This document shows, in pieces, positions 1 through 55,955 of a DNA stretch of 55,955 bases. The notes beneath the pieces were generated by a model. It worked only from the letters and a program-made list of their open reading frames with translations, ran no database searches and was not told the DNA's origin. The DNA lies in IMG/VR virus record IMGVR_UViG_3300020055_002530, positions 1 to 55,955 of that record. One strand, written 5' to 3'. The translations under genes were made by a program, and so were the position numbers. Source of the stretch: a virus. Position 1 is the stretch's first letter. Each line of letters opens with the position of its first letter.

Positions 1-1108
1 AGGCTTTGGTAGCAGCATCTTGTGCGTCAGTTGGATCTGTAAGTCCTGTTATCCTACCTGTAACAGCAACACCATCTGTGCTTGTTGCCAGTTTTGCTGA
101 GTTCTCAAATAAAAGTGTAGCAATACCGTTTGCGGCTGATATAGCAGTATTTGCCAATGCGCCATCTTGTATTCTAACTGTGGCACCGTCTAAGATTAAA
201 GTGCCTGTGTTGTTATCGATGTTACCTGTTGTGCCACTGTGATATATTCTCATATCATTATCAGTGCCAAACCTAACTTCCTCATTATCGTCAAGGTCAA
301 TAGGTTTAGTAAGTGCTGATGAGTTTAGTGTGCCATTTGAACTGTCTACTAATAGTGTAGAGTCAGCGGCAACAATATCTATTGACTGCGATGAACCGCT
401 TGGGATAACAATACTAGAAGTTGCATTTGTAATAGCAGTATCAACTTGTGTTTGTGTGTAAGCATCTGTTATGCCATAACCTGATAGTGTAGTTGGTGTT
501 CCTGTTAAATCACTAAATGCACTTGCAACACCAGTTAGAGCACTACCATCTATTGCTGGCAAAGCGCCTGTTAAGTTTGCTGCTGGGATTGTTCCACTAA
601 CACCATCTACTAACAGTGTTGAATCATCTGCAAACACGCTACCTGTCATATCACCATCTAAACTTGATGCAACACCTGCTGTGATACCAGTAAGAGCACT
701 ACCATCTATAGCAGGTAAACTACCTGTAAGCACACTAGCATCAATAGCACCTGCACCACCTGATCCTAATTCTACTTTAAGGTCATCTATTTCGCTGGCA
801 ATCTGTGCATCTGTTTGTGCAATGTTGTAAAGATCTAATATACCAGATGCTGCTACACTTGTAGGCTTGCCACCCAAATTATCCCAGGTAGCAACACCTG
901 CTGGAACTGTGCCAGTTAATGCATTTGCATTTACGCTGTTTGCACTGATATCAACAAGTGTTGTTCCGTTTTCGCCTACAATGGTTTGTACAACAATACC
1001 TTCATACAGTTCTGTAAAGTTGGCATTGATTTTGATCATTGCATCACGCAATGGGTCTCCTCTACCATCACCTGCTGTTGTTCCTACGTTGATAACCTGC
1101 TTAGCCAT
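1..1108 (-). CDS. Tail-fibre-like structural protein, 3' end missing
   Basis: The reading frame is open from an ATG at 1108 to the left edge (about 369 codons seen), so the C-terminus is missing. The N-terminus (residues 5-33, INVGTTAGDGRGDPLRDAM then INANFTELY) is the same module that opens the next structural gene and is frequent in marine T4-like phage fibre and neck proteins. The rest is low-complexity, Gly/Ala/Thr/Asp-rich sequence with repeats of the type LPAIDGSALTG, typical of fibrous tail proteins. The start codon overlaps the stop of the 2393-residue gene (TAATG), so the two are probably co-translated. The role is a virion adsorption or structural component; the exact position in the virion cannot be told. 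Confidence 0.85.
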   Translation of the reverse strand, partial: MAKQVINVGTTAGDGRGDPLRDAMIKINANFTELYEGIVVQTIVGENGTTLVDISANSVNANALTGTVPAGVATWDNLGGKPTSVAASGILDLYNIAQTDAQIASEIDDLKVELGSGGAGAIDASVLTGSLPAIDGSALTGITAGVASSLDGDMTGSVFADDSTLLVDGVSGTIPAANLTGALPAIDGSALTGVASAFSDLTGTPTTLSGYGITDAYTQTQVDTAITNATSSIVIPSGSSQSIDIVAADSTLLVDSSNGTLNSSALTKPIDLDDNEEVRFGTDNDMRIYHSGTTGNIDNNTGTLILDGATVRIQDGALANTAISAANGIATLLFENSAKLATSTDGVAVTGRITGLTDPTDAQDAATKA

Positions 1109-4100
1109 TATACTCTCCCTACCACAATCTCAACAACACCTCTATCTTCGGTGTCTTTTGTACCAACTGCTTTACCAAGCACTTCACCTACGCCTGGGGA
1201 GTTATTCACTATCGCATAACCTGGTACGGCACTTGTAACCAGCATATCACCTTTCTTTACAGTGCCAATAACTTTACAAGGCACTCTACCTTGTAATGCT
1301 AGTCCTACAACGTGATCACCTTCTAATGCGCTGTTCATCAAGTGTGCTGGATTAGTTGTTACAACACCTGCTACACTTGTTTGTCCTTTAGCAGTACACA
1401 CTGTAACTTCGGCATCACCACCAAACACAACCACTGTACCTGGTTCATAGTCTGCATCACCCAAATAGTTTTCTGCCAAGTCAGCGTATAGTGCTTCTGT
1501 TGCAGTACCATGGAATGTAGTTGCCCATACAGCATTATATTTGTTGCCTGTTGCACCAATACTTACACCGTTGTCAGCACCACTATTTGTTGGGCCTAAT
1601 ATATTACCAGTGTGATCTATTGTACCCACATTACTAAAGTTACCAGTTGCTGTCCAGTTTGCTGTGCCACTTATAGCACCACTTGAGAATGCAATACCTG
1701 TCATACCTGCAAGTGTGGTGCTAGTGCCGCCTAGTGCAATAGTTGTTGAACCAATTGTAATATCATCATTTGTGAGTTTACCGTTAGCAATACCACCTGT
1801 TGCTAATGATATCCATCCACCAGTTGCAGTAAATTCTGCACTGTCAAAACTTGCAAGTCCTAAATCTGCTTGTGTAATACCAGTAGCATTTGCTCTAGTA
1901 GTTGCAGCATTCATATCTAACTTGCTTTGTTCAATCGCAGCAGTCGGACTAATGTCATCATTTGTAATACTTTCTGATGCAAAACCGATTGTAATTTCGC
2001 CAGGTGTAAGTGGATCATAGGTTACTTCAATATCGCCTGTAACTGTACAGTTCTCACTTTCTTGATCAGTTCCTGTGAATACAAGTAAGTCACCTCTAAC
2101 TGCTGTTCCGGTTCCTGTAATAGTTACGTCACCAATGTCATTGATTTCGTCAGTGTTATCTTCAAAGTATTGAATGTTGACAGCATCGGTTGGCTGTGCA
2201 GGATCAGGTGCTGCTAATCCAGTCAATGTGTTTAGACCCATGTTCAGCGTACCAGCCATTGTGTCGCCTAGTTTGAAAATATAACCACCGCCAGTTGGAA
2301 TAATGCCTGTGGTTAATGCAGTACCATTTCTATCTCTACCTAAACGTGCATTAATATATCCTTCAACTGCTGTTTGTGTAGGAACTGCATCACCTTTAGC
2401 ATCTGTAAACGTTGCATCGTTGCTAAACTCATTAACACGAACACCACGTTTAAAACCAATACCGTCAATGTTTGTAAGAACAAGTGCAGCATTAAATGTA
2501 ACACTACCTGTACCTTGGTCAACTGTAAAGAATCTACCAACACGGAAGAAACCATCTTGGTCTGTCATAACAGTAAACACACGCCCTTTTGTTCTTTCTT
2601 GGACTTGTGCAGCACTGTTAAAGCCTTCACTGTCGATAGCATCGTTTGTACTAATTGCACTAGTACCAAATGGCTGACCATAAATGCGTTCTGGATAGTT
2701 TGCAGTGTTAAACCCACCAACACCAATATCCAACATATCGTGTCCTGTTGCACGACAGGTTGAAATATTAACTGTGATTTCACCTGCTTCGCCATCTGCA
2801 AGTCCGGCTTTCAAAACCAATCCATCTGTAATTAATGTGCTTAATCCTAATCCTCCATATGCACTACCACTTAGTGCAGGTCTATTGATATCTCTATTTG
2901 CAACATCAGATATTTGAATAACACCAACTTCTCTGGTGCCACCACCACCAGCTGGATAATCATATACTGCATAGCCGTCAATTTGATGTAGTTTACCTCC
3001 CCAGGTAAAAATCATATCTGCATTTAACAATCTATCTTCATCAGTGGCATCAACTGGACTGATTGCAATAAATCTACTACCATCTGTACTTGTTGTTGCT
3101 GCTGTGGTACCCATTGTGATTGTACCACTTGTTGTCACTGCACCAACTATATCGGTGTAATTTGGATTCACAGTAGCATCAGTATCAAATTGAGTTTCTG
3201 TAGCGAGTAAAGCATCTCCACCTCGATCAACTGTAATGTCGATATATCTAAAGTTGCTATCAAAAGTAACCATACGTTGATCTGTGCCAACAGTTACACC
3301 ATCTGTGATTGTGTTACTAAATGAAATAGTTCTATATACATAATCAGTAGTATCAGCAGTGAATTGGAATGCTGTACTTGGACGTACTGGTAAATCTTCT
3401 GCAGGGAAGTTGTCGAGCAAAAAGTTTTGTTTATGTCTTACAACCAACCTAGTATCGTGTGGTGTATCCTGTTGTAAACCATTTGATGCAGTACCTTCTA
3501 GTCCAGTACCAAAGTTAAATCTCCAAACGATACCACTCAAACCTGGTGTGCTTGAATCAATTCTTGGTATACCAGAAGTTACACTGGCTGCTGTAATTAT
3601 GCCGCCGTCTGCATCATCAATAGTTACTGTACAATCTTGTGCTGGAGTTGCACCGCCTAACAGATCTCCTGGAATTTGTATAGTTTCAAGAGCTGCATAG
3701 GTACCACCTGTTCCTGGGCTTACAATTTTTACTTGGTAAGTAGGAGTTGGATAAGCAATTTTACTTATTTCAAGCACAGCACCGGTACCTGTACCAGCAT
3801 AAGTAATACCTACGGCTGTATCTAGATCAATTTCATATCCATTGAATGTAAACCCTGCATCTGTAGCATTTGTTATTTCATATGGTTGATATAAGTTTAC
3901 ATCGTGGTATACTTCTACTTCACTGACATTGTTTGGGAATCCATTTAGATCATATGCGTACATAAACAATGAATCCTCTGGTGCATCTAATGTCACTGTT
4001 TCAACACTTGCAGGAATACCTACATCAGTAGAAGTTGGTGTTGTGCAAGTATTTGTTGTATTAAATGTACCTGTAGTTGTATGCACATATATTCTTCTGG

Positions 4101-7100
4101 GATCACCAGTTACTACATCTTCTTCACCTAAAATACTGATAATACCTGTAGCGTTTGCAGCTCTTGTAGCTTCACCTCCACTTGTATATGCTGTGTAAGC
4201 TGTGCTGTCAACAGTAGTTGTTAAACCTGAATCTGTATAAAGAGCAAAAGTAGTTGGACTTAAAACATCTACATAAAAGTTATTTTCATTTACTTCAGTC
4301 ATACCAAGTACATCAGTTATTGTAATCAAATCGCTGTCAGACAATGTATGGGCAGAGCTGGTTGTAACCACAGCAGGATCTGCTTGGGTAATACCTGTGA
4401 TTGTTTTATTAATGAAACCTTGTGTTAATAACTGTCCTTCTGAAATTGTACCTGTGATAGGAATATCAGGACCAGCAAAATTTAAGTATCCATCTGCTCT
4501 AAACGTTTTAGCAGGGAATACCATATCTGCTCCTAAGTTTACACTAGTTGCAATCTCATCTGGGTCAGCACCTTCTGCAACCAGTCCAAAGAAACCATAA
4601 CTGTTGTTACCAGCAATACTACGAATCTGTGAACCATCTGCTGCAAGATAACCTGTATGACAGTAGTATGTAAACATACTAACAAGTTCTGATAACGCAT
4701 TGTTTATAGCAATACAACCATAACCTAAGTCGTTGATTTGTGTAAAGTCGTTAGCAAGCATTGATCTGTTACCACCACTTTGTACAAAAATATCAATGCC
4801 TGTGCCACTGGTCCAACCTTGTCCTTCTGCAACTGTTGCAACATTACCACCACCTGTGTAAGTTGAAAATCCCGATGTTGTGTCTAATGCAACTGTTAAT
4901 GAAAGGTTTGTGTACAATTCAACTTTGGTTGGTTGTCCACTTACAGTTTTAACATAGTAATCATTGCCGTTGATTTCAGTCATACCATTGACGTTGCTGA
5001 ACTGTATTCTATCACCATCACTGAATGGATGGTTAGTTGTAAATGTAACCACAGCAGGACTTGCCTGTGTAATATCGTCAATTTCTCTAGTAATTCTGTC
5101 TGCAACATTACTGGTTTCATCTAGTACAAACGTTGCTGTACCTGTAGCCTTATCATAGTTTGTAATAGTATTAACCTGATATCTAGCACCGTTGTAAAAG
5201 AATGGAAACGGAGTAGGAGGTTTTCTAACAAACAAGCCTTCGCCTGTTGGAGAGCTTACAGTAATGTTAAATGCACTAGTTACAGTGTCTACAGTTACAG
5301 GCATATTACCTGCATATCCATCAATAAACAATCCACCTGCAAAGTTCCTACGTGTACCTTTTGATTGTGAGAAACTTGAACCTGTTTGACAGTAAGGTGA
5401 TCTAGTTAGGATCTGTCCTTCTGGATCGAGCACCATCATAAAGCCGCCGTGTCTTTGCACTGTTAGGTTTCTAACAATAGTACCATCGTTACAAAGCAAC
5501 ACATCCATTTCGCTGTTGTTTAATGGTGGGTTGTAACTTGCGTCAAATGCAAAAACAACACAATCAACCAGTGCATCAGAATTGGTTTGCGCATCTGTCT
5601 CTGCTGTATAATCTGCGTCAGTTACCTGTGCAACAGAACCTAAAGTAGTATAACTGCTGGTTCCACCGTTGATTAAAACGTGAGCCATGATTGTTTTTAG
5701 GTTTGTAAGTGCTGCTGCTGTTTGTTGTTCTTGACCTGATACAGATCCTTCGTAGTATGCACCTTGATTTGTAAGTGTAACTTCTCTGCCACCTGTCCTC
5801 AAATCGCTGATAAAGCCATCAACAATCAAACCAGTATCACGTCTACATTTTGTTTCATTGTAAACAAAACCACTCCAAATGCCTGCGCCACCTGCTACTT
5901 GTGCATCTATATATTCGATAGTTTCTTCAATAATATAATCTTTGTTTAGTTCGATTAATCTTGCTGCTTGATCAAAATCACCTGGATTTGATGCTGCATC
6001 TGTTCCTACTTCTACCGGAATGCTTGGATCTGCAAGATAGTGATAACCATACTTACCATTCTTTCCACTAATTGGGTGTACAAAGGTTGTACCACCGCCA
6101 GTTGCAGTCACATTAAAAGTAACATTAGCAGCACCACCGCTACCTAGTTGTGTATCAGCAATTGTAATTGTTTCGCCAACAATAAATCCATCACCGTTAT
6201 TTGTAACAGTAATGGTTGTATTTCCAACTCCATCTACAACTACACTAAATTCAGCATCAATACCATCTCCGTTGCTGTCCCATTGATCGTTTAGGATAGT
6301 ATATGTTCCAGCAGCTCTTGATCCATCTGCTGCTGCTGTGCTTATTGTGCTAATAGGCGAATATGCACCAGGCAAATCATCTACCACTGCATCTCTATAG
6401 AAATATGTGTTAGCCCACACACTCTGTGATACACCTGGTTTTGGTCTTAGAACAACTCGTCTAAATTCGTCACCTTTGATACTAACATTTTCTGGAAGTT
6501 TAATGGGAAGGTGTTCATAGTAAATACCAGATTCTACACGGACTGTAACTTGGTTATCTCTAGTTAAATTACCGTACTCGAGTTCTTCGCCAACTATAAA
6601 TTCAATTGGTTCTACAAGATCCACTGTTATTCTATCAGTAGTACCTGTTGCAGTTCTAGTATAGTCGGTTATAATGCCCTTTGCACCACTAAGTCTACCA
6701 ACAATAATTTTACCTTCAATAAGATCACTGTTTCCTTCTAGACCTTGATCTACACTGTCGTATGTGCCATTTAAGAAATCAAATGTGTAACCTGTACCAG
6801 TACCTGCTAGTGCAACGGTTGTGCCACCTATGATAGATATAACTTCTTGGAAACGATCAGCATATGAATCATATACTGCATCTCCAGCATTCAATCCTAG
6901 TTCACTTGTTAGCAGTGCAAGCACTCTTGATCTAGCCAAAGCAATACTTTGTGTTGTAGCATCACCTTGTGTTGTTTTTGCTTTAACTGCACTAGGGTTG
7001 GCATTGTATCTTAGCCCAGACCATCTTGAAAGATAGTTGACATTTTGTCCTGCTAAAACGTCTAAACGCACACTGTTAATGATTAACTTAATGTCTCTTT

Positions 7101-8289
7101 TACAAGTATCAACATCATAAATTAAATCTGGAAAGGTTAATGCAACATATTCTGCCACATCTTCTTGCACTGTTTCGATATAATCCTCAACAATAGGACT
7201 TGCTGTTGCTGCTACGCCGCCGCCCCAAGCTGTGAAACCTGTAATAGAATCAATTTGTGTATTAAGTGTTTGTTGTTCGTAAGTAATAATCTGAACATAG
7301 GGACCTGGTTCAAATGGAGTTGATTCAATAATCTCACTTGCCCTGGTCATTGCTGCATTTATACTTGAATATGCATATTGAGGAGAACGTCCTTCTTGAC
7401 CTGGAGGCGTACTTCCTTGATTATCATCACCTGTAGTAGCAACATATATATTTGTAGCACTGCTGAAACCTTGTGTATCTACATATAGTTTTGTTACAGC
7501 CTGTAAATCATCTTTGCCATTTGGAGTACCGAAGCCTTCTAATGGATTAGGATGGTCTGACAAATATAGCGTGTCAAGCATACGTCTGTTTTCTTCGCTG
7601 CCTGCTCTTGTAATTACTTCTTCTGTACGTGGAACTTGTGCGCCACTTGCACCTGCTGGTACTTCTAATGCACCAGTCATAGTATCGCCAGCAATGTTTA
7701 CATAGGTATCATTGTTATAACCTATGCTTGGAATAATATTATCTGCGTTGATTGGAGATTTTGCAGAATGTGTTGTGTTCCAAGCGGTAACTAGAGTGTT
7801 GATATCATCGCCTGTACCACTTGTGTTTCTTAATGGAGTGTTTGTATTGTCATCGTATGCTGCAATGCCTTGGAATGCTGATGGTGCTGATAGGGTAGGA
7901 TCAGGATCTCTTTCAATATGAGGATCATGAATAACAGCTTTTAGTGTACCACTTTGATCTGGGGTTGCTGGATCAACATCATCAAATTCAAATCTTATAC
8001 TGTTGTTATTTCTACCAGCTTCTTTTGTATCGCCGTTATCAAGAGCATCACTAATAAATTTATAAAAACCAATACCTGTTTCTGTTTGATTTACTGCTAC
8101 AACGCCTCCTGCGTTACCAAGATAACTATCAGGTGTGTCGTCAATATTCTTAAAAGAAATACTGCCTCCTAATCCAAACACAGCATACAGTTCTTGGAAG
8201 TTGTCGTTTACCTTACGAAAACTTTCACGTATACTATCACCTGTACCGTCGTTACCCTCAATGCCGATATCAATTTCTTTTCTTGCCAT
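1108..8289 (-). CDS. Giant phage structural / tail fibre protein (2393 aa)
   Basis: This is the longest gene in the window. Residues 5-36 carry the NDGTGDSIRES...VNDNFQELY module shared with the following gene. Around residue 280 lies a YVATTGDD...GRSPQYAYSSINAAM segment, and around 585-615 a beta-helix-like stretch (GIYYEHLPIKLPENVSIKG), both of a type common in cyanophage fibre proteins. Two related repeats near residues 1065-1140 and 1297-1375 have the pattern ITQA(D/S)PAVVT...H..SD.D.I...V.GMTE.N, resembling FCCH/E1-like beta modules. The C-terminus (about 2245-2393) has FHGTATEALYADLAENYLGD and a KGDMLVTSAVPGYA block typical of marine T4-like fibre tips. A Shine-Dalgarno sequence (AAGGA) precedes the ATG. 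Probably a late virion protein; receptor binding is inferred. Confidence 0.88.
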   Translation of the reverse strand: MARKEIDIGIEGNDGTGDSIRESFRKVNDNFQELYAVFGLGGSISFKNIDDTPDSYLGNAGGVVAVNQTETGIGFYKFISDALDNGDTKEAGRNNNSIRFEFDDVDPATPDQSGTLKAVIHDPHIERDPDPTLSAPSAFQGIAAYDDNTNTPLRNTSGTGDDINTLVTAWNTTHSAKSPINADNIIPSIGYNNDTYVNIAGDTMTGALEVPAGASGAQVPRTEEVITRAGSEENRRMLDTLYLSDHPNPLEGFGTPNGKDDLQAVTKLYVDTQGFSSATNIYVATTGDDNQGSTPPGQEGRSPQYAYSSINAAMTRASEIIESTPFEPGPYVQIITYEQQTLNTQIDSITGFTAWGGGVAATASPIVEDYIETVQEDVAEYVALTFPDLIYDVDTCKRDIKLIINSVRLDVLAGQNVNYLSRWSGLRYNANPSAVKAKTTQGDATTQSIALARSRVLALLTSELGLNAGDAVYDSYADRFQEVISIIGGTTVALAGTGTGYTFDFLNGTYDSVDQGLEGNSDLIEGKIIVGRLSGAKGIITDYTRTATGTTDRITVDLVEPIEFIVGEELEYGNLTRDNQVTVRVESGIYYEHLPIKLPENVSIKGDEFRRVVLRPKPGVSQSVWANTYFYRDAVVDDLPGAYSPISTISTAAADGSRAAGTYTILNDQWDSNGDGIDAEFSVVVDGVGNTTITVTNNGDGFIVGETITIADTQLGSGGAANVTFNVTATGGGTTFVHPISGKNGKYGYHYLADPSIPVEVGTDAASNPGDFDQAARLIELNKDYIIEETIEYIDAQVAGGAGIWSGFVYNETKCRRDTGLIVDGFISDLRTGGREVTLTNQGAYYEGSVSGQEQQTAAALTNLKTIMAHVLINGGTSSYTTLGSVAQVTDADYTAETDAQTNSDALVDCVVFAFDASYNPPLNNSEMDVLLCNDGTIVRNLTVQRHGGFMMVLDPEGQILTRSPYCQTGSSFSQSKGTRRNFAGGLFIDGYAGNMPVTVDTVTSAFNITVSSPTGEGLFVRKPPTPFPFFYNGARYQVNTITNYDKATGTATFVLDETSNVADRITREIDDITQASPAVVTFTTNHPFSDGDRIQFSNVNGMTEINGNDYYVKTVSGQPTKVELYTNLSLTVALDTTSGFSTYTGGGNVATVAEGQGWTSGTGIDIFVQSGGNRSMLANDFTQINDLGYGCIAINNALSELVSMFTYYCHTGYLAADGSQIRSIAGNNSYGFFGLVAEGADPDEIATSVNLGADMVFPAKTFRADGYLNFAGPDIPITGTISEGQLLTQGFINKTITGITQADPAVVTTSSAHTLSDSDLITITDVLGMTEVNENNFYVDVLSPTTFALYTDSGLTTTVDSTAYTAYTSGGEATRAANATGIISILGEEDVVTGDPRRIYVHTTTGTFNTTNTCTTPTSTDVGIPASVETVTLDAPEDSLFMYAYDLNGFPNNVSEVEVYHDVNLYQPYEITNATDAGFTFNGYEIDLDTAVGITYAGTGTGAVLEISKIAYPTPTYQVKIVSPGTGGTYAALETIQIPGDLLGGATPAQDCTVTIDDADGGIITAASVTSGIPRIDSSTPGLSGIVWRFNFGTGLEGTASNGLQQDTPHDTRLVVRHKQNFLLDNFPAEDLPVRPSTAFQFTADTTDYVYRTISFSNTITDGVTVGTDQRMVTFDSNFRYIDITVDRGGDALLATETQFDTDATVNPNYTDIVGAVTTSGTITMGTTAATTSTDGSRFIAISPVDATDEDRLLNADMIFTWGGKLHQIDGYAVYDYPAGGGGTREVGVIQISDVANRDINRPALSGSAYGGLGLSTLITDGLVLKAGLADGEAGEITVNISTCRATGHDMLDIGVGGFNTANYPERIYGQPFGTSAISTNDAIDSEGFNSAAQVQERTKGRVFTVMTDQDGFFRVGRFFTVDQGTGSVTFNAALVLTNIDGIGFKRGVRVNEFSNDATFTDAKGDAVPTQTAVEGYINARLGRDRNGTALTTGIIPTGGGYIFKLGDTMAGTLNMGLNTLTGLAAPDPAQPTDAVNIQYFEDNTDEINDIGDVTITGTGTAVRGDLLVFTGTDQESENCTVTGDIEVTYDPLTPGEITIGFASESITNDDISPTAAIEQSKLDMNAATTRANATGITQADLGLASFDSAEFTATGGWISLATGGIANGKLTNDDITIGSTTIALGGTSTTLAGMTGIAFSSGAISGTANWTATGNFSNVGTIDHTGNILGPTNSGADNGVSIGATGNKYNAVWATTFHGTATEALYADLAENYLGDADYEPGTVVVFGGDAEVTVCTAKGQTSVAGVVTTNPAHLMNSALEGDHVVGLALQGRVPCKVIGTVKKGDMLVTSAVPGYAIVNNSPGVGEVLGKAVGTKDTEDRGVVEIVVGRV

Positions 8290-8300
8290 TTAATTTTTCC

Positions 8301-8663
8301 TTAAAACTGTGGTACTAAACTGTCCATATCAAAATTTACACTTACTCCACAACCACACGAACTGTGTGCATTTGGATTGCGTATTTCAAAGTTTGCTCCA
8401 ACTAAACTTTTTACATAATCTACTTCTGTTCCAATTAGGAACATTAAACTATGAGCTCCTACCACAAACGCACATCCGTTTGCTGTTTTTACTACTTCGT
8501 CACCTTCTTCTAAGTCTGTTGGACACGCAATAGTTCCCCATTCGTATTCAAAACCTGCACAACCACCGCCTTTGATGTTAAGAGTAATGCCATAGCATTC
8601 ATTCTCCTCGCTCAAAAGGTCTATTTGTTTCTCTGCTGCTGGTGTTAAAGTTAGTATGCTCAT
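8301..8663 (-). CDS. A-type iron-sulfur cluster carrier (HesB/IscA family)
   Basis: This 120-residue protein matches the usual length of IscA/ErpA/HesB proteins, which carry and insert Fe-S clusters. The three expected cysteines are present: one in GGGCAGFEYEW (about residue 35) and two in SSCGCGVSVNF (about 102-104). The family assignment is clear; which member it replaces is not. Similar genes are known in marine T4-like phages. In this genome it may help load the many radical SAM enzymes, which need 4Fe-4S clusters (inference). It has its own late-type octamer 16 bases upstream and an AAGGA ribosome-binding site. Confidence 0.9.
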   Translation of the reverse strand: MSILTLTPAAEKQIDLLSEENECYGITLNIKGGGCAGFEYEWGTIACPTDLEEGDEVVKTANGCAFVVGAHSLMFLIGTEVDYVKSLVGANFEIRNPNAHSSCGCGVSVNFDMDSLVPQF

Positions 8664-8678
8664 AGTGTTCCTTTCTAG

Positions 8679-8686
8679 TATTTATC
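8679..8686 (-). promoter_or_regulatory. T4-type late promoter octamer (GATAAATA)
   Basis: On the minus strand GATAAATA lies 16 bases before the ATG of the HesB/IscA-like gene, one mismatch from the T4 late consensus TATAAATA. The same motif recurs before other genes in this window. Confidence 0.55.
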
Positions 8687-8719
8687 GGTGTATTTTATAA
8701 TCTTAATGTAAATATAGTT

Positions 8720-9007
8720 ATGTTTATAAAAGAATATTTAATTGATACTTGGCATATGCGCCGTAGTAAACTAGGAAAGCAACACACATATAATCGTAAA
8801 AAAACTATGGTTATACTCAAATGTGATGCTTGTGATACAGAATTTACTCGTCCAAGAGGTAGTATGGATCCAAAAAGACTAAGCAACAATTACTTCCACG
8901 TATGTGAAAACTGTGATGCAAAACGTTTTGCTCAAAAACGAGGTGTAAGTGCTAAAAAAGTTTGGACTTTAAAAGCAAGTAGCGATATACCAATTAACAA
9001 ATTATAA
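8720..9007 (+). CDS. Small zinc-finger-like phage protein
   Basis: This 95-residue plus-strand gene sits among minus-strand genes. It has two Cys pairs, CDAC (about residues 35-38) and CENC (about 62-65), separated by a basic stretch with RPRGSMDPKRLSNNYFH, the layout of a small zinc ribbon. Proteins with this arrangement are familiar hypothetical proteins in T4-like cyanophages. The start is uncertain: ATG at 8720 or ATG at 8756 (MRRSKLG...), and neither has a clear Shine-Dalgarno. The last six bases overlap the convergent sulfotransferase-like gene. Function unknown; nucleic-acid binding is a guess from the basic zinc-binding character. Confidence 0.75.
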   Translation: MFIKEYLIDTWHMRRSKLGKQHTYNRKKTMVILKCDACDTEFTRPRGSMDPKRLSNNYFHVCENCDAKRFAQKRGVSAKKVWTLKASSDIPINKL

Positions 9008-9631
9008 ATTCCATCCGTAGTCATACTTCTGTGCAAAGTAGTACATTTTTCTATGGATATTGTTGTATGCATTTTTTGTTACATAAATTACGTTATCTCT
9101 TTGGATTTTAGGATCTTGTTTGCAAAATTCTACTTCGAAGTCAAATGATTTATTGTGATGGTCTATGCTACCAATATTTTCATAGTATGTTTCTTGCATC
9201 CATTTTTCTAATTTTTCTAATTCTTCTAACTTGAAAACTTTTACCTTGTCACCTATGTGCATATCTGGTGTTATACCACAATGCCACCAGTAATCCGCCC
9301 AATCGACACGATTTGTTAATTCGTTGTTTATTATAGAAAAAGGATTATTAATTACTTGGCAATGTTTTTCAAAATCAAATGGCAATCCAAAATGATATTT
9401 AAACATTTTGTATCCACTTAGTACCCAAGATAAAGGACTGCGGACTGTAGCAAAGGCAGTGTAACCTTCTGGTATATCAGTTGTTAATTTAGGAAAATAT
9501 TCCCAATCTTCGTCAACTTTGAATAACCATTGGGTGACACTGTTTCCTCCGCATTTAGGTGTGAATATGTGTATTAATTTTTTCTTATGATTTATTTTAG
9601 AATCAAATATTATTGACGCCAAATAGTCCAC
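9002..9631 (-). CDS. Sulfotransferase family protein
   Basis: Residues about 22-37 (HIFTPKCGGNSVTQW) fit the 5'-phosphosulfate loop and residues about 61-71 (ATVRSPLSWVLSG) fit the R-S...S 3'-phosphate-binding segment of PAPS-dependent sulfotransferases. Members transfer sulfate from PAPS to sugars, lipids or tyrosine; the substrate is not predictable here. At 209 residues it is short but within the range of the family. No ATG is available near the start: the frame opens with GTG at 9631, with TTG at 9622 as the alternative better spaced from GGAG. The gene overlaps the upstream membrane-protein gene by 22 bases (GTG start). Modification of host surface or virion glycans is inference. Confidence 0.7.
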   Translation of the reverse strand: MDYLASIIFDSKINHKKKLIHIFTPKCGGNSVTQWLFKVDEDWEYFPKLTTDIPEGYTAFATVRSPLSWVLSGYKMFKYHFGLPFDFEKHCQVINNPFSIINNELTNRVDWADYWWHCGITPDMHIGDKVKVFKLEELEKLEKWMQETYYENIGSIDHHNKSFDFEVEFCKQDPKIQRDNVIYVTKNAYNNIHRKMYYFAQKYDYGWNL

Positions 9632-9771
9632 GCTCCATATGCAATAGCTGCATATGCAATAAGTGTTGTTAATGGTGAAAAGATAATGATAGCTGCACCT
9701 GCTGCCACCATTAGTACTCCGTCAACAGTTGAACGTTGTTTAATACGACTGTCTATCCATTTTTTGATCAT
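9610..9771 (-). CDS. Small membrane protein (53 aa)
   Basis: The protein has a basic N-terminus (MIKKWIDSRIKQRS) followed by two hydrophobic stretches (about residues 17-32 and 34-50), so it is probably a two-pass inner-membrane protein. The ATG at 9771 is preferred over the longer frame starting at 9804 because AGGAG lies eight to nine bases upstream of it. It overlaps the preceding coiled-coil gene by 32 bases. Similar tiny membrane proteins are common in marine T4-like phages; function unknown. Confidence 0.7.
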   Translation of the reverse strand: MIKKWIDSRIKQRSTVDGVLMVAAGAAIIIFSPLTTLIAYAAIAYGAWTIWRQ

Positions 9772-10009
9772 TACGTATTCTCCTAATGTGTTTGTCTTGC
9801 TCAAGCACGGTTTGTTCTAGTCGCTTGAGTTTTTCTTCCAATGCTTGTACATAAGCATAAGTTGGAATCTGTTTTTCAGTTTCATCTTCGCCAAGCATAG
9901 TGAAACTGTTTACACCAGCACCTTTGAGTCCGCCTAGCACACGGTTAGGATTTTTATCTCTTGTGATCGCTTGTGGAGCCTTTGCTCCATACATTCTTGC
10001 TAAATTCAT
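9740..10009 (-). CDS. Conserved phage protein with C-terminal coiled coil
   Basis: An 89-residue protein with a Gly-rich middle (RVLGGLKGAGVNSFTML) and a charged, probably coiled-coil C-terminal half (ALEEKLKRLEQTVLEQDKH). The style is that of small T4-like phage proteins of unknown role. The start codon lies eight bases inside the region after the UV endonuclease stop, directly behind a CATAAATA octamer. Confidence 0.7.
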   Translation of the reverse strand: MNLARMYGAKAPQAITRDKNPNRVLGGLKGAGVNSFTMLGEDETEKQIPTYAYVQALEEKLKRLEQTVLEQDKHIRRIRNDQKMDRQSY

Positions 10010-10013
10010 ATTG

Positions 10014-10021
10014 TATTTATG
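10014..10021 (-). promoter_or_regulatory. Late-type octamer CATAAATA abutting a start codon
   Basis: CATAAATA overlaps the last codons of the preceding endonuclease gene and ends four bases before the ATG at 10009. If used as a T4-type late promoter the transcript would start at or near the ATG, so the mRNA would be almost leaderless. Confidence 0.4.
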
Positions 10022-11096
10022 CTGCCATACGTTTTGACTCTTCAGTTATACTGAAAAGTTGTCCACTTGCTAAATTTTTCATCTTTGCTTCTACCATAAT
10101 GTCTGCCCACTCCCAATGTGACAAAGCCCATTCGTTGCAAGCATTATTCCAACAGTAATCACTGTGTGCTCTTAGTTTTTGTTTTTTATGTCCGGATTCA
10201 AGTAGTATGTCTAAGTTTGGTCGTACACTTGGGTCAGCATCTTGGAGGTTAGATTCACGGCAAAGGCTGTAATGCATAGCAGGACGCTCACCCCGCCAAC
10301 TATCGATAATACGGTATATACGGTCATCATCTGGTTCAATGTATTCTCCTGTTTTCACCCAATGGTGATGTATGTCTAGCACCAAAGCGAGATCGTCTGC
10401 AAGTTCGAGGCTTGCATCGAGTCCCCATGATACCTCGTCATTCTCGATCGTGATTGTATTCCGTGCTTCTGGGGATAGTCTTGGCAGCACGTCTTTGATG
10501 CCTTGCGGACCTTTTCGACCCGATATGTGGACGTTGTTCTTGAAGTCTTGGAACTTCTTGCCGAAGCCCATCCACCGTATGAGAGTGGCGTGATATTCAA
10601 ATTCTTCTATGCTCCTTTCGACGATTTCTGGATTGTCACTTGCAAGTACTGTGAATTGACCGGGGTGCATCGAGAGTCTAACATCCAAGCGTCTGGCTGC
10701 TTCACCGACCATTGCGTAGTGCTTTTCTCCGTACGCCACCACGTCAGGAAGAGACCAAAAATAGCGCCAGCTAGGCTCGGTAGCACAAGGAAGCTGATTG
10801 CTACCCAGTCGGACCATACGAAGTTCTGGAGGAAGGCTTCCCACATACTCTACTAACCTTTTTGCTGCTGCTGCATTATGCACCATGATATCCCATAGTC
10901 GTTGTTCTGCAACATCCTTTGTTTGTCTATTTAGCCATGCAACTGTAGTGCATTTTTCTGTAAGCGGACGTTGTAGTTCTTCTAGCACCTTAGGCTTTTG
11001 ATTCTGATTGTAATGCAGATACTTGCAAGCAAAGCCTATACGCTTTTGCTGAGATTTCAAGAAGTCACCTGCGTTTGTAAATATTAAGTCTTGCAT
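10017..11096 (-). CDS. uvsE: UV damage endonuclease (UvsE/UvdE family)
   Basis: The 359-residue protein has the TIM-barrel signature of UvdE enzymes, which nick DNA 5' to UV photoproducts: RIGFACKYL near the N-terminus, a metal-ligand segment SMHPGQFTVL (about residue 135), TIENDEVSWGL (about 222) and LVLDIHHHW (about 238). Length and order of motifs agree with the family. It gives repair of UV lesions independent of host nucleotide excision repair, useful to a surface-ocean phage. A near-consensus sigma-70 promoter (TTGACA, 17 bp, TAGTAT) ends seven bases before its ATG, so early expression is likely. Confidence 0.93.
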   Translation of the reverse strand: MQDLIFTNAGDFLKSQQKRIGFACKYLHYNQNQKPKVLEELQRPLTEKCTTVAWLNRQTKDVAEQRLWDIMVHNAAAAKRLVEYVGSLPPELRMVRLGSNQLPCATEPSWRYFWSLPDVVAYGEKHYAMVGEAARRLDVRLSMHPGQFTVLASDNPEIVERSIEEFEYHATLIRWMGFGKKFQDFKNNVHISGRKGPQGIKDVLPRLSPEARNTITIENDEVSWGLDASLELADDLALVLDIHHHWVKTGEYIEPDDDRIYRIIDSWRGERPAMHYSLCRESNLQDADPSVRPNLDILLESGHKKQKLRAHSDYCWNNACNEWALSHWEWADIMVEAKMKNLASGQLFSITEESKRMAA

Positions 11097-11102
11097 AGTT
11101 TC

Positions 11103-11131
11103 ATACTACTTTCTATATGTGTGTTTGTCAA
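11103..11131 (-). promoter_or_regulatory. Sigma-70 promoter for the UV endonuclease gene
   Basis: On the minus strand TTGACA (11126-11131) and TAGTAT (11103-11108) are separated by 17 bases, just upstream of the ATG at 11096. Confidence 0.7.
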
Positions 11132-11922
11132 CCCCAATGTTTTTTAACCCAACTATCATTTGCATCTGCAGGATTGGGATCTCCGTGGAACACTGCAATG
11201 CTTGTGTGTCTGTTAATACGTGGTGGAGCATCTATTACAAAATTACGTTTTCTTGTGTGAGTATCTATTTTCAAATCTCGCCTATCACGCATTTCCCATT
11301 TGTAACTCATTATCCATTCATCAGGCCAAAATTTATGATCTTTGATATTTGCAAACATCCAATCTTGGTCTCCTCTATGCCTACCCATTTCTCCTCCAGT
11401 GTTGTTGTAAAACCGTCTCCATTTGTCATCATACTTACCTATTGGTATTCTAAAAACACTGCTGTTCATTCTATCCCAACGTTGTCTAATACTCCTGTTA
11501 AAATCTCGACAAATTACAAATTCACCAGTTTCATACTCAAATAGTTTATCAATATTTTTAAAAATAATAACATCTAGGTCTACAAATAATAGTGTACCTC
11601 TAATAGGCAAATCTCCTCCTAAAAACATCGGTTTATACCACCACCCCTGGGCTTGAAGTTTTGGTAAGCCAAATGTTTGTATATTAGGATCTAATCCTGA
11701 TTTATTTTCAGTGAAACAAACAAACTCGTGATCAATTGTGCAAAATTTTTGTGTTTGTTTATAGAGCTTATTGACATACTCTGCTGAGTATTTGTCTCCC
11801 CATTTTAAGCAAGCAATGTAATTTTTTTTCGTGCTATCTTTAATTAACTTTGCTTGCTTTTCTTTTGCTTTTCGTGCTTTACGTTCTGCTTTAGTTTCAC
11901 CTGGAATTATATTTTTAGGCAT
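11128..11922 (-). CDS. Glycosyltransferase-like protein with DLD motif
   Basis: The 264-residue protein starts with a Lys-rich segment (ETKAERKARKAKEKQAKLI) and then has a Rossmann-like core. GTLLFVDLDVIIFKNID is the nucleotide-sugar and metal binding D-x-D region of GT-A fold glycosyltransferases; GWWYKPMFL before it and HRGDQDWMF after it (a GDQ motif) fit GT8/GT-A-type enzymes. The acceptor is unknown. An ATG at 11922 overlaps the end of queD by eight bases and is preferred over an upstream GTG at 11961, although neither has a strong Shine-Dalgarno. Confidence 0.7.
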   Translation of the reverse strand: MPKNIIPGETKAERKARKAKEKQAKLIKDSTKKNYIACLKWGDKYSAEYVNKLYKQTQKFCTIDHEFVCFTENKSGLDPNIQTFGLPKLQAQGWWYKPMFLGGDLPIRGTLLFVDLDVIIFKNIDKLFEYETGEFVICRDFNRSIRQRWDRMNSSVFRIPIGKYDDKWRRFYNNTGGEMGRHRGDQDWMFANIKDHKFWPDEWIMSYKWEMRDRRDLKIDTHTRKRNFVIDAPPRINRHTSIAVFHGDPNPADANDSWVKKHWG

Positions 11923-12364
11923 CGTGTTTATATATTGCGCTGTTTGCTCCGTGTTCTGCACACTCTACTTCAACGCAACTACAACGTCCGTTTGTCATTT
12001 CTTGCACAAGTTCATTTGCTTGTTTCCACGCATGATATGCAAACTTTTCTACACCTACACCATCAAGTACTGTAAGTTCAGCAAGACCTTTTTCTTGTAA
12101 ATCTTCAAATGTTGCCATTTCAGGATCTTCTTTGTCTAATACAACCTTGTGATCAAATGTATCTTCGAGCCAGGCTTTTAGTGGTTTTAGTCCACCAAAA
12201 TCAACTACCCAGTTCTTTTCATCTAATTCGCTTGCTGCAAATGTAAATTTAAATTGCAGACTATATCCGTGTAAAAATCTGCAATGGCTATGTGCTTTAG
12301 GTTGTCTAAAGCAGGCGCTTAGTCCGATGTTGTGCCCATATGTTTTTGTGCTATAGTAACTCAT
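11915..12364 (-). CDS. queD: 6-pyruvoyl tetrahydropterin synthase / QueD family
   Basis: A 149-residue member of the PTPS/QueD family, which makes 6-carboxy-tetrahydropterin on the route to preQ0 and 7-deazaguanine. The histidines in KAHSHCRFLHGYS (about residues 23-35) match the zinc ligands and catalytic Cys region; WVVDFGGLK (about 52-60) and the C-terminal VEVECAEHGANSA glutamate region complete the fold. I see no queC, queE or transglycosylase in the window, so the product may feed host tRNA queuosine or a phage DNA modification pathway encoded elsewhere. It has a sigma-70 promoter and a structured 5' leader. Confidence 0.88.
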   Translation of the reverse strand: MSYYSTKTYGHNIGLSACFRQPKAHSHCRFLHGYSLQFKFTFAASELDEKNWVVDFGGLKPLKAWLEDTFDHKVVLDKEDPEMATFEDLQEKGLAELTVLDGVGVEKFAYHAWKQANELVQEMTNGRCSCVEVECAEHGANSAIYKHDA

Positions 12365-12403
12365 ATTATACTCCTTGGCTACTGGAGTGTGCGGAATGTT
12401 TAT

Positions 12404-12427
12404 AGTGGGTCGAACACCTAGTCCACT
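12404..12427 (-). promoter_or_regulatory. Hairpin at the predicted 5' end of the queD mRNA
   Basis: On the minus strand AGTGG and CCACT form a five-pair stem around a 14-base loop. It begins about two bases after the start point expected from the promoter. The GGTGT in the loop could pair with ACACT downstream (pseudoknot). The layout recalls a small preQ1-I riboswitch, but the conserved core and A-rich tail are not a good match. Confidence 0.3.
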
Positions 12428-12435
12428 GTATTATT

Positions 12436-12464
12436 AATATACTACTTATCTTGGAAGTTGTCAA
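12436..12464 (-). promoter_or_regulatory. Sigma-70 promoter for queD
   Basis: TTGACA (12459-12464) and TATATT (12436-12441) are 17 bases apart on the minus strand, giving a leader of about 65 bases before the queD ATG. The promoter overlaps the 3' end of the upstream membrane-protein gene. Confidence 0.7.
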
Positions 12465-12747
12465 CAGTTAGTTCTTCTCGAATTGCTCGTAGTTCTTCGG
12501 CTACTTCAATTACACCTTGTTGTGTTCCTGTGAGTGTTTTTACCAACAGGCGTATACTGGTCATAGTCCACCACCACCAAATAACTGCGGTAAAGAAATA
12601 CAATCCGCAAGCAATAAAAAACAGTGTTTGTGCGCTACAAAAATTTAGTAGCCAAGCAACCATTAACAGGCCAGTAAAAAAAATAGGTGCTAGTATGGCA
12701 GCTCTGTTCCACAACAACACCTGTCGTTCAAGTTTCTCTAATGTCAT
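12442..12747 (-). CDS. Two-pass membrane protein (101 aa)
   Basis: Two strongly hydrophobic segments (about residues 15-35 and 41-62, the latter Trp-rich) are followed by a soluble charged tail. No recognised domain. The short N-terminus (MTLEKLERQVLLWNR) may be amphipathic. Late-type octamer directly upstream. Function unknown. Confidence 0.65.
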   Translation of the reverse strand: MTLEKLERQVLLWNRAAILAPIFFTGLLMVAWLLNFCSAQTLFFIACGLYFFTAVIWWWWTMTSIRLLVKTLTGTQQGVIEVAEELRAIREELTVDNFQDK

Positions 12748-12751
12748 ATTA

Positions 12752-12759
12752 TATTTATT
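12752..12759 (-). promoter_or_regulatory. Late-type octamer AATAAATA abutting a start codon
   Basis: AATAAATA on the minus strand ends four bases before the ATG at 12747, the same close arrangement as at 10014. It overlaps the end of the 392-residue gene, so chance occurrence is possible. Confidence 0.35.
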
Positions 12760-13933
12760 TTACACATTTTAGAATAATAGTATCAGAATTTAGACGTCCG
12801 TTTAGTTTAATATCTGTTGTTTTAATATCATCCATAAACTTGCGAAGTGCAACCTTACCTGCTTTCTTAAACTCTTTGAGTGTATCAGCAGGTTTGCGTA
12901 GTGTTTTTTGTACACTGGCTTTTTCATCATAAAATTGTAGCCCGGCGCCTTTTACTTGTAGTGTAGCGTGATCTGCTGCAACATATTTTCCAAGTTTACG
13001 AGTTTTTGTATTGTACACCCAAACTTCTTTAGCATCTATAATTTCAAGTGGATTAACACTAACAAGTTGTAGTTTATCATCACGTTCAAGATATTTTAGT
13101 TTTGCAATCAGTTTCTCTTTACTTGGTGCTTTCTTTGCACGAGGCTTACGACTTGCTTTTGCAGCGTCTATAACAACATCACAAGCACCGTGCAGTGTCT
13201 CTAATGCTGTGAGATAATTCTTAGCATCTTGTTTTGTAAGATGCCCGTATGCTTCTCTAAGTTGTAACATCATATCTGCTTCACGTTCATCTTTACAACG
13301 ATTAATTTCACCTGGTGTTGGTAACTTTTGTATTAATCTTGCTTCTTCAAGTTCTCCTGAGTACAAGCCTTTAATTTTTCTTGCGTGAGCCTGACTTACT
13401 TTATATTTTGCAAAATGACTTGTAAAATCAAATCCTTTAGGATCAAAATCTTTCTTGTTTGTAATAAATCCATCTAGCCATTCTTCAATAGCATCACAGG
13501 CTTCGATTGCTTGATCACGAATACGTTCTTGAATGCTAGGAACATATATATTCTTTTTTGATTTTTCTTCTGCTTTCTTTTCTTCTACAACTTTAGCACC
13601 TTCTTCTGCCAAGCCCATTACCCATTTATCAAATTTACCTACATAACAATCTGGAATCAAATGCGGGTGATGTTCTTCACAATAAGCAGCAAGTGCATAA
13701 TGGCTCTTCCCACCAACCTTCCAGTCTGGTAGCTTGTTAATTGCAGCAACAACTTTCTTGTCGTATTTCTTTTTAATATATGTTTTGCAGACATTCAACC
13801 AATCCTTTGATTCAATTTCATAGTGAACAAAGTAATGAGCACCTAGCCAGGTTTTGGTCGGCATAAGTTCCCAAGGACTGCCTCGACGTTTAGCTCGTGC
13901 TGATTTCTTTTTAACCTTGGTTGCTCTTGCCAT
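12755..13933 (-). CDS. Conserved phage protein of unknown function (392 aa)
   Basis: The N-terminus is very basic (KVKKKSARAKRRG), followed by a mixed alpha/beta protein with a Lys/Glu-rich linker near residues 108-126 and a second basic linker near 262-275 (KASRKPRAKKAPSKEK). It has no domain I can name; the composition suggests nucleic-acid association. A sigma-70 promoter with TTGACT and TATAGT and an AGGAG site precede it, suggesting early or middle expression. Confidence 0.75.
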   Translation of the reverse strand: MARATKVKKKSARAKRRGSPWELMPTKTWLGAHYFVHYEIESKDWLNVCKTYIKKKYDKKVVAAINKLPDWKVGGKSHYALAAYCEEHHPHLIPDCYVGKFDKWVMGLAEEGAKVVEEKKAEEKSKKNIYVPSIQERIRDQAIEACDAIEEWLDGFITNKKDFDPKGFDFTSHFAKYKVSQAHARKIKGLYSGELEEARLIQKLPTPGEINRCKDEREADMMLQLREAYGHLTKQDAKNYLTALETLHGACDVVIDAAKASRKPRAKKAPSKEKLIAKLKYLERDDKLQLVSVNPLEIIDAKEVWVYNTKTRKLGKYVAADHATLQVKGAGLQFYDEKASVQKTLRKPADTLKEFKKAGKVALRKFMDDIKTTDIKLNGRLNSDTIILKCVK

Positions 13934-13952
13934 ACTTTACTCCTTTATTTTA

Positions 13953-13981
13953 ACTATATATGATGGAAGTGTAAAAGTCAA
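13953..13981 (-). promoter_or_regulatory. Sigma-70 promoter for the 392-residue gene
   Basis: TTGACT (13976-13981) and TATAGT (13953-13958) with a 17-base spacer, about 20 bases before the ATG at 13933. Confidence 0.65.
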
Positions 13982-14298
13982 GTTAATTTGGGCTTTTTTC
14001 GAACCGTTCCGCTTTTTGTAAAGTACGCTTGTCGCAAACTTTTCAGTCCACCTTCTACACGACTTGGATACTTTCCTAAAAAAGTGCCTGCTTCCAAATC
14101 GCCTTTGGTGATGTATTCTTTGTGGAAGTGTTCAATATCATCCCAACAGGCCAACATTGTTTTGCCCATGTCGTCAAAGAAGCCATCTGAGAAGATAGCA
14201 TCATCTTCTTCGTAGTATGCGTATGATGCCATGAGATACCATGGCACCATCATGTTTATGTTTTTAGCAAATAGTTTTGCTGCGTGATCATCAAGCAT
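13978..14298 (-). CDS. Hypothetical protein (106 aa)
   Basis: A soluble protein with an aromatic and acidic N-terminal half (WYLMASYAYYEEDDAIF) and a basic tail ending KSGTVRKKPKLT. It starts eight bases inside the end of the metallophosphoesterase gene, so the two are coupled. No family recognised. Confidence 0.65.
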   Translation of the reverse strand: MLDDHAAKLFAKNINMMVPWYLMASYAYYEEDDAIFSDGFFDDMGKTMLACWDDIEHFHKEYITKGDLEAGTFLGKYPSRVEGGLKSLRQAYFTKSGTVRKKPKLT

Positions 14299-14809
14299 TT
14301 TTTAATTCATCCAAGTTTACTGGTTTGTAATCAGTTTGCTCAACACATACACATTTGTATGGACCTTCGGGTGAAGGATTGCTGTGTATGTGTCCATGCA
14401 CGTTAAGAACTTTGCCGTCACCAAATCTATGTGACTCGTCTAATGTACTTGGATGTAAAGGAGTATGACTAAGGATCAAACCGTTCATATCCTTCCATAA
14501 CATTATTTGCTTAAAAAACATTCCCATAAACTTTGGGTTGTCGTGATTACCAAGTATAAGATACTTCTTGCCAGGCAACTTCTTGAAGTTCTCTAACATC
14601 CAGTCTAACTTGTTTTCACCAAACAACACATCACCCAAGTGATAGATAGTGTCTTCTGGCTTAACTGTTTCGTTCCAGTTGTCCATCATGCATTCATCCA
14701 TTTGCTCTACGCTGTCAAACGTTCTAGGCGGTTTGCCTGCATAGTCCTTGAATGTCAAGATTGCTGCGTGTCTAAAATGTGTGTCGCTTATAACCCAAGT
14801 ATTTGCCAT
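14291..14809 (-). CDS. Calcineurin-like metallophosphoesterase
   Basis: All metal-binding blocks of the superfamily are in order in 172 residues: DTHF (about 8-11), GDV (about 58-60), GNHDN (about 85-89), SHTPLH (about 113-118) and HGHIHS (about 137-142). Members hydrolyse phosphomono- or diesters such as cyclic nucleotides, nucleotides or nucleic acids; the substrate is not predictable. Small phage versions are common. A sigma-70 promoter and a strong AGGAGG site precede it. Confidence 0.88.
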   Translation of the reverse strand: MANTWVISDTHFRHAAILTFKDYAGKPPRTFDSVEQMDECMMDNWNETVKPEDTIYHLGDVLFGENKLDWMLENFKKLPGKKYLILGNHDNPKFMGMFFKQIMLWKDMNGLILSHTPLHPSTLDESHRFGDGKVLNVHGHIHSNPSPEGPYKCVCVEQTDYKPVNLDELKNA

Positions 14810-14827
14810 CTTGCCCTCCTATAGTTT

Positions 14828-14856
14828 GTTATAGCAAATAGTTTTAAGGCTGTCAA
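14828..14856 (-). promoter_or_regulatory. Sigma-70 promoter for the phosphoesterase operon
   Basis: TTGACA (14851-14856) and TATAAC (14828-14833) are 17 bases apart; the transcript would lead into 14809-13978. Confidence 0.7.
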
Positions 14857-15671
14857 CCTAAATTATAGTCACGAGCTAATTGTCTTACCCACATCTGATG
14901 TGCTTGATGCAAAGGATGTAAGCCTGGACCTAATGGATGACCTCCTTTTGCCCATTCATAAAATCCTTCTTGTGGAAACTTGTCTACGTAGTAAATTTTG
15001 TACTCATCAATTCTTTCTAGAATATTATCAGTATAAAAATCTCTTTCATAAGGGTCATTTGTATTTTTGTAATAAAAATGGTCTCCAAAACCAAAACATT
15101 GTATACTTTTAATATCGTGTAATTTCAAAAATAAATTAACATATTCAATTTGTGTTAAACTATCAAAAGTATAATTAATAGGATGATTTAGATGGCCATA
15201 CATTGTATTACTCAAAGCAAATAAATTATTTTTTTCCAAAAATGTTTTTCTAGTATTGTTATTTGCAATAGCGCCAGTTGGTGATTTTTTTAAATTTGAT
15301 TTTGTGTCAGTAGGAAGTAAAGTGATAAAATTATTTTCCAAACTGTTTTTATGTATATTTGGATTATATTCTTGTGTTACCCTAATATCTCTACGATACA
15401 TACTAGTCCACATTATACATACAATTATGTTTTTTGCATTGTTAGTCTTTAACAAATCAGTTACATTTTTTACAACACGTCTTGCAATGCTATAATTACT
15501 ACTTCCTGTTGTAGCTCTGCTCATAAACGTGTAATCTTGAAAAAAATTTTTGTGTAATATTGCACTCCAAACAGTGTCGCATTCTTCATACCCTGTATCA
15601 GGATTTATTCTCCAAGAGTTGTGTTCTGCTCCTGCCATTAAACTGCATCCATCACTATATAAAATTTTCAT
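14853..15671 (-). CDS. SGNH/GDSL hydrolase-like protein A
   Basis: The N-terminal YSDGCSLMAG resembles block I with a candidate nucleophile serine; ATTGSSNYSIARRV (about residues 52-65) matches the block with the conserved Gly/Asn; the C-terminal LHPLHQAHQMWVRQL supplies the histidine of block V. SGNH enzymes are mostly esterases, including O-acyl esterases and transferases acting on glycans. It is the most complete of three related proteins here (with 16647-17375 and 17372-17974). Its ATG overlaps the stop of the adenylate-forming-like gene (ATGA). It is AT-richer than the structural genes. Confidence 0.65.
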   Translation of the reverse strand: MKILYSDGCSLMAGAEHNSWRINPDTGYEECDTVWSAILHKNFFQDYTFMSRATTGSSNYSIARRVVKNVTDLLKTNNAKNIIVCIMWTSMYRRDIRVTQEYNPNIHKNSLENNFITLLPTDTKSNLKKSPTGAIANNNTRKTFLEKNNLFALSNTMYGHLNHPINYTFDSLTQIEYVNLFLKLHDIKSIQCFGFGDHFYYKNTNDPYERDFYTDNILERIDEYKIYYVDKFPQEGFYEWAKGGHPLGPGLHPLHQAHQMWVRQLARDYNLG

Positions 15672-16657
15672 TTAAATTTCCTAAAGATTAACAGAGAATC
15701 ATCATTGTTTGTATTTGTAAAAGCAGCCCATTTTACAATTTGCTTTTTGTATTTGGCCTTTAGATATGAATTCATACTTTTTACTTTTACTTCGGCAACA
15801 TTTGGATCAACATCAAAATTAAATTTAAAATATAATTTATCGTTATCTAAAAGTATTTCCCCATCTATATTAAATCTATCAGGAATATAACTAAGTGTTT
15901 TTTCAATGTTTATACCTTTTGTACTTTTAGATTCACACACTCCGTTGTCATAACTCATAATTTTTACTTTTTGTAAATCAACACCTCTATCTTGACAACT
16001 AATCCTAAAATATTCCACTGATTTTAATGTAGGTAAAAACACACAATTAATATCATATTTTTGCACCACGTGAGAAATTTTATCAATTCCTAATTTCATA
16101 TCATTGTATCCCAATGAAAAGTGTGCCTGAACAGGAGTGCATAAAGATGGAAAAAGAAATTTACACAATAAAGGCCTATTAGTGTAACGGGTATGTAAAA
16201 CATTGCCATGAATATTCATTTTCTCAAAATTATTCGTTAATGGCTCGTCAAAAATTAAACTTGTGCCTTTTTGTTTGTATTCATAGTTTTTACTGAATTT
16301 TAAATCAGCCAAATCAAAATAGTTATAATTTTTAATTTGGTGAAATCCAAAAACATCTAGTTCACTATCTGCTAACGTGTGTATAATTAATTCTGGATCT
16401 TTATCCACTATGTTAAAGTCACATTCTATTGCGGCAAAACACACTGCAATAGTGTCTAGGCTGGTTTGATTAAAATGCAATTGTATATTTGCGTTAGGTT
16501 GTAATTTACAATACCCTAAGAAAATATTCTTCCAATGATCAATCCTGTTAAACAGGGTTTGTTTTTTTACGCCTGTTTCTTCCATAAATCCACTGCGGAA
16601 GTTAAATTCATTTGTTTTGTAAAGAAAGTCGTCTCTTATAATATTTCTATTCAACAT
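15668..16657 (-). CDS. Divergent adenylate-forming (ANL)-like protein
   Basis: No confident family match. The 329 residues nevertheless follow the order of an acyl-AMP ligase core: an N-terminal SLDTIAVCFAAIECDFNIVD segment like the helix-strand 'F.A.L.AG...V', then GTSLIFDEP, GNVLHTR and LGYNDMKLGIDKISHVVQKY followed by INCVFLPTLKSVEYF, like 'fdp..l...i.ky.vt...f.pt'. The usual phosphate loop (TSG..G.PK) is not visible and the C-terminal lid is reduced, so if it belongs to this superfamily it may not be an active ligase. It overlaps both neighbours, which are SGNH-like genes. Confidence 0.4.
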   Translation of the reverse strand: MLNRNIIRDDFLYKTNEFNFRSGFMEETGVKKQTLFNRIDHWKNIFLGYCKLQPNANIQLHFNQTSLDTIAVCFAAIECDFNIVDKDPELIIHTLADSELDVFGFHQIKNYNYFDLADLKFSKNYEYKQKGTSLIFDEPLTNNFEKMNIHGNVLHTRYTNRPLLCKFLFPSLCTPVQAHFSLGYNDMKLGIDKISHVVQKYDINCVFLPTLKSVEYFRISCQDRGVDLQKVKIMSYDNGVCESKSTKGINIEKTLSYIPDRFNIDGEILLDNDKLYFKFNFDVDPNVAEVKVKSMNSYLKAKYKKQIVKWAAFTNTNNDDSLLIFRKFK

Positions 16658-17375
16658 AATTTAATTTCCTTAGATAACCTTCTAAACGATTTGCCCACGC
16701 TTGATGACCATCAGCTAAAAAATGCCAGCATTCCGTTTTTTCATAACCCCAGTGCATGAGATACTGTATCATCACAAAATCTAAATCAAAAGGTTCTATG
16801 TATTTGTCTAAATTGAGTTTATCTATAATTTTTTTGTTAATGTCTAATCTAGGCATTGGTTCACAAGTATTACTCATCAAATAAGGTATATTATAATTTT
16901 CAAAAGTGCATTGTAATGCATAAGCCCAAGTTGCCCACCTTAAAGATTCTAGTTCTAAGTCTATTAGGTAAGGTGTATAATCTAACATTTTGGATATTCT
17001 TTTATCAGCAAATAAATTTGGGTTTGTACCTACAGTGAATGGTACACTTTTTAAATCAATATAATCGCCAAGTGTTTTATGTGTGAAACTACTGTTTTCA
17101 GTATAACGAAATTCACAACGTAATCTACTAGTCCAATTTACCAAAAACAAATACTCGTTGTTTTTGTCATAATGATTAGTAATATATTCTATTGCACTAC
17201 GTTGTATGTATTGGTTACTGCCTCCTGGTTTGCTTATGTTTACAAGTTGATATCCAAATTTATTTGCAAGCATTGCAGGAAAACCATTCCTAACATTATA
17301 TTCACTACTGCCATTTATACCATCAATCATACTACCGTTTGTATGACTACAACCTAATGCAACTAATATTTTCAT
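16647..17375 (-). CDS. SGNH/GDSL hydrolase-like protein B
   Basis: The N-terminus MKILVALGCSHTNG holds the presumed nucleophile serine (about residue 10), GGSNQYIQRSAIEY (about 51-64) the second block, and LADGHQAWANRLE near the C-terminus the Asp/His pair. This GCSHT type of SGNH protein is frequent in marine phage genomes, where its substrate is not known. It overlaps the following gene by 11 bases and is coupled to the preceding one by ATGA. Confidence 0.68.
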   Translation of the reverse strand: MKILVALGCSHTNGSMIDGINGSSEYNVRNGFPAMLANKFGYQLVNISKPGGSNQYIQRSAIEYITNHYDKNNEYLFLVNWTSRLRCEFRYTENSSFTHKTLGDYIDLKSVPFTVGTNPNLFADKRISKMLDYTPYLIDLELESLRWATWAYALQCTFENYNIPYLMSNTCEPMPRLDINKKIIDKLNLDKYIEPFDLDFVMIQYLMHWGYEKTECWHFLADGHQAWANRLEGYLRKLNYVE

Positions 17376-17974
17376 AGAACAAAACCTGCTGTAATTTTTT
17401 GTTCTAAAAACTCACTCCATCTTATATGAGCAGATTCATCTAAAGTAGAATACTTTTCTTTTTCTAAAAAGTATTTCATACTAGAATCTTTGTTCAAAGG
17501 ATTGTGGTATTTTCTTGCATTTATTGCTTTTAACACACCTAGTGTTTTATCATTAAACAAAATACAATCTTGTGTATTATACATATAATATTTGATATTG
17601 GCTTTTTTTAAAACTTGTTGTACCAAAAATGCTTCTGTTGCCCAATGTTGAGACAACAATAAATCATTAAAAATTACATCATCAAAATTGTGTAAACTGT
17701 TAATACCATTATCATTGTATTCTCGTAATTCAGGACGATAGGTAAAAATTTTATCTTTCCACCAAACTTCTCTACGCTTAGTGTTTGTCCAACCTATAAG
17801 AAAAAAATTGTTGATATTATCTTCTAGTGAATATTCTATAACTTTTCGGAATATTTGATTATTACAAGTATCAATTTCTGCAACATCGCAAAAATTATAA
17901 CCTAAACTTTCAGCGAGGTATTTTGGTGCAGCATCTCCTTTCACTAACTCGTCGCCAAAACTTATTAGATTCAA
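17372..17974 (-). CDS. Degenerate SGNH-like protein C
   Basis: This 200-residue protein is a paralogue of the two SGNH-like neighbours: FLIGWTNTKRREVWW corresponds to FLVNWTSRLRCEFRY in protein B and AHIRWSEFLEQ to GHQAWANRLE. The nucleophile block reads ISFGDELVKG without serine and the second block is TCNNQ in place of GGSNQ, so it is probably catalytically dead or altered. The start is taken as TTG at 17974 (TTGA overlap with the upstream stop) because AGGAG lies seven bases before it; the longer frame from TTG at 17992 has no such site. Confidence 0.6.
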   Translation of the reverse strand: MNLISFGDELVKGDAAPKYLAESLGYNFCDVAEIDTCNNQIFRKVIEYSLEDNINNFFLIGWTNTKRREVWWKDKIFTYRPELREYNDNGINSLHNFDDVIFNDLLLSQHWATEAFLVQQVLKKANIKYYMYNTQDCILFNDKTLGVLKAINARKYHNPLNKDSSMKYFLEKEKYSTLDESAHIRWSEFLEQKITAGFVL

Positions 17975-19308
17975 AAATAATCTCCTATCCAAGGTATATA
18001 ATCGTGTATACTAATTTTTCTAAATTTATCGCTGGCATTTGTATTATCAATAAAAACTTGCCAGTCTCCTTCGTCAGGTTCTTGATTAAGAACATTTTTT
18101 AAATTAATAATGTTTTCAACTGCCCACTGTTCCCAATCTGGAAGTTCAGCTGCTTTAAATCTTGCATACTGTTCTTCCAACATGGTATTCATTAAATCTT
18201 TGCGCTCTTGTGGTAAGTTTCTTATATTTAAATATCGAGGTTGTTCTACTATATTAAAGTGAGGTAAGCAATTTTGATATCCAAAATTTCCCCACGCCCA
18301 TGTATAATGCCATTCATCATACTGTTTCTTACACCAGTCTAGCAAGTTAGGCAAGTCGTGCATATTCAACAAGCTCAGTGTGACGTGTGTATGTACAAGA
18401 ACACCTTTACGTGTAGCACTAAACTCTTTTAGTTTTTGTACATTACGTTCTACAATCTTCCACTTGCTAGGATGCCTTACATAGTATGCTAGGTCGCCTA
18501 CAGCATCAATACTAAGGCTAAGTATTACACCACGGAACTTGTCCCAAATGTTTAGCAGTCTGTCTGGTATGGTTGTAGCATTTGTGTTGTAATGTAGCTC
18601 AATGTTTTTGCTCCAACCTTTGTCAATAATGTGTTCAAGCCAAGCATAGTGTTCTTCAACAACTAACGGTTCACCTCCAATAAAGTTTATCACACGTACA
18701 TTGGGCAACACATCATCATAGAAGCCTTCTGCAAATGCACGTACAAACCAAGGATTTTCACTGCTTAGTTTTGCAATATGATATGCAGTTTTATCCCAAT
18801 CAGTGTGCGGAACTGTTGGTCCTTCTTCAATCCATCTATGACTTGCCCAAGGATTGCAACTACGACATTTTAAATTACACACATTACCTAAACTAATATC
18901 CAAGTATGTAATTGCTTCTGGATTAATGCTACCATCTTCATTTAAATTTTTTAATGTTTCGTCAATATGATCTTCGTATATTTCATTCCACGTTTGTCTA
19001 AAACTACGTATTCCTTGCTCTTCAAGTCCGAAACAACCTTTACATCCATCAGGCACATCGTCACTCATAAGCTGTTTACGTACTTTCATTATTTCAGGAT
19101 CGTTTATAAAATCAAACAAATTTTCTGCATTTTTATTCCCGTGATGTTTCCATTCGAAAATATTGTTTATTTGCACACCAGGCATATAAGTATTGGTATT
19201 CATTCTACTAAAGCAACAAGGTCTTGTTCTACCATGACCGTGTGTGCTAAATCCTTGATTTGCAAGATAACAATAATTTTTTGGTAATTTATCTAATTTT
19301 TTCTGCAT
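17971..19308 (-). CDS. Radical SAM protein with N-terminal twitch domain (1)
   Basis: The radical SAM cluster motif is CNLKCRSC (around residue 150). N-terminal to it are further cysteines (YCYL, RPCCF, CKGCFGLEEQG), the arrangement of the twitch-type radical SAM family in which the auxiliary cluster domain precedes the barrel. INFIGGEPLVVEEH is the GGEP SAM-binding motif. The ATG at 19308 is chosen because it overlaps the previous gene by 20 bases, as elsewhere in this operon; a longer frame (to 19383) would overlap much more. The substrate is unknown. It is the last of six radical SAM genes in a row. Confidence 0.8.
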   Translation of the reverse strand: MQKKLDKLPKNYCYLANQGFSTHGHGRTRPCCFSRMNTNTYMPGVQINNIFEWKHHGNKNAENLFDFINDPEIMKVRKQLMSDDVPDGCKGCFGLEEQGIRSFRQTWNEIYEDHIDETLKNLNEDGSINPEAITYLDISLGNVCNLKCRSCNPWASHRWIEEGPTVPHTDWDKTAYHIAKLSSENPWFVRAFAEGFYDDVLPNVRVINFIGGEPLVVEEHYAWLEHIIDKGWSKNIELHYNTNATTIPDRLLNIWDKFRGVILSLSIDAVGDLAYYVRHPSKWKIVERNVQKLKEFSATRKGVLVHTHVTLSLLNMHDLPNLLDWCKKQYDEWHYTWAWGNFGYQNCLPHFNIVEQPRYLNIRNLPQERKDLMNTMLEEQYARFKAAELPDWEQWAVENIINLKNVLNQEPDEGDWQVFIDNTNASDKFRKISIHDYIPWIGDYF

Positions 19309-20281
19309 ACTCTGGCCTTGCTTTACTAATGTTAAAATCTGCTGCACAGTGACAATGTGACTTTGGACACCAAACACCGTCACTCATTGTTGTATTAAAC
19401 TCGCCTTGTACAATATTGCCTACAATAGGACCTACACCACAACTTGCTTGCTGTATGCGTCCGTTAGGGTGTATATGCAAACTTTCGTGTATATTGCACA
19501 GCCAACCTTGGAAGAAGTTTTTGCCTTCTGTAATAATACTATTGGTGTTAATAGGTTCAATAGTATCATCTTCAAACCAAGTTTTTGCCCACGCATAACT
19601 TGGGTCCTTTTGCACAGGAATAGATTGCTGCTGCACAGTGCTGTTGGTTTTAAAGAAGTCCATTTGCCATTGTTCATTATAATGATACGGATCTGTGCTA
19701 GGACGTAATTCGTCATATACAGGTGCATATTCTATCATATAGTTGTCACATTCTTCTCTAATTCTATCTCCAAAATCAATACATTGTTGGAAATACTCGT
19801 GATGCATCATTATACGTGAACACAAATAGTTTTTCTTATCTTGCAAAAATTTATACACTTCTATGTATTTGTCATCTTTACTCCATTCTGCATGATAGCT
19901 TGCAACAATATCCTCAAACAAATGATGATTTTCTTTCCACCAACTCAACGGTTTACTAAAATTAGTATTAATACCCACACAACTTCCTGGCCATTTTGCG
20001 TGTTCTCTAAACTTCTCTACAACAGGAATTAATGCTTTCCAAAAGGTCGGTTCGCCTCCACTAAGATATAATTTAAAATATTCATATCCTTTATCTTTAT
20101 AATGCAACATAATTTTTTCTAGTGTATCTACTATCAAAGGAATATCATGATCGTTTCGGTTTCTGCCTGCCCAATTCCATTCACTACAATATGTGCAACG
20201 GAAGTTGCACCAATCGTTGACTTGCCAAACTATACTTACCCATTTATCTTTTGCTGGGATAATTGCTTTTATGTCTTGCAT
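19289..20281 (-). CDS. Radical SAM protein (2), canonical order
   Basis: Unlike its neighbours, the cluster motif CNFRCTYC comes early (about residues 26-33), with YLSGGEPTFW as the GGEP motif near residue 69. The C-terminal third is cysteine- and histidine-rich (WLCNIHES, QQASCGVG, CPKSHCHCAAD), consistent with one or two auxiliary clusters. The overall layout recalls SPASM/twitch enzymes that modify peptides or sugars. The 330-residue length is complete. It overlaps both neighbouring genes. Confidence 0.82.
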   Translation of the reverse strand: MQDIKAIIPAKDKWVSIVWQVNDWCNFRCTYCSEWNWAGRNRNDHDIPLIVDTLEKIMLHYKDKGYEYFKLYLSGGEPTFWKALIPVVEKFREHAKWPGSCVGINTNFSKPLSWWKENHHLFEDIVASYHAEWSKDDKYIEVYKFLQDKKNYLCSRIMMHHEYFQQCIDFGDRIREECDNYMIEYAPVYDELRPSTDPYHYNEQWQMDFFKTNSTVQQQSIPVQKDPSYAWAKTWFEDDTIEPINTNSIITEGKNFFQGWLCNIHESLHIHPNGRIQQASCGVGPIVGNIVQGEFNTTMSDGVWCPKSHCHCAADFNISKARPEYAEKIR

Positions 20282-21477
20282 ACGTCTTCCAATATGTAAT
20301 TAAGTGTAGGAAATATATCTGCAAAATTGTATCTTCTATACTTGTCGTTGATTGCAATAAATTGTTTCATACGTGTAATGTTTTCTGCAGAATATTTATT
20401 AGTATTCTGTGTGTAGTTAATGATTCTTTGAACAGCGTCTGCGTGTAATTTTGTTTCTAGTGTAAACAACTTGCCTATTACTTTGTGTTGTATTTCTCTT
20501 GGCCATACGCAACTGTGCAGTTGATCAGGGTGTTCGAGAAAAATAGGCACAAAGTCTACACGTCTAGTTTGACGTTTTTCAAGCCAACGAATTAATCTGT
20601 CTACATCAAACACATTCCACGCTTGATAGACAAAGTAAATTTTTAGTTGTACTTTTTCAGGCAACCGCATTGCTTTATCAAAGTTTTCTTCTACTTTGTT
20701 CCAATCTGTAGGATAACGTATATACATATTATGATCACCGTATCCATCAATGCTCATCTGCACTTCGCTTGAATCAAAGAAGTCTAGTTTATCATAGAAT
20801 CCTTCTGGCCATGTTGTCATATTAGTAGTCCAAGCTACATGACATTTAGTATTACCTACTTCAACAAGTTTATCTAATACATATTGATTTGCTTGTATTA
20901 GTGTAGGCTCACCACCTGTCATATACAAACGTTCTAATGTTGGTGCCACTGTATCTACAAAGTCACGGAACTCTTGTGTTTCATACCATTGCCAATCGTG
21001 TGCTTCTACACTACGTATTTCGTGTTGCCATTGATCATTCAACCAGTCTGGCACAGTTTCATTTGCTAGTATTTTCTTACGTTCTTTGTATATGTTGTCG
21101 CTGCTTACACTCCAACAACTGTTACACTTTAAGTTGCAGTGATTTCCGAGACGTAATTCCAGGTGAGTAGGATTGCTATGCAGTAATGGTTGTTTATAGT
21201 TTTTATTAGCCCATTGCCTACTACTTTCAAGACCTTTTTCTTCGTGCTCGTAGCAGCGACTACATTCTTTAACAGGCTTGCCTGCTAACATATTGGCACG
21301 AACATTTAACATATATTCACCGTTCCAAATATTTTCCCACTTGTCTTTACCAAGTATAGCATCGTGTCCGTCTGCTTGTATGTAATCTTCACTGTAAACA
21401 TGGCAGCACAACTTACATCTGCCGTCTGTATTTGTATGCACATTTATAAATGGGTATATACAAAAGGTATTACTCAT
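20269..21477 (-). CDS. Radical SAM protein with N-terminal twitch domain (3)
   Basis: The N-terminal cysteines FCIYPF and CKLCCH, then CSRCYEHEEKG (about residues 79-89), precede the radical SAM motif CNLKCNSC (about 116-123) and MTGGEPTLIQ (about 187). The family has the auxiliary Fe-S domain in front of the barrel. The start at 21477 gives an ATGA overlap with the preceding gene and aligns with the paralogues (MSNTFCIYPF against HFCMMPW), so the longer frame to 21504 is rejected. Confidence 0.82.
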   Translation of the reverse strand: MSNTFCIYPFINVHTNTDGRCKLCCHVYSEDYIQADGHDAILGKDKWENIWNGEYMLNVRANMLAGKPVKECSRCYEHEEKGLESSRQWANKNYKQPLLHSNPTHLELRLGNHCNLKCNSCWSVSSDNIYKERKKILANETVPDWLNDQWQHEIRSVEAHDWQWYETQEFRDFVDTVAPTLERLYMTGGEPTLIQANQYVLDKLVEVGNTKCHVAWTTNMTTWPEGFYDKLDFFDSSEVQMSIDGYGDHNMYIRYPTDWNKVEENFDKAMRLPEKVQLKIYFVYQAWNVFDVDRLIRWLEKRQTRRVDFVPIFLEHPDQLHSCVWPREIQHKVIGKLFTLETKLHADAVQRIINYTQNTNKYSAENITRMKQFIAINDKYRRYNFADIFPTLNYILEDVCKT

Positions 21478-23633
21478 ACTGTCCACTTGCCTTTGCCTTT
21501 CCAATCATACTCGAAACTAAAATCTAAATTTCTAGTAACTAAAAAATCTTTTTCGTGTTGTGTGAATGTATCAACATCATAAGCATTGTAAGGATCTCTT
21601 TTTGCTTTATCAGTACCTTTCCACGCTAACTTACGTGCTCTAATAACACTGTTGCTGTTATCTCTTGTGAAATCCATAATACTCCATACTGGGCTCCAAG
21701 GGTCTGGACTCATTTTCATAGCACCGTTTTCTATCCAGTATTTGTCATTCCAATCTGTGTATTCGTCTTGTTCATAGTTCCACCAAAAGTCAGCAGTCCA
21801 ATTTCCATCATCGTCTATTTCAAAATCGTATTCTGCATTCAGTGGAGCAGCATTACGCTCACCCCATTCTTCGTATTCCCATTCTTTTTTGAATTTAAGA
21901 TTGAGTTTATATCCACCACGTGTTCTCCATACAACACGTAAGAACGGCCATATTTCGTTTACAAGACTATCTGCAAAATTACTAATGCCCGGTTTAATAA
22001 TCTCATAATCAAAGTCGTCATAATCATAACGTGCTTCTAGTTCTTTGTCAGGATCATTGAACTCAATATCATAATGAAACTTTGCTAAATTATGTCTAGT
22101 AGGTTTGCTACAAATTTTTTCAGTGTTTAAGAAATCTGTAAAAATACTAAAACATTTCATTCTTATAAGTTTGTGGACAATGCTAAGTTTATGATCTTTT
22201 GTAATCCAATGGTCATAATAGTAAAAAGGAGACAAATTAAATTTGTCGAAGTTTTGTCCTACAATAGTATCAACACCAACACTGAATCCTGTGCCTTGAC
22301 TTATAGCAATTAATCCTTGATCTTTAATACGATATAAAAATGTAAGAGTATCTTCTAATTCTTTTGGCCCTTCATTAGGAAAGCCTACAATCCAATTGGT
22401 CATTGCATCGATGCCCACTGCATAACCATCACTAAAGTTGGCTTCCATTTCTTCAACAGTAACTTTCTTGTCCATTAAGTCTAGCACAACTTGACTACCT
22501 GACTCGATACCATAATTAAGAACTTCACAGCCACCTGCTTTTAAATCTTTGTAATAATCCAAGTCCATACGTCCATCACAACGACAATAACCTGTCCAAT
22601 GTATATCTAGTCCTTTTTCTGCGACACCATTTACAAATGCACGTAACTCATTAAGATTACCATTAACTAAACTATCAATAAACCAGTAAACATTGGTTCC
22701 GTGTTCATAATACATATGTTCTATTTCTTGTACAGTGCTAAGTGCATTACGCTGTCTATATTTCCAAAAGTGTGTTTCTTCACAAAACGTACATTTAGCA
22801 ATACAACCACGTGATATTTCACACAAGGCACCGTTAGGAAATAGATAGTTACTAAAATCAAAATCGCTATAATCTGGCAAAGGCAACGTGCTGAGATTAT
22901 ATCTTTGATTTTCAGGTTGTCTAATAATTTTACTTTTTTCTTCTTCTGTGTAATCTATACCTTTTTTATTTTCTATACTTGCTAACGCTACTAGTAATGG
23001 TTGTTCGCCTTCACCATTAACAACGTAATCAAAAAGATTATCTCCTTTGTAATAACTGCTGTGTGTGCTAGGACCACCTACCATTGTTACTACATTTGGT
23101 AAACGCTTTTTTATCTCCATTGCCATATATTTTGTTGGTGCTGTGTTACAGTAATATAAAGTAAATCCTACAACATCTGGCTTGAAGTCTACTATTTGTT
23201 GAATTTTTTCTTGTAATAAAGGTTCTAGATGCGGATGAATATCATCGTAATAATGTTCTTCTAACCAATGCCAATCACGTAGAGGATCCCACGGATTAAA
23301 ATTAATAGGCCATTTTTCTTCATGATATATTCTGTACGATTCAACATTGATATCAAAACTTTTGACTGCATAACCTGCACGTTTAGCTGCACTAGCTAAT
23401 TTAGCTGTATTATAAGGAGGAAAGCTAGGATCCCATTCAGGCAATAGACAAAGACAAAGTCTAGTTTTCCTGTTGACTTTGTATTCTATTTCTAAATTAT
23501 CTAATCCTTTTTGTACAGGTTTGCTGTATTTTGCAATTGCTGCAAGAGTGGCTACGTGTTTATCTTCAGCTAAAGTTCCTGTAGGTCTTTCAGGAATTTT
23601 CCTGTTTTTATCTTTTTGGTCAAAAAATCCCAT
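21474..23633 (-). CDS. Radical SAM protein with B12-binding-like N-terminal domain (4)
   Basis: This 719-residue protein has an N-terminal region (about 57-220) like the cobalamin-binding fold: LLPEWDPSFPPYNTAKLASA, FKPDVVGFTLYY and VTMVGGPSTH. The radical SAM motif CIAKCTFC follows (about residues 277-284), with GIESGSQVVLDLM downstream. A canonical DxHxxG is not visible, so cobalamin may bind in the base-off mode or not at all. The C-terminal 200 residues are rich in Trp, Tyr and acidic residues and belong to no domain I recognise. Class B enzymes methylate, rearrange or oxidise unactivated carbons. Confidence 0.82.
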   Translation of the reverse strand: MGFFDQKDKNRKIPERPTGTLAEDKHVATLAAIAKYSKPVQKGLDNLEIEYKVNRKTRLCLCLLPEWDPSFPPYNTAKLASAAKRAGYAVKSFDINVESYRIYHEEKWPINFNPWDPLRDWHWLEEHYYDDIHPHLEPLLQEKIQQIVDFKPDVVGFTLYYCNTAPTKYMAMEIKKRLPNVVTMVGGPSTHSSYYKGDNLFDYVVNGEGEQPLLVALASIENKKGIDYTEEEKSKIIRQPENQRYNLSTLPLPDYSDFDFSNYLFPNGALCEISRGCIAKCTFCEETHFWKYRQRNALSTVQEIEHMYYEHGTNVYWFIDSLVNGNLNELRAFVNGVAEKGLDIHWTGYCRCDGRMDLDYYKDLKAGGCEVLNYGIESGSQVVLDLMDKKVTVEEMEANFSDGYAVGIDAMTNWIVGFPNEGPKELEDTLTFLYRIKDQGLIAISQGTGFSVGVDTIVGQNFDKFNLSPFYYYDHWITKDHKLSIVHKLIRMKCFSIFTDFLNTEKICSKPTRHNLAKFHYDIEFNDPDKELEARYDYDDFDYEIIKPGISNFADSLVNEIWPFLRVVWRTRGGYKLNLKFKKEWEYEEWGERNAAPLNAEYDFEIDDDGNWTADFWWNYEQDEYTDWNDKYWIENGAMKMSPDPWSPVWSIMDFTRDNSNSVIRARKLAWKGTDKAKRDPYNAYDVDTFTQHEKDFLVTRNLDFSFEYDWKGKGKWTV

Positions 23634-24868
23634 TACATTATTCCTTGTAATTCTGGGAATATTTCATACACATTTTCGTTACGCATACCATCCATTTTGT
23701 TTGTTTTCCAGTACCACATTTTTAATTCAGATGTTCTATCTTGTTCCATAAATTGCAAAATGTTTTTGTAGTCCTGTATCACACTATCTATATTTTTTAA
23801 TTTTTCGTTTTTATTATTATCAAACTGTTTCAAATAGTTAATATGTTCTTCATATCTTTTATGCACTTGTTCTTTTATCCAAGGAGGTAATATGCTTAAA
23901 CGCATATAAGTTGGATCCAATAGTATGTTAATTCTAATATTAGCAGGTTCTAATAATCCTTCTTCAATCCATTCTTTGTGGAAATCGCAAATGTTTAGCA
24001 CATTGTAAACACTTACAGTAGGAGTTAATTCAAAGTAAACGTGCGGACATTGCTCAATCATATCACGTCTATTTTGCACAACCTGTGTCCAATCCATATT
24101 TTTACGCAGATATTCTCCTCGCTTATGATTTGCATCTAAACTTGCTGCTACTCTTACATTATCAAACGCATTCCAATACTCAAATGCTGTTTTACGCTTG
24201 TAACGCATTTGTGTAAAGTTTGTGGTGTAGTCCATTGCTACATTACGTTTGCCCATTTCAATCCATTTGTCAAGTATACGGTAATGTTCATCTGTGATAA
24301 GTGGTTCGCCGCCAGCCCAATACACACGTTCAACGCTGCCTAACAATGGTTCAAGTTCGTCCATAAAGTTTAACATATCATCACGTACTTTGAGTATCTT
24401 ATTGTGTCCAGGATCTCCGTATGCTGCTTTGTGATCTTCAAACCAACTACTGCTGAACTGGGGTCCACAACTGCGACACTTTAGATTGCACAAGTTGCTA
24501 AAACGTATGTCTAGGTAAGCCATATTAACATCACCAGCACTGCCGTCATCGCTTGTAGCATCAACTTTGTCCCAATGGTTTTTGCCAAAATTGTTTATGC
24601 TACCTTGACGTAGTGTGCCCATTCCGTTTTCTTCTAGTTCGTAACAACGTCTACATTCTTTACTTGGTTTATCTTGCAACATATTCATTCGCAGTTCACG
24701 TATTTCAGGACCGTTCCAAATATCCTGTAAACTTTGTGTTTGTGTATCTCCCACAGGGTGAGCAGGATCGCTCATACAACAAGGATATGTAGTGCCAGCT
24801 GGCCACATATGTAAATGTATCCAAGGCATCATACAAAAATGTTTACTGTTTTTTAATTTATCAGACAT
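23633..24868 (-). CDS. Radical SAM protein with N-terminal twitch domain (5)
   Basis: The layout is the same as the next gene upstream: HFCMMPWIHLHMW and TYPCCMSD, then CRRCYELEENG, the radical SAM motif CNLKCRSC (about residues 128-135) and YWAGGEPLITDEH. It is closely related to proteins 1, 3 and 6, which suggests tandem duplication followed by divergence. It is joined to its neighbours by an eight-base overlap upstream and TAATG downstream. Confidence 0.82.
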   Translation of the reverse strand: MSDKLKNSKHFCMMPWIHLHMWPAGTTYPCCMSDPAHPVGDTQTQSLQDIWNGPEIRELRMNMLQDKPSKECRRCYELEENGMGTLRQGSINNFGKNHWDKVDATSDDGSAGDVNMAYLDIRFSNLCNLKCRSCGPQFSSSWFEDHKAAYGDPGHNKILKVRDDMLNFMDELEPLLGSVERVYWAGGEPLITDEHYRILDKWIEMGKRNVAMDYTTNFTQMRYKRKTAFEYWNAFDNVRVAASLDANHKRGEYLRKNMDWTQVVQNRRDMIEQCPHVYFELTPTVSVYNVLNICDFHKEWIEEGLLEPANIRINILLDPTYMRLSILPPWIKEQVHKRYEEHINYLKQFDNNKNEKLKNIDSVIQDYKNILQFMEQDRTSELKMWYWKTNKMDGMRNENVYEIFPELQGIM

Positions 24869-26081
24869 ACAAATCCTTTAGTTCTGGGAATACACGTAAA
24901 AAGTTTTCTCCACGCTTCAAATCTAACTTTTGCATTTCTTCTCTAAACTTTGGAATAAAATGACTGTCATCTTTACTATACATAAAATTTATAATATTGT
25001 CTATACCATCTTGCAAAAATTGTTTACGAGTAGGATAAATTATTTTTTGTTCATATAAAGATTCTACATCTTGTTTAAACAATTCTAAACTTTGCTTTGC
25101 TTTGTCTTTAATATGTTCTGGTAATATTGTTATACTCAACCATTCTGGCCCAACCAATATATTACTGAAGTTAATATCATAATCTGTAGGAATTTTGTGT
25201 TCATACAAAAACTTTACAATATCAGCCAAATCTAAAATATTAAGGACACTAATAGTAGGATTAGGTTGTATAATTACGCCTTTATCATAACTGTGATCAA
25301 AATTATCACGTATATAACAAAGATTGTTAAACACAGTTTCCCATGATTGTCCATTACGTGTGTATTCTGCTTTTGCACCCATTTGATCTAAACTAACACA
25401 ATAAAAGATTTTATCAAAGTGTTTCCAGTAATCAGTAATATGTTTTCCTTTAAGGCTTAGGCGTGTTGCGTTGCTGTTGTATGTCAGTCTCGGTTTGAGT
25501 CCACGCTCTATGAGCATATCTAGCAATCTATAATGCTGTGGCATAAACAAACTTTCGCCGCCTGTAAAATATACTTCTTCTATTGTAGGCAGTATTTCTT
25601 CTATTTCTTCCCACATCTCAGGATGGTTGATTTCTACTATTTCAGGTTTACCAACAATATCTTCAGCCCACTTGCTGCTGAAGTGCGGTCCACAACTACG
25701 ACACTTCATATTACAAAGGTTACTAAAACGTACATCAAAATATGCCAAGTTCATTTGTTCTACGCTACCGTCATCACTGGTGGTTTGTACCAAATCATAA
25801 TGATGATTGTATTCTGTGTTAAATTTGTGTCTATAACTTATAACACCTTGTTCTTCATATTTGATACACTTTTCACATCCTTGACTACTTACGTTGTTTA
25901 ACATTCGTAGCCTAAGCTCACGCATTTTTTCACTGTTCCATACTCCTTTGAAACCAGCTTCATTGATATTACCAACTGGCATATCCCAATGATAAATGCA
26001 GCAAGGATATGCATCTCCGTTTTGCCATACGCTCATATGTGTCCACGGAGCCATACAAAAATGTTTTTTAAATTCTGTCAA
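24861..26081 (-). CDS. Radical SAM protein with N-terminal twitch domain (6)
   Basis: N-terminal HFCMAPWTHMSVW, AYPCCIYH and CEKCIKYEEQG precede CNMKCRSC and YFTGGESLFMPQH. The usual GGEP is GGES here, a mild deviation. The preferred start is TTG at 26081 (TTGA overlap with the upstream stop), which leaves MTEFKKHFCMAPW, matching MSDKLKNSKHFCMMPW of the paralogue; the longer frame starts at another TTG (26120) inside the previous gene. Substrate unknown. Confidence 0.8.
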   Translation of the reverse strand: MTEFKKHFCMAPWTHMSVWQNGDAYPCCIYHWDMPVGNINEAGFKGVWNSEKMRELRLRMLNNVSSQGCEKCIKYEEQGVISYRHKFNTEYNHHYDLVQTTSDDGSVEQMNLAYFDVRFSNLCNMKCRSCGPHFSSKWAEDIVGKPEIVEINHPEMWEEIEEILPTIEEVYFTGGESLFMPQHYRLLDMLIERGLKPRLTYNSNATRLSLKGKHITDYWKHFDKIFYCVSLDQMGAKAEYTRNGQSWETVFNNLCYIRDNFDHSYDKGVIIQPNPTISVLNILDLADIVKFLYEHKIPTDYDINFSNILVGPEWLSITILPEHIKDKAKQSLELFKQDVESLYEQKIIYPTRKQFLQDGIDNIINFMYSKDDSHFIPKFREEMQKLDLKRGENFLRVFPELKDLYV

Positions 26082-27259
26082 TTTACTAACTCTACTATAC
26101 TGTCTACAATAGTATTCCAACTTATCTTACGAGATAAGAACAGTTTTTGGTTATGTATTAATTTATCAAAATATTCATTTTTGATTTTTGTTTTTAATAA
26201 GTCAATACGTGTGTTTTTTATATTGTGCCAAAGTTTCATTGCTTGTGTATAATCGCTGACTACACTAACTCCAAATAATTCTTCAAATGTTTCGTATCCT
26301 CTTGCTCTTAACAAACTATGTTGTTCAGGGTTGCCTACAATAAAAAACGGATGAAGATTCATTATTGCTTTATATGTCTTTTCTGTAATAAAGTTTTTAT
26401 GACTATCACTTTCTGTAATCACACTTAATATACTGTCATTGTAATAAGATTTTATACTATTTCCATAATTAATTACTTCTACCTTGTTTAAAACATCCAA
26501 TTTTCTATTGTACATTTCACGTACAAGGGCCATTTTAAAATCACTGTGTAACTCTTCAGGAATACGTTTTAATGTATGATGTGACTTTGCACAAGCATCG
26601 TGTTCCGTGCTGTCAACTTCGGGTAGGTTATAACTTACATATCCTTCATTGATAATATTACTTCTAAGTATACTATACATAAGCCATATTCTATGTGGTT
26701 TAATATTGCGGTTTAAACACAGAAATTTCTTAGATGCTTTATCAACATCAAATTCATCTGGATGAGTCAAAGATACATGAGGAAGTGTTTTGTGTTGATG
26801 CCTACTTAAACTTTCCCAAAAATTAATGCTGATATATTTTATTCCTTCTAAAGTTTTATTATGTGCTTCTAAATCACAACATAGAACTATAACTTTGTCT
26901 ATAGGTATTTTGTGCTTGTCAATTTCTCTACGCAATTCTTTTGGTTTAATAATACATTCAGTGACACTCACTAAACAATAAAATACATTTGGATCATTTC
27001 TTAACAATTTTAAAGTTTTTTTAGATGGTTGTAGGGTGACCCATTCCGGCATATGTACGATGTTTAAAATAAACTTTTTTGTATCTTTATCTAAAAAATT
27101 CAAATGATTTATATGGTAGAAATTACTATAGGTAAAATCATCATAGTGTCCAAACATATAATCAAAGGGCCTGTGATTTTTATCACCAGGTAAATCAAAA
27201 GTCAAACCACTGTAAGGAGTTTGTAGAATATTATCTACAAGGAAATAGCAATTGCTCAT
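26078..27259 (-). CDS. Glycosyltransferase-like protein
   Basis: The C-terminal half has SVITESDSHKNFITEKTYKAI followed by HPFFIVGNPEQHSLLRARGYETF, the donor-site layout of GT-B/fucosyltransferase-like proteins (E-K-x-Y and a following I-V-G). The N-terminal half has no clear motif. Such proteins recur in marine phages with the 'ITEKTYKAI' signature. It opens the radical SAM operon (ATG at 27259, weak Shine-Dalgarno) and overlaps the next gene by four bases at TTGA. Donor and acceptor unknown. Confidence 0.6.
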   Translation of the reverse strand: MSNCYFLVDNILQTPYSGLTFDLPGDKNHRPFDYMFGHYDDFTYSNFYHINHLNFLDKDTKKFILNIVHMPEWVTLQPSKKTLKLLRNDPNVFYCLVSVTECIIKPKELRREIDKHKIPIDKVIVLCCDLEAHNKTLEGIKYISINFWESLSRHQHKTLPHVSLTHPDEFDVDKASKKFLCLNRNIKPHRIWLMYSILRSNIINEGYVSYNLPEVDSTEHDACAKSHHTLKRIPEELHSDFKMALVREMYNRKLDVLNKVEVINYGNSIKSYYNDSILSVITESDSHKNFITEKTYKAIMNLHPFFIVGNPEQHSLLRARGYETFEELFGVSVVSDYTQAMKLWHNIKNTRIDLLKTKIKNEYFDKLIHNQKLFLSRKISWNTIVDSIVELVN

Positions 27260-27272
27260 ACTTTATTATACG

Positions 27273-27866
27273 TTATTTTTTAGATTTTGCAAGAAGTTTT
27301 TCTCTATGTGGTTCCAAGTATTTTGCAACCATATCAAAGAATGTGATGTTTTCGCCTGGTACATCTATTACAGTGTCAGCTGGTACACCTGCTGCATCTT
27401 CAAACTCTTCTGGACTGTTATCTAATACTGCTTTGCGCAATGCTGTTGCACTGCTCAATCTCGGTGTAGGTTTTGTTTCTATGTTTTTAAATGCATAAGT
27501 TCCGTGTGGGCCTTCTTTGCCATTATACTGTTGGATTGTTTTTGGTACCCATGCTTCGTCTGTGAATAACACAAGTGTGGCATCAGGGTGTTTTGCATAT
27601 AGTTCACTTGCTAGTGTTAACCAACTTTGACTGAATACAATATGGTCTTTGACTTCAGGCATTATTGTTTCCATTGCAAGAACTTTGACTTGTGCAGGTA
27701 ATGGATCCTTAGGACCTACTGTGCTTTCATTTGTGCCTACATACCAATGTGTTTCTTTTGCAGCCATTTCCCATGCTGCTTTGTGTCCTTTGTGTGGAGG
27801 ATTAAATCTACCAAATATTAGTCCTACTGTTTCGCCCGGTGCTTCAAATAGTTCTCTTAGTCTCAT
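27273..27866 (-). CDS. Nucleotidyltransferase-like protein (HxGH family)
   Basis: The HxGH superfamily motif is FNPPHKGH (about residues 20-27), and the second motif of adenylyl/cytidylyl transferases is represented by RLSSATALRKAV near residue 140. Relatives include NMN adenylyltransferase and cytidylyltransferases, and T4-like cyanophages carry similar genes beside the next two genes. The start is set at 27866 (ATGA overlap with the upstream gene), giving MRLRELFEAPG; the longer frame to 27878 is less likely. The substrate is unknown. Confidence 0.78.
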   Translation of the reverse strand: MRLRELFEAPGETVGLIFGRFNPPHKGHKAAWEMAAKETHWYVGTNESTVGPKDPLPAQVKVLAMETIMPEVKDHIVFSQSWLTLASELYAKHPDATLVLFTDEAWVPKTIQQYNGKEGPHGTYAFKNIETKPTPRLSSATALRKAVLDNSPEEFEDAAGVPADTVIDVPGENITFFDMVAKYLEPHREKLLAKSKK

Positions 27867-28993
27867 GAGGGTGTCCACCTTTTTCTTGGAACAAGTTTTA
27901 CGTTTCCAAACTGTTTTGTAGATGTATCTGCATAACGTACTCGACCTTCACCATTTGTGTCCCAAATGTCTCCTTGTTCGCCTTCTAGTTGATCAATAAC
28001 TTCATCCTTCATACGTTGAATCATTTTTACAAGTTCAAATATAGCACCTGTCGCGCCTTTGAATTTTGTATTTAAATCAGCAATTTTGGCTTGTTTAGGT
28101 TTGCTTACTTTGCTACGCTCTAACCATTGAAAGAAATCTTGATCGCTTAAATTATCTAGTCTTTTTGCTTTTGCTGTTTGATTTACATATGTATATATGA
28201 TATTTTTTAAATCTGAAAGTCCAGGCACTCCTGCTAAGAAACCGTCGATTTGATCTTTGTGTTTTTGCACAAAGCCTTCAACTGTTTCAATAGCGCCTAA
28301 ATTTACTTGTATTTTTTGCTTATTATAAACAGGTCCTAAAACTATAAGATTATGGTTATTGTTAAACACACTAAAATCTTGCATAGGTTGTTGTGAGCTG
28401 TCTGGCATACCAAAGTCAGGAAAATATGCGTGACCTACTACCATAATGTTGGCTTTGCGAATTTGTCGGCCAAGATCACTTTCTGCTCTTACGTGATAAC
28501 AAGTTTTAGATTTTGGATTTGGACAGAATGTATAAACACCGTTTTCTTGTTTAGGTGGATCTAAAAACAAGCCATCTGCATACACAAAGCCAACAAAGTC
28601 TTTTGGTGTTGCACGATCAAAATCTTCGTATAAACTGGCAAATTTATTGCCAAACTCTTTACGTGCTTCTACTTCTTCTGGTGTTTTAGGATTGCCTGAT
28701 TTGTTTATGATAAAATCTGCAACTTCTTCTGGACTAGTAGCAGCAACACCTTTGGCCCAGGCATTGTGTCCTGCAAGTACAAGTGGTCCACCTTTTTCTG
28801 CACGACCCCAATAAATTTGTGGATTTCCGTCCCATTTCATACGTATGCTTTGCGCACCACTTTCTTGTGCCATATCTTCTAAATGTTCTAGTGCTTCTAG
28901 TGTGCCTGCACTGCCGTAGAAAAACACCAAGTCTTCTAGGTGATTAAATGCCCTACCTAATTGTTTTGCTTCAATCAGTTCTTGGTATCTCAT
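27863..28993 (-). CDS. Conserved T4-like marine phage protein (376 aa)
   Basis: The gene starts MRYQELIEA and contains AQESGAQSIRMKWDGNPQIYWG (K-W-D-G, recalling the KxDG nucleotidyl motif of ligases) with a later GFVYADGLFL and FCPNPKSKTCYHV. This protein is a familiar neighbour of the nucleotidyltransferase in T4-like cyanophages. Whether the KWDG lysine is a nucleotide-accepting residue is only a suggestion. It is linked by ATGA overlaps to both sides. Confidence 0.75.
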   Translation of the reverse strand: MRYQELIEAKQLGRAFNHLEDLVFFYGSAGTLEALEHLEDMAQESGAQSIRMKWDGNPQIYWGRAEKGGPLVLAGHNAWAKGVAATSPEEVADFIINKSGNPKTPEEVEARKEFGNKFASLYEDFDRATPKDFVGFVYADGLFLDPPKQENGVYTFCPNPKSKTCYHVRAESDLGRQIRKANIMVVGHAYFPDFGMPDSSQQPMQDFSVFNNNHNLIVLGPVYNKQKIQVNLGAIETVEGFVQKHKDQIDGFLAGVPGLSDLKNIIYTYVNQTAKAKRLDNLSDQDFFQWLERSKVSKPKQAKIADLNTKFKGATGAIFELVKMIQRMKDEVIDQLEGEQGDIWDTNGEGRVRYADTSTKQFGNVKLVPRKRWTPS

Positions 28994-29796
28994 CTGCTGT
29001 CAGCCAATCTATTGATAAGTTCTACGATTCTATTGTGATTTTTATCTGCTAGAGTAATAACACTTTCTGGTAGTTGCTTACCATCTTTGGCAAACTCATC
29101 TGCTGCTTTTGCTGTAAGCGTATCAAAATCTGGATCACCTCTAAGTGCTGTAATAATAGTTTCTACTGTATGAGTGTCCGACTCTTTAGCATTATTTCCT
29201 AACAATAACTGTGCTATTTCATTCCAGTCATCAGAAACAAATTCATTTGTTTCAGGATTTTGTAATCCAAACTTAGGACTAAATTTATATCCTCGTGCTC
29301 TAGCAATACTTGAAAGTAAGATAGCTCTATCTTTACCACTAAATGCTGCTGTACCTCCACGCTTTGCACCACGTTGAAAATCTGGATTGGTTGTGAACAT
29401 AAAGTCTGTTTGCACATACCCAACACCGCTTTGTATAGGAGTACGAAAATGTACTTGGTCACCTGCGTTATGAATCCAGCCAGCTGTAAATTTACGTCCT
29501 TGATTCATTATTTGATCTTCAGGTACACCATTACTTTTAAGCCATGCCGAAAGTTTAGCAATTAAATCTTCTTTGCTAACTTTATTTGCATCTGTGTTTA
29601 GATCTAAGTCTCCGGAACTGTTCTTTTCAAAAGACCCATCCGGATGATTTTTCTTACCAGTAGTTCCTAGCCAGTCTTCTTCGTCAAATGTTAAACCTGT
29701 GATTTTTTCTATGAACTGAATAGTTGGATGTACATCAGCAGTAGCAATACGCTGTGTAAGTGGTCCTTCATCTGTCTTAAAAACGTTTCCGCCCAT
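28990..29796 (-). CDS. Conserved T4-like marine phage protein (268 aa)
   Basis: It has a DLDLNTDAN segment (about residues 62-70), a nucleotidyltransferase-like G-D-x-D pattern (SGDLDL), and later QTDFMFTTNPDF (about 129). The acidic motifs in this order suggest a nucleotidyltransferase fold of the Pol-beta type, which would fit the neighbouring HxGH and KWDG proteins; this is inference. A late-type octamer and an AGGAG site stand in front. Confidence 0.7.
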   Translation of the reverse strand: MGGNVFKTDEGPLTQRIATADVHPTIQFIEKITGLTFDEEDWLGTTGKKNHPDGSFEKNSSGDLDLNTDANKVSKEDLIAKLSAWLKSNGVPEDQIMNQGRKFTAGWIHNAGDQVHFRTPIQSGVGYVQTDFMFTTNPDFQRGAKRGGTAAFSGKDRAILLSSIARARGYKFSPKFGLQNPETNEFVSDDWNEIAQLLLGNNAKESDTHTVETIITALRGDPDFDTLTAKAADEFAKDGKQLPESVITLADKNHNRIVELINRLADSR

Positions 29797-29797
29797 G

Positions 29798-30277
29798 CTA
29801 ACTCCTTGATATAGTATTTATTATCTTTTGCTTAACTATATCAAAACCCTCATCTTTGACACTTAACTTAAACAGTATACGGTCTTTTGGCGATTTGTCA
29901 ACCGAATGTGTGCGGGTTGTGTTTAATAATGCTGTTTTATAGTAGTATTCGTTGTCACCAAAACGCACCGGAGCAGCACCATCACTGAGTAAAAAGTTAA
30001 TACTGCACGTTGTATCTTGATCCGTGTGGGGAAACAATATTGTGTTTGCTTGTAGCACATAAAACTTTGGTATAGCATCAATGTCAAAGTGTTTGCACAT
30101 TGCATCTGCATATTCTAGTTCTATGTCTTTGAGTATGCGCCAGTTGTTCATTACAAACCTACCGAAACGCCGATCGCTGTAGGGCTGGGTATTATCTTGA
30201 TTTTGATTCCAAAAATCAAGCAGTGTGCTTTTATCAAAATCAAAATCGAAGACTAATATATCTTCGTTATTGATCAT
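29798..30277 (-). CDS. 2OG-Fe(II) oxygenase / aspartyl hydroxylase-like protein
   Basis: The beta-barrel core is LFPHTDQDTTCSINFLLSDG with the H-x-D iron ligands, a distal histidine in NTTRTHSVDKS and an arginine in DRILFKLSV for the 2-oxoglutarate carboxylate. The 159 residues fit a minimal oxygenase fold. The ATG at 30277 is preferred (AAGGA 13 bases upstream) over GTG at 30304. It overlaps the 3' end of a small zinc-ribbon gene. The substrate is unknown; related phage genes are common in the sea. Confidence 0.7.
   Translation of the reverse strand: MINNEDILVFDFDFDKSTLLDFWNQNQDNTQPYSDRRFGRFVMNNWRILKDIELEYADAMCKHFDIDAIPKFYVLQANTILFPHTDQDTTCSINFLLSDGAAPVRFGDNEYYYKTALLNTTRTHSVDKSPKDRILFKLSVKDEGFDIVKQKIINTISRS
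29815..29822 (-). promoter_or_regulatory. T4-type late promoter octamer (AATAAATA)
   Basis: AATAAATA on the minus strand lies 18 bases before the ATG at 29796 and overlaps the 3' end of the 2OG-oxygenase-like gene. It is the nearest promoter candidate for the long run of minus genes down to 14.85 kb. Confidence 0.5.
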
Positions 30278-30425
30278 CTCGTTTTGCGTTTCCTTTTGAT
30301 CCACAATGCGGACAGTGGAATGTGTATCTTTCTATTTGCATTTTTTCCATTGTTGCATAGGTGAACCAGTTTTTGCATTTAGTGCAGGTAAGATGCCATA
30401 TCACTTCTTTTGTTGCTTTAAACAC
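30267..30425 (-). CDS. Small zinc-ribbon protein (52 aa)
   Basis: Translation of the gap between the neighbours gives a complete 52-residue protein, with GTG start at 30425 and AAGGG six bases before it. It contains CTKCKNWF and CPHCGSKG separated by about 20 residues, a classic two-pair zinc ribbon. It overlaps the upstream gene by eight bases (GTGTTTAA) and the downstream one by eleven. Role unknown; small zinc ribbons often bind nucleic acid or act as transcription factors. Confidence 0.7.
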   Translation of the reverse strand: MFKATKEVIWHLTCTKCKNWFTYATMEKMQIERYTFHCPHCGSKGNAKRDDQ

Positions 30426-30648
30426 TTTTTACCCTTCGAAAAAAACCTTCCGGCGATTGTATCGCAGCAATAAGTTCTTCCCACATTCCAGGATTCATTT
30501 CTAAAACAAACTCTACATCAAGTTCTTCGTCATCTTGTGTGATGTACACGATGTCATCATAAGCACGAACTTTGACGTCACCGTGTACACCTGTATCATC
30601 CATTACAGTAATGCATATTTCGTCGTGATCAAACTCTACTGTGTACAT
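30418..30648 (-). CDS. Hypothetical acidic phage protein (76 aa)
   Basis: A small acidic beta-rich protein (TVEFDHDEICITVMDDTG ...) with a conserved-looking MNPGMWEELIAAIQSPEGFFR end. Similar acidic proteins occur in T4-like marine phages. TAAATAT lies six bases before the ATG. No function assigned. Confidence 0.68.
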   Translation of the reverse strand: MYTVEFDHDEICITVMDDTGVHGDVKVRAYDDIVYITQDDEELDVEFVLEMNPGMWEELIAAIQSPEGFFRRVKSV

Positions 30649-30656
30649 AAAGATAT

Positions 30657-32144
30657 TTAGTTGCTGCTTTTACTCACAGAACTCAATACGATCAATAACA
30701 CACTGCTCACGATAAGACCTGGCACAATAGGTTCTACAAAGTTGTAAACACCCAAATCATATGTAATGCCTGTGAACAGTTTTGACTCTTTGAAGTGTAC
30801 GAACAAGATCCACGCAATACTTGTAGCAGCACCACCTAAGAAACTGATCAGCGCATTTGTACCGTTTGTTGCACCACGTGCCATAGCAATAACGTTGGGC
30901 AGCATAGCAGCACCAATAACACCAAAATACAATGCTGTGGCTCTTGCAATAATAGCAGCCTGTCCGTTGAACGCCACTGTCATATACAATGCTAGTATGA
31001 TAACCAAAATCATTGAACCATATGCAACTGTGAGTTTAGGTTGCTCTGTGCTGATAATATCATTGCTGATAGTTGTGCTTAACAAGTGCATCAAACTGTT
31101 CAGTGTTGTAAATGCTGCTGCAAGTACAGTTAGAAACAATGCACTAGACACCCAAGCAGGAAAGCCTGTTTTAATCCAGTATGGCACAATGTTTGCTGTA
31201 CCGCCTGCTGCTTGCATCACTGTTACACCTTCTGTAGCAAATGTATAACTGTTTGCTGTAATAGCTGCTAACATAAACGAAATGATTGCCAGTGCCGGAA
31301 TAACAATACCCCAACGTGCAATACTAGGAAAACTCTCTGCATCTTTGGCTAACATCCAACGTGTTTGTAGTTGTGGCAATGCAATAAGTCCTACTGGAAT
31401 AGTGAATACCAACAGTGTGGTAATCATCAACCAGCCTCTGCTCCAAAACTCAGGCCAAGAATCAAATCCTGTGAAGCCCAGTTTATACAAGCCATCGTCT
31501 GCAGGAACTGCTGTCCAAGCACCTACAAGGTTGTTCCAAAAGTCTGGCGTTTGCATATGCGAAAAGAATGTAATCCCAAGCACAATAAGAGAACCTGCTA
31601 CAACAACAAGTCCTTGCACCATATCATTTTTAATAACACTGTTGATACCGCCATATGCGATCGTAGCAAACACAAGCACACTGAATCCTACAACTGCTAG
31701 TGTGAAGTCAATGCCTGTGAATGTTGTAATAAACTTGCCTACGCCAATCAATACTGCCACACAATAAAATGGAATAAGCCCTACTGTGATTAGGGCCAGC
31801 AGTTTTGATAGTGCTGGTGAGTTGTAGTATTTGCCAATCAACTCAATATAGGTTTTAGCACCAATACGTTGATTTGCTTGCCACACTTTAGGACCTATAT
31901 ACACTGTGGCAAAATAGATTAGCCCTACAAATGGTATTACCATTGTGAGAGGTACTGAGAATCCAATCCAGCCCGCGAGGCCGCCGAAGCCTATAATAGC
32001 ACTTGTAGAGATAAGTGTTGCACCATAGGAAAGTCCTAGGTTTAGGTTGCTGTCTGAAGTTGTCATAAAGTAGTCATCACCTTTTGACCTGTAGGCAACA
32101 TAACCTACAACTGCTACAAACAACAGCATTAAAATAATATTCAT
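30657..32144 (-). CDS. Sodium:solute symporter family protein
   Basis: A 495-residue protein with about 13 hydrophobic segments, N-terminal GLSYGATLISTSAIIGFGGLAGW, AYGGINSVIKNDMVQGL (the family's GG...TD..Q signature) and LAAAFTTLNSLMHLLSTTISND, all typical of the SSS family (PutP/PanF/SGLT), which imports proline, pantothenate, sugars or acetate with Na+. The ATG at 32144 is preceded by AAGGAG; a longer frame reading through the tRNA-Trp gene is rejected. It is full length with no obvious defect, so it may be a functional transporter gained from a host. Confidence 0.88.
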   Translation of the reverse strand: MNIILMLLFVAVVGYVAYRSKGDDYFMTTSDSNLNLGLSYGATLISTSAIIGFGGLAGWIGFSVPLTMVIPFVGLIYFATVYIGPKVWQANQRIGAKTYIELIGKYYNSPALSKLLALITVGLIPFYCVAVLIGVGKFITTFTGIDFTLAVVGFSVLVFATIAYGGINSVIKNDMVQGLVVVAGSLIVLGITFFSHMQTPDFWNNLVGAWTAVPADDGLYKLGFTGFDSWPEFWSRGWLMITTLLVFTIPVGLIALPQLQTRWMLAKDAESFPSIARWGIVIPALAIISFMLAAITANSYTFATEGVTVMQAAGGTANIVPYWIKTGFPAWVSSALFLTVLAAAFTTLNSLMHLLSTTISNDIISTEQPKLTVAYGSMILVIILALYMTVAFNGQAAIIARATALYFGVIGAAMLPNVIAMARGATNGTNALISFLGGAATSIAWILFVHFKESKLFTGITYDLGVYNFVEPIVPGLIVSSVLLIVLSSVSKSSN

Positions 32145-32166
32145 AAAATTTCTCCTTAAAAATATT

Positions 32167-32241
32167 TGGCATAGGTGCAAGGAATCGAACCCTGTCTTTC
32201 GGATTTGGAATCCGACGTGCAACCATTAACACTTCACCCAT
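32167..32241 (-). tRNA. tRNA-Trp (anticodon CCA)
   Basis: The 75 bases fold as a cloverleaf: acceptor ATGGGTG/CACCTAT, anticodon stem TCGGA/TCCGA with loop TTCCAAA, T arm CAGGG TTCGATT CCTTG, discriminator G and an encoded CCA. Confidence 0.93.
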
Positions 32242-32244
32242 ACA

Positions 32245-32330
32245 TGGTGCCTCCATCCAGACTCGAACTGGAACGACCTAAGGTCGAGAGATTTTAAGTC
32301 TCTTGTGTCTACCTATTCCACCATGGAGGC
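32245..32330 (-). tRNA. tRNA-Leu (anticodon TAA)
   Basis: A class II tRNA of 86 bases: acceptor GCCTCCA/TGGAGGC, anticodon loop CTTAAAA, long variable arm CGACC TTA GGTCG, T arm TCCAG TTCGAGT CTGGA, discriminator A, encoded CCA. It reads UUA/UUG, frequent in this AT-rich genome. Confidence 0.95.
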
Positions 32331-32332
32331 GG

Positions 32333-32422
32333 TGGCGGAGCGTGAGGGATTCGAACCCTCGAGACGCTTTCACGTCTGCACCCTTAGCAGGGGTGTGGTT
32401 TCGACCGCTCACCCAACGCTCC
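32333..32422 (-). tRNA. tRNA-Ser (anticodon GCT)
   Basis: A class II tRNA of 90 bases: acceptor GGAGCGT/ACGCTCC, anticodon stem CACCC/GGGTG with loop CTGCTAA, variable arm CAGACG TGAAAG CGTCTC, discriminator G, encoded CCA. It reads AGC/AGU. Confidence 0.95.
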
Positions 32423-32431
32423 TTATTTTTT

Positions 32432-32460
32432 ATTATACTATTCTAGTTATCAGAAGTCAA
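32432..32460 (-). promoter_or_regulatory. Sigma-70 promoter for the tRNA cluster
   Basis: TTGACT (32455-32460) and a perfect TATAAT (32432-32437) with a 17-base spacer stand ten bases before the tRNA-Ser 5' end. The transcript would carry Ser, Leu and Trp tRNAs and could extend into the symporter gene. Confidence 0.75.
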
Positions 32461-32492
32461 CAATAAACTGCGTGTTTTTTGTAAATAATGTT

Positions 32493-33491
32493 ATGATATG
32501 GACAGAATGGGATCCGCTCAAAGAAATCATTGTTGGGCGTGTGTATGATCCAAACGATATAGCACACATTGAAGACGTGGAGTTCCGCAATGGCTTGCAA
32601 AGAATCTTTGAAGAGTCAGAAGAAGATTTCTTTGATCTAGCAGAACTATTTGAGAGCTATGGTGTTGTAGTACACAGGCCCAAGTGTGAATACAGAGGCG
32701 ACTTTCGTTATCCTGCTGTGTGTCCACGTGATATGCATCTTGTGTATGGTGATCAAATCATAGGAACTATTGGTGGCGATCCAAACAGATTTTATGAACG
32801 TCAGCATTATAACGATATTATTTTTTCACTAGATAGAAAGTATGACGGAATGCCTACACCCACACTAGGAGGCTTCTATCAACCATATCGTGCTATGGAA
32901 GGTACACCATTGTATCACGCTGCTAACATACTCAAGTGCGGTGATACGCTGCTGTATACGGAACCATACAACGACAGCACGTATCCAATGACCAGACAGT
33001 TTGGTAGAGGCACATACACAGGTTTAGAATGGATACAGGAACGAGTTGATGCAAAATGGATAGGTTTGCACGAAAGCGGACACGCAGATGGCAAGATTGC
33101 ATTAATCAAGCCAGGACTGCTAATGTGTTGGTTGCCTGAGATGATACCAGACGAACTTAAATCGTGGGACTATATACAAGTACCCAAGCAACCTGTGCCA
33201 GAACAGTTTTGGCAAAGTAAAATGCAACCATTACGTGCCAAAAATGTAGCAACCTGGTTAGACAGTTGGATAGGACACGTAGACGAAACCATATTTGATG
33301 TTAATGTTGTAAGTGTATCGCCTGAACTAGTAATCACAAACGGCTATGACAAAGACATTGCTGCACAACTAAAACGCTATGGTGTAGAAATGGTGCCATT
33401 TAACTTTAGACACAAGTTTTTTTGGGACGGAGGACTGCACTGTGTTACGTTGGATTTAACAAGAGAAGGGACTTGCGAAAGTTATGTATAA
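32493..33491 (+). CDS. Amidinotransferase (arginine:glycine amidinotransferase-like)
   Basis: A complete 332-residue member of the guanidino-group-modifying superfamily. Visible motifs are CPRDMHLVYGDQIIG, HESGHADGKIALIKPGLLM with the catalytic His/Asp and GGLHCVTLDL with the nucleophile Cys near the C-terminus, as in arginine:glycine amidinotransferase (family sequence GGFHCWTCDV). These enzymes move the amidino group of arginine to an amine such as glycine, or hydrolyse it. The ATG at 32493 is chosen over a GTG at 32472. It is the first gene of a plus-strand trio with an oxygenase and a PLP-like enzyme. The acceptor is unknown. Confidence 0.85.
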   Translation: MIWTEWDPLKEIIVGRVYDPNDIAHIEDVEFRNGLQRIFEESEEDFFDLAELFESYGVVVHRPKCEYRGDFRYPAVCPRDMHLVYGDQIIGTIGGDPNRFYERQHYNDIIFSLDRKYDGMPTPTLGGFYQPYRAMEGTPLYHAANILKCGDTLLYTEPYNDSTYPMTRQFGRGTYTGLEWIQERVDAKWIGLHESGHADGKIALIKPGLLMCWLPEMIPDELKSWDYIQVPKQPVPEQFWQSKMQPLRAKNVATWLDSWIGHVDETIFDVNVVSVSPELVITNGYDKDIAAQLKRYGVEMVPFNFRHKFFWDGGLHCVTLDLTREGTCESYV

Positions 33492-34194
33492 TGTTGTATT
33501 AAAAACACCTGAAGTATTAGTAGTAGATGATTTTTTATCGAAAGTGTATTGGGATAGATTGTACAACCAAGTGCAGTTGGATGAATGGACACAAAGCCAA
33601 ACAGACGACAAGTATTGGCACATCACCGATGGACCTAACTATAAAGCCAGCAAACGTTTTCTAAAAGATACACCATTTAACGACAACTATGACATATGGG
33701 CTGAGTGCATAAAAGCATTTGCAGATTACTGTGAAGAAGCACAAGACTTTGTTAAAGGATACACAGACATTGCAATGCGCTGCCATGGATATCCTGTGGG
33801 CAGCAAAAATCCTTGGCACATGGACATGGGTTTTGTTACATATTCATATTATTTGCACAGGCATTGGCAAATCAATTGGGACAGCACATTACTAGTTTTG
33901 CCAAAAGGTTCAGTAGAATATAGACAAATGCTGCTTAAACTAGAAGGCACAAAACAACAGGATACATACGCTGGCACTGGTGCATTGGAAATGTTTGAAC
34001 AAGCAGAAAAAACCAAAAACTTGATGGACTACGGTATGGGTACATTCATATCTCCAAAGCCAAATAGATTGGTGCTTATCAACAAAAATGTTGTACACGG
34101 TATAACTAGGGTAGACAAGGATGCAGGAGAAAACGTGAGACTTACGCTCACAGGCTTTTTTAACTTTTTTGACAAGCAGGTAGTAGATGTTTAG
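33484..34194 (+). CDS. 2OG-Fe(II) dioxygenase-like protein
   Basis: The H-x-D iron-binding pair is WHMDMGF (about residues 117-123), the distal His and Arg are NVVHGITRVD...ENVRLTLTGFF near the C-terminus, the standard double-stranded beta-helix order. The start overlaps the amidinotransferase stop by eight bases. Enzymes of this class hydroxylate amino acids, peptides or small molecules. Together with the neighbours it could hydroxylate a guanidino or amino-acid product (inference). Confidence 0.78.
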   Translation: MYNVVLKTPEVLVVDDFLSKVYWDRLYNQVQLDEWTQSQTDDKYWHITDGPNYKASKRFLKDTPFNDNYDIWAECIKAFADYCEEAQDFVKGYTDIAMRCHGYPVGSKNPWHMDMGFVTYSYYLHRHWQINWDSTLLVLPKGSVEYRQMLLKLEGTKQQDTYAGTGALEMFEQAEKTKNLMDYGMGTFISPKPNRLVLINKNVVHGITRVDKDAGENVRLTLTGFFNFFDKQVVDV

Positions 34195-34960
34195 TAGTAA
34201 AGCTCTGCAGATGAATGATGCAGACGTAAAAGAATTTATAGAAAAATTTGAGTGGAATAGTAACAGTGTTCATAATCCAATTAACTTTGTAAAAAAACAT
34301 AGGAAATGGTTAAAAAATAATACATTTTATTTAAAAGGATTAGACAAATTTGAACATGGATATGTAACAGCAGGTTGCACTGAAGCGTTCCATGAAGTAT
34401 ACAAAGAACATTGTTATGTACTCAACAATGAATACACCTATCATAGAGACAGCGGTATGGCTGCTGTTTGTGATATTGACAGTATACCTCCATTAAGCCG
34501 TTTGATAATAAGTTTTCCTTTTGCTGATACAGGCGAAGTACATAGGCATTGGGATCATATACTTGATGTATGTGAACGCAAAATGATAAGGATTTTTGTT
34601 GACGCTTGTTTGTCTGGTGTAAGTTTGGGTAATTTAGATTTAACTCATCAACGTATTACTCATGTTGCTTTTAGTTTTAGCAAGGCATTTGGCACAGGAT
34701 TTCAACGCACAGGTGTGGTCTATACCAACATGGAAAAAACACCAGCAAGTGTTAGAAATGCACATTTGTATTTGAACCATATGAACATTGATTTACATAT
34801 GAATCTAATGCAACATTTTACTAGTGATTATATATTCAAAAAATATAGAATGAAGCAAATAGACATATGTAAAAAACACAGCCTAATACAATCAGACTGT
34901 GTTTTATTTGGTTTAGAAGATTTTAAAAGAAAGTGTATTACTCGGGCATTGGAAGTTTAA
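34187..34960 (+). CDS. PLP-dependent aminotransferase-like protein (reduced)
   Basis: The segment RIFVDACLSGVSLGN then HVAFSFSKAFGTGFQRTGVV contains the lysine motif (SFSKAFG) of fold-type I PLP enzymes such as aspartate aminotransferase, and GYVTAGCTEAFHEVY fits the phosphate-loop helix. At 257 residues it lacks much of the usual N- and C-terminal small domain, so it is a reduced or specialised version; the Asp that contacts the pyridine N may be the one in FVDACLSG. It overlaps the previous gene by eight bases and runs 23 bases into a convergent gene. Confidence 0.7.
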   Translation: MFSSKALQMNDADVKEFIEKFEWNSNSVHNPINFVKKHRKWLKNNTFYLKGLDKFEHGYVTAGCTEAFHEVYKEHCYVLNNEYTYHRDSGMAAVCDIDSIPPLSRLIISFPFADTGEVHRHWDHILDVCERKMIRIFVDACLSGVSLGNLDLTHQRITHVAFSFSKAFGTGFQRTGVVYTNMEKTPASVRNAHLYLNHMNIDLHMNLMQHFTSDYIFKKYRMKQIDICKKHSLIQSDCVLFGLEDFKRKCITRALEV

Positions 34961-35132
34961 TCACGTTATCTTCTACTTCAACTTTTTCATCGCTTACAAC
35001 AGAAAATTTTACACCGCCATCTAAATCAGTAGCTTCTTCCACATCATCATAGAGTGCTTTTTCAATGCGTGTTACTCTGTCAAGAACTTCATAAAGAAGC
35101 TGAGTAATTTCATAAAGTGAATTATTAGACAT
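34938..35132 (-). CDS. Small acidic coiled-coil phage protein (64 aa)
   Basis: A short helical N-terminus (SLYEITQLLYEVLDRVTRI) and an acidic C-terminus. It is linked by TAATG to the glycine-zipper gene and overlaps the end of the convergent PLP-like gene. Function unknown. Confidence 0.6.
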   Translation of the reverse strand: MSNNSLYEITQLLYEVLDRVTRIEKALYDDVEEATDLDGGVKFSVVSDEKVEVEDNVIKLPMPE

Positions 35133-35635
35133 TACTTGGCTCTCAAACGCACTTCAACTGGAATACGTTGTCCTAGTTGATAGTTGTTGTATGTGTATGC
35201 TGATCCATACACTCCATTCCATTCAAAGGTAATATGATAATCTTTGATTGTGCTAATTTGCTGCCGTGTTATTACTTCAGAACACTGTCTTTGGATTTCG
35301 TATCCAATAATAACTTTTTTGTTGTTTTGGCCTTTATCTGCTGCGATAACACCACCAATAACAGCACCAGCTGCTGCACCTTTGTCATTGCCGCTAACAC
35401 CTTTACCAAGCAAACCGCCTATGATCATACCAGTGAGCACATCGCCTCCTGATGCACCATTGCCTTGTTGTGTTCCGTAAATAGGAACTTCTACATCTTG
35501 ACATTGTGTTGTTGGAACGTTTTGATAACCTGTTGTGTAACGTGGTTCAATTTTAGTAATTCTTGCATATTCAGTAGCAAATGCACTGGTTGCAGTTGCA
35601 AAAAGAACAGCAGTTGTAATCAATAGTTTTTTCAT
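35132..35635 (-). CDS. Glycine-zipper 2TM-like surface protein
   Basis: A secretion signal (MKKLLITTAVLFATATSAFA, cleavage likely after residue 20) is followed by a region rich in Gly/Ala (GMIIGGLLGKGVSGNDKGAA, then GAVIGGVIAADKGQ) like the 17-kDa antigen/glycine-zipper family of envelope proteins. Mature length is about 147 residues. It is probably exported to the periplasm or outer membrane. It has a sigma-70 promoter and a TATAAATA late octamer upstream, so expression could be both early and late. Confidence 0.75.
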   Translation of the reverse strand: MKKLLITTAVLFATATSAFATEYARITKIEPRYTTGYQNVPTTQCQDVEVPIYGTQQGNGASGGDVLTGMIIGGLLGKGVSGNDKGAAAGAVIGGVIAADKGQNNKKVIIGYEIQRQCSEVITRQQISTIKDYHITFEWNGVYGSAYTYNNYQLGQRIPVEVRLRAK

Positions 35636-35658
35636 AATAGCCTCTCCGTGTGTGCCTA

Positions 35659-35666
35659 TATTTATA
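35659..35666 (-). promoter_or_regulatory. Perfect T4-type late promoter octamer (TATAAATA)
   Basis: An exact TATAAATA on the minus strand, 23 bases before the ATG at 35635. Confidence 0.6.
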
Positions 35667-36231
35667 CTATAAAGTCTAAATATCTTTTGTCAACCTCTTT
35701 ATTATAAAAACCAGATATTTGTAGTGTGTATTTGTTGTTCATACCTGCATTGGCACTAAGGTGTAGTGGACCACTATCCCAAATAAAACCTTGTCCTGCT
35801 TCCCAATGGGTATGACTTGCCCAGCCACCTTGCAATTGATATTGCAACATATGTCCAACTTTCCAATCTTCTAAGAAAATATTTGCACGTATTTTTTGTC
35901 TCTTGTCATCTGGAAAACGTTGCTTTATTTGATAGAATGTATCTCTATGTATTGGAATAACGTGGCCCGGAGGTTGTAGAATACTGCTAATTGTAACTAC
36001 TTCCATACTCAATTGTTTGCCTATTGATTTAAAATCAACTTGTGTATCATCCCACCACAATTGGCGTATCATTGTGTTTCCAATATCATAGCTATCAGGA
36101 AAGCCGCCATAACTTTCGTGTATGTCTTGCAGTTCGTTTACTTGATGTGTAATACAACTACCGCTATGAACTTGATAGTCTGCTTTTAGAAAAATATCAA
36201 AATCAAGATTGAGCTTTACAGGATAAATCAA
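35662..36231 (-). CDS. 2OG-Fe(II) oxygenase-like protein (189 aa)
   Basis: The iron-binding H-x-D is VIPIHRDTFYQIKQ, the central strands RANIFLEDWKVGHMLQYQ, and the distal His LHLSANAGMNNKYTLQISGF follow in order. The family hydroxylates amino acids, peptides or nucleobases. No ATG is near the start: TTG at 36231 gives TTGA overlap with the upstream stop; GAGGA lies 13 bases before it. Substrate unknown. Confidence 0.7.
   Translation of the reverse strand: MIYPVKLNLDFDIFLKADYQVHSGSCITHQVNELQDIHESYGGFPDSYDIGNTMIRQLWWDDTQVDFKSIGKQLSMEVVTISSILQPPGHVIPIHRDTFYQIKQRFPDDKRQKIRANIFLEDWKVGHMLQYQLQGGWASHTHWEAGQGFIWDSGPLHLSANAGMNNKYTLQISGFYNKEVDKRYLDFIV
35666..35693 (-). promoter_or_regulatory. Sigma-70 promoter before the glycine-zipper gene
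   Basis: TTGACA (35688-35693) and TATAGT (35666-35671), 16-base spacer, immediately upstream of the late octamer. It overlaps the 3' end of the 2OG-oxygenase gene at 35662. Confidence 0.6.
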
Positions 36232-36587
36232 TAGTTTGCTGTGTCCTCTGTTCCGTTGCCATAGTACTTATCAACTTCAACCTTTTTTACTCTATCATAG
36301 CGGAAACTACGCCAAGCACTAGGTTCAATATCAATTGCCCATACAACCAACGTTTTATCTTCTAAGTTGCGTATTTTAGTTTGGCTAAGTTTATCATCAC
36401 GTTGTGCTGGTGGCAGCATACTTGGAATAAGTGTGCATTTCATTTTACGATCATCACCACTGAGCTTTTGGAATGTAACGTCCACAATCTCATTACCTAG
36501 CATTTCTACTAGTTCTTGTTTAGTAGGAATACCTTTGAGTGTTGCTACTGTATCAGCGACTTTCGATGACTTTGTCTGCGAGTCCAT
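36228..36587 (-). CDS. Conserved phage protein, DUF2693-like (119 aa)
   Basis: Residues about 40-115 ([20 protein letters not shown], then [19 protein letters not shown]) form a beta-rich domain like one I know from T4-like phages. The ATG at 36587 (MDSQTKSSK) is preferred (GAGG nine bases upstream); the frame upstream of it lies in clpP. It overlaps clpP by 35 bases. Function unknown. Confidence 0.6.
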
Positions 36588-37170
36588 TATCCACTGCCTC
36601 CTGTGCTGATAAGAATGTATCAAACTTCATTGTCTCAAACAATTCTTCATAGGTTTTACCTGCTGTGTTGTGTTTTACATATAACTCAGTGAGACGTTGG
36701 TTCAAACGTTTGCTTTCTTCAAAATGTCTTTTAGCATCTTCAAATTCTAGTTCTTGCACATGAACACTGCCGCTTGTGCCTCGTGTGCCACTTGACACTC
36801 TATGTATCATTGTTCGTGATTCTGGCAATACAAAACGTTTGCCTGGTGCACCTGCTTGTGCTAAGAAACTACCCATGCTTGCTGCTTGACCCATTACAAT
36901 AGTTTTTACGTCTGGTTTAATAAACTGCATTGTATCATAGATAGCAAGTCCTGATGTCACACTACCACCTGGTGAATTGATATACAAATTAATATCTTTG
37001 TCAGGATTCTCTGCTTCTAGAAACAGCATTTGAGCTACGATCAAATTTGCCATATTATCTTCAACAACACTGTTGAGCATGATAATACGATCTTTTAGCA
37101 GCCGACTATAAATGTCATAACTGCGTTCGCCTTTGGCTTCTGATTCAACCACGATCGGGACTAGGGGCAT
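36553..37170 (-). CDS. clpP: ATP-dependent Clp protease proteolytic subunit
   Basis: The 205 residues cover the whole ClpP protease without a long leader. The catalytic serine is in [11 protein letters not shown], the histidine in [10 protein letters not shown], and the aspartate in [16 protein letters not shown], all in the right order and spacing. The [17 protein letters not shown] and IPLVVESE-like N-terminus fit the family. ClpP-like genes occur in marine phages and could serve in capsid maturation or host control; no ClpX or ClpA is seen nearby. An AAGG site precedes the ATG. Confidence 0.93.
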
Positions 37171-37435
37171 TCTTTAACCTTTCTTCTCCAAGTTTAGTAT
37201 TCAGTACAAAATTTTCAACTAATAATTTTACCATTGTTGCCATTGCAACACCTTGTCGATGTTCCTCAGGCAAACTATACATTTGATCAACAACACTGTT
37301 GCCCATCATTTCATAAACTTCTGCTTCTGTAACTTTCAATTGAGTCCAATCGATTTTGTCACGTATTTCAACTTCTTTGGCAAGTGCAATAAGTTTTCCA
37401 ACTGCCTCTGTTTTTGTTAAATTTTCTTCTGTCAT
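37145..37435 (-). CDS. Hypothetical phage protein (96 aa)
   Basis: A soluble helical protein ([20 protein letters not shown] ...) with ATGA overlap upstream and a 26-base overlap with clpP. No family recognised. Confidence 0.65.
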
Positions 37436-37662
37436 TGGTCTGCAAATTCTCCCATTGCAATTTTAAATTTTCTAGCACTTTCTTCATATTCAAAATGAAA
37501 GGTATGCTCGTACGGACCTGTCCAAATACTTACACTCCATTGATGTTTTTGGCAGTTGCGTTTGGCAAACGTTTTGCCACGATCGACAACGTCACTGTGT
37601 AATCGCACAGTATAGCCTGGCTTCCAACGCTGTTTATATTCAAAAATTTCTACAGGTGTCAA
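37432..37662 (-). CDS. Conserved marine T4-like phage protein (76 aa)
   Basis: Features WKPGYTVRLHSDVVDRGK and KHQWSVSIWTGPYEHTFHFE, a pattern I associate with T4-like cyanophage proteins. It is linked by ATGA overlaps on both sides. Role unknown. Confidence 0.7.
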   Translation of the reverse strand: MTPVEIFEYKQRWKPGYTVRLHSDVVDRGKTFAKRNCQKHQWSVSIWTGPYEHTFHFEYEESARKFKIAMGEFADQ

Positions 37663-37862
37663 TGTAAATATCCGTAGTTTGAATCGTCATTTACATCAAT
37701 CCCCCATTTTTCTTTTAGCAAAATTACAATAGGTTCAGGCACATCTTCGTCTTCGTGACCTTGTGGTACCCAAATGCCTTTTAAGTTGCCTTCTTTATCC
37801 AAGATAAAACCATAGTCATCGTCTTCTAAAGTTTTATCAAAGCCTAAGTAATCATGTGACAT
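37659..37862 (-). CDS. Small acidic phage protein (67 aa)
   Basis: An acidic protein (LEDDDYGFILDKEGNLKGIW ...) with ATG at 37862 in a TAATG overlap with the upstream gene; the longer frame to 37874 lies inside that gene. Function unknown. Confidence 0.65.
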   Translation of the reverse strand: MSHDYLGFDKTLEDDDYGFILDKEGNLKGIWVPQGHEDEDVPEPIVILLKEKWGIDVNDDSNYGYLH

Positions 37863-38068
37863 TATTTTTCCCAATGTTTTAAAAGTTCTAGTTTCTCACC
37901 TTCGCCTTTAGTTTTAATATAACCGTCTTTAATTAAACTGTCAATGGTTGCTTCTACCACATCCATTAAATGATCTTTGTATGACATCCAACGTCCAACA
38001 AAAGTAAACACAATTGCTGTTCCTAGCAACCAATAAGTCATTTCATTTGTAAATATTTGTTCTAACAT
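37862..38068 (-). CDS. Small single-pass membrane protein (68 aa)
   Basis: One transmembrane segment (about residues 11-27, YWLLGTAIVFTFVGRW) and a helical soluble tail. Start ATG at 38068, five bases beyond the stop overlap with the preceding 58-residue gene. Common type in T4-like marine phages. Confidence 0.65.
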   Translation of the reverse strand: MLEQIFTNEMTYWLLGTAIVFTFVGRWMSYKDHLMDVVEATIDSLIKDGYIKTKGEGEKLELLKHWEK

Positions 38069-38238
38069 TTCACCGCCTCAAAATTATCTAATCCCCATCC
38101 ACTGTATTTACTCGCTGAGCCAAACTTGTTATATACTTGCTGTTTGGCACTTGATTCGCTTAGTGCGGCAACCATATCAATATGCTTGATACGATTACCG
38201 TCACCATCAACTAAAAAAACGTTGTAGTAGAAAAACAT
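38062..38238 (-). CDS. Small phage protein (58 aa)
   Basis: Translation of this gap gives a complete reading frame: MFFYYNVFLVDGDGNRIKH... ending EAVKC, start in TAATG overlap with the upstream gene and stop inside the start region of the next. The tight overlap on both sides and the phage-like sequence (DGDGNRIKHIDMVAALSESS) support a real gene. Function unknown. Confidence 0.65.
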   Translation of the reverse strand: MFFYYNVFLVDGDGNRIKHIDMVAALSESSAKQQVYNKFGSASKYSGWGLDNFEAVKC

Positions 38239-38483
38239 TATGAGTCCTTTAGCGTTCTCATCATAATTTCGTTTTCTTGTTCTACTTCACGTTTGGCTTG
38301 CTGCCAAGTTTCATAAAACATATACACAACAATTGGAACCAACACTAACAATCCTACCAAAGCAATGCTGTGTATAGGATCATCAAGTAGTTTAGCCAGT
38401 TCAAAAGCTGCTAGAACATAAACAATACCAATAAATGGTGGTGCTATTTTATGTAAGAATTTTTTTAGTACTCGTGTTTGCAT
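38238..38483 (-). CDS. Two-pass membrane protein (81 aa)
   Basis: Two transmembrane segments (about residues 13-31 and 39-57) between a basic N-terminus and a charged C-terminus. No family recognised. Confidence 0.62.
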   Translation of the reverse strand: MQTRVLKKFLHKIAPPFIGIVYVLAAFELAKLLDDPIHSIALVGLLVLVPIVVYMFYETWQQAKREVEQENEIMMRTLKDS

Positions 38484-38484
38484 T

Positions 38485-39255
38485 TTAGATCTCCTGTTTA
38501 CGCAATTTTACATAGTTCAAACGTGTCATTGGTGTCTTTGTATCACGCTCGAGATCCTCCCTTTTGATACGTGCAACGATGTCATACGTATCCCCAACAG
38601 CATACATTTGTTTCAGTGTAAAGCACACCAAGTCTTTACCAATAGCACCAAAGTGCATATATGCTGGCTCCGATATCCAGTCATTGTTTAGTGGAATGAC
38701 CTTCAATATTTCTACCTCACTAGGTTCAATCTTGTCTCCTACAAGATGTTTACTGTCTACAAATTCTGTTTTAATACGTTGTTTATAGACTTTGTCTTTT
38801 ACTTGACGTTCGATAAAAGCAGGCAAGTATGCTAGTATACCGATACGTCCGATAGGCATTTCGTCACTGCTGTATGCTGCAAACAAGTCTGCTTCAAACT
38901 GTGGCAAATCACCCATTGCAAGCATTGTGTAACGGCGCATATGCTTCTTGCCTTCTGCCACTGCTGCACGATCTGCTTCTGTTACTTGCAGTGGAGTAAA
39001 GTCTTCTGGAATAAAAGGACTTTGCTCGTTGTGTGCGCTTGCTGTGTACGCAACCAGTTCTTTGTTGCTATATGTAGGCGGATTTTCTGTGTGCCTACGT
39101 GTATGCTTTTCATAGCCGTTGTTAACACGATATGCAGCATACGCCAGTTCGATAAGATATTCTGTCTTGTAAGTAGTCATTTGTTTAACCAGTGCCTTTA
39201 TTGTGCCTAACCATTTCTTATAACTTACAATAGCAGGATATTCATCAGGTGTCAA
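38485..39255 (-). CDS. Hypothetical protein (256 aa)
   Basis: A soluble alpha/beta protein with a helical N-terminal half containing the charged segment HTRRHTENPPTYSNKELV and a C-terminal beta-rich part (DWISEPAYMHFGAIGKDLVC). It follows the GHKL ATPase gene with an 11-base overlap, so the two are probably co-expressed. No family recognised. Confidence 0.65.
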   Translation of the reverse strand: MTPDEYPAIVSYKKWLGTIKALVKQMTTYKTEYLIELAYAAYRVNNGYEKHTRRHTENPPTYSNKELVAYTASAHNEQSPFIPEDFTPLQVTEADRAAVAEGKKHMRRYTMLAMGDLPQFEADLFAAYSSDEMPIGRIGILAYLPAFIERQVKDKVYKQRIKTEFVDSKHLVGDKIEPSEVEILKVIPLNNDWISEPAYMHFGAIGKDLVCFTLKQMYAVGDTYDIVARIKREDLERDTKTPMTRLNYVKLRKQEI

Positions 39256-40969
39256 GCATAATTTCCTTTTCTTTTTCGCTTTTAAATTTGCGTAAGACAG
39301 GCGTCAAAAGTTCATTTTGTAGCACATCTAATTGCAAACTACTTTGTTTGGTTACTGCTGTGAAAGTATCGTCGTCAAACCAATCAGTGTTTTTTTGACT
39401 TTTTGCAAAAATAATTTTTGCACCAACTTTAACCTTTAGCAATTCACAGGCTTCTTGTCTTACTGCGCTAATTATATCTGGATGTGCATCATCTTCAAAT
39501 ACGATTTTGTTAAAAAGTTGATCAACTGATTTATGTAAAGGATTGTAGTAAATTATATCCTTGCTACCGAAACCATTATCGAAATAATTTACAAAAAAAT
39601 TCCCTGCAATATCAGCATTTTCTACAAACTCTGGAGTAGATACTGTCACTGGACCTGCTTTCCTATTTGGATTTGGACGTGGACGCAATTTTGAACTTGT
39701 TTTCTTGCTTTGTTTATTTTTAGATAGTGATCTTGTTTCTGATGTTCCATTAAGTTTATTACTCGCAACACCGTCAAAACTATAATCTCCATAATGTTCT
39801 TCCATAAACTGTTTTATGCGCTCACCGATATCTTCTGTACGTCTAGTTGCATTATGTTCTCTAATTTTTTCTACCCACTCGTCTGGCATATTATTTTTTA
39901 TAAGCAACAAGAAGTCTTTGTACTCAACAGGGGTGTTTTCTCCATATGCATCAATTGGTAGTAAATTGTCTCTATAAGTTGTAGATTTATATTTCTGGTA
40001 AGGTAATATGACATCTACTTTGAAACACTTGTGATCAACAAGAATGCCTAGCTGAGTTGCAAATCGTTGCCACTTTTTCATATCAACCAAACTATAGCAT
40101 TCTCTTTCGTTTACTTTACCCCATACAAGATAAGATTTTGAAACGCTTTCACAATACGGAGATATGTATCCATAACTTGCAGGCTGATTATCTGTATCTT
40201 TTTTAGGATCATAATAATACACTAATTCTGTACCATCTTCTAAAGAAACTTTTTTTGAAAATGCATTTGGATATTTTTGTATTACTTTGTTGTTAAATTC
40301 AATATCATATGTACTTAACTTTACACCACTAGGATATGTTTTTCCTTTACTATGCACAGGGTATTGTCTAGTTTCAAATAAAATTTCAATACCTTCAGGA
40401 ATATCGTAAAATCTATCAAATGCTTGTCTAATTAAATGCACATTAGATTCTTGCTTATTTAGATCAGTGCCATAAGGGTGCTTAAATGTATCCTGTTTAT
40501 CTTCCTTGCCATAAAGTATAACTTCAGTCCAATCATGATCAAGATCATATCCTCTAGATTCAGCATTTTCTTTAACCCAATCTGTACATTCTATAATGTC
40601 GCCTAGTCTTGTAGGTGATCCGTTCTCAATGGCCAGCATTGCTGTTGATGCAATTCCATTTTTATAAGTGATAAAAATAGTTTGTCCAAAACCCAAAGTC
40701 ATTAGTTTTGCACCAACTCCATAATTATCGCTATCACTTTGAGTCTTTCCTACACTACTGTAAAAATCAGTTGCAGTTCTAAGCTCGCCACCTGACATTC
40801 CTCCATAATTGAGAAAACATACTTTATATCCGCTGTATGTACCTGGACCAAAGAAGTCATTTAATTTAAGAGCTCTAATTTTGATAGGCGTTGGAATATC
40901 TATTGTATGTGATTTTTTATAACTTATGGTTGCTTCTATGCAGTTTCGAAGTAACTCACGCACCCACAT
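39245..40969 (-). CDS. GHKL (HSP90-like) ATPase, N-terminus interrupted by a stop
   Basis: The protein begins MWVRELLRNCIEAT, the N-box (E...N) of GHKL ATPases; LNYGGMSGGEL fits the G1 box and DNYGVGAKLMTLGFG the G2 box. The remaining 450 residues have no other domain I recognise, apart from a basic linker (about 413-443: SKNKQSKKTSSKLRPRPNPN). GHKL proteins include topoisomerase subunits, MutL, HSP90, MORC and histidine kinases. The N-terminal helix normally in front of the N-box is in-frame upstream (40973-41047) but separated by TAA, and no ribosome-binding site precedes the ATG at 40969. It may be damaged, read through, or start by coupling. Confidence 0.65.
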   Translation of the reverse strand: MWVRELLRNCIEATISYKKSHTIDIPTPIKIRALKLNDFFGPGTYSGYKVCFLNYGGMSGGELRTATDFYSSVGKTQSDSDNYGVGAKLMTLGFGQTIFITYKNGIASTAMLAIENGSPTRLGDIIECTDWVKENAESRGYDLDHDWTEVILYGKEDKQDTFKHPYGTDLNKQESNVHLIRQAFDRFYDIPEGIEILFETRQYPVHSKGKTYPSGVKLSTYDIEFNNKVIQKYPNAFSKKVSLEDGTELVYYYDPKKDTDNQPASYGYISPYCESVSKSYLVWGKVNERECYSLVDMKKWQRFATQLGILVDHKCFKVDVILPYQKYKSTTYRDNLLPIDAYGENTPVEYKDFLLLIKNNMPDEWVEKIREHNATRRTEDIGERIKQFMEEHYGDYSFDGVASNKLNGTSETRSLSKNKQSKKTSSKLRPRPNPNRKAGPVTVSTPEFVENADIAGNFFVNYFDNGFGSKDIIYYNPLHKSVDQLFNKIVFEDDAHPDIISAVRQEACELLKVKVGAKIIFAKSQKNTDWFDDDTFTAVTKQSSLQLDVLQNELLTPVLRKFKSEKEKEIMLDT

Positions 40970-40984
40970 TTTTTAAATGGGTGC
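40960..40984 (-). promoter_or_regulatory. Perfect hairpin around the leader stop and GHKL start
   Basis: Arms GCACCCA and TGGGTGC (7 of 7 pairs) enclose an 11-base loop that contains both the TAA and the next ATG. It could control re-initiation or readthrough. Confidence 0.5.
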
Positions 40985-41047
40985 TTCATTTATTTGTCTT
41001 AAAATCGCGAAATCTGGATTCGCGATACGTATCTTAGTATCGTTCAT
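40973..41047 (-). other. Leader ORF in frame with the GHKL gene (24 codons)
   Basis: ATG at 41047 has a strong AGGAG site (seven-base gap). The reading frame (MNDTKIRIANPDFAILRQIN ...) reaches TAA at 40973-40975, and the GHKL frame continues two codons later in the same frame. It looks like the real N-terminus of the ATPase, cut by a nonsense codon. Confidence 0.6.
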
Positions 41048-41135
41048 ATTTTTCTCCTGTTTTTGGGCAACACACTGGATGCCACTCGATATGAATTTTT
41101 TTATGTTGTTATGACACACTGGTCATTAAGAAATA

Positions 41136-41143
41136 TATTTATT
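41136..41143 (-). promoter_or_regulatory. T4-type late promoter octamer (AATAAATA)
   Basis: AATAAATA lies about 90 bases upstream of the leader ATG at 41047 and overlaps the end of the methyltransferase gene. Confidence 0.4.
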
Positions 41144-42077
41144 CAACTGCGAACAATGCACTATCAAATTCGGATTTATCTTCAATGTTATCTAACATTT
41201 TTTTATACATATCATTATCACGTTCAATCAAGATAGCATTACGACCACTTTCATTACACGCAATACCTGTGCTTCCGCTGCCTGCAAATGTATCTAATAC
41301 AGTGTCGCCTTTATTTGTCAAAAGCTCAACAAAGTATTTTAGAACTTCTACTGGCTTTTGTGTAGGATGTATTTTTCCTCCAAGTCCGCCGCTGAATGTA
41401 ATTGTATTTGGAACAACTGCCTGTATTTTGCCATTTTCAAATTTTCTATTAGCAATCATTTTTTCTGCTTCTTTTTTAGCAGCCGCAAAAATATTATCTA
41501 AAGAGTCTGTGTGTACATTGTCTTTTACCATTCGATAAACTATATTGCTTACTTTGTCAGCAACACAATATCTATCTACAATATTGCCCCAATCGGTTGC
41601 TGCATTAAATGTTCGTTTACCTTTTGGCTTTATACCCCATAGTATAAATTCACAACCGCTTACAGGATTCACTGCACGGTTAAAAGGAACTGCTGCTGGC
41701 TTTTTCCAAGTAATAATACGCTTCGGTTCAAAGCCATTTGCCTCCATTATTTTCCACAAATAAGAAATATATTGATCACTAATAAAAACTGCAAACGCTG
41801 AACCTTTGCGCATTTTTTGGAACCATAGTTTGCTCCATTCATCTAACTGCTGCAAAAATTCTTCGTGTGTAACTGCATCCCAGTTTTCATCAAATGTTTC
41901 GCTAAACTGTTGACTGTGAATACTGTTTTTATTTTCTCCTGTTTCTTTATCAACCCAAACAGGCTTTGCACCTTTTTCACTGATATTGTAAGGAGGATCT
42001 GTAAGTAACAAATCAATGCTGCCATTTTCTACATTATCCAATTGCTCTTGCATTGATCCATTAAACGTTTTAATCAT
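41139..42077 (-). CDS. DNA adenine/cytosine-N4 methyltransferase (beta-like)
   Basis: The catalytic motif LLLTDPPYNIS comes early (about residues 23-33) and the SAM motif DTFAGSGSTGIA comes late (about 266-277), the beta-class order; HPTQKPVEVLKYFVELL precedes it. The 312-residue size fits a complete enzyme. It adds a methyl group to exocyclic amino groups; the target site is unknown. It is coupled by TAATG to the gene upstream and could protect phage DNA or pair with it as a restriction-modification-like unit. Confidence 0.88.
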   Translation of the reverse strand: MIKTFNGSMQEQLDNVENGSIDLLLTDPPYNISEKGAKPVWVDKETGENKNSIHSQQFSETFDENWDAVTHEEFLQQLDEWSKLWFQKMRKGSAFAVFISDQYISYLWKIMEANGFEPKRIITWKKPAAVPFNRAVNPVSGCEFILWGIKPKGKRTFNAATDWGNIVDRYCVADKVSNIVYRMVKDNVHTDSLDNIFAAAKKEAEKMIANRKFENGKIQAVVPNTITFSGGLGGKIHPTQKPVEVLKYFVELLTNKGDTVLDTFAGSGSTGIACNESGRNAILIERDNDMYKKMLDNIEDKSEFDSALFAVE

Positions 42078-43276
42078 TATAATCCTTTCACAGGCTCTAC
42101 ACCTAACCAGTTATGCCACGCTTTTGTAGCACGACTCCAGTACACTGTTTTCCAATGTGCAACATCACTGAAATTTGTTTCTTTAATTATACATTGATTG
42201 TTTTCGATGTCAAGTACAACAAACATCGGCTCGTTTAAAAATTCTGTGACAATCTTACTGATTTCTGCAACTGCATTTTCGCCCCAAAGTCTACTTACCA
42301 ATGTATTTATTGTAAAGTCAATAGGATCTAAACTGCCTTGATTCCATAATGCTTCTGGTCTGCCTCCGTTGTCTGGCATTCCAAGTCCTTTGTGTTCTGG
42401 TGCATTTTGGATATAAGTGTAGAATTCATTGTAGGTTGTATTGGCAACAAACTTTTGTAATGCATTTCTATCTGTGCCTCCTGCCCAATCTGTAATAGCT
42501 TTAACTTCAGATGATAGTTCTGACGCATACTTAACAAAATCATTTCTGTTGTGTGTCGCAACACTGTATAAAAATTTACCAGCTGTAGTTTCTGTGTTGA
42601 TATATTCAGCAAAGCCACTCAAATTTACTTTACCGCCTGTACCTCTACCTTTTGCACTAACACCTTGGCCGTCAACATAGAAATCTGCAATTTTATGATT
42701 ACTGCCTTTAGGAAAAAATACTGTATGTCCTTTTAACACGAATGTATATGCACAAAGAACTTCGCCATAATCGCTTGTAATTCTGTTAACATCTGCTTCA
42801 CGGATTGCTTCTAATCCTACAATATGAGCACCTGTTTCCACATTATCAAGCATACTTACAAGGAAATCAAAGAATTCACTATCCTCAATACCTTTTAATA
42901 CTGCTGCTCTAAAAACATCTTTATTGTCAAATGTAAGTCCATTTAAATTTAACGCATCAGGTGTAAACTGCTTACGTGACATATTACCATCTTTTGGAAC
43001 ATTGAACTGCACACCTACAGACTCACCATTAAAATTAACAATCAATCCTTGATCTCCATAATCTGGACTTCTACTAAAATGCTTGTATGGAACAGTTTTA
43101 TAATTCAAACCTAACGCATCCAAACTTTCTTTTAGTTGATCAAATGTAGTAAATCCACAATTGCTTTTGAACCGTAAATGAACTGGAGTTTCTCCGTTGT
43201 GTCTTGTTACACGTTCTTTGTTCAACGGCAACCGTTCCACTAAAAACTTTTTTAGTTGTGTTTCAGGATACATCAT
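42077..43276 (-). CDS. Candidate PD-(D/E)XK-type nuclease next to methyltransferase
   Basis: The 399-residue protein has no clear family, but KIADFYVDGQGVSAKGRGTG (about residues 203-222), preceded by a glutamate in DYGEVLCAY, follows the acid...D...S-x-K pattern of PD-(D/E)XK endonuclease cores. Restriction enzymes often sit beside their methyltransferase, and here the stop of this gene overlaps the methyltransferase ATG. Start at 43276 (ATGA overlap) is preferred to 43288. The nuclease idea rests on one motif and the neighbour, so it is tentative. Confidence 0.45.
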   Translation of the reverse strand: MMYPETQLKKFLVERLPLNKERVTRHNGETPVHLRFKSNCGFTTFDQLKESLDALGLNYKTVPYKHFSRSPDYGDQGLIVNFNGESVGVQFNVPKDGNMSRKQFTPDALNLNGLTFDNKDVFRAAVLKGIEDSEFFDFLVSMLDNVETGAHIVGLEAIREADVNRITSDYGEVLCAYTFVLKGHTVFFPKGSNHKIADFYVDGQGVSAKGRGTGGKVNLSGFAEYINTETTAGKFLYSVATHNRNDFVKYASELSSEVKAITDWAGGTDRNALQKFVANTTYNEFYTYIQNAPEHKGLGMPDNGGRPEALWNQGSLDPIDFTINTLVSRLWGENAVAEISKIVTEFLNEPMFVVLDIENNQCIIKETNFSDVAHWKTVYWSRATKAWHNWLGVEPVKGL

Positions 43277-43671
43277 TCTTGTGTCCACTTCTTATGTGCT
43301 AGTTTGTTTTGTTCTGCCCAAGTAATAAACAATCCTACTTCTCTACCATGTGCTTCGATTTCACTAGGCTTGTCCCAATAGTCAAATTCTTCTTCTGCAC
43401 AATGATTTAGTTGACCTAGTTCATATTGTTTAACGTGAACCAGTTCGTGTGCAAGTGTAATCAGCATTTCACGTAAACGCAAACTACGCTTAATATCTAT
43501 TTCATATTCATTTGAATCAACACGAATGCAACCGCCTAAACTTCTATCATTAGTCATTCTACGGAAACTAATTTCAACATCTGGATTAATGTTAAACTTA
43601 TTGCAAACAAAATCTGCCATACTGTAAGCGTATTTGCGTTGTGCTTTGCTGCCGCCTTCTACGTAAATCAT
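43273..43671 (-). CDS. SprT-like zinc metallopeptidase domain protein
   Basis: The HExxH motif is LAHELVHVKQYELG (about residues 76-89), with a downstream glutamate in SEIEAHGREVG (about 107-117) as third zinc ligand. The 132-residue protein is a minimal SprT/WLM-like fold. SprT-like proteases cut DNA-protein crosslinks. It lies in a four-gene run with ATGA overlaps. Confidence 0.7.
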   Translation of the reverse strand: MIYVEGGSKAQRKYAYSMADFVCNKFNINPDVEISFRRMTNDRSLGGCIRVDSNEYEIDIKRSLRLREMLITLAHELVHVKQYELGQLNHCAEEEFDYWDKPSEIEAHGREVGLFITWAEQNKLAHKKWTQE

Positions 43672-43955
43672 AATTGCTCCGGTGCTGTTCCAGTTAAGAA
43701 GTACATTTTCTTTATAATAGTATCAACATCGGCTTCTGTCAACCAACCCTTTACTGTGTCGTGCTCTTCTGTGATGCCTGGCAAATTGACCATTGTATTA
43801 CCATTAAACACTCCAATTTCATAAAGGCCCTTGTTGCCACCATAGCTGCCGCTATGACTAACAATACTAAGTTCGTAGTCACCAAAAAACAGTACAACTT
43901 GTGTACCATCTAAAACTTGTTTAGGTTTGAAACTTTTATATGCTAATACAGTCAT
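43668..43955 (-). CDS. Conserved T4-like marine phage protein (95 aa)
   Basis: A beta-rich protein (VLFFGDYELSIVSHSGSYGG) of a type known in cyanophages. It is the first gene after a sigma-70 promoter, with an AGGAGG site. Role unknown. Confidence 0.68.
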   Translation of the reverse strand: MTVLAYKSFKPKQVLDGTQVVLFFGDYELSIVSHSGSYGGNKGLYEIGVFNGNTMVNLPGITEEHDTVKGWLTEADVDTIIKKMYFLTGTAPEQL

Positions 43956-43974
43956 ATTGCCCTCCTATACTTAT

Positions 43975-44003
43975 TTTATAGCATAGGATGCATTTGCTGT
44001 CAA
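43975..44003 (-). promoter_or_regulatory. Near-perfect sigma-70 promoter (methyltransferase operon)
   Basis: TTGACA (43998-44003) and TATAAA (43975-43980) with a 17-base spacer. The resulting operon is 43955 to 41139 (phage protein, peptidase, candidate nuclease, methyltransferase). Confidence 0.75.
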
Positions 44004-44222
44004 CTATAATCTGCGAGTTATACGACCTTTTTCTAAATCATATGGCGTCATTTCTATACGCACTCTATCGCCTGCTACTAGTCTGATCTTAAACTGGCGC
44101 ATCTTTCCGCCTGTATAACATACGACTATGTGATCATTATCTAACTTTACCTTAAACATTTGATTAGGCAGCACGTCTATAATGCTGCCTTCTACTTCTA
44201 TAATATCATTGTTTTTCGGCAT
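44004..44222 (-). CDS. infA: Translation initiation factor IF-1-like protein
   Basis: The 72-residue protein follows bacterial IF-1 along its whole length: VEGSIIDVLPNQMFKVKLDN, then GGKMRQFKIRLVAGDRV, then EMTPYDLEKGRITRRL at the end, as in the family's MTPYDLxKGRIxxR. Bacterial IF-1 occupies the ribosomal A site at initiation. A phage copy might compete with host IF-1 or favour phage mRNAs (inference). It overlaps the AbrB-like gene by 17 bases. Confidence 0.9.
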   Translation of the reverse strand: MPKNNDIIEVEGSIIDVLPNQMFKVKLDNDHIVVCYTGGKMRQFKIRLVAGDRVRIEMTPYDLEKGRITRRL

Positions 44223-44397
44223 TATCCACTTTCGTAATGGACATGATTTTGTTTTCAGTTTTTATTTTCAAAACATCTCCTGGTTTCCATCCCATTTGCT
44301 CTGCAATTTCGTCTGGGATCTTCATTAGCACATTATCAGGATTGTCCGGATCATCCTCGAAAATGTCTTCTACTTTGTATTCAATCATATTTACCAT
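44206..44397 (-). CDS. AbrB/MazE-like (SpoVT) DNA-binding protein
   Basis: The middle of this 63-residue protein (VLMKIPDEIAEQMGWKPGD then VLKIKTE) matches the swapped-hairpin SpoVT-AbrB fold found in antitoxins and transition regulators. The ATG at 44397 overlaps the upstream stop by one base (TGATG); an ATG at 44388 is also possible. It is coupled to IF-1. It might regulate transcription of this operon, but no toxin partner is visible. Confidence 0.65.
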   Translation of the reverse strand: MVNMIEYKVEDIFEDDPDNPDNVLMKIPDEIAEQMGWKPGDVLKIKTENKIMSITKVDNAEKQ

Positions 44398-44588
44398 CAA
44401 TCCACCAAAAAGTTAAGGTCTTCTAAGTCTTCGCGCAACACAAAGTCATCTGGTAGTTTTACACCTTGACCTTCACGGATATGCTCAAGCATATGTTTAA
44501 TATCTGTGATGCTAAATGCTGTATGTTTTTTTAAAACATTGTGTGCTTCTGTAAAATTAGCATTTGGTTTGTACCCAATAACCATCAT
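44397..44588 (-). CDS. Small phage protein (63 aa)
   Basis: A helical protein (MMVIGYKPNANFTEAHNVL ...) with an ATGA overlap with the upstream gene and a strongly helical middle (DIKHMLEHIREGQG). Function unknown. Confidence 0.6.
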   Translation of the reverse strand: MMVIGYKPNANFTEAHNVLKKHTAFSITDIKHMLEHIREGQGVKLPDDFVLREDLEDLNFLVD

Positions 44589-44770
44589 TTGGTCTTTACT
44601 CCAATATCATTAAGCATACGTTCTGCAAGTGCTGTTGTGCGAAGTTGACTTTCAAGTTCCGCCATTTCATCGCAAATGCTTGCTGTTTCGATTGCTTCCC
44701 ATAACAGCCCTGTTGTCCTATAAGGCTGTCTAAACATACCAGTAATGGTATATGCTTTCATTGAACTCAT
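44585..44770 (-). CDS. Small phage protein (61 aa)
   Basis: A mostly helical small protein (MSSMKAYTITGMFRQPYRTT ...) in a tight operon, ATGA overlaps on both sides. No family recognised. Confidence 0.6.
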   Translation of the reverse strand: MSSMKAYTITGMFRQPYRTTGLLWEAIETASICDEMAELESQLRTTALAERMLNDIGVKTK

Positions 44771-45258
44771 TCTTCGTATGGTTCCAACTTGTTTTCTGTA
44801 ACTTCAACATAAGTGCCGTTTACAATCATCCAGTTACAACCCCAACTGTCATAACCTCGTTCTTCTAAGAACTCATAACGGCTTTGCCAATTGTCACTTT
44901 CAAGTTGTGCTTCATACTCTTCGTTAAGAGCTTCCTGTTCTTCTTCTGTAAAATGATTACCATAAAAGATAAAGTCCTCCCAGCAACCATCAAACGTTGA
45001 ATCCATTTCAATATTCGAATAGTCTTCAAAGTCCCATTCGTCACCGTCTTCGCCGATAGAGTTTTCTAAACTTTCTTTTTCATCTTCGTTTTCAACACGG
45101 ACAATAAACGTGCCATTACGCCAGCCTATTTCAGTATTAAGCATTTTACCAGTTTCTTCATTTTTAAACTGTTCGATTTCAATCATAGACTTTTTTGTAT
45201 ATGCACTTACTGCATATGTTTCGCCAATTTTTATTTCTGTAACACCATCATAATCCAT
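44767..45258 (-). CDS. Acidic phage protein (163 aa)
   Basis: A very acidic protein, with a run of Asp/Glu near residues 55-80 (NEDEKESLENSIGEDGDEWD) and a C-terminal WGCNWMIVNGTYVEVTEN. It opens a minus-strand operon running to infA, with a sigma-70 promoter and a strong AGGAGG site. A T4-like phage type; role unknown, DNA mimicry is possible but unsupported. Confidence 0.65.
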   Translation of the reverse strand: MDYDGVTEIKIGETYAVSAYTKKSMIEIEQFKNEETGKMLNTEIGWRNGTFIVRVENEDEKESLENSIGEDGDEWDFEDYSNIEMDSTFDGCWEDFIFYGNHFTEEEQEALNEEYEAQLESDNWQSRYEFLEERGYDSWGCNWMIVNGTYVEVTENKLEPYEE

Positions 45259-45282
45259 AGACGATCCTCCTTTATGTTAAAT

Positions 45283-45311
45283 AGTTTACTAGATAGGAAA
45301 GATAATGTCAA
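45283..45311 (-). promoter_or_regulatory. Sigma-70 promoter of the infA operon
   Basis: TTGACA (45306-45311) and TAAACT (45283-45288), 17-base spacer. It overlaps the ATG of the divergent gene at 45305, so use of the two genes may be exclusive. Confidence 0.55.
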
Positions 45312-46213
45312 CCAGAAAACGCAGTCTTGTTATTGTAACTTGCCTTAAAGACAAATATAAATTAGAAATGTTGTGTAGAAGTATTTTTGCTTTTTTAGAA
45401 CCGTGTGACATAGTAATAATTTATAATGAAAGTTCTGAAAAATATACTGAATGGCTTGAATGGTTTAATTTGCTCAAAGAAAAAATATTAAAAAAGTTTT
45501 CTGTAAGAACATATTCTGGTCCTGATCTTGTTGGTATAGATAATTTTATTTATTGCAAAGATGATGGCTGGGTAAGACAACAAGCATTAAAATTACTTGC
45601 GTATAGTTTAGTAAACACGCTTGAATTTGTTACAATGGATAGTAAAAACTTTTTTATGGCTCCTTGTTCTTTAGATGACATTCAATACAGTCATCCACAT
45701 AATTATTGGAGACGCCCACGTTTAGAAAAATATGTAGAACACTGTTGCAAATTACTAGATTATCCATACGGTGGCGAAGAAATGAGATTGCGACCAAACA
45801 TTACTCCATATATTATAAAGACAAGATTCTGCAAAAGATTAGTAAAAAAATGGAATAACAATATAGACTTTTATAAATTTATTGTTGATACTGCAATGAT
45901 TCCAGAACTTGCTCCTGCTGAATTTTTATTGTATGAAATTTTTGAATTAAAATCTGGAGTTAGAGATGATCTATTGCAAGATATAAAACATCCAAAAGTA
46001 AATTATTGTACAATATGGTTCCATACACTTAAACACTCACACACACCAAAAGGACTTTCAGAAATTGTGGCCAAAAAACGAAACGATGGTATTCTGGTAA
46101 GTGGTATACATAAAAAGGTAGATGATTTCCTAACACTTCAAGATGTAGAAATATTATTAAAACATTTAGGTATAGATTTTATTTTACCCCAAACAGTTTC
46201 GAGTCCGTTTTAA
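45305..46213 (+). CDS. Glycosyltransferase-like protein (302 aa)
   Basis: Residues about 6-13 (SLVIVTCLKD), 100-115 (LEFVTMDSKNFFMAP, with a D-S/K in place of a D-x-D), and VRQQALKLLAY follow the layout of a GT-A-type transferase family common in marine phages and cyanobacteria. The nucleotide-sugar donor is unknown. The start ATG has AGGA nine bases upstream. Confidence 0.55.
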   Translation: MSTRKRSLVIVTCLKDKYKLEMLCRSIFAFLEPCDIVIIYNESSEKYTEWLEWFNLLKEKILKKFSVRTYSGPDLVGIDNFIYCKDDGWVRQQALKLLAYSLVNTLEFVTMDSKNFFMAPCSLDDIQYSHPHNYWRRPRLEKYVEHCCKLLDYPYGGEEMRLRPNITPYIIKTRFCKRLVKKWNNNIDFYKFIVDTAMIPELAPAEFLLYEIFELKSGVRDDLLQDIKHPKVNYCTIWFHTLKHSHTPKGLSEIVAKKRNDGILVSGIHKKVDDFLTLQDVEILLKHLGIDFILPQTVSSPF

Positions 46214-46219
46214 TAAATA
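46212..46219 (+). promoter_or_regulatory. T4-type late promoter octamer (AATAAATA), plus strand
   Basis: AATAAATA lies 28 bases before the ATG at 46248, with AAGGAG between. It would drive the plus-strand run 46248-47671. Confidence 0.5.
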
Positions 46220-46247
46220 CCTATAGAATAAAGGAGCGTGAGGGCGC

Positions 46248-46526
46248 ATGGATTTTTTAACTCTAGTAGGAGATGTAGGTTTTCCAATAGCAGGGGCATT
46301 AGCAGCTGGAGGTTTTGTATTTCTTACTCTCAAATTTATACTTGCAGGTGTTACAGGCTCGGTAACTACATTAAAGAATATTATTGGACAGTTAGATAAT
46401 CGAGTACAAACAATGAATAATGATCTTGTTAAAATTGATGCTTTATTAAGTTATACACTTAATATAAGGCCAAACGTAGACAGGATTGCAGCTAATGAAG
46501 GAAAAGAAGATGCCAGACGCGACTGA
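46248..46526 (+). CDS. Membrane protein with coiled-coil tail, holin-like paralogue 1
   Basis: One hydrophobic segment (GFPIAGALAAGGFVFLTLKF, about residues 11-30), then a helical, hydrophilic tail (LDNRVQTMNNDLVKID). It resembles protein 46705-47070 (GFPIIAAMGLGYF... and the repeated LDNDMIRLNQKL). Such short bitopic proteins suggest a BhlA-like holin or an envelope scaffold; not proven. Confidence 0.6.
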   Translation: MDFLTLVGDVGFPIAGALAAGGFVFLTLKFILAGVTGSVTTLKNIIGQLDNRVQTMNNDLVKIDALLSYTLNIRPNVDRIAANEGKEDARRD

Positions 46527-46704
46527 TGATAAAGGTAAATTAGAAGTAAGTGTAAGAATACTAGGAAACGAACTAGTTGCACTTAGAATGGACGTAGACG
46601 ATTTCAAAATGAAATGGTTAGTAGTAGGTGTAATTGCAATTGTAGCATTAGGATGGGCTGCTGGAGAATTTGGTCCACAATTAATGAGTATGTTCGGAGA
46701 ATAA
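46510..46704 (+). CDS. Small membrane protein (64 aa)
   Basis: A hydrophilic N-terminus (MPDATDDKGKLEVSVRILGN) and a transmembrane helix near the C-terminus (WLVVGVIAIVALGWAAGEF). The ATG at 46510 with AAGGA upstream is preferred over 46486. It overlaps the previous gene by 17 bases and ends next to the following ATG. Confidence 0.6.
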   Translation: MPDATDDKGKLEVSVRILGNELVALRMDVDDFKMKWLVVGVIAIVALGWAAGEFGPQLMSMFGE

Positions 46705-47070
46705 ATGGAATTTGATCTAGCACAAGCGGTTAGCGAATACGGTTTTCCTATTATTGCTGCTATGGGCTTAGGATATTTTATCTATTTTATATGGAAATGG
46801 GTTACCGAAACCATAGATCCTGTGATTGGTGAAACAATGGGTACGCTGATCAAACTTGTTGATCGTGTGCGTATGCTTGATAATGATATGATTAGATTAA
46901 ATCAAAAGCTATCAATGGTGCTAGAATATAGATCAAAATTAAATCCACAAAGACAAGATGAATTACAAAGGCTTGTGGATGAATATAAATCTACACAAAA
47001 GGCATTTGATAGCACGGGTGAAAAAGAAGCAACTAAACCCCAACCACTAAAGAAAAGGACAAGTAGATGA
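46705..47070 (+). CDS. Membrane protein with coiled-coil tail, holin-like paralogue 2
   Basis: An N-terminal transmembrane segment (PIIAAMGLGYFIYFIWKWV, about residues 15-33), followed by a helical region (LIKLVDRVRMLDNDMIRLNQ) and a basic tail (EATKPQPLKKRTSR). Paralogous to 46248-46526. GGAGA precedes the ATG. Role uncertain: holin or tail/envelope protein. Confidence 0.62.
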   Translation: MEFDLAQAVSEYGFPIIAAMGLGYFIYFIWKWVTETIDPVIGETMGTLIKLVDRVRMLDNDMIRLNQKLSMVLEYRSKLNPQRQDELQRLVDEYKSTQKAFDSTGEKEATKPQPLKKRTSR

Positions 47071-47168
47071 AATGTGAAAATTGTAAATGTGATAGTCACT
47101 GTGATTGTGAATGTCCAAACTGTAGAAATGATGTATGTCAAAACTGCAAATGTGAGAAGTGCAGTTAA
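47067..47168 (+). CDS. Metallothionein-like cysteine-rich peptide (33 aa)
   Basis: The frame begins in an ATGA overlap with the previous gene and gives MKCENCKCDSHCDCECPNCR (residues 1-20) and ends CQNCKCEKCS. It has 11 cysteines in 33 residues in C-x-C and C-x-x-C patterns, like small metallothioneins, which bind Zn, Cu or Cd in thiolate clusters. It has no signal peptide, so it would be cytoplasmic. The coupling and absence of internal stops support a real gene; the metal and the purpose are unknown. Confidence 0.6.
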   Translation: MKCENCKCDSHCDCECPNCRNDVCQNCKCEKCS

Positions 47169-47180
47169 ATAAGTATCTAC

Positions 47181-47453
47181 ATGAGATACTTCTTAGGACA
47201 ATGCGAATACAAATGGTCGCATACTGCCGAGCAAGGCAACGAGCGTATGGAACAGATTTGGATACGCAGAGAACTAGGCGAAGAGCTTTACCGAGAAATT
47301 AATGAAGAAGATTACAAACTTGTGTTATTACGTAGCAATGGTATTGTAGAAAATATATATTGTCGTTGCGATATATATGTAGATATTGACAATGCTGATA
47401 AAGCATTGTTATTTGAAATTAAATATGGAAAGCAAAGGATAGAATTAGCATGA
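47181..47453 (+). CDS. Hypothetical phage protein (90 aa)
   Basis: A small soluble protein (MRYFLGQCEYKWSHTAEQGN ...) with a YCRCDIYVDIDNADKALLF segment. ATGA overlap with the next gene; AAATAAGTATC precedes the ATG. No family recognised. Confidence 0.6.
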   Translation: MRYFLGQCEYKWSHTAEQGNERMEQIWIRRELGEELYREINEEDYKLVLLRSNGIVENIYCRCDIYVDIDNADKALLFEIKYGKQRIELA

Positions 47454-47671
47454 TGTGGATGGATTACACAATAAATCAAGCAGGTCCTCACTTCAAAGTC
47501 ATGGGAGACTGGGAAGGCGAAGTTATGGGCGTAGCTCAAGACGGCACACAAAAAGATCATTACCTGTATAAACCTGGAGATGTATTCATTGTAAATGAGA
47601 ACGGTTGGCTTGTAAAATCGGATGAAGTTAATGCGCTTTTGTTAAAGCACGAGAGTAACAAGTCTGAATAA
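47450..47671 (+). CDS. Hypothetical phage protein (73 aa)
   Basis: A beta-rich small protein (HFKVMGDWEGEVMGVAQDG ... HYLYKPGDVFIVNENGWLVK). It ends in convergent overlap with the alpha/beta hydrolase gene (44 bases). Function unknown. Confidence 0.6.
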   Translation: MMWMDYTINQAGPHFKVMGDWEGEVMGVAQDGTQKDHYLYKPGDVFIVNENGWLVKSDEVNALLLKHESNKSE

Positions 47672-48287
47672 CTTCAGCAACCTTATCACTTACCATAGTT
47701 TCATAATGTGTATGAGCAACTTCAATGTGTTCCATATCTGTTCTATGACGCATTGATTCAATAGTACAAACACCATCATTAGGTCCGTTGTGATAAGGCA
47801 CTGACCCTGCTGTGCTTACTATTTGTGTCCATGGTATGTCTAATTCAATTTCATTTGCTTCACGTATAGGATCACTGCGTCTGCCAATATCTTTAAATAA
47901 TGGATAACTTGGTACAATATACTTTGCCCAGTCTGCTGTACTGCTACCACGGAATGGAGTGCTAATGCTGACGCCTCCAATAACACGCACATATTTTGTA
48001 AGATGTAGTGCATACAAACCACCCATGCTATGTCCTATTACAAAGTGTGGTCCTTTGCCTTTACAGTTGTCAGCAATCATTTCCAAGTTGTCATAGAAAC
48101 GATTCATACTAGAATAGTTTACCATTATCTCATTTGGAAACTGTGTTTTTGTTTGCAAATATTTAAAACTAAGGCTTGTCTGATTAGCACCATGACACCA
48201 GATGACGTTGATGTCATCTGTTGTGCGCTTTTCTTCTGTTTTATATAAACCAAACCAGTTGGCAACATATTCTCTAAGTGGTTGCAT
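47628..48287 (-). CDS. Alpha/beta hydrolase (lipase/esterase-like)
   Basis: The nucleophile elbow is FVIGHSMGGLYALHL (about residues 85-100), an oxyanion-type VIWCHGANQTS lies N-terminal, the acid is likely in NGPNDGVCTIES and the catalytic histidine in VAHTHYETMVS near the C-terminus. The family hydrolyses esters or similar bonds; the substrate is unknown. ATG at 48287 is chosen as it lies just beyond the cyclase stop; a longer frame (48320) would overlap it. Confidence 0.75.
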   Translation of the reverse strand: MQPLREYVANWFGLYKTEEKRTTDDINVIWCHGANQTSLSFKYLQTKTQFPNEIMVNYSSMNRFYDNLEMIADNCKGKGPHFVIGHSMGGLYALHLTKYVRVIGGVSISTPFRGSSTADWAKYIVPSYPLFKDIGRRSDPIREANEIELDIPWTQIVSTAGSVPYHNGPNDGVCTIESMRHRTDMEHIEVAHTHYETMVSDKVAEVIQTCYSRALTKAH

Positions 48288-48291
48288 ACAC

Positions 48292-50337
48292 TTATTTACT
48301 TGTTGCGATAAACACACCATTCCAGTCTGATGGTAAATCTTGTGTTTTCATATACTCACAACGTTCAATCCACATATCATAGTAGCCTTCCATCTTGTGA
48401 TCAAAATGATCGTGTAGCAAACGACATTTATCTATAGCATCATCAAATCTTTGCGCACGATAATCTTCGTGCATTTGTTCGTGTTTCTTTTGTGCAGATA
48501 CCCAGGCAGGTCCTATGTCATCTAGCACAGTGTAAATACTCAATCCTACTGATTTACCTTTTACTTGTAAGTCATCTACTTTGAGCCAAAAGAAGTCGTC
48601 TTTGATTGCTTCGTATGTGCTTTCTCCCACAAGTAATAAGCATCCGTATTCTTTACATTTGGATTCAACTCGTGCTGCTGTGCTGACAGCATCCCCGAGA
48701 ACATCATAACTATGGCGCTTAGTGCTACCCATTTCACCAATATAGCCAAGCCCAGTATTGATCCCAGCGCCCATACCAACAGGCGGCCTTCCTTCTGGTA
48801 TAATAATGTCTTCATTAAACTTCTCCACTGCTTTTAACATATCTAATCCACACTGTACTGCTGTGCGAGCGTGATTAGGATCGTCTACGGGTGCATTATG
48901 TATGTGCATACTAGCATCACCAATATACTTGATTATCATTCCGTCTGCGTCTAGCACAGGTTGTGTAATGGCATCCATATAGCCGTTCATTATTCTTGTG
49001 AGTCCTTGCACGTCATCGCCAAATGATTCACCCAATGGAGTAAAGCCACGCAAGTCTGAGAATACAATACTGACTTCTCTTTTGGTGCCTTGTTTGATAA
49101 GTGCAGGATTTTCTTGCAATATTTTTACAACTGCTGGTGATGCATAACCTTCGAATTGTTTCTTTATTGCTTGTTTTTGCAAGAACTCATCTATGAACTT
49201 GAGCACATAGCGTTTTAATCCTACTAAAATTAAAAATGCTGCTGGTATAAACCCGTCGACGAGCAATCCGTACTGTGCAAATATATAGTAACTACCATAT
49301 AGGCCACCGCCAACTGCCAACACAAAAAAGGCTATGCCGAAATACGTCCATCGTGCGATTAAAATAAGTATTATACCTGCTGCTACAAAGGCGGCTAACT
49401 CTGCCCATTGTTCTGCATCTGGTTGTCTTGCAATGTTTGATTCATTAAAAACTGTACCTAACATTGCTGCTTGGATTTCATGTGGAAACACTGAACCTGC
49501 TGCTGTTGCAAGTGGCTGTGTTACACCTGCTGCTGTAGGTCCTACAAACACTATACCTCCAGCAAAATCATCTGGTAAATCTACTGCGCTGTAAGACTTT
49601 GACTTTTGACTCCAGTCTATCCATACTTCGCCTGTTGGTGATGTTTGTATAATACCAAACTGTGGTATACGCAACTTGTCTACACCCATAGGAGATAGTT
49701 TGATTTGGAAACTTGGATCACCTGCTAATACACGAAGCACTTCCATAGTAACATTTGGATACAATGTGCCTCCGGATTCAACCACTAATGGTATGCGTCT
49801 AGTTACACCATCTATTTCTGGCCAGCTGTTTGTAATGCCTGACCCAACTGCTGAATTTTCGATATCGGGGACATTTGCAATGATTCCTGGCACACTAGGA
49901 ATAGTGTAAAGATAATCACTGTTAACGATAGTAGCACCAGGATTGATTGGTTCATTTTTATTTTCCTCTGCCCCCAGCATTGTGATAATAACTGGAAGTT
50001 GTGACATAGTCAAGGCAAGATCGATATCCTCGCCTTGACGGTCTGTTTCGCTCATCAACACGTTAAACACAACTAGTCCAGCGCCTCTGGCATACAACTC
50101 CTCTATGAGGCTACCATAATCACCTCTTGGCCAAGGCCATTGCCCGTATTCCTCTAAACTTGATTCGTCAATGTTAACAGTGTAGATGTTGTTTTCTACG
50201 GCTTGCTGATTCACTATCAGTGTATCAAAGTATCGTAGTTTAAGACTTTCTAAGAACGGTGGATTGCTGTACATCACCCACGCAAGAATGCCCAAAACTA
50301 TAATGCTCCAAATAGGGGAAAATATTATCTTTTTCAT
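48292..50337 (-). CDS. CHASE2-domain nucleotide cyclase
   Basis: A 681-residue membrane protein. An N-terminal transmembrane helix (about 8-22), a CHASE2-type extracellular sensor (about 25-305, with IDESSLEEYGQWPWPRGDYG), three further helices (about 315-380), and a class III cyclase domain (about 405-600). Metal ligands are present in VFSDLRGFTPLGE (about 420) and KYIGDASM (about 471); the transition-state arginine is present in YDVLGDAVSTAARVE (about 547-560), but the usual Asn beside it reads Ser. Host bacteria use such proteins to make cyclic nucleotides from an external signal. It is unusual in a phage; start by ATGA after a small protein. Confidence 0.9.
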   Translation of the reverse strand: MKKIIFSPIWSIIVLGILAWVMYSNPPFLESLKLRYFDTLIVNQQAVENNIYTVNIDESSLEEYGQWPWPRGDYGSLIEELYARGAGLVVFNVLMSETDRQGEDIDLALTMSQLPVIITMLGAEENKNEPINPGATIVNSDYLYTIPSVPGIIANVPDIENSAVGSGITNSWPEIDGVTRRIPLVVESGGTLYPNVTMEVLRVLAGDPSFQIKLSPMGVDKLRIPQFGIIQTSPTGEVWIDWSQKSKSYSAVDLPDDFAGGIVFVGPTAAGVTQPLATAAGSVFPHEIQAAMLGTVFNESNIARQPDAEQWAELAAFVAAGIILILIARWTYFGIAFFVLAVGGGLYGSYYIFAQYGLLVDGFIPAAFLILVGLKRYVLKFIDEFLQKQAIKKQFEGYASPAVVKILQENPALIKQGTKREVSIVFSDLRGFTPLGESFGDDVQGLTRIMNGYMDAITQPVLDADGMIIKYIGDASMHIHNAPVDDPNHARTAVQCGLDMLKAVEKFNEDIIIPEGRPPVGMGAGINTGLGYIGEMGSTKRHSYDVLGDAVSTAARVESKCKEYGCLLLVGESTYEAIKDDFFWLKVDDLQVKGKSVGLSIYTVLDDIGPAWVSAQKKHEQMHEDYRAQRFDDAIDKCRLLHDHFDHKMEGYYDMWIERCEYMKTQDLPSDWNGVFIATSK

Positions 50338-50504
50338 TTATTCACATTAATCCATACACAATCTACTGTCTGATTTTTGTCTGTAACAAGCACACTTGCT
50401 GCGCTCATAGCTGTGACACAAGTATCTTTATCTGGATAGTTGCCTAAATGATATGTTTCCATTTGTTGTGTGCTAGTTAAAGCTAACCATATTAATGCCC
50501 ACAT
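50334..50504 (-). CDS. Small exported-like phage protein (56 aa)
   Basis: A complete frame in the gap before the cyclase. The N-terminus MWALIWLALTST is hydrophobic, followed by YHLGNYPDKDTCVTAMSAAS and a second Cys (DCVWINVNK). It ends by ATGA overlap with the cyclase start. A similar type is common in marine phages. GGAGA precedes the ATG. Possibly secreted. Confidence 0.6.
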   Translation of the reverse strand: MWALIWLALTSTQQMETYHLGNYPDKDTCVTAMSAASVLVTDKNQTVDCVWINVNK

Positions 50505-50668
50505 AAAACTTTCTCCAATAATTCTTTTTTCAAATGCTGGCCATTTTTGTTGAGAAAATCTCTAATATGGTCGTTGTTTTCTTTAGTATCCAATGGCATT
50601 GCTTCTCCGATCATTTCTGTGTCTGCAGGTAACTGATCAGCCACAGGTATTGTTTTTTCAAATTTCAT
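50492..50668 (-). CDS. Small phage protein (58 aa)
   Basis: A complete frame (MKFEKTIPVADQLPADTEM ...) starting from a late octamer and a GGAGAGGG site, overlapping the next small gene by 13 bases. Helical, charged C-terminal half. Function unknown. Confidence 0.6.
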   Translation of the reverse strand: MKFEKTIPVADQLPADTEMIGEAMPLDTKENNDHIRDFLNKNGQHLKKELLEKVLCGH

Positions 50669-50685
50669 TGCCCTCTCCTCACTGG

Positions 50686-50693
50686 TATTTATT
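50686..50693 (-). promoter_or_regulatory. T4-type late promoter octamer (AATAAATA)
   Basis: AATAAATA lies 17 bases before the ATG at 50668 and would drive the two small genes and the CHASE2 cyclase. Confidence 0.55.
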
Positions 50694-51000
50694 CTTCTTC
50701 TTCCAGTACGTCAAAAAACATTTCAAATAATATAAGGAATATCATTACTACAAGTGCTGCAACGATCGTAAGTGGGATTAATATTGCTTTTACCCAGCGT
50801 GGTTTCTTTTCAATCCAGTGTATAACACGTTTTATATATTTTTTTATACTTTCAGCAAAAAAGTTACTTAGAGTAAAACGCACTAGTCGCATAACAATCA
50901 GTATAGGAGATGTGAGTACATCAAACAGTATCAAGAATAGGTCTACGGATAAGTCCACAATGTGATCCACATTGAACCATTTTTTTATCCGTTGCCACAT
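50689..51000 (-). CDS. Membrane protein with amphipathic N-terminus (103 aa)
   Basis: Several hydrophobic segments (about residues 12-50 and 71-95) separated by basic stretches (KKYIKRVIHWIEKKPRW). The C-terminus is acidic (DVLEEEE). Of a type known in T4-like marine phages; function unknown. Confidence 0.62.
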   Translation of the reverse strand: MWQRIKKWFNVDHIVDLSVDLFLILFDVLTSPILIVMRLVRFTLSNFFAESIKKYIKRVIHWIEKKPRWVKAILIPLTIVAALVVMIFLILFEMFFDVLEEEE

Positions 51001-51381
51001 TTACTTCTTCCAATTGTTTTTAGCCGTTAACTTTTTCTTAAGGGCATCCATTTCTTCTCGTTTTTTTCTTGCTTTCTCAACTTCTTTCATAGTATCTTCA
51101 TACCAGTTGCTGTTGTCTACCTTCTTATCATTCTTCTTGCGTACTGGAGGTTTTTCAGGTCCGGATACCTCCAATACACTACTGGGCTCTTCCTCTCTCT
51201 TGGTTTCAGTTTGAACCCTAGGTGTCGGTGGAGAAAAACTTTCTCGGAGTCGTTTGATTCGTTCTTGGAGGTTTTGTTGTTTTGACTCATAATACCTTTC
51301 ATACATTTTCTCCTTAAATCTTTGGTCCACTAGTTCCTCAACGTATGGCTTTAACATACTCATCAATAATTTTCGCAGCAT
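51001..51381 (-). CDS. Charged coiled-coil phage protein (126 aa)
   Basis: An alternating basic/acidic, mostly helical protein with Pro-rich middle (SFSPPTPRVQTETKREEEPSS). TAATG overlap with the upstream gene fixes the start at 51381. Function unknown. Confidence 0.6.
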   Translation of the reverse strand: MLRKLLMSMLKPYVEELVDQRFKEKMYERYYESKQQNLQERIKRLRESFSPPTPRVQTETKREEEPSSVLEVSGPEKPPVRKKNDKKVDNSNWYEDTMKEVEKARKKREEMDALKKKLTAKNNWKK

Positions 51382-51863
51382 TACCAATTTCCGTTAAAAG
51401 CACCAATCACATAAATTATAACTCCTAATACTAACGCACCGGTTAGAGCAGCAAGTGTACCTACAACGAATTCTAATATTGCTTGCTTACGTTCTTCTGC
51501 TGCATAAATTGCTTCTTTGCGTTCTTTGCGCATTTTTGCTTCAATAGCAACTATTTCATCCCAAGCACTAGGACCATAGAAGAAACTGATGTAACCTTTG
51601 AGTTCATCACGCATTTCTTTTGCTTTTTGCTTGTGTCCCCAGACTTCCAATGCATTTTGTTCTATTTGGCTTTGACCAAATATCTTTTTAAACATTGGTG
51701 GATTTTCTGCCTGTCTATGTGCAAAATCTAAATCACTGATAGATGTTGCCCATTGGTTAAGTGTGCCAGCCATATCGCTAAGTTCTTTACCTGTGTCAAT
51801 AGCTGATTTTATTCCTCGGTATGCTGCCGTGGCCATACCAAGTGCTGATACTGGATCAATCAT
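51381..51863 (-). CDS. Conserved marine T4-like phage protein, membrane-anchored
   Basis: An N-terminal helical half (DPVSALGMATAAYRGIKSA), a central soluble part with a KMRKERKEAIYAAEERKQAI segment and a C-terminal transmembrane segment (about 132-153). Similar proteins are frequent in T4-like phages of marine bacteria. Late octamer about 40 bases upstream, AGAGGGTG site before the ATG. Confidence 0.65.
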   Translation of the reverse strand: MIDPVSALGMATAAYRGIKSAIDTGKELSDMAGTLNQWATSISDLDFAHRQAENPPMFKKIFGQSQIEQNALEVWGHKQKAKEMRDELKGYISFFYGPSAWDEIVAIEAKMRKERKEAIYAAEERKQAILEFVVGTLAALTGALVLGVIIYVIGAFNGNW

Positions 51864-51902
51864 TCACCCTCTCTTTTCTAGCAGTTTGCCCTCTGCTATT
51901 GA

Positions 51903-51910
51903 TATTTATA
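51903..51910 (-). promoter_or_regulatory. Perfect T4-type late promoter octamer (TATAAATA)
   Basis: An exact TATAAATA on the minus strand, 39 bases before the ATG at 51863. The 65-base gap holds no gene. Confidence 0.6.
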
Positions 51911-51928
51911 TAAAAAAGAGGTTATGTA

Positions 51929-52285
51929 TTAGTTTATTATATATTCTATTCCAAAAACCAATCCTACATTTACTGTGTCATCGTGCCAAGTTTCATATGA
52001 TGGTGCTACGAATGCTCTTACAGAACCATAATCATATGTGCCTCTTACATAAGGTGCAATTGGACCAAATGCTGGATACCCTGTAACGCCTGCCAGTTCT
52101 ATACCTATGTTGTCCGTGATTTCCATCCTATGTCCTACATACACACTAAGCCTATCAACGCTGTTGTAGTATGCTCCTGCTATAGCGCCATCCTCTATAT
52201 ACCTTACGTGTGGATGAACATTGTTATAACTATCTGCTAGTCCTACGTGTGCGCTTAACGCTAGAGAGAATATTATCGGTTCCAT
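51929..52285 (-). CDS. Beta-barrel-like exported phage protein (118 aa)
   Basis: A short hydrophobic N-terminus (MEPIIFSLALSAHVGLADS, possible signal) and alternating strands with many Gly/Tyr residues (AGAYYNSVDRLSVYVGH, YVRGTYDYGSVRAFVAPSY), as in small outer-membrane proteins. The start is set at 52285 by TAATG overlap with the curlin-repeat gene. It may belong to the curli-like module. Confidence 0.55.
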   Translation of the reverse strand: MEPIIFSLALSAHVGLADSYNNVHPHVRYIEDGAIAGAYYNSVDRLSVYVGHRMEITDNIGIELAGVTGYPAFGPIAPYVRGTYDYGSVRAFVAPSYETWHDDTVNVGLVFGIEYIIN

Positions 52286-53343
52286 TAGTTTTGACTCACT
52301 GTTACGTTGCAACCATTACCATTAGTGCAAATACCTGTCAGGCTGTAAGTCTTGTTTGTGTTTGTGTTATTAGTAGTCTGATTGCTAGTCACTGAATAAG
52401 CACCGCCGCTGTTTGTGAGATCAACTTCAAATGAATGTGCCATAGTGCCACGTTGACTGGCATCTACACTGTGATCATCACCTGTAAGCACTATGTCTGC
52501 CCATTGTTGTCCACCATTGCCTCTTTGATATAGTTCTACTGTGTTGCTGTCGCCTTGTATTTCTATAAAACCATCGTGTCCTGCTTTGCCTTTTTGTGTA
52601 TGTGTAACTGAATTGTCATCACCATTTACAACATTTGCTATATGATGTCCGGCACCACCACCACTGGCTCTGTTGGTGTCTGTTTGATAACTGTCTAGCA
52701 TATTATTATCGCCTGTAACAGTCCAGTATACTTCGTGATCACCAGTTTCGTCACCGTCTACAGTGTTATCTGAATGCTTGCCTTGCCAAGCATTGACAGC
52801 ATTATAATTACCCGATACTACAACACGGCTAAAGTTATTGTCTGATCCTTGATAACTATCTAAGTCATTGCTGTCTCCGTCGGCTTCTGCATACGATTCG
52901 TTGTAATCACCGTTTTGATATATTACGATTGTATTGCCATCATCACTGTAACTACTGCCAGTTTCGGCGTGAGCATCATTGTTGTCACCTAGTTGTGTAA
53001 CGCTCATTGTGCAGTCTTCACCGTGACAATCTATCACAGCCGCATTATTATCGCCAGTCTGTGTTAGAGTGCTACTACTATCTCCTATATCAGCATTGTA
53101 AAATCCAAGCGTATTGTTGTTGCCTGTTTGTGAATAAGTGTATGTTGAAGGACCATAACTTCCTAACAAACCTTTGTTTGATAGATTATTCAAATCACCA
53201 ATCTTGTTATTTTCTCCATCCTGAGTGATAGTCACAGTGACATCGTCACCTATCTGATTAATATAGATTTCATTACTAGAAGTTACGTTGGGTAATAGTA
53301 ATACTATTCCCGCCGCCCACGCCAACACGGTAGCCGTATTCAT
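52285..53343 (-). CDS. Curlin-repeat (CsgA/CsgB-like) secreted protein (352 aa)
   Basis: A signal peptide (MNTATVLAWAAGIVLLLPNV, cleavage near residue 23) is followed by NEIYINQIGDDVTVTITQDG and many repeats of the type x-QxG(D/N)NNxxxxx, e.g. LTQTGDNNAAVI, VTQLGDNNDAHA, YQNGDYNESYA, YQGSDNNFSRV. This N/Q/G-rich strand-loop-strand pattern is characteristic of curlin-type amyloid subunits. Start has AGGAGAG seven bases upstream, and the first 68 bases overlap the end of the FecR gene in another frame. Confidence 0.82.
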   Translation of the reverse strand: MNTATVLAWAAGIVLLLPNVTSSNEIYINQIGDDVTVTITQDGENNKIGDLNNLSNKGLLGSYGPSTYTYSQTGNNNTLGFYNADIGDSSSTLTQTGDNNAAVIDCHGEDCTMSVTQLGDNNDAHAETGSSYSDDGNTIVIYQNGDYNESYAEADGDSNDLDSYQGSDNNFSRVVVSGNYNAVNAWQGKHSDNTVDGDETGDHEVYWTVTGDNNMLDSYQTDTNRASGGGAGHHIANVVNGDDNSVTHTQKGKAGHDGFIEIQGDSNTVELYQRGNGGQQWADIVLTGDDHSVDASQRGTMAHSFEVDLTNSGGAYSVTSNQTTNNTNTNKTYSLTGICTNGNGCNVTVSQN

Positions 53344-54388
53344 AAAAACTCTCCTGTTCCATATCTATAGTGTATCCATAACCTTGATCCAATGTAAGTT
53401 GGAATATGTGCTGATCACCTTCTTGTCTACGCACGACAAAATTAGGAAATGGTTCATCATAAAAAATATTTGTTTCTGGATCAAGTCCTAAAAACTTTAC
53501 ATCTAATAATTCTTGGTTTTGCACTGTAAGTTCATCAATCCACTGTGCTAATATCTCCTGTAGTTGACGTTCCATTTCGTCTACCCACACAGGATTCAAG
53601 TAGGTCATATTGTCTAAGTCTGTTACCCAAATGTTTTTGATGCCTTCTATCAATGGATCTTTATCCAGTTCATCAAACTTTAGGAAATCAATGTCCAACA
53701 GATTGGTCTCTGGATAGCGTTTTACTATTTCTTCTGTGTATGGGTCTACTTTTCTTATTATTAACATTGATGTAAGCATATTTTCAGGCAAGTCTAATAT
53801 CACTGTAGGACCAGGTATCGCTCCGCTGTGTGGCACCACTGTGGTTTGATATGCTTGGTTCATTATAACCTGTCCAACATCTGATTCAACTGATATTTCG
53901 CCCACAATACATTGTCCTGATGCATCACAACTTGGTAACAATGTTATCATTGATCCACCTACTTCATCTATAATCATTATAAAGTCTGTGCCTCGCACGT
54001 TGATTGTAGCACTTGGTGTTCTTATATTCACACGTTGTCTGCTGTTCTTTGCTATTTGTCCTGACGCATAACGCACTGCTCCTAATGTGGCTTTCATACT
54101 TAGTGCGCCAGTTTTTGTGTTTGGGTCATAGATAAATTCGTCTATGGTCATACGTGAATGTTCTGTAACATCAACACGGGTCTCATCCACAAAGTCCATA
54201 CGTAAACTGCCTTTGCCTGTGATGATCCTATCGTTCATCTCAAGCCCAAGTCCTACTTCGCCGTCATACTTGAGTTGTTCACGTTCAACAACACTGCTGC
54301 CTTTATGCTGTGCTATTTCCCCAATGCTTGCGTATACAGGTGTGGTTAAAATTAATAGACTAATCAGACTGCGTAATATCAACATCAT
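53276..54388 (-). CDS. FecR-domain secreted protein
   Basis: The signal region is MMLILRSLISLLILTTPVYA; the FecR-type beta domain follows (about residues 25-170: GLEMNDRIITGKGSLRMDF, DETRVDVTEHSRMTIDEF, then TPSATINVRGTDF). The distal part (about 200-370) is unassigned and ends in an YRVGVGGGNSITITQRNF tail. FecR-type domains often take part in envelope signalling or matrix proteins. The ATG at 54388 with AGGTGA is chosen over 54412. It overlaps the flanking curlin-repeat genes by 29 and 68 bases. Confidence 0.78.
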   Translation of the reverse strand: MMLILRSLISLLILTTPVYASIGEIAQHKGSSVVEREQLKYDGEVGLGLEMNDRIITGKGSLRMDFVDETRVDVTEHSRMTIDEFIYDPNTKTGALSMKATLGAVRYASGQIAKNSRQRVNIRTPSATINVRGTDFIMIIDEVGGSMITLLPSCDASGQCIVGEISVESDVGQVIMNQAYQTTVVPHSGAIPGPTVILDLPENMLTSMLIIRKVDPYTEEIVKRYPETNLLDIDFLKFDELDKDPLIEGIKNIWVTDLDNMTYLNPVWVDEMERQLQEILAQWIDELTVQNQELLDVKFLGLDPETNIFYDEPFPNFVVRRQEGDQHIFQLTLDQGYGYTIDMEQESFYEYGYRVGVGGGNSITITQRNF

Positions 54389-55097
54389 GCTCGTCACCTG
54401 AGAATGTAGCATCTACTGTGTTGTCTTTAACACCGCTTTGTTTAATGTAGTAGTTACTGCCGCCGCCGGTGATGTCAAGGGTAACGCTGTGTCCTGCACT
54501 GTCGCCATCTCCATCTTGATCTATCTCGATTACCGTACCACCTTGTCCTGATGTGTATGTTGATGTTGAATCTGATGTTGTTGCTGTGCTTATGGTGTTA
54601 CTGTTATCTAATGTAATGTTTACTACTGCGCTTGTTCCATCTACTTCAGTGATCAATATGTTTCCGTCACCGTCTACTTCAAAGTCTACCTGTGCTCCGT
54701 CAGCATCTGCTGTTTCACCAATTTCTAGATAGTACTTGTTGGTATCGCCTTGTGTTGCAATATTCAGCGTAACGTTTTCACAGTTTACACCTGATGTATC
54801 ATCACAGACCAAATCAACAAAATTGTTGTTGCCTGTAAAAGTCCAAGTACCAGTATATGAATTACCTTTTATTTTAGCATCAATAATATTGCTGTTACCT
54901 GTTTGTGTTATGCTGAACGTCATATCATCACCGTCCAGAGTTACATCGGTGGTTGAATCACCAAACTCGTTATCTGTTCCATCTTGGGTAATATCCAAGT
55001 CTAATGTGTCACCAATTTGTGTGATGTAAATCTCGTTTGCATACGCTGCACTTGCGAGAACCAATGACAGGATAGCCCCGTATAGTATTGCCCTCAT
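54360..55097 (-). CDS. Curlin-repeat (CsgA/CsgB-like) secreted protein (245 aa)
   Basis: The signal peptide MRAILYGAILSLVLASAAYA (cleaved after residue 20) is followed by NEIYITQIGDTLDLDITQDG and DNEFGD, the same opening as the other curlin-repeat protein. Later repeats (TQTGNSNII, TFTGNNNFV, TQGDTNKYY) keep the N/Q/G pattern, with Thr/Asp-rich spacers and a Cys pair near residues 96 and 102. A late octamer lies upstream. Curlin subunits are secreted through CsgG, whose gene lies at the window's right edge. Confidence 0.82.
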   Translation of the reverse strand: MRAILYGAILSLVLASAAYANEIYITQIGDTLDLDITQDGTDNEFGDSTTDVTLDGDDMTFSITQTGNSNIIDAKIKGNSYTGTWTFTGNNNFVDLVCDDTSGVNCENVTLNIATQGDTNKYYLEIGETADADGAQVDFEVDGDGNILITEVDGTSAVVNITLDNSNTISTATTSDSTSTYTSGQGGTVIEIDQDGDGDSAGHSVTLDITGGGSNYYIKQSGVKDNTVDATFSGDEHDVDITQSD

Positions 55098-55127
55098 TTT
55101 ATATCATCCTCCGGCTTACGCCAAACA

Positions 55128-55135
55128 TATTTATC
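55128..55135 (-). promoter_or_regulatory. T4-type late promoter octamer (GATAAATA) for curlin gene
   Basis: GATAAATA lies 30 bases before the ATG at 55097, with GGAGG in between. Confidence 0.5.
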
Positions 55136-55150
55136 CGTCCCTCACAGCCA

Positions 55151-55158
55151 CATAAATA
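55151..55158 (+). promoter_or_regulatory. T4-type late octamer (CATAAATA) for Fis-like gene
   Basis: CATAAATA on the plus strand, 45 bases before the ATG at 55204, diverging from the curlin promoter 15 bases away. Confidence 0.4.
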
Positions 55159-55171
55159 CAAAGATATTTAG

Positions 55172-55187
55172 TGTAAATATTTTTACA
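55172..55187. promoter_or_regulatory. Palindrome TGTAAA-TATT-TTTACA between divergent genes
   Basis: A perfect six-pair inverted repeat with a four-base spacer lies between the curlin-repeat and Fis-like genes, 17 bases before the latter's ATG. It could be an operator, perhaps for the Fis-like protein itself, or a short hairpin. Confidence 0.35.
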
Positions 55188-55203
55188 GTAAAGTAGGTGT
55201 TTA

Positions 55204-55476
55204 ATGAATATAAATACAGTTATGAGCGCATTAGAAAAAGCAGAAAAAATACACAAAGAACAACAAGAATTTTGGGATACATTCGACGAAATTTGGCCTG
55301 TGCAAGACCGTCACTATGACGATAAATGCTTACACGACGAAGTAGATGATTTTATAATAGATAGGATTTCATCAGCTCTAAAAGAGTGCAATCACAATCG
55401 CACACACACTGCTGATAAATTAGGAATAAAAAGGGAAACGCTTTTGGCTAAGATGAAGAAGTATTGTCTTCTTTAA
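55204..55476 (+). CDS. Fis-type helix-turn-helix regulator (90 aa)
   Basis: The C-terminal half (ISSALKECNHNRTHTADKLG then IKRETLLAKMKKY) is the Fis/NtrC C-terminal helix-turn-helix that binds DNA; the N-terminus (MNINTVMSALEKAEKIHKEQ ...) is helical, without a response-regulator or AAA domain. It is divergent from the curlin-repeat gene, with a palindrome between, so control of the curli-like genes is a natural guess. The last 29 bases overlap the convergent csgG. Confidence 0.7.
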   Translation: MNINTVMSALEKAEKIHKEQQEFWDTFDEIWPVQDRHYDDKCLHDEVDDFIIDRISSALKECNHNRTHTADKLGIKRETLLAKMKKYCLL

Positions 55477-55955
55477 ACTTCCACAGTTTTTGTTCAGCGC
55501 CTTGATAAATTAATTCTATAATTGCTGCTTCTATGGCTTGACGCACTGCATAGTTTGTTGGTTCATTTACTGAATATCCAGTTTCTATTTCCAATGCTTC
55601 TGTGCCTAAATCAAAAAACTTAAATGCGCTCGCACCTTGTCTGTAACTTGCTATTGATTTTTCTGCTGCTACACTTACTAGTACACGCCCTGTGCTAACA
55701 CTTACAAGACGCATAGCAACTGTTACAGTGTCAACTCTGTATTCAACTGCTGTACCTACCCCCAAATACATAGCACCATTACCGCCAGTTTGAATATTGC
55801 TATCATAACCTACGATGCCGCCTTCGACTAACACACCTGCAAACTTCATTGCTGCTAATGGTGTAGGATTGTCTTTTTCATAGTTTTCTCTTGTGTTACG
55901 TATAAGTTGACGTTCTTTAATAACGTGATCCATTCCGCCACGTTCTACAACTTCA
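55448..55955 (-). CDS. csgG: CsgG-like curli secretion channel, 5' end missing
   Basis: The visible C-terminal part (about 168 residues) opens at the window edge with EVVERGGMDHVIKERQLIR, the conserved region of CsgG following its central strand, then GVLVEGGIVGYDSNIQTGGN, LGVGTAVEYRVDTVTVAMRL and VSVSTGRVLVSVAAEKSI. CsgG forms the outer-membrane channel for curli subunits. The start, with the lipoprotein signal, lies outside the window. CsgG genes are known in marine T4-like phages; here two curlin-repeat genes accompany it. Confidence 0.88.
   Translation of the reverse strand, partial: EVVERGGMDHVIKERQLIRNTRENYEKDNPTPLAAMKFAGVLVEGGIVGYDSNIQTGGNGAMYLGVGTAVEYRVDTVTVAMRLVSVSTGRVLVSVAAEKSIASYRQGASAFKFFDLGTEALEIETGYSVNEPTNYAVRQAIEAAIIELIYQGAEQKLWKFKEDNTSSS

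Follow-up and report, generated by a model that had tools for sequence, protein, structure and literature searches.

A recurrent module of radical SAM genes in phages and its suggestive link to sugar genes

Introduction

The abundance of radical SAM genes in some phages has called for an explanation since at least 2010 (PMC2853527). The locus described here poses it in a concentrated form. In one stretch of viral DNA (an IMG/VR virus record of 55,955 bases from a large marine phage, hereafter the window), the ORF listing and profile searches reveal six adjacent, overlapping radical SAM genes on the minus strand, between positions 17971 and 26120. Do these genes and those that surround them constitute one pathway and, if so, what would its substrate be?

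Phages with many radical SAM genes have already been published. The Campylobacter phages CP220/CPt10 carry 11/12 of them, with an exchangeable five-gene module (PMC2853527); the T4-like marine genome TARA_ERS488813_N000010 carries 12, together with paaD (PMC5332604); and in pelagimyophages radical SAM cassettes are located in the host-recognition region along with tail fibres and glycosyltransferases (PMC7029224). In view of these three reports, the idea from which this work started, namely that marine phages are known to have radical SAM genes singly and that no set of this size is known, is out of date. What the present locus adds is a defined and testable module.

The Island and Its Genes

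The neighbouring genes of the island, A to K (Table 1), all overlap, every gap between them being negative. The radical SAM set comprises four proteins with an N-terminal twitch (E, G, I and J), one with a B12-binding domain (H) and a plain one with a C-terminal Cys cluster (F), and it is flanked by the GT-B-like K, the ANL-fold B and the SGNH-motif proteins A, C and D. The original prediction had recognized six neighbouring, overlapping genes with CxxxCxxC motifs, and all of them lie at the stated place, on the minus strand, with the profiles in agreement; the make-up that it gave (twitch in four, B12 in one, C-terminal Cys clusters in one) is borne out by NF033640, by PF02310 together with PF04055, and by the invariant Cys residues of F.

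Table 1. Genes of the island, with their positions in the window.
Gene	Position	Strand	Protein	Length (aa)	Evidence	Status
A	14853..15671	-	SGNH-motif protein, DUF6071	272	PF19547 29.3 bits (cut-off 27)	accessory
B	15668..16657	-	short ANL-fold protein	329	AlphaFold + Foldseek	accessory
C	16647..17375	-	SGNH-motif protein, DUF6071	242	PF19547 31.8 bits
D	17372..17992	-	degenerate paralogue of C	206	PF19547 14.2 bits (sub-threshold)
E	17971..19383	-	N-terminal-twitch radical SAM	470 as annotated	NF033640 321 bits
F	19289..20281	-	radical SAM, C-terminal five-Cys cluster	330	PF04055 30.5 bits	module marker
G	20269..21504	-	N-terminal-twitch radical SAM	411	NF033640 305 bits
H	21474..23633	-	B12-binding + radical SAM	719	PF02310 and PF04055	accessory
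I	23633..24868	-	N-terminal-twitch radical SAM	411	NF033640 396 bits
J	24861..26120	-	N-terminal-twitch radical SAM	419	NF033640 373 bits
K	26078..27259	-	GT-B-like glycosyltransferase-fold protein	393	predicted structure

The four twitch proteins match NF033640 (N_Twi_rSAM) across the full model, each of them above the curated threshold of 170 bits. C12, C30, C72 and C75 are invariant in an alignment of the I/J family, as is the C127-C131-C134 triad, and a profile search finds the SPASM-model Cys of I at the N-terminus. For each of E, G, I and J, the CxxxCxxC motif is present in 11 orthologs out of 11 and, for the radical SAM genes as a whole, in all the orthologs examined (10-11 per gene), so that its presence is far beyond chance. 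Mean identity to relatives reaches 71% for E, 82% for G and 78% for both I and J. E may truly start 25 codons further in, at the ATG with which the L017 homologue opens, and the start of J is probably slightly downstream of the annotated one. The name N_Twi_rSAM designates an architecture and not a function, and the literature yielded no substrate, product, activity or function for any NF033640 member; here four copies stand in one operon-like block.

F scores just over the cut-off of the Pfam family Radical_SAM (29.5 bits), and its residues C262, C281, C305, C310 and C312 are invariant in seven relatives, two of them bacterial, with a mean identity to relatives of 83%. In H, the B12-binding domain lies ahead of the radical SAM domain, both over cut-off. 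Beyond a distant profile match to TokK, none of the NCBIfam equivalog cut-offs was reached (best score 97.6 bits, vs 750 for ApyD), and an identity of the ApyD/PhpK/BchE type was rejected, the scores being far under the curated cut-offs. Because H is missing from several relatives (L017, L121, L122 and L175), we regard it as optional or accessory.

Among the three proteins initially described as SGNH-like, two look intact by their sequences, with Ser and His kept: in the alignments, A retains GCS and HPLxxAH, and C retains GCSHTNG and the C-terminal His pair. The third, D, is degenerate; GDE replaces its GxS, the C-terminal His motif is missing, and the protein is probably not a hydrolase. For A, C and D, comparison with PDB sequences gave no SGNH enzyme, and the PDB profile search returned chance-level kinase matches only. 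Few relatives carry A, which is 47% identical in the one comparison locus out of ten where it is found.

The two remaining flanking proteins were assigned through predicted structures. For B, thought to be ANL-like, it is the fold that stands: its AlphaFold model, of moderate quality (pLDDT 71, pTM 0.58), retrieves adenylate-forming (ANL) enzymes in Foldseek with an E of 4e-8 (417 PDB matches at E<=0.001, those listed being ANL). The protein is nevertheless short and without the AMP-binding signature, since no Pfam family at E<=0.1 and no PDB sequence match were found; it is 38% identical on average in three relatives and sits after C wherever it is present. The model of K is confident (pLDDT 85.7), and its top PDB matches in Foldseek are GT-B enzymes (E 5e-5), a fucosyltransferase among them, with TM values of only 0.30-0.40. 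Viral structures that match it comprise viral glycosyltransferases and a 788-aa viral protein annotated as a UDP-glucose/GDP-mannose dehydrogenase. The predicted fold is compatible with a glycosyltransferase-like K, by a partial structural match and with neither a Pfam nor a PDB sequence match. A second glycosyltransferase-like gene (11128-11961, minus strand; phrog_1962) is located about 3 kb from the island.

A Single Module

Scans seeded with I and with H retrieved 21 and 22 viral loci, respectively, and according to a tblastn map the order K-J-I-H-G-F-E is kept in nearly all the window-type contigs. As both scans had been seeded within the island, a further one was run from F alone, looking for the scattering in related phages that would have spoken against one phage-encoded pathway. 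The single-pathway proposal came through it well: a twitch gene lies within 6 kb of F in 64 of the 65 viral loci, the exception being a 20%-identity match. Most loci show the order G-F-E. Of the 63 that were scored, 35 have a G-labelled gene upstream of F and 16 an I-labelled one, and E comes after F in 58, directly in 50 of them and past one small ORF in the other 8.

Gene fusions add to this picture. Four of the long I-labelled proteins upstream of F were examined, and all four proved to be I-G fusions; a K-J fusion of 792 aa occurs in L022 and L025; and a 735-aa protein of L076 consists of a twitch enzyme fused with another radical SAM domain, F-like as judged by eye. Furthermore, related I-F-twitch clusters, in which an I-type and an F-type gene occur together, are found in bacterial contigs (L091 and L048), one of a Bdellovibrionales and one of a Deltaproteobacterium. 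Genes in the retrieved loci were called as the longest ORFs, with less certainty in GC-rich bacteria, and phage DNA that was binned with a MAG may account for some of the short "bacterial" contigs. By synteny and fusions, K, J, I, H, G, F and E form one module.

A different view would take the island as exchangeable radical SAM cargo, occasionally useful and not belonging to one pathway. Indeed, in the CP220 study the module is described by its authors as interchangeable and as probably dispensable (PMC2853527). For the present island we consider this improbable: the order is fixed, the genes overlap and fuse, and the Cys motifs are conserved over a large divergence, while the outcome of the F-seeded scan further weakens such a reading.

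Over up to ten comparison loci, mean identity amounts to 71-83% for the radical SAM proteins, 48% for K (vs 78% for I and J), 44% for C and 34% for D, and to 86% and 78% for the flanking L and M. Judging from these alignments, a constant chemistry with variable partners would fit the contrast, as expected of substrate-specifying genes. Outside the island, gene N (28990-29796, minus strand) shows 71-80% identity in two of nine relatives against 34-40% in the seven others, its neighbours being more even, a pattern that looks like allele exchange.

The family is far from confined to the window. A broader scan of viral contigs turned up at least 562 related sites, and the 67 loci beyond the nearest relatives present other layouts, several of them with four to six twitch genes plus SGNH-like genes. 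NF033640 matches number 6 to 22 in each of 15 large records, the two richest being of 328 kb with 21 matches and of 243 kb with 22, most of them over the cut-off; in jumbo phages, the expansion reaches about 20 copies. A search of 50,697 phage records with J, H, F and K yielded no close relative. In a contig of an Elusimicrobia MAG (L061, 25-16818), at least seven consecutive twitch radical SAM genes were observed, and the four that were scanned are all fused to TPR repeats.

What the Module Might Build

The reading that we favour, at roughly even odds (about 0.5), is that the island is a single pathway making or modifying an unusual sugar of a surface or virion glycan. Several layers of evidence point in this direction. 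The module of L046 is followed by a UDPG/GDP-mannose dehydrogenase, a Methyltransf_13/14 C-methyltransferase and an epimerase, and in the cultured Vibrio phage K566 GT8 appears twice around the twitch genes. A NodU-type carbamoyltransferase is present in 26 of the 67 large-phage loci, where epimerase and UGDH families are also encountered, and in L057, a Bacteriovoracaceae contig, a carbamoyltransferase is fused to a twitch protein. By the bacterial twitch genes, the commonest Pfam family is Glycos_transf_2, with the small count of 6 in 87 neighbours. The radical SAM module of CP220, too, ends in two nucleotide-diphospho-sugar transferases. Altogether, the sugar link of the island is suggestive, and the association with glycosyltransferases may partly reflect the abundance of these enzymes in large phages.

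In such a pathway, the twitch proteins I, G and E, along with F and its C-terminal cluster, would form the core, J would act together with K, and H would provide an optional step, perhaps a B12 methylation. K, in keeping with its modelled fold, would place or build the sugar, as a putative glycosyltransferase. The radical SAM proteins would take a hydrogen from the sugar or from a sugar-carrying intermediate, and so oxidise it, epimerise it or link carbons, while the poorly conserved SGNH-motif and ANL-fold proteins might tailor ester groups. The product would probably decorate the host surface, excluding rival phages, or else the virion. If so, radical chemistry would be a further way to arrive at the glycans of surfaces or virions, and phages would have a new means of altering recognition. 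More tentatively, the conserved radical pathway might make a not-yet-described type of sugar, to be installed on the host surface or the virion; this possibility would explain the presence of as many as some twenty of these radical SAM genes in large phages.

The substrate had been anticipated to be of the glycan, acyl or peptide type, and each of these options leads to a different reading of the same genes. If it were a peptide or a protein, the twitch proteins would be RiPP-like maturases acting on a phage structural protein or on a host protein. Many weak NCBIfam matches of the island proteins are peptide maturases, all far below cut-off; the fusion of twitch proteins to TPR repeats in one bacterial contig could mean a protein substrate; and in large-phage loci the cluster adjoins recurrent small phage genes, some of them perhaps structural. 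We nonetheless deem this unlikely. A precursor peptide gene conserved with the island had been proposed as something to look for, and within the island, where the search was made, no gap leaves room for one. Moreover, the PqqD-type domain PF05402 is absent from 22 records according to one PqqD model, the control being positive in three genomes, and the recurring neighbours are sugar genes, not peptidases, which favours the glycan option.

An acyl or lipid-like product that aids infection, made as a small molecule by the B12 radical SAM protein together with the ANL-fold and SGNH proteins, seems quite unlikely to us. B has a predicted ANL fold, at the superfamily level H is akin to B12 methylases and to hopanoid/ladderane enzymes, and a gene annotated as PagP is located near the K566 cluster; yet B, A and H are the very genes often missing in relatives, and no carrier-protein gene was found among the profile matches of the viral loci.

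Known phage DNA-hypermodification pathways include radical SAM and glycosyltransferase genes, and carbamoyltransferases lie near related islands, so the island might be asked to decorate phage DNA against restriction. This we judge very improbable. A thymidylate-synthase-like hydroxymethylase was not found in G000-G005 and G007-G010, nor any TET/JBP match over cut-off in 22 records, absences that are weak because all the records, like the viral relatives of the window in general, are fragments. The thymidylate-synthase-family model passes its cut-off in 4 of 22 records, three of them larger than 200 kb; G006 is the only window-type record with such a gene, which may be an ordinary one.

Known Systems and Phage Lineage

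In order to place the sugar-modifying module that we favour among known systems, likenesses and differences must be considered together. CP220/CPt10, large phages related to T4, have in common with the window that several of their radical SAM genes are adjacent, but the CP220 proteins are far under the NF033640 cut-off (best 31 bits), an amidinotransferase is present, and no B12 enzyme is annotated in the cluster. TARA_ERS488813_N000010 is alike by description, with its many radical SAM genes, and while it has paaD, a FeS_assembly_P gene is found near the L151 cluster here. Among cultured phages, Vibrio phage K566 has five twitch-type genes, two of them over the NF033640 cut-off, amid GT8 genes; however, in K566/K567 identity is 20-24%, and homologues of F, H and K were not detected by tblastn. 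The proteins of K566 and CP220 are only distantly related to those of the window.

Pelagimyophages, which are marine and T4-like, resemble the window in having a curlin-repeat gene: a 245-aa protein with a Curlin-repeat match is encoded at 54360-55097 (minus strand), and curli-like genes are reported in these phages (PMC7029224). The text of that paper does not define an I-G-F-E module, and none of the cultured pelagimyophages matched J, H, F or K. In open-access papers, supplements aside, we found no account of the fixed I-G-F-E module, its fusions, the scale of its expansion or its sugar link, and a published one may exist. With a marker gene (F), the fusions, the cultured phages K566/K567 and the bacterial counterparts at hand, the question is ready for the bench.

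As to the lineage, the gp23 test matched only G001 among 13 records, so that a T4 lineage of the window phage is unproved. The pelagimyophage host-recognition cluster lies between VrlC and the neck gene gp14; the gp14 model was found in 1 of 24 records, and a location of the island inside this cluster was not confirmed.

Other genes of the window, all on the minus strand, have relatives in several phage groups, the best matches being to Melnitz and to jumbo phages of the PA5oct type. A 2393-aa protein (1108-8289) locally resembles the tail-fibre proteins of cyanophages and of Pelagibacter phage Mosig. For another, of 681 aa (48292-50337), a protein of Methylophilales phage Melnitz, annotated with an adenylate/guanylate cyclase domain, shows 51% identity along the full length, and identity to Pelagibacter phage HTVC008M is 34%. 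Finally, the best isolate matches of a 392-aa protein (12755-13933) are jumbo Pseudomonas phages of the PA5oct type (36% over 66%), and PA5oct is also the best match of an RNaseH-like gene beside the L022 island.
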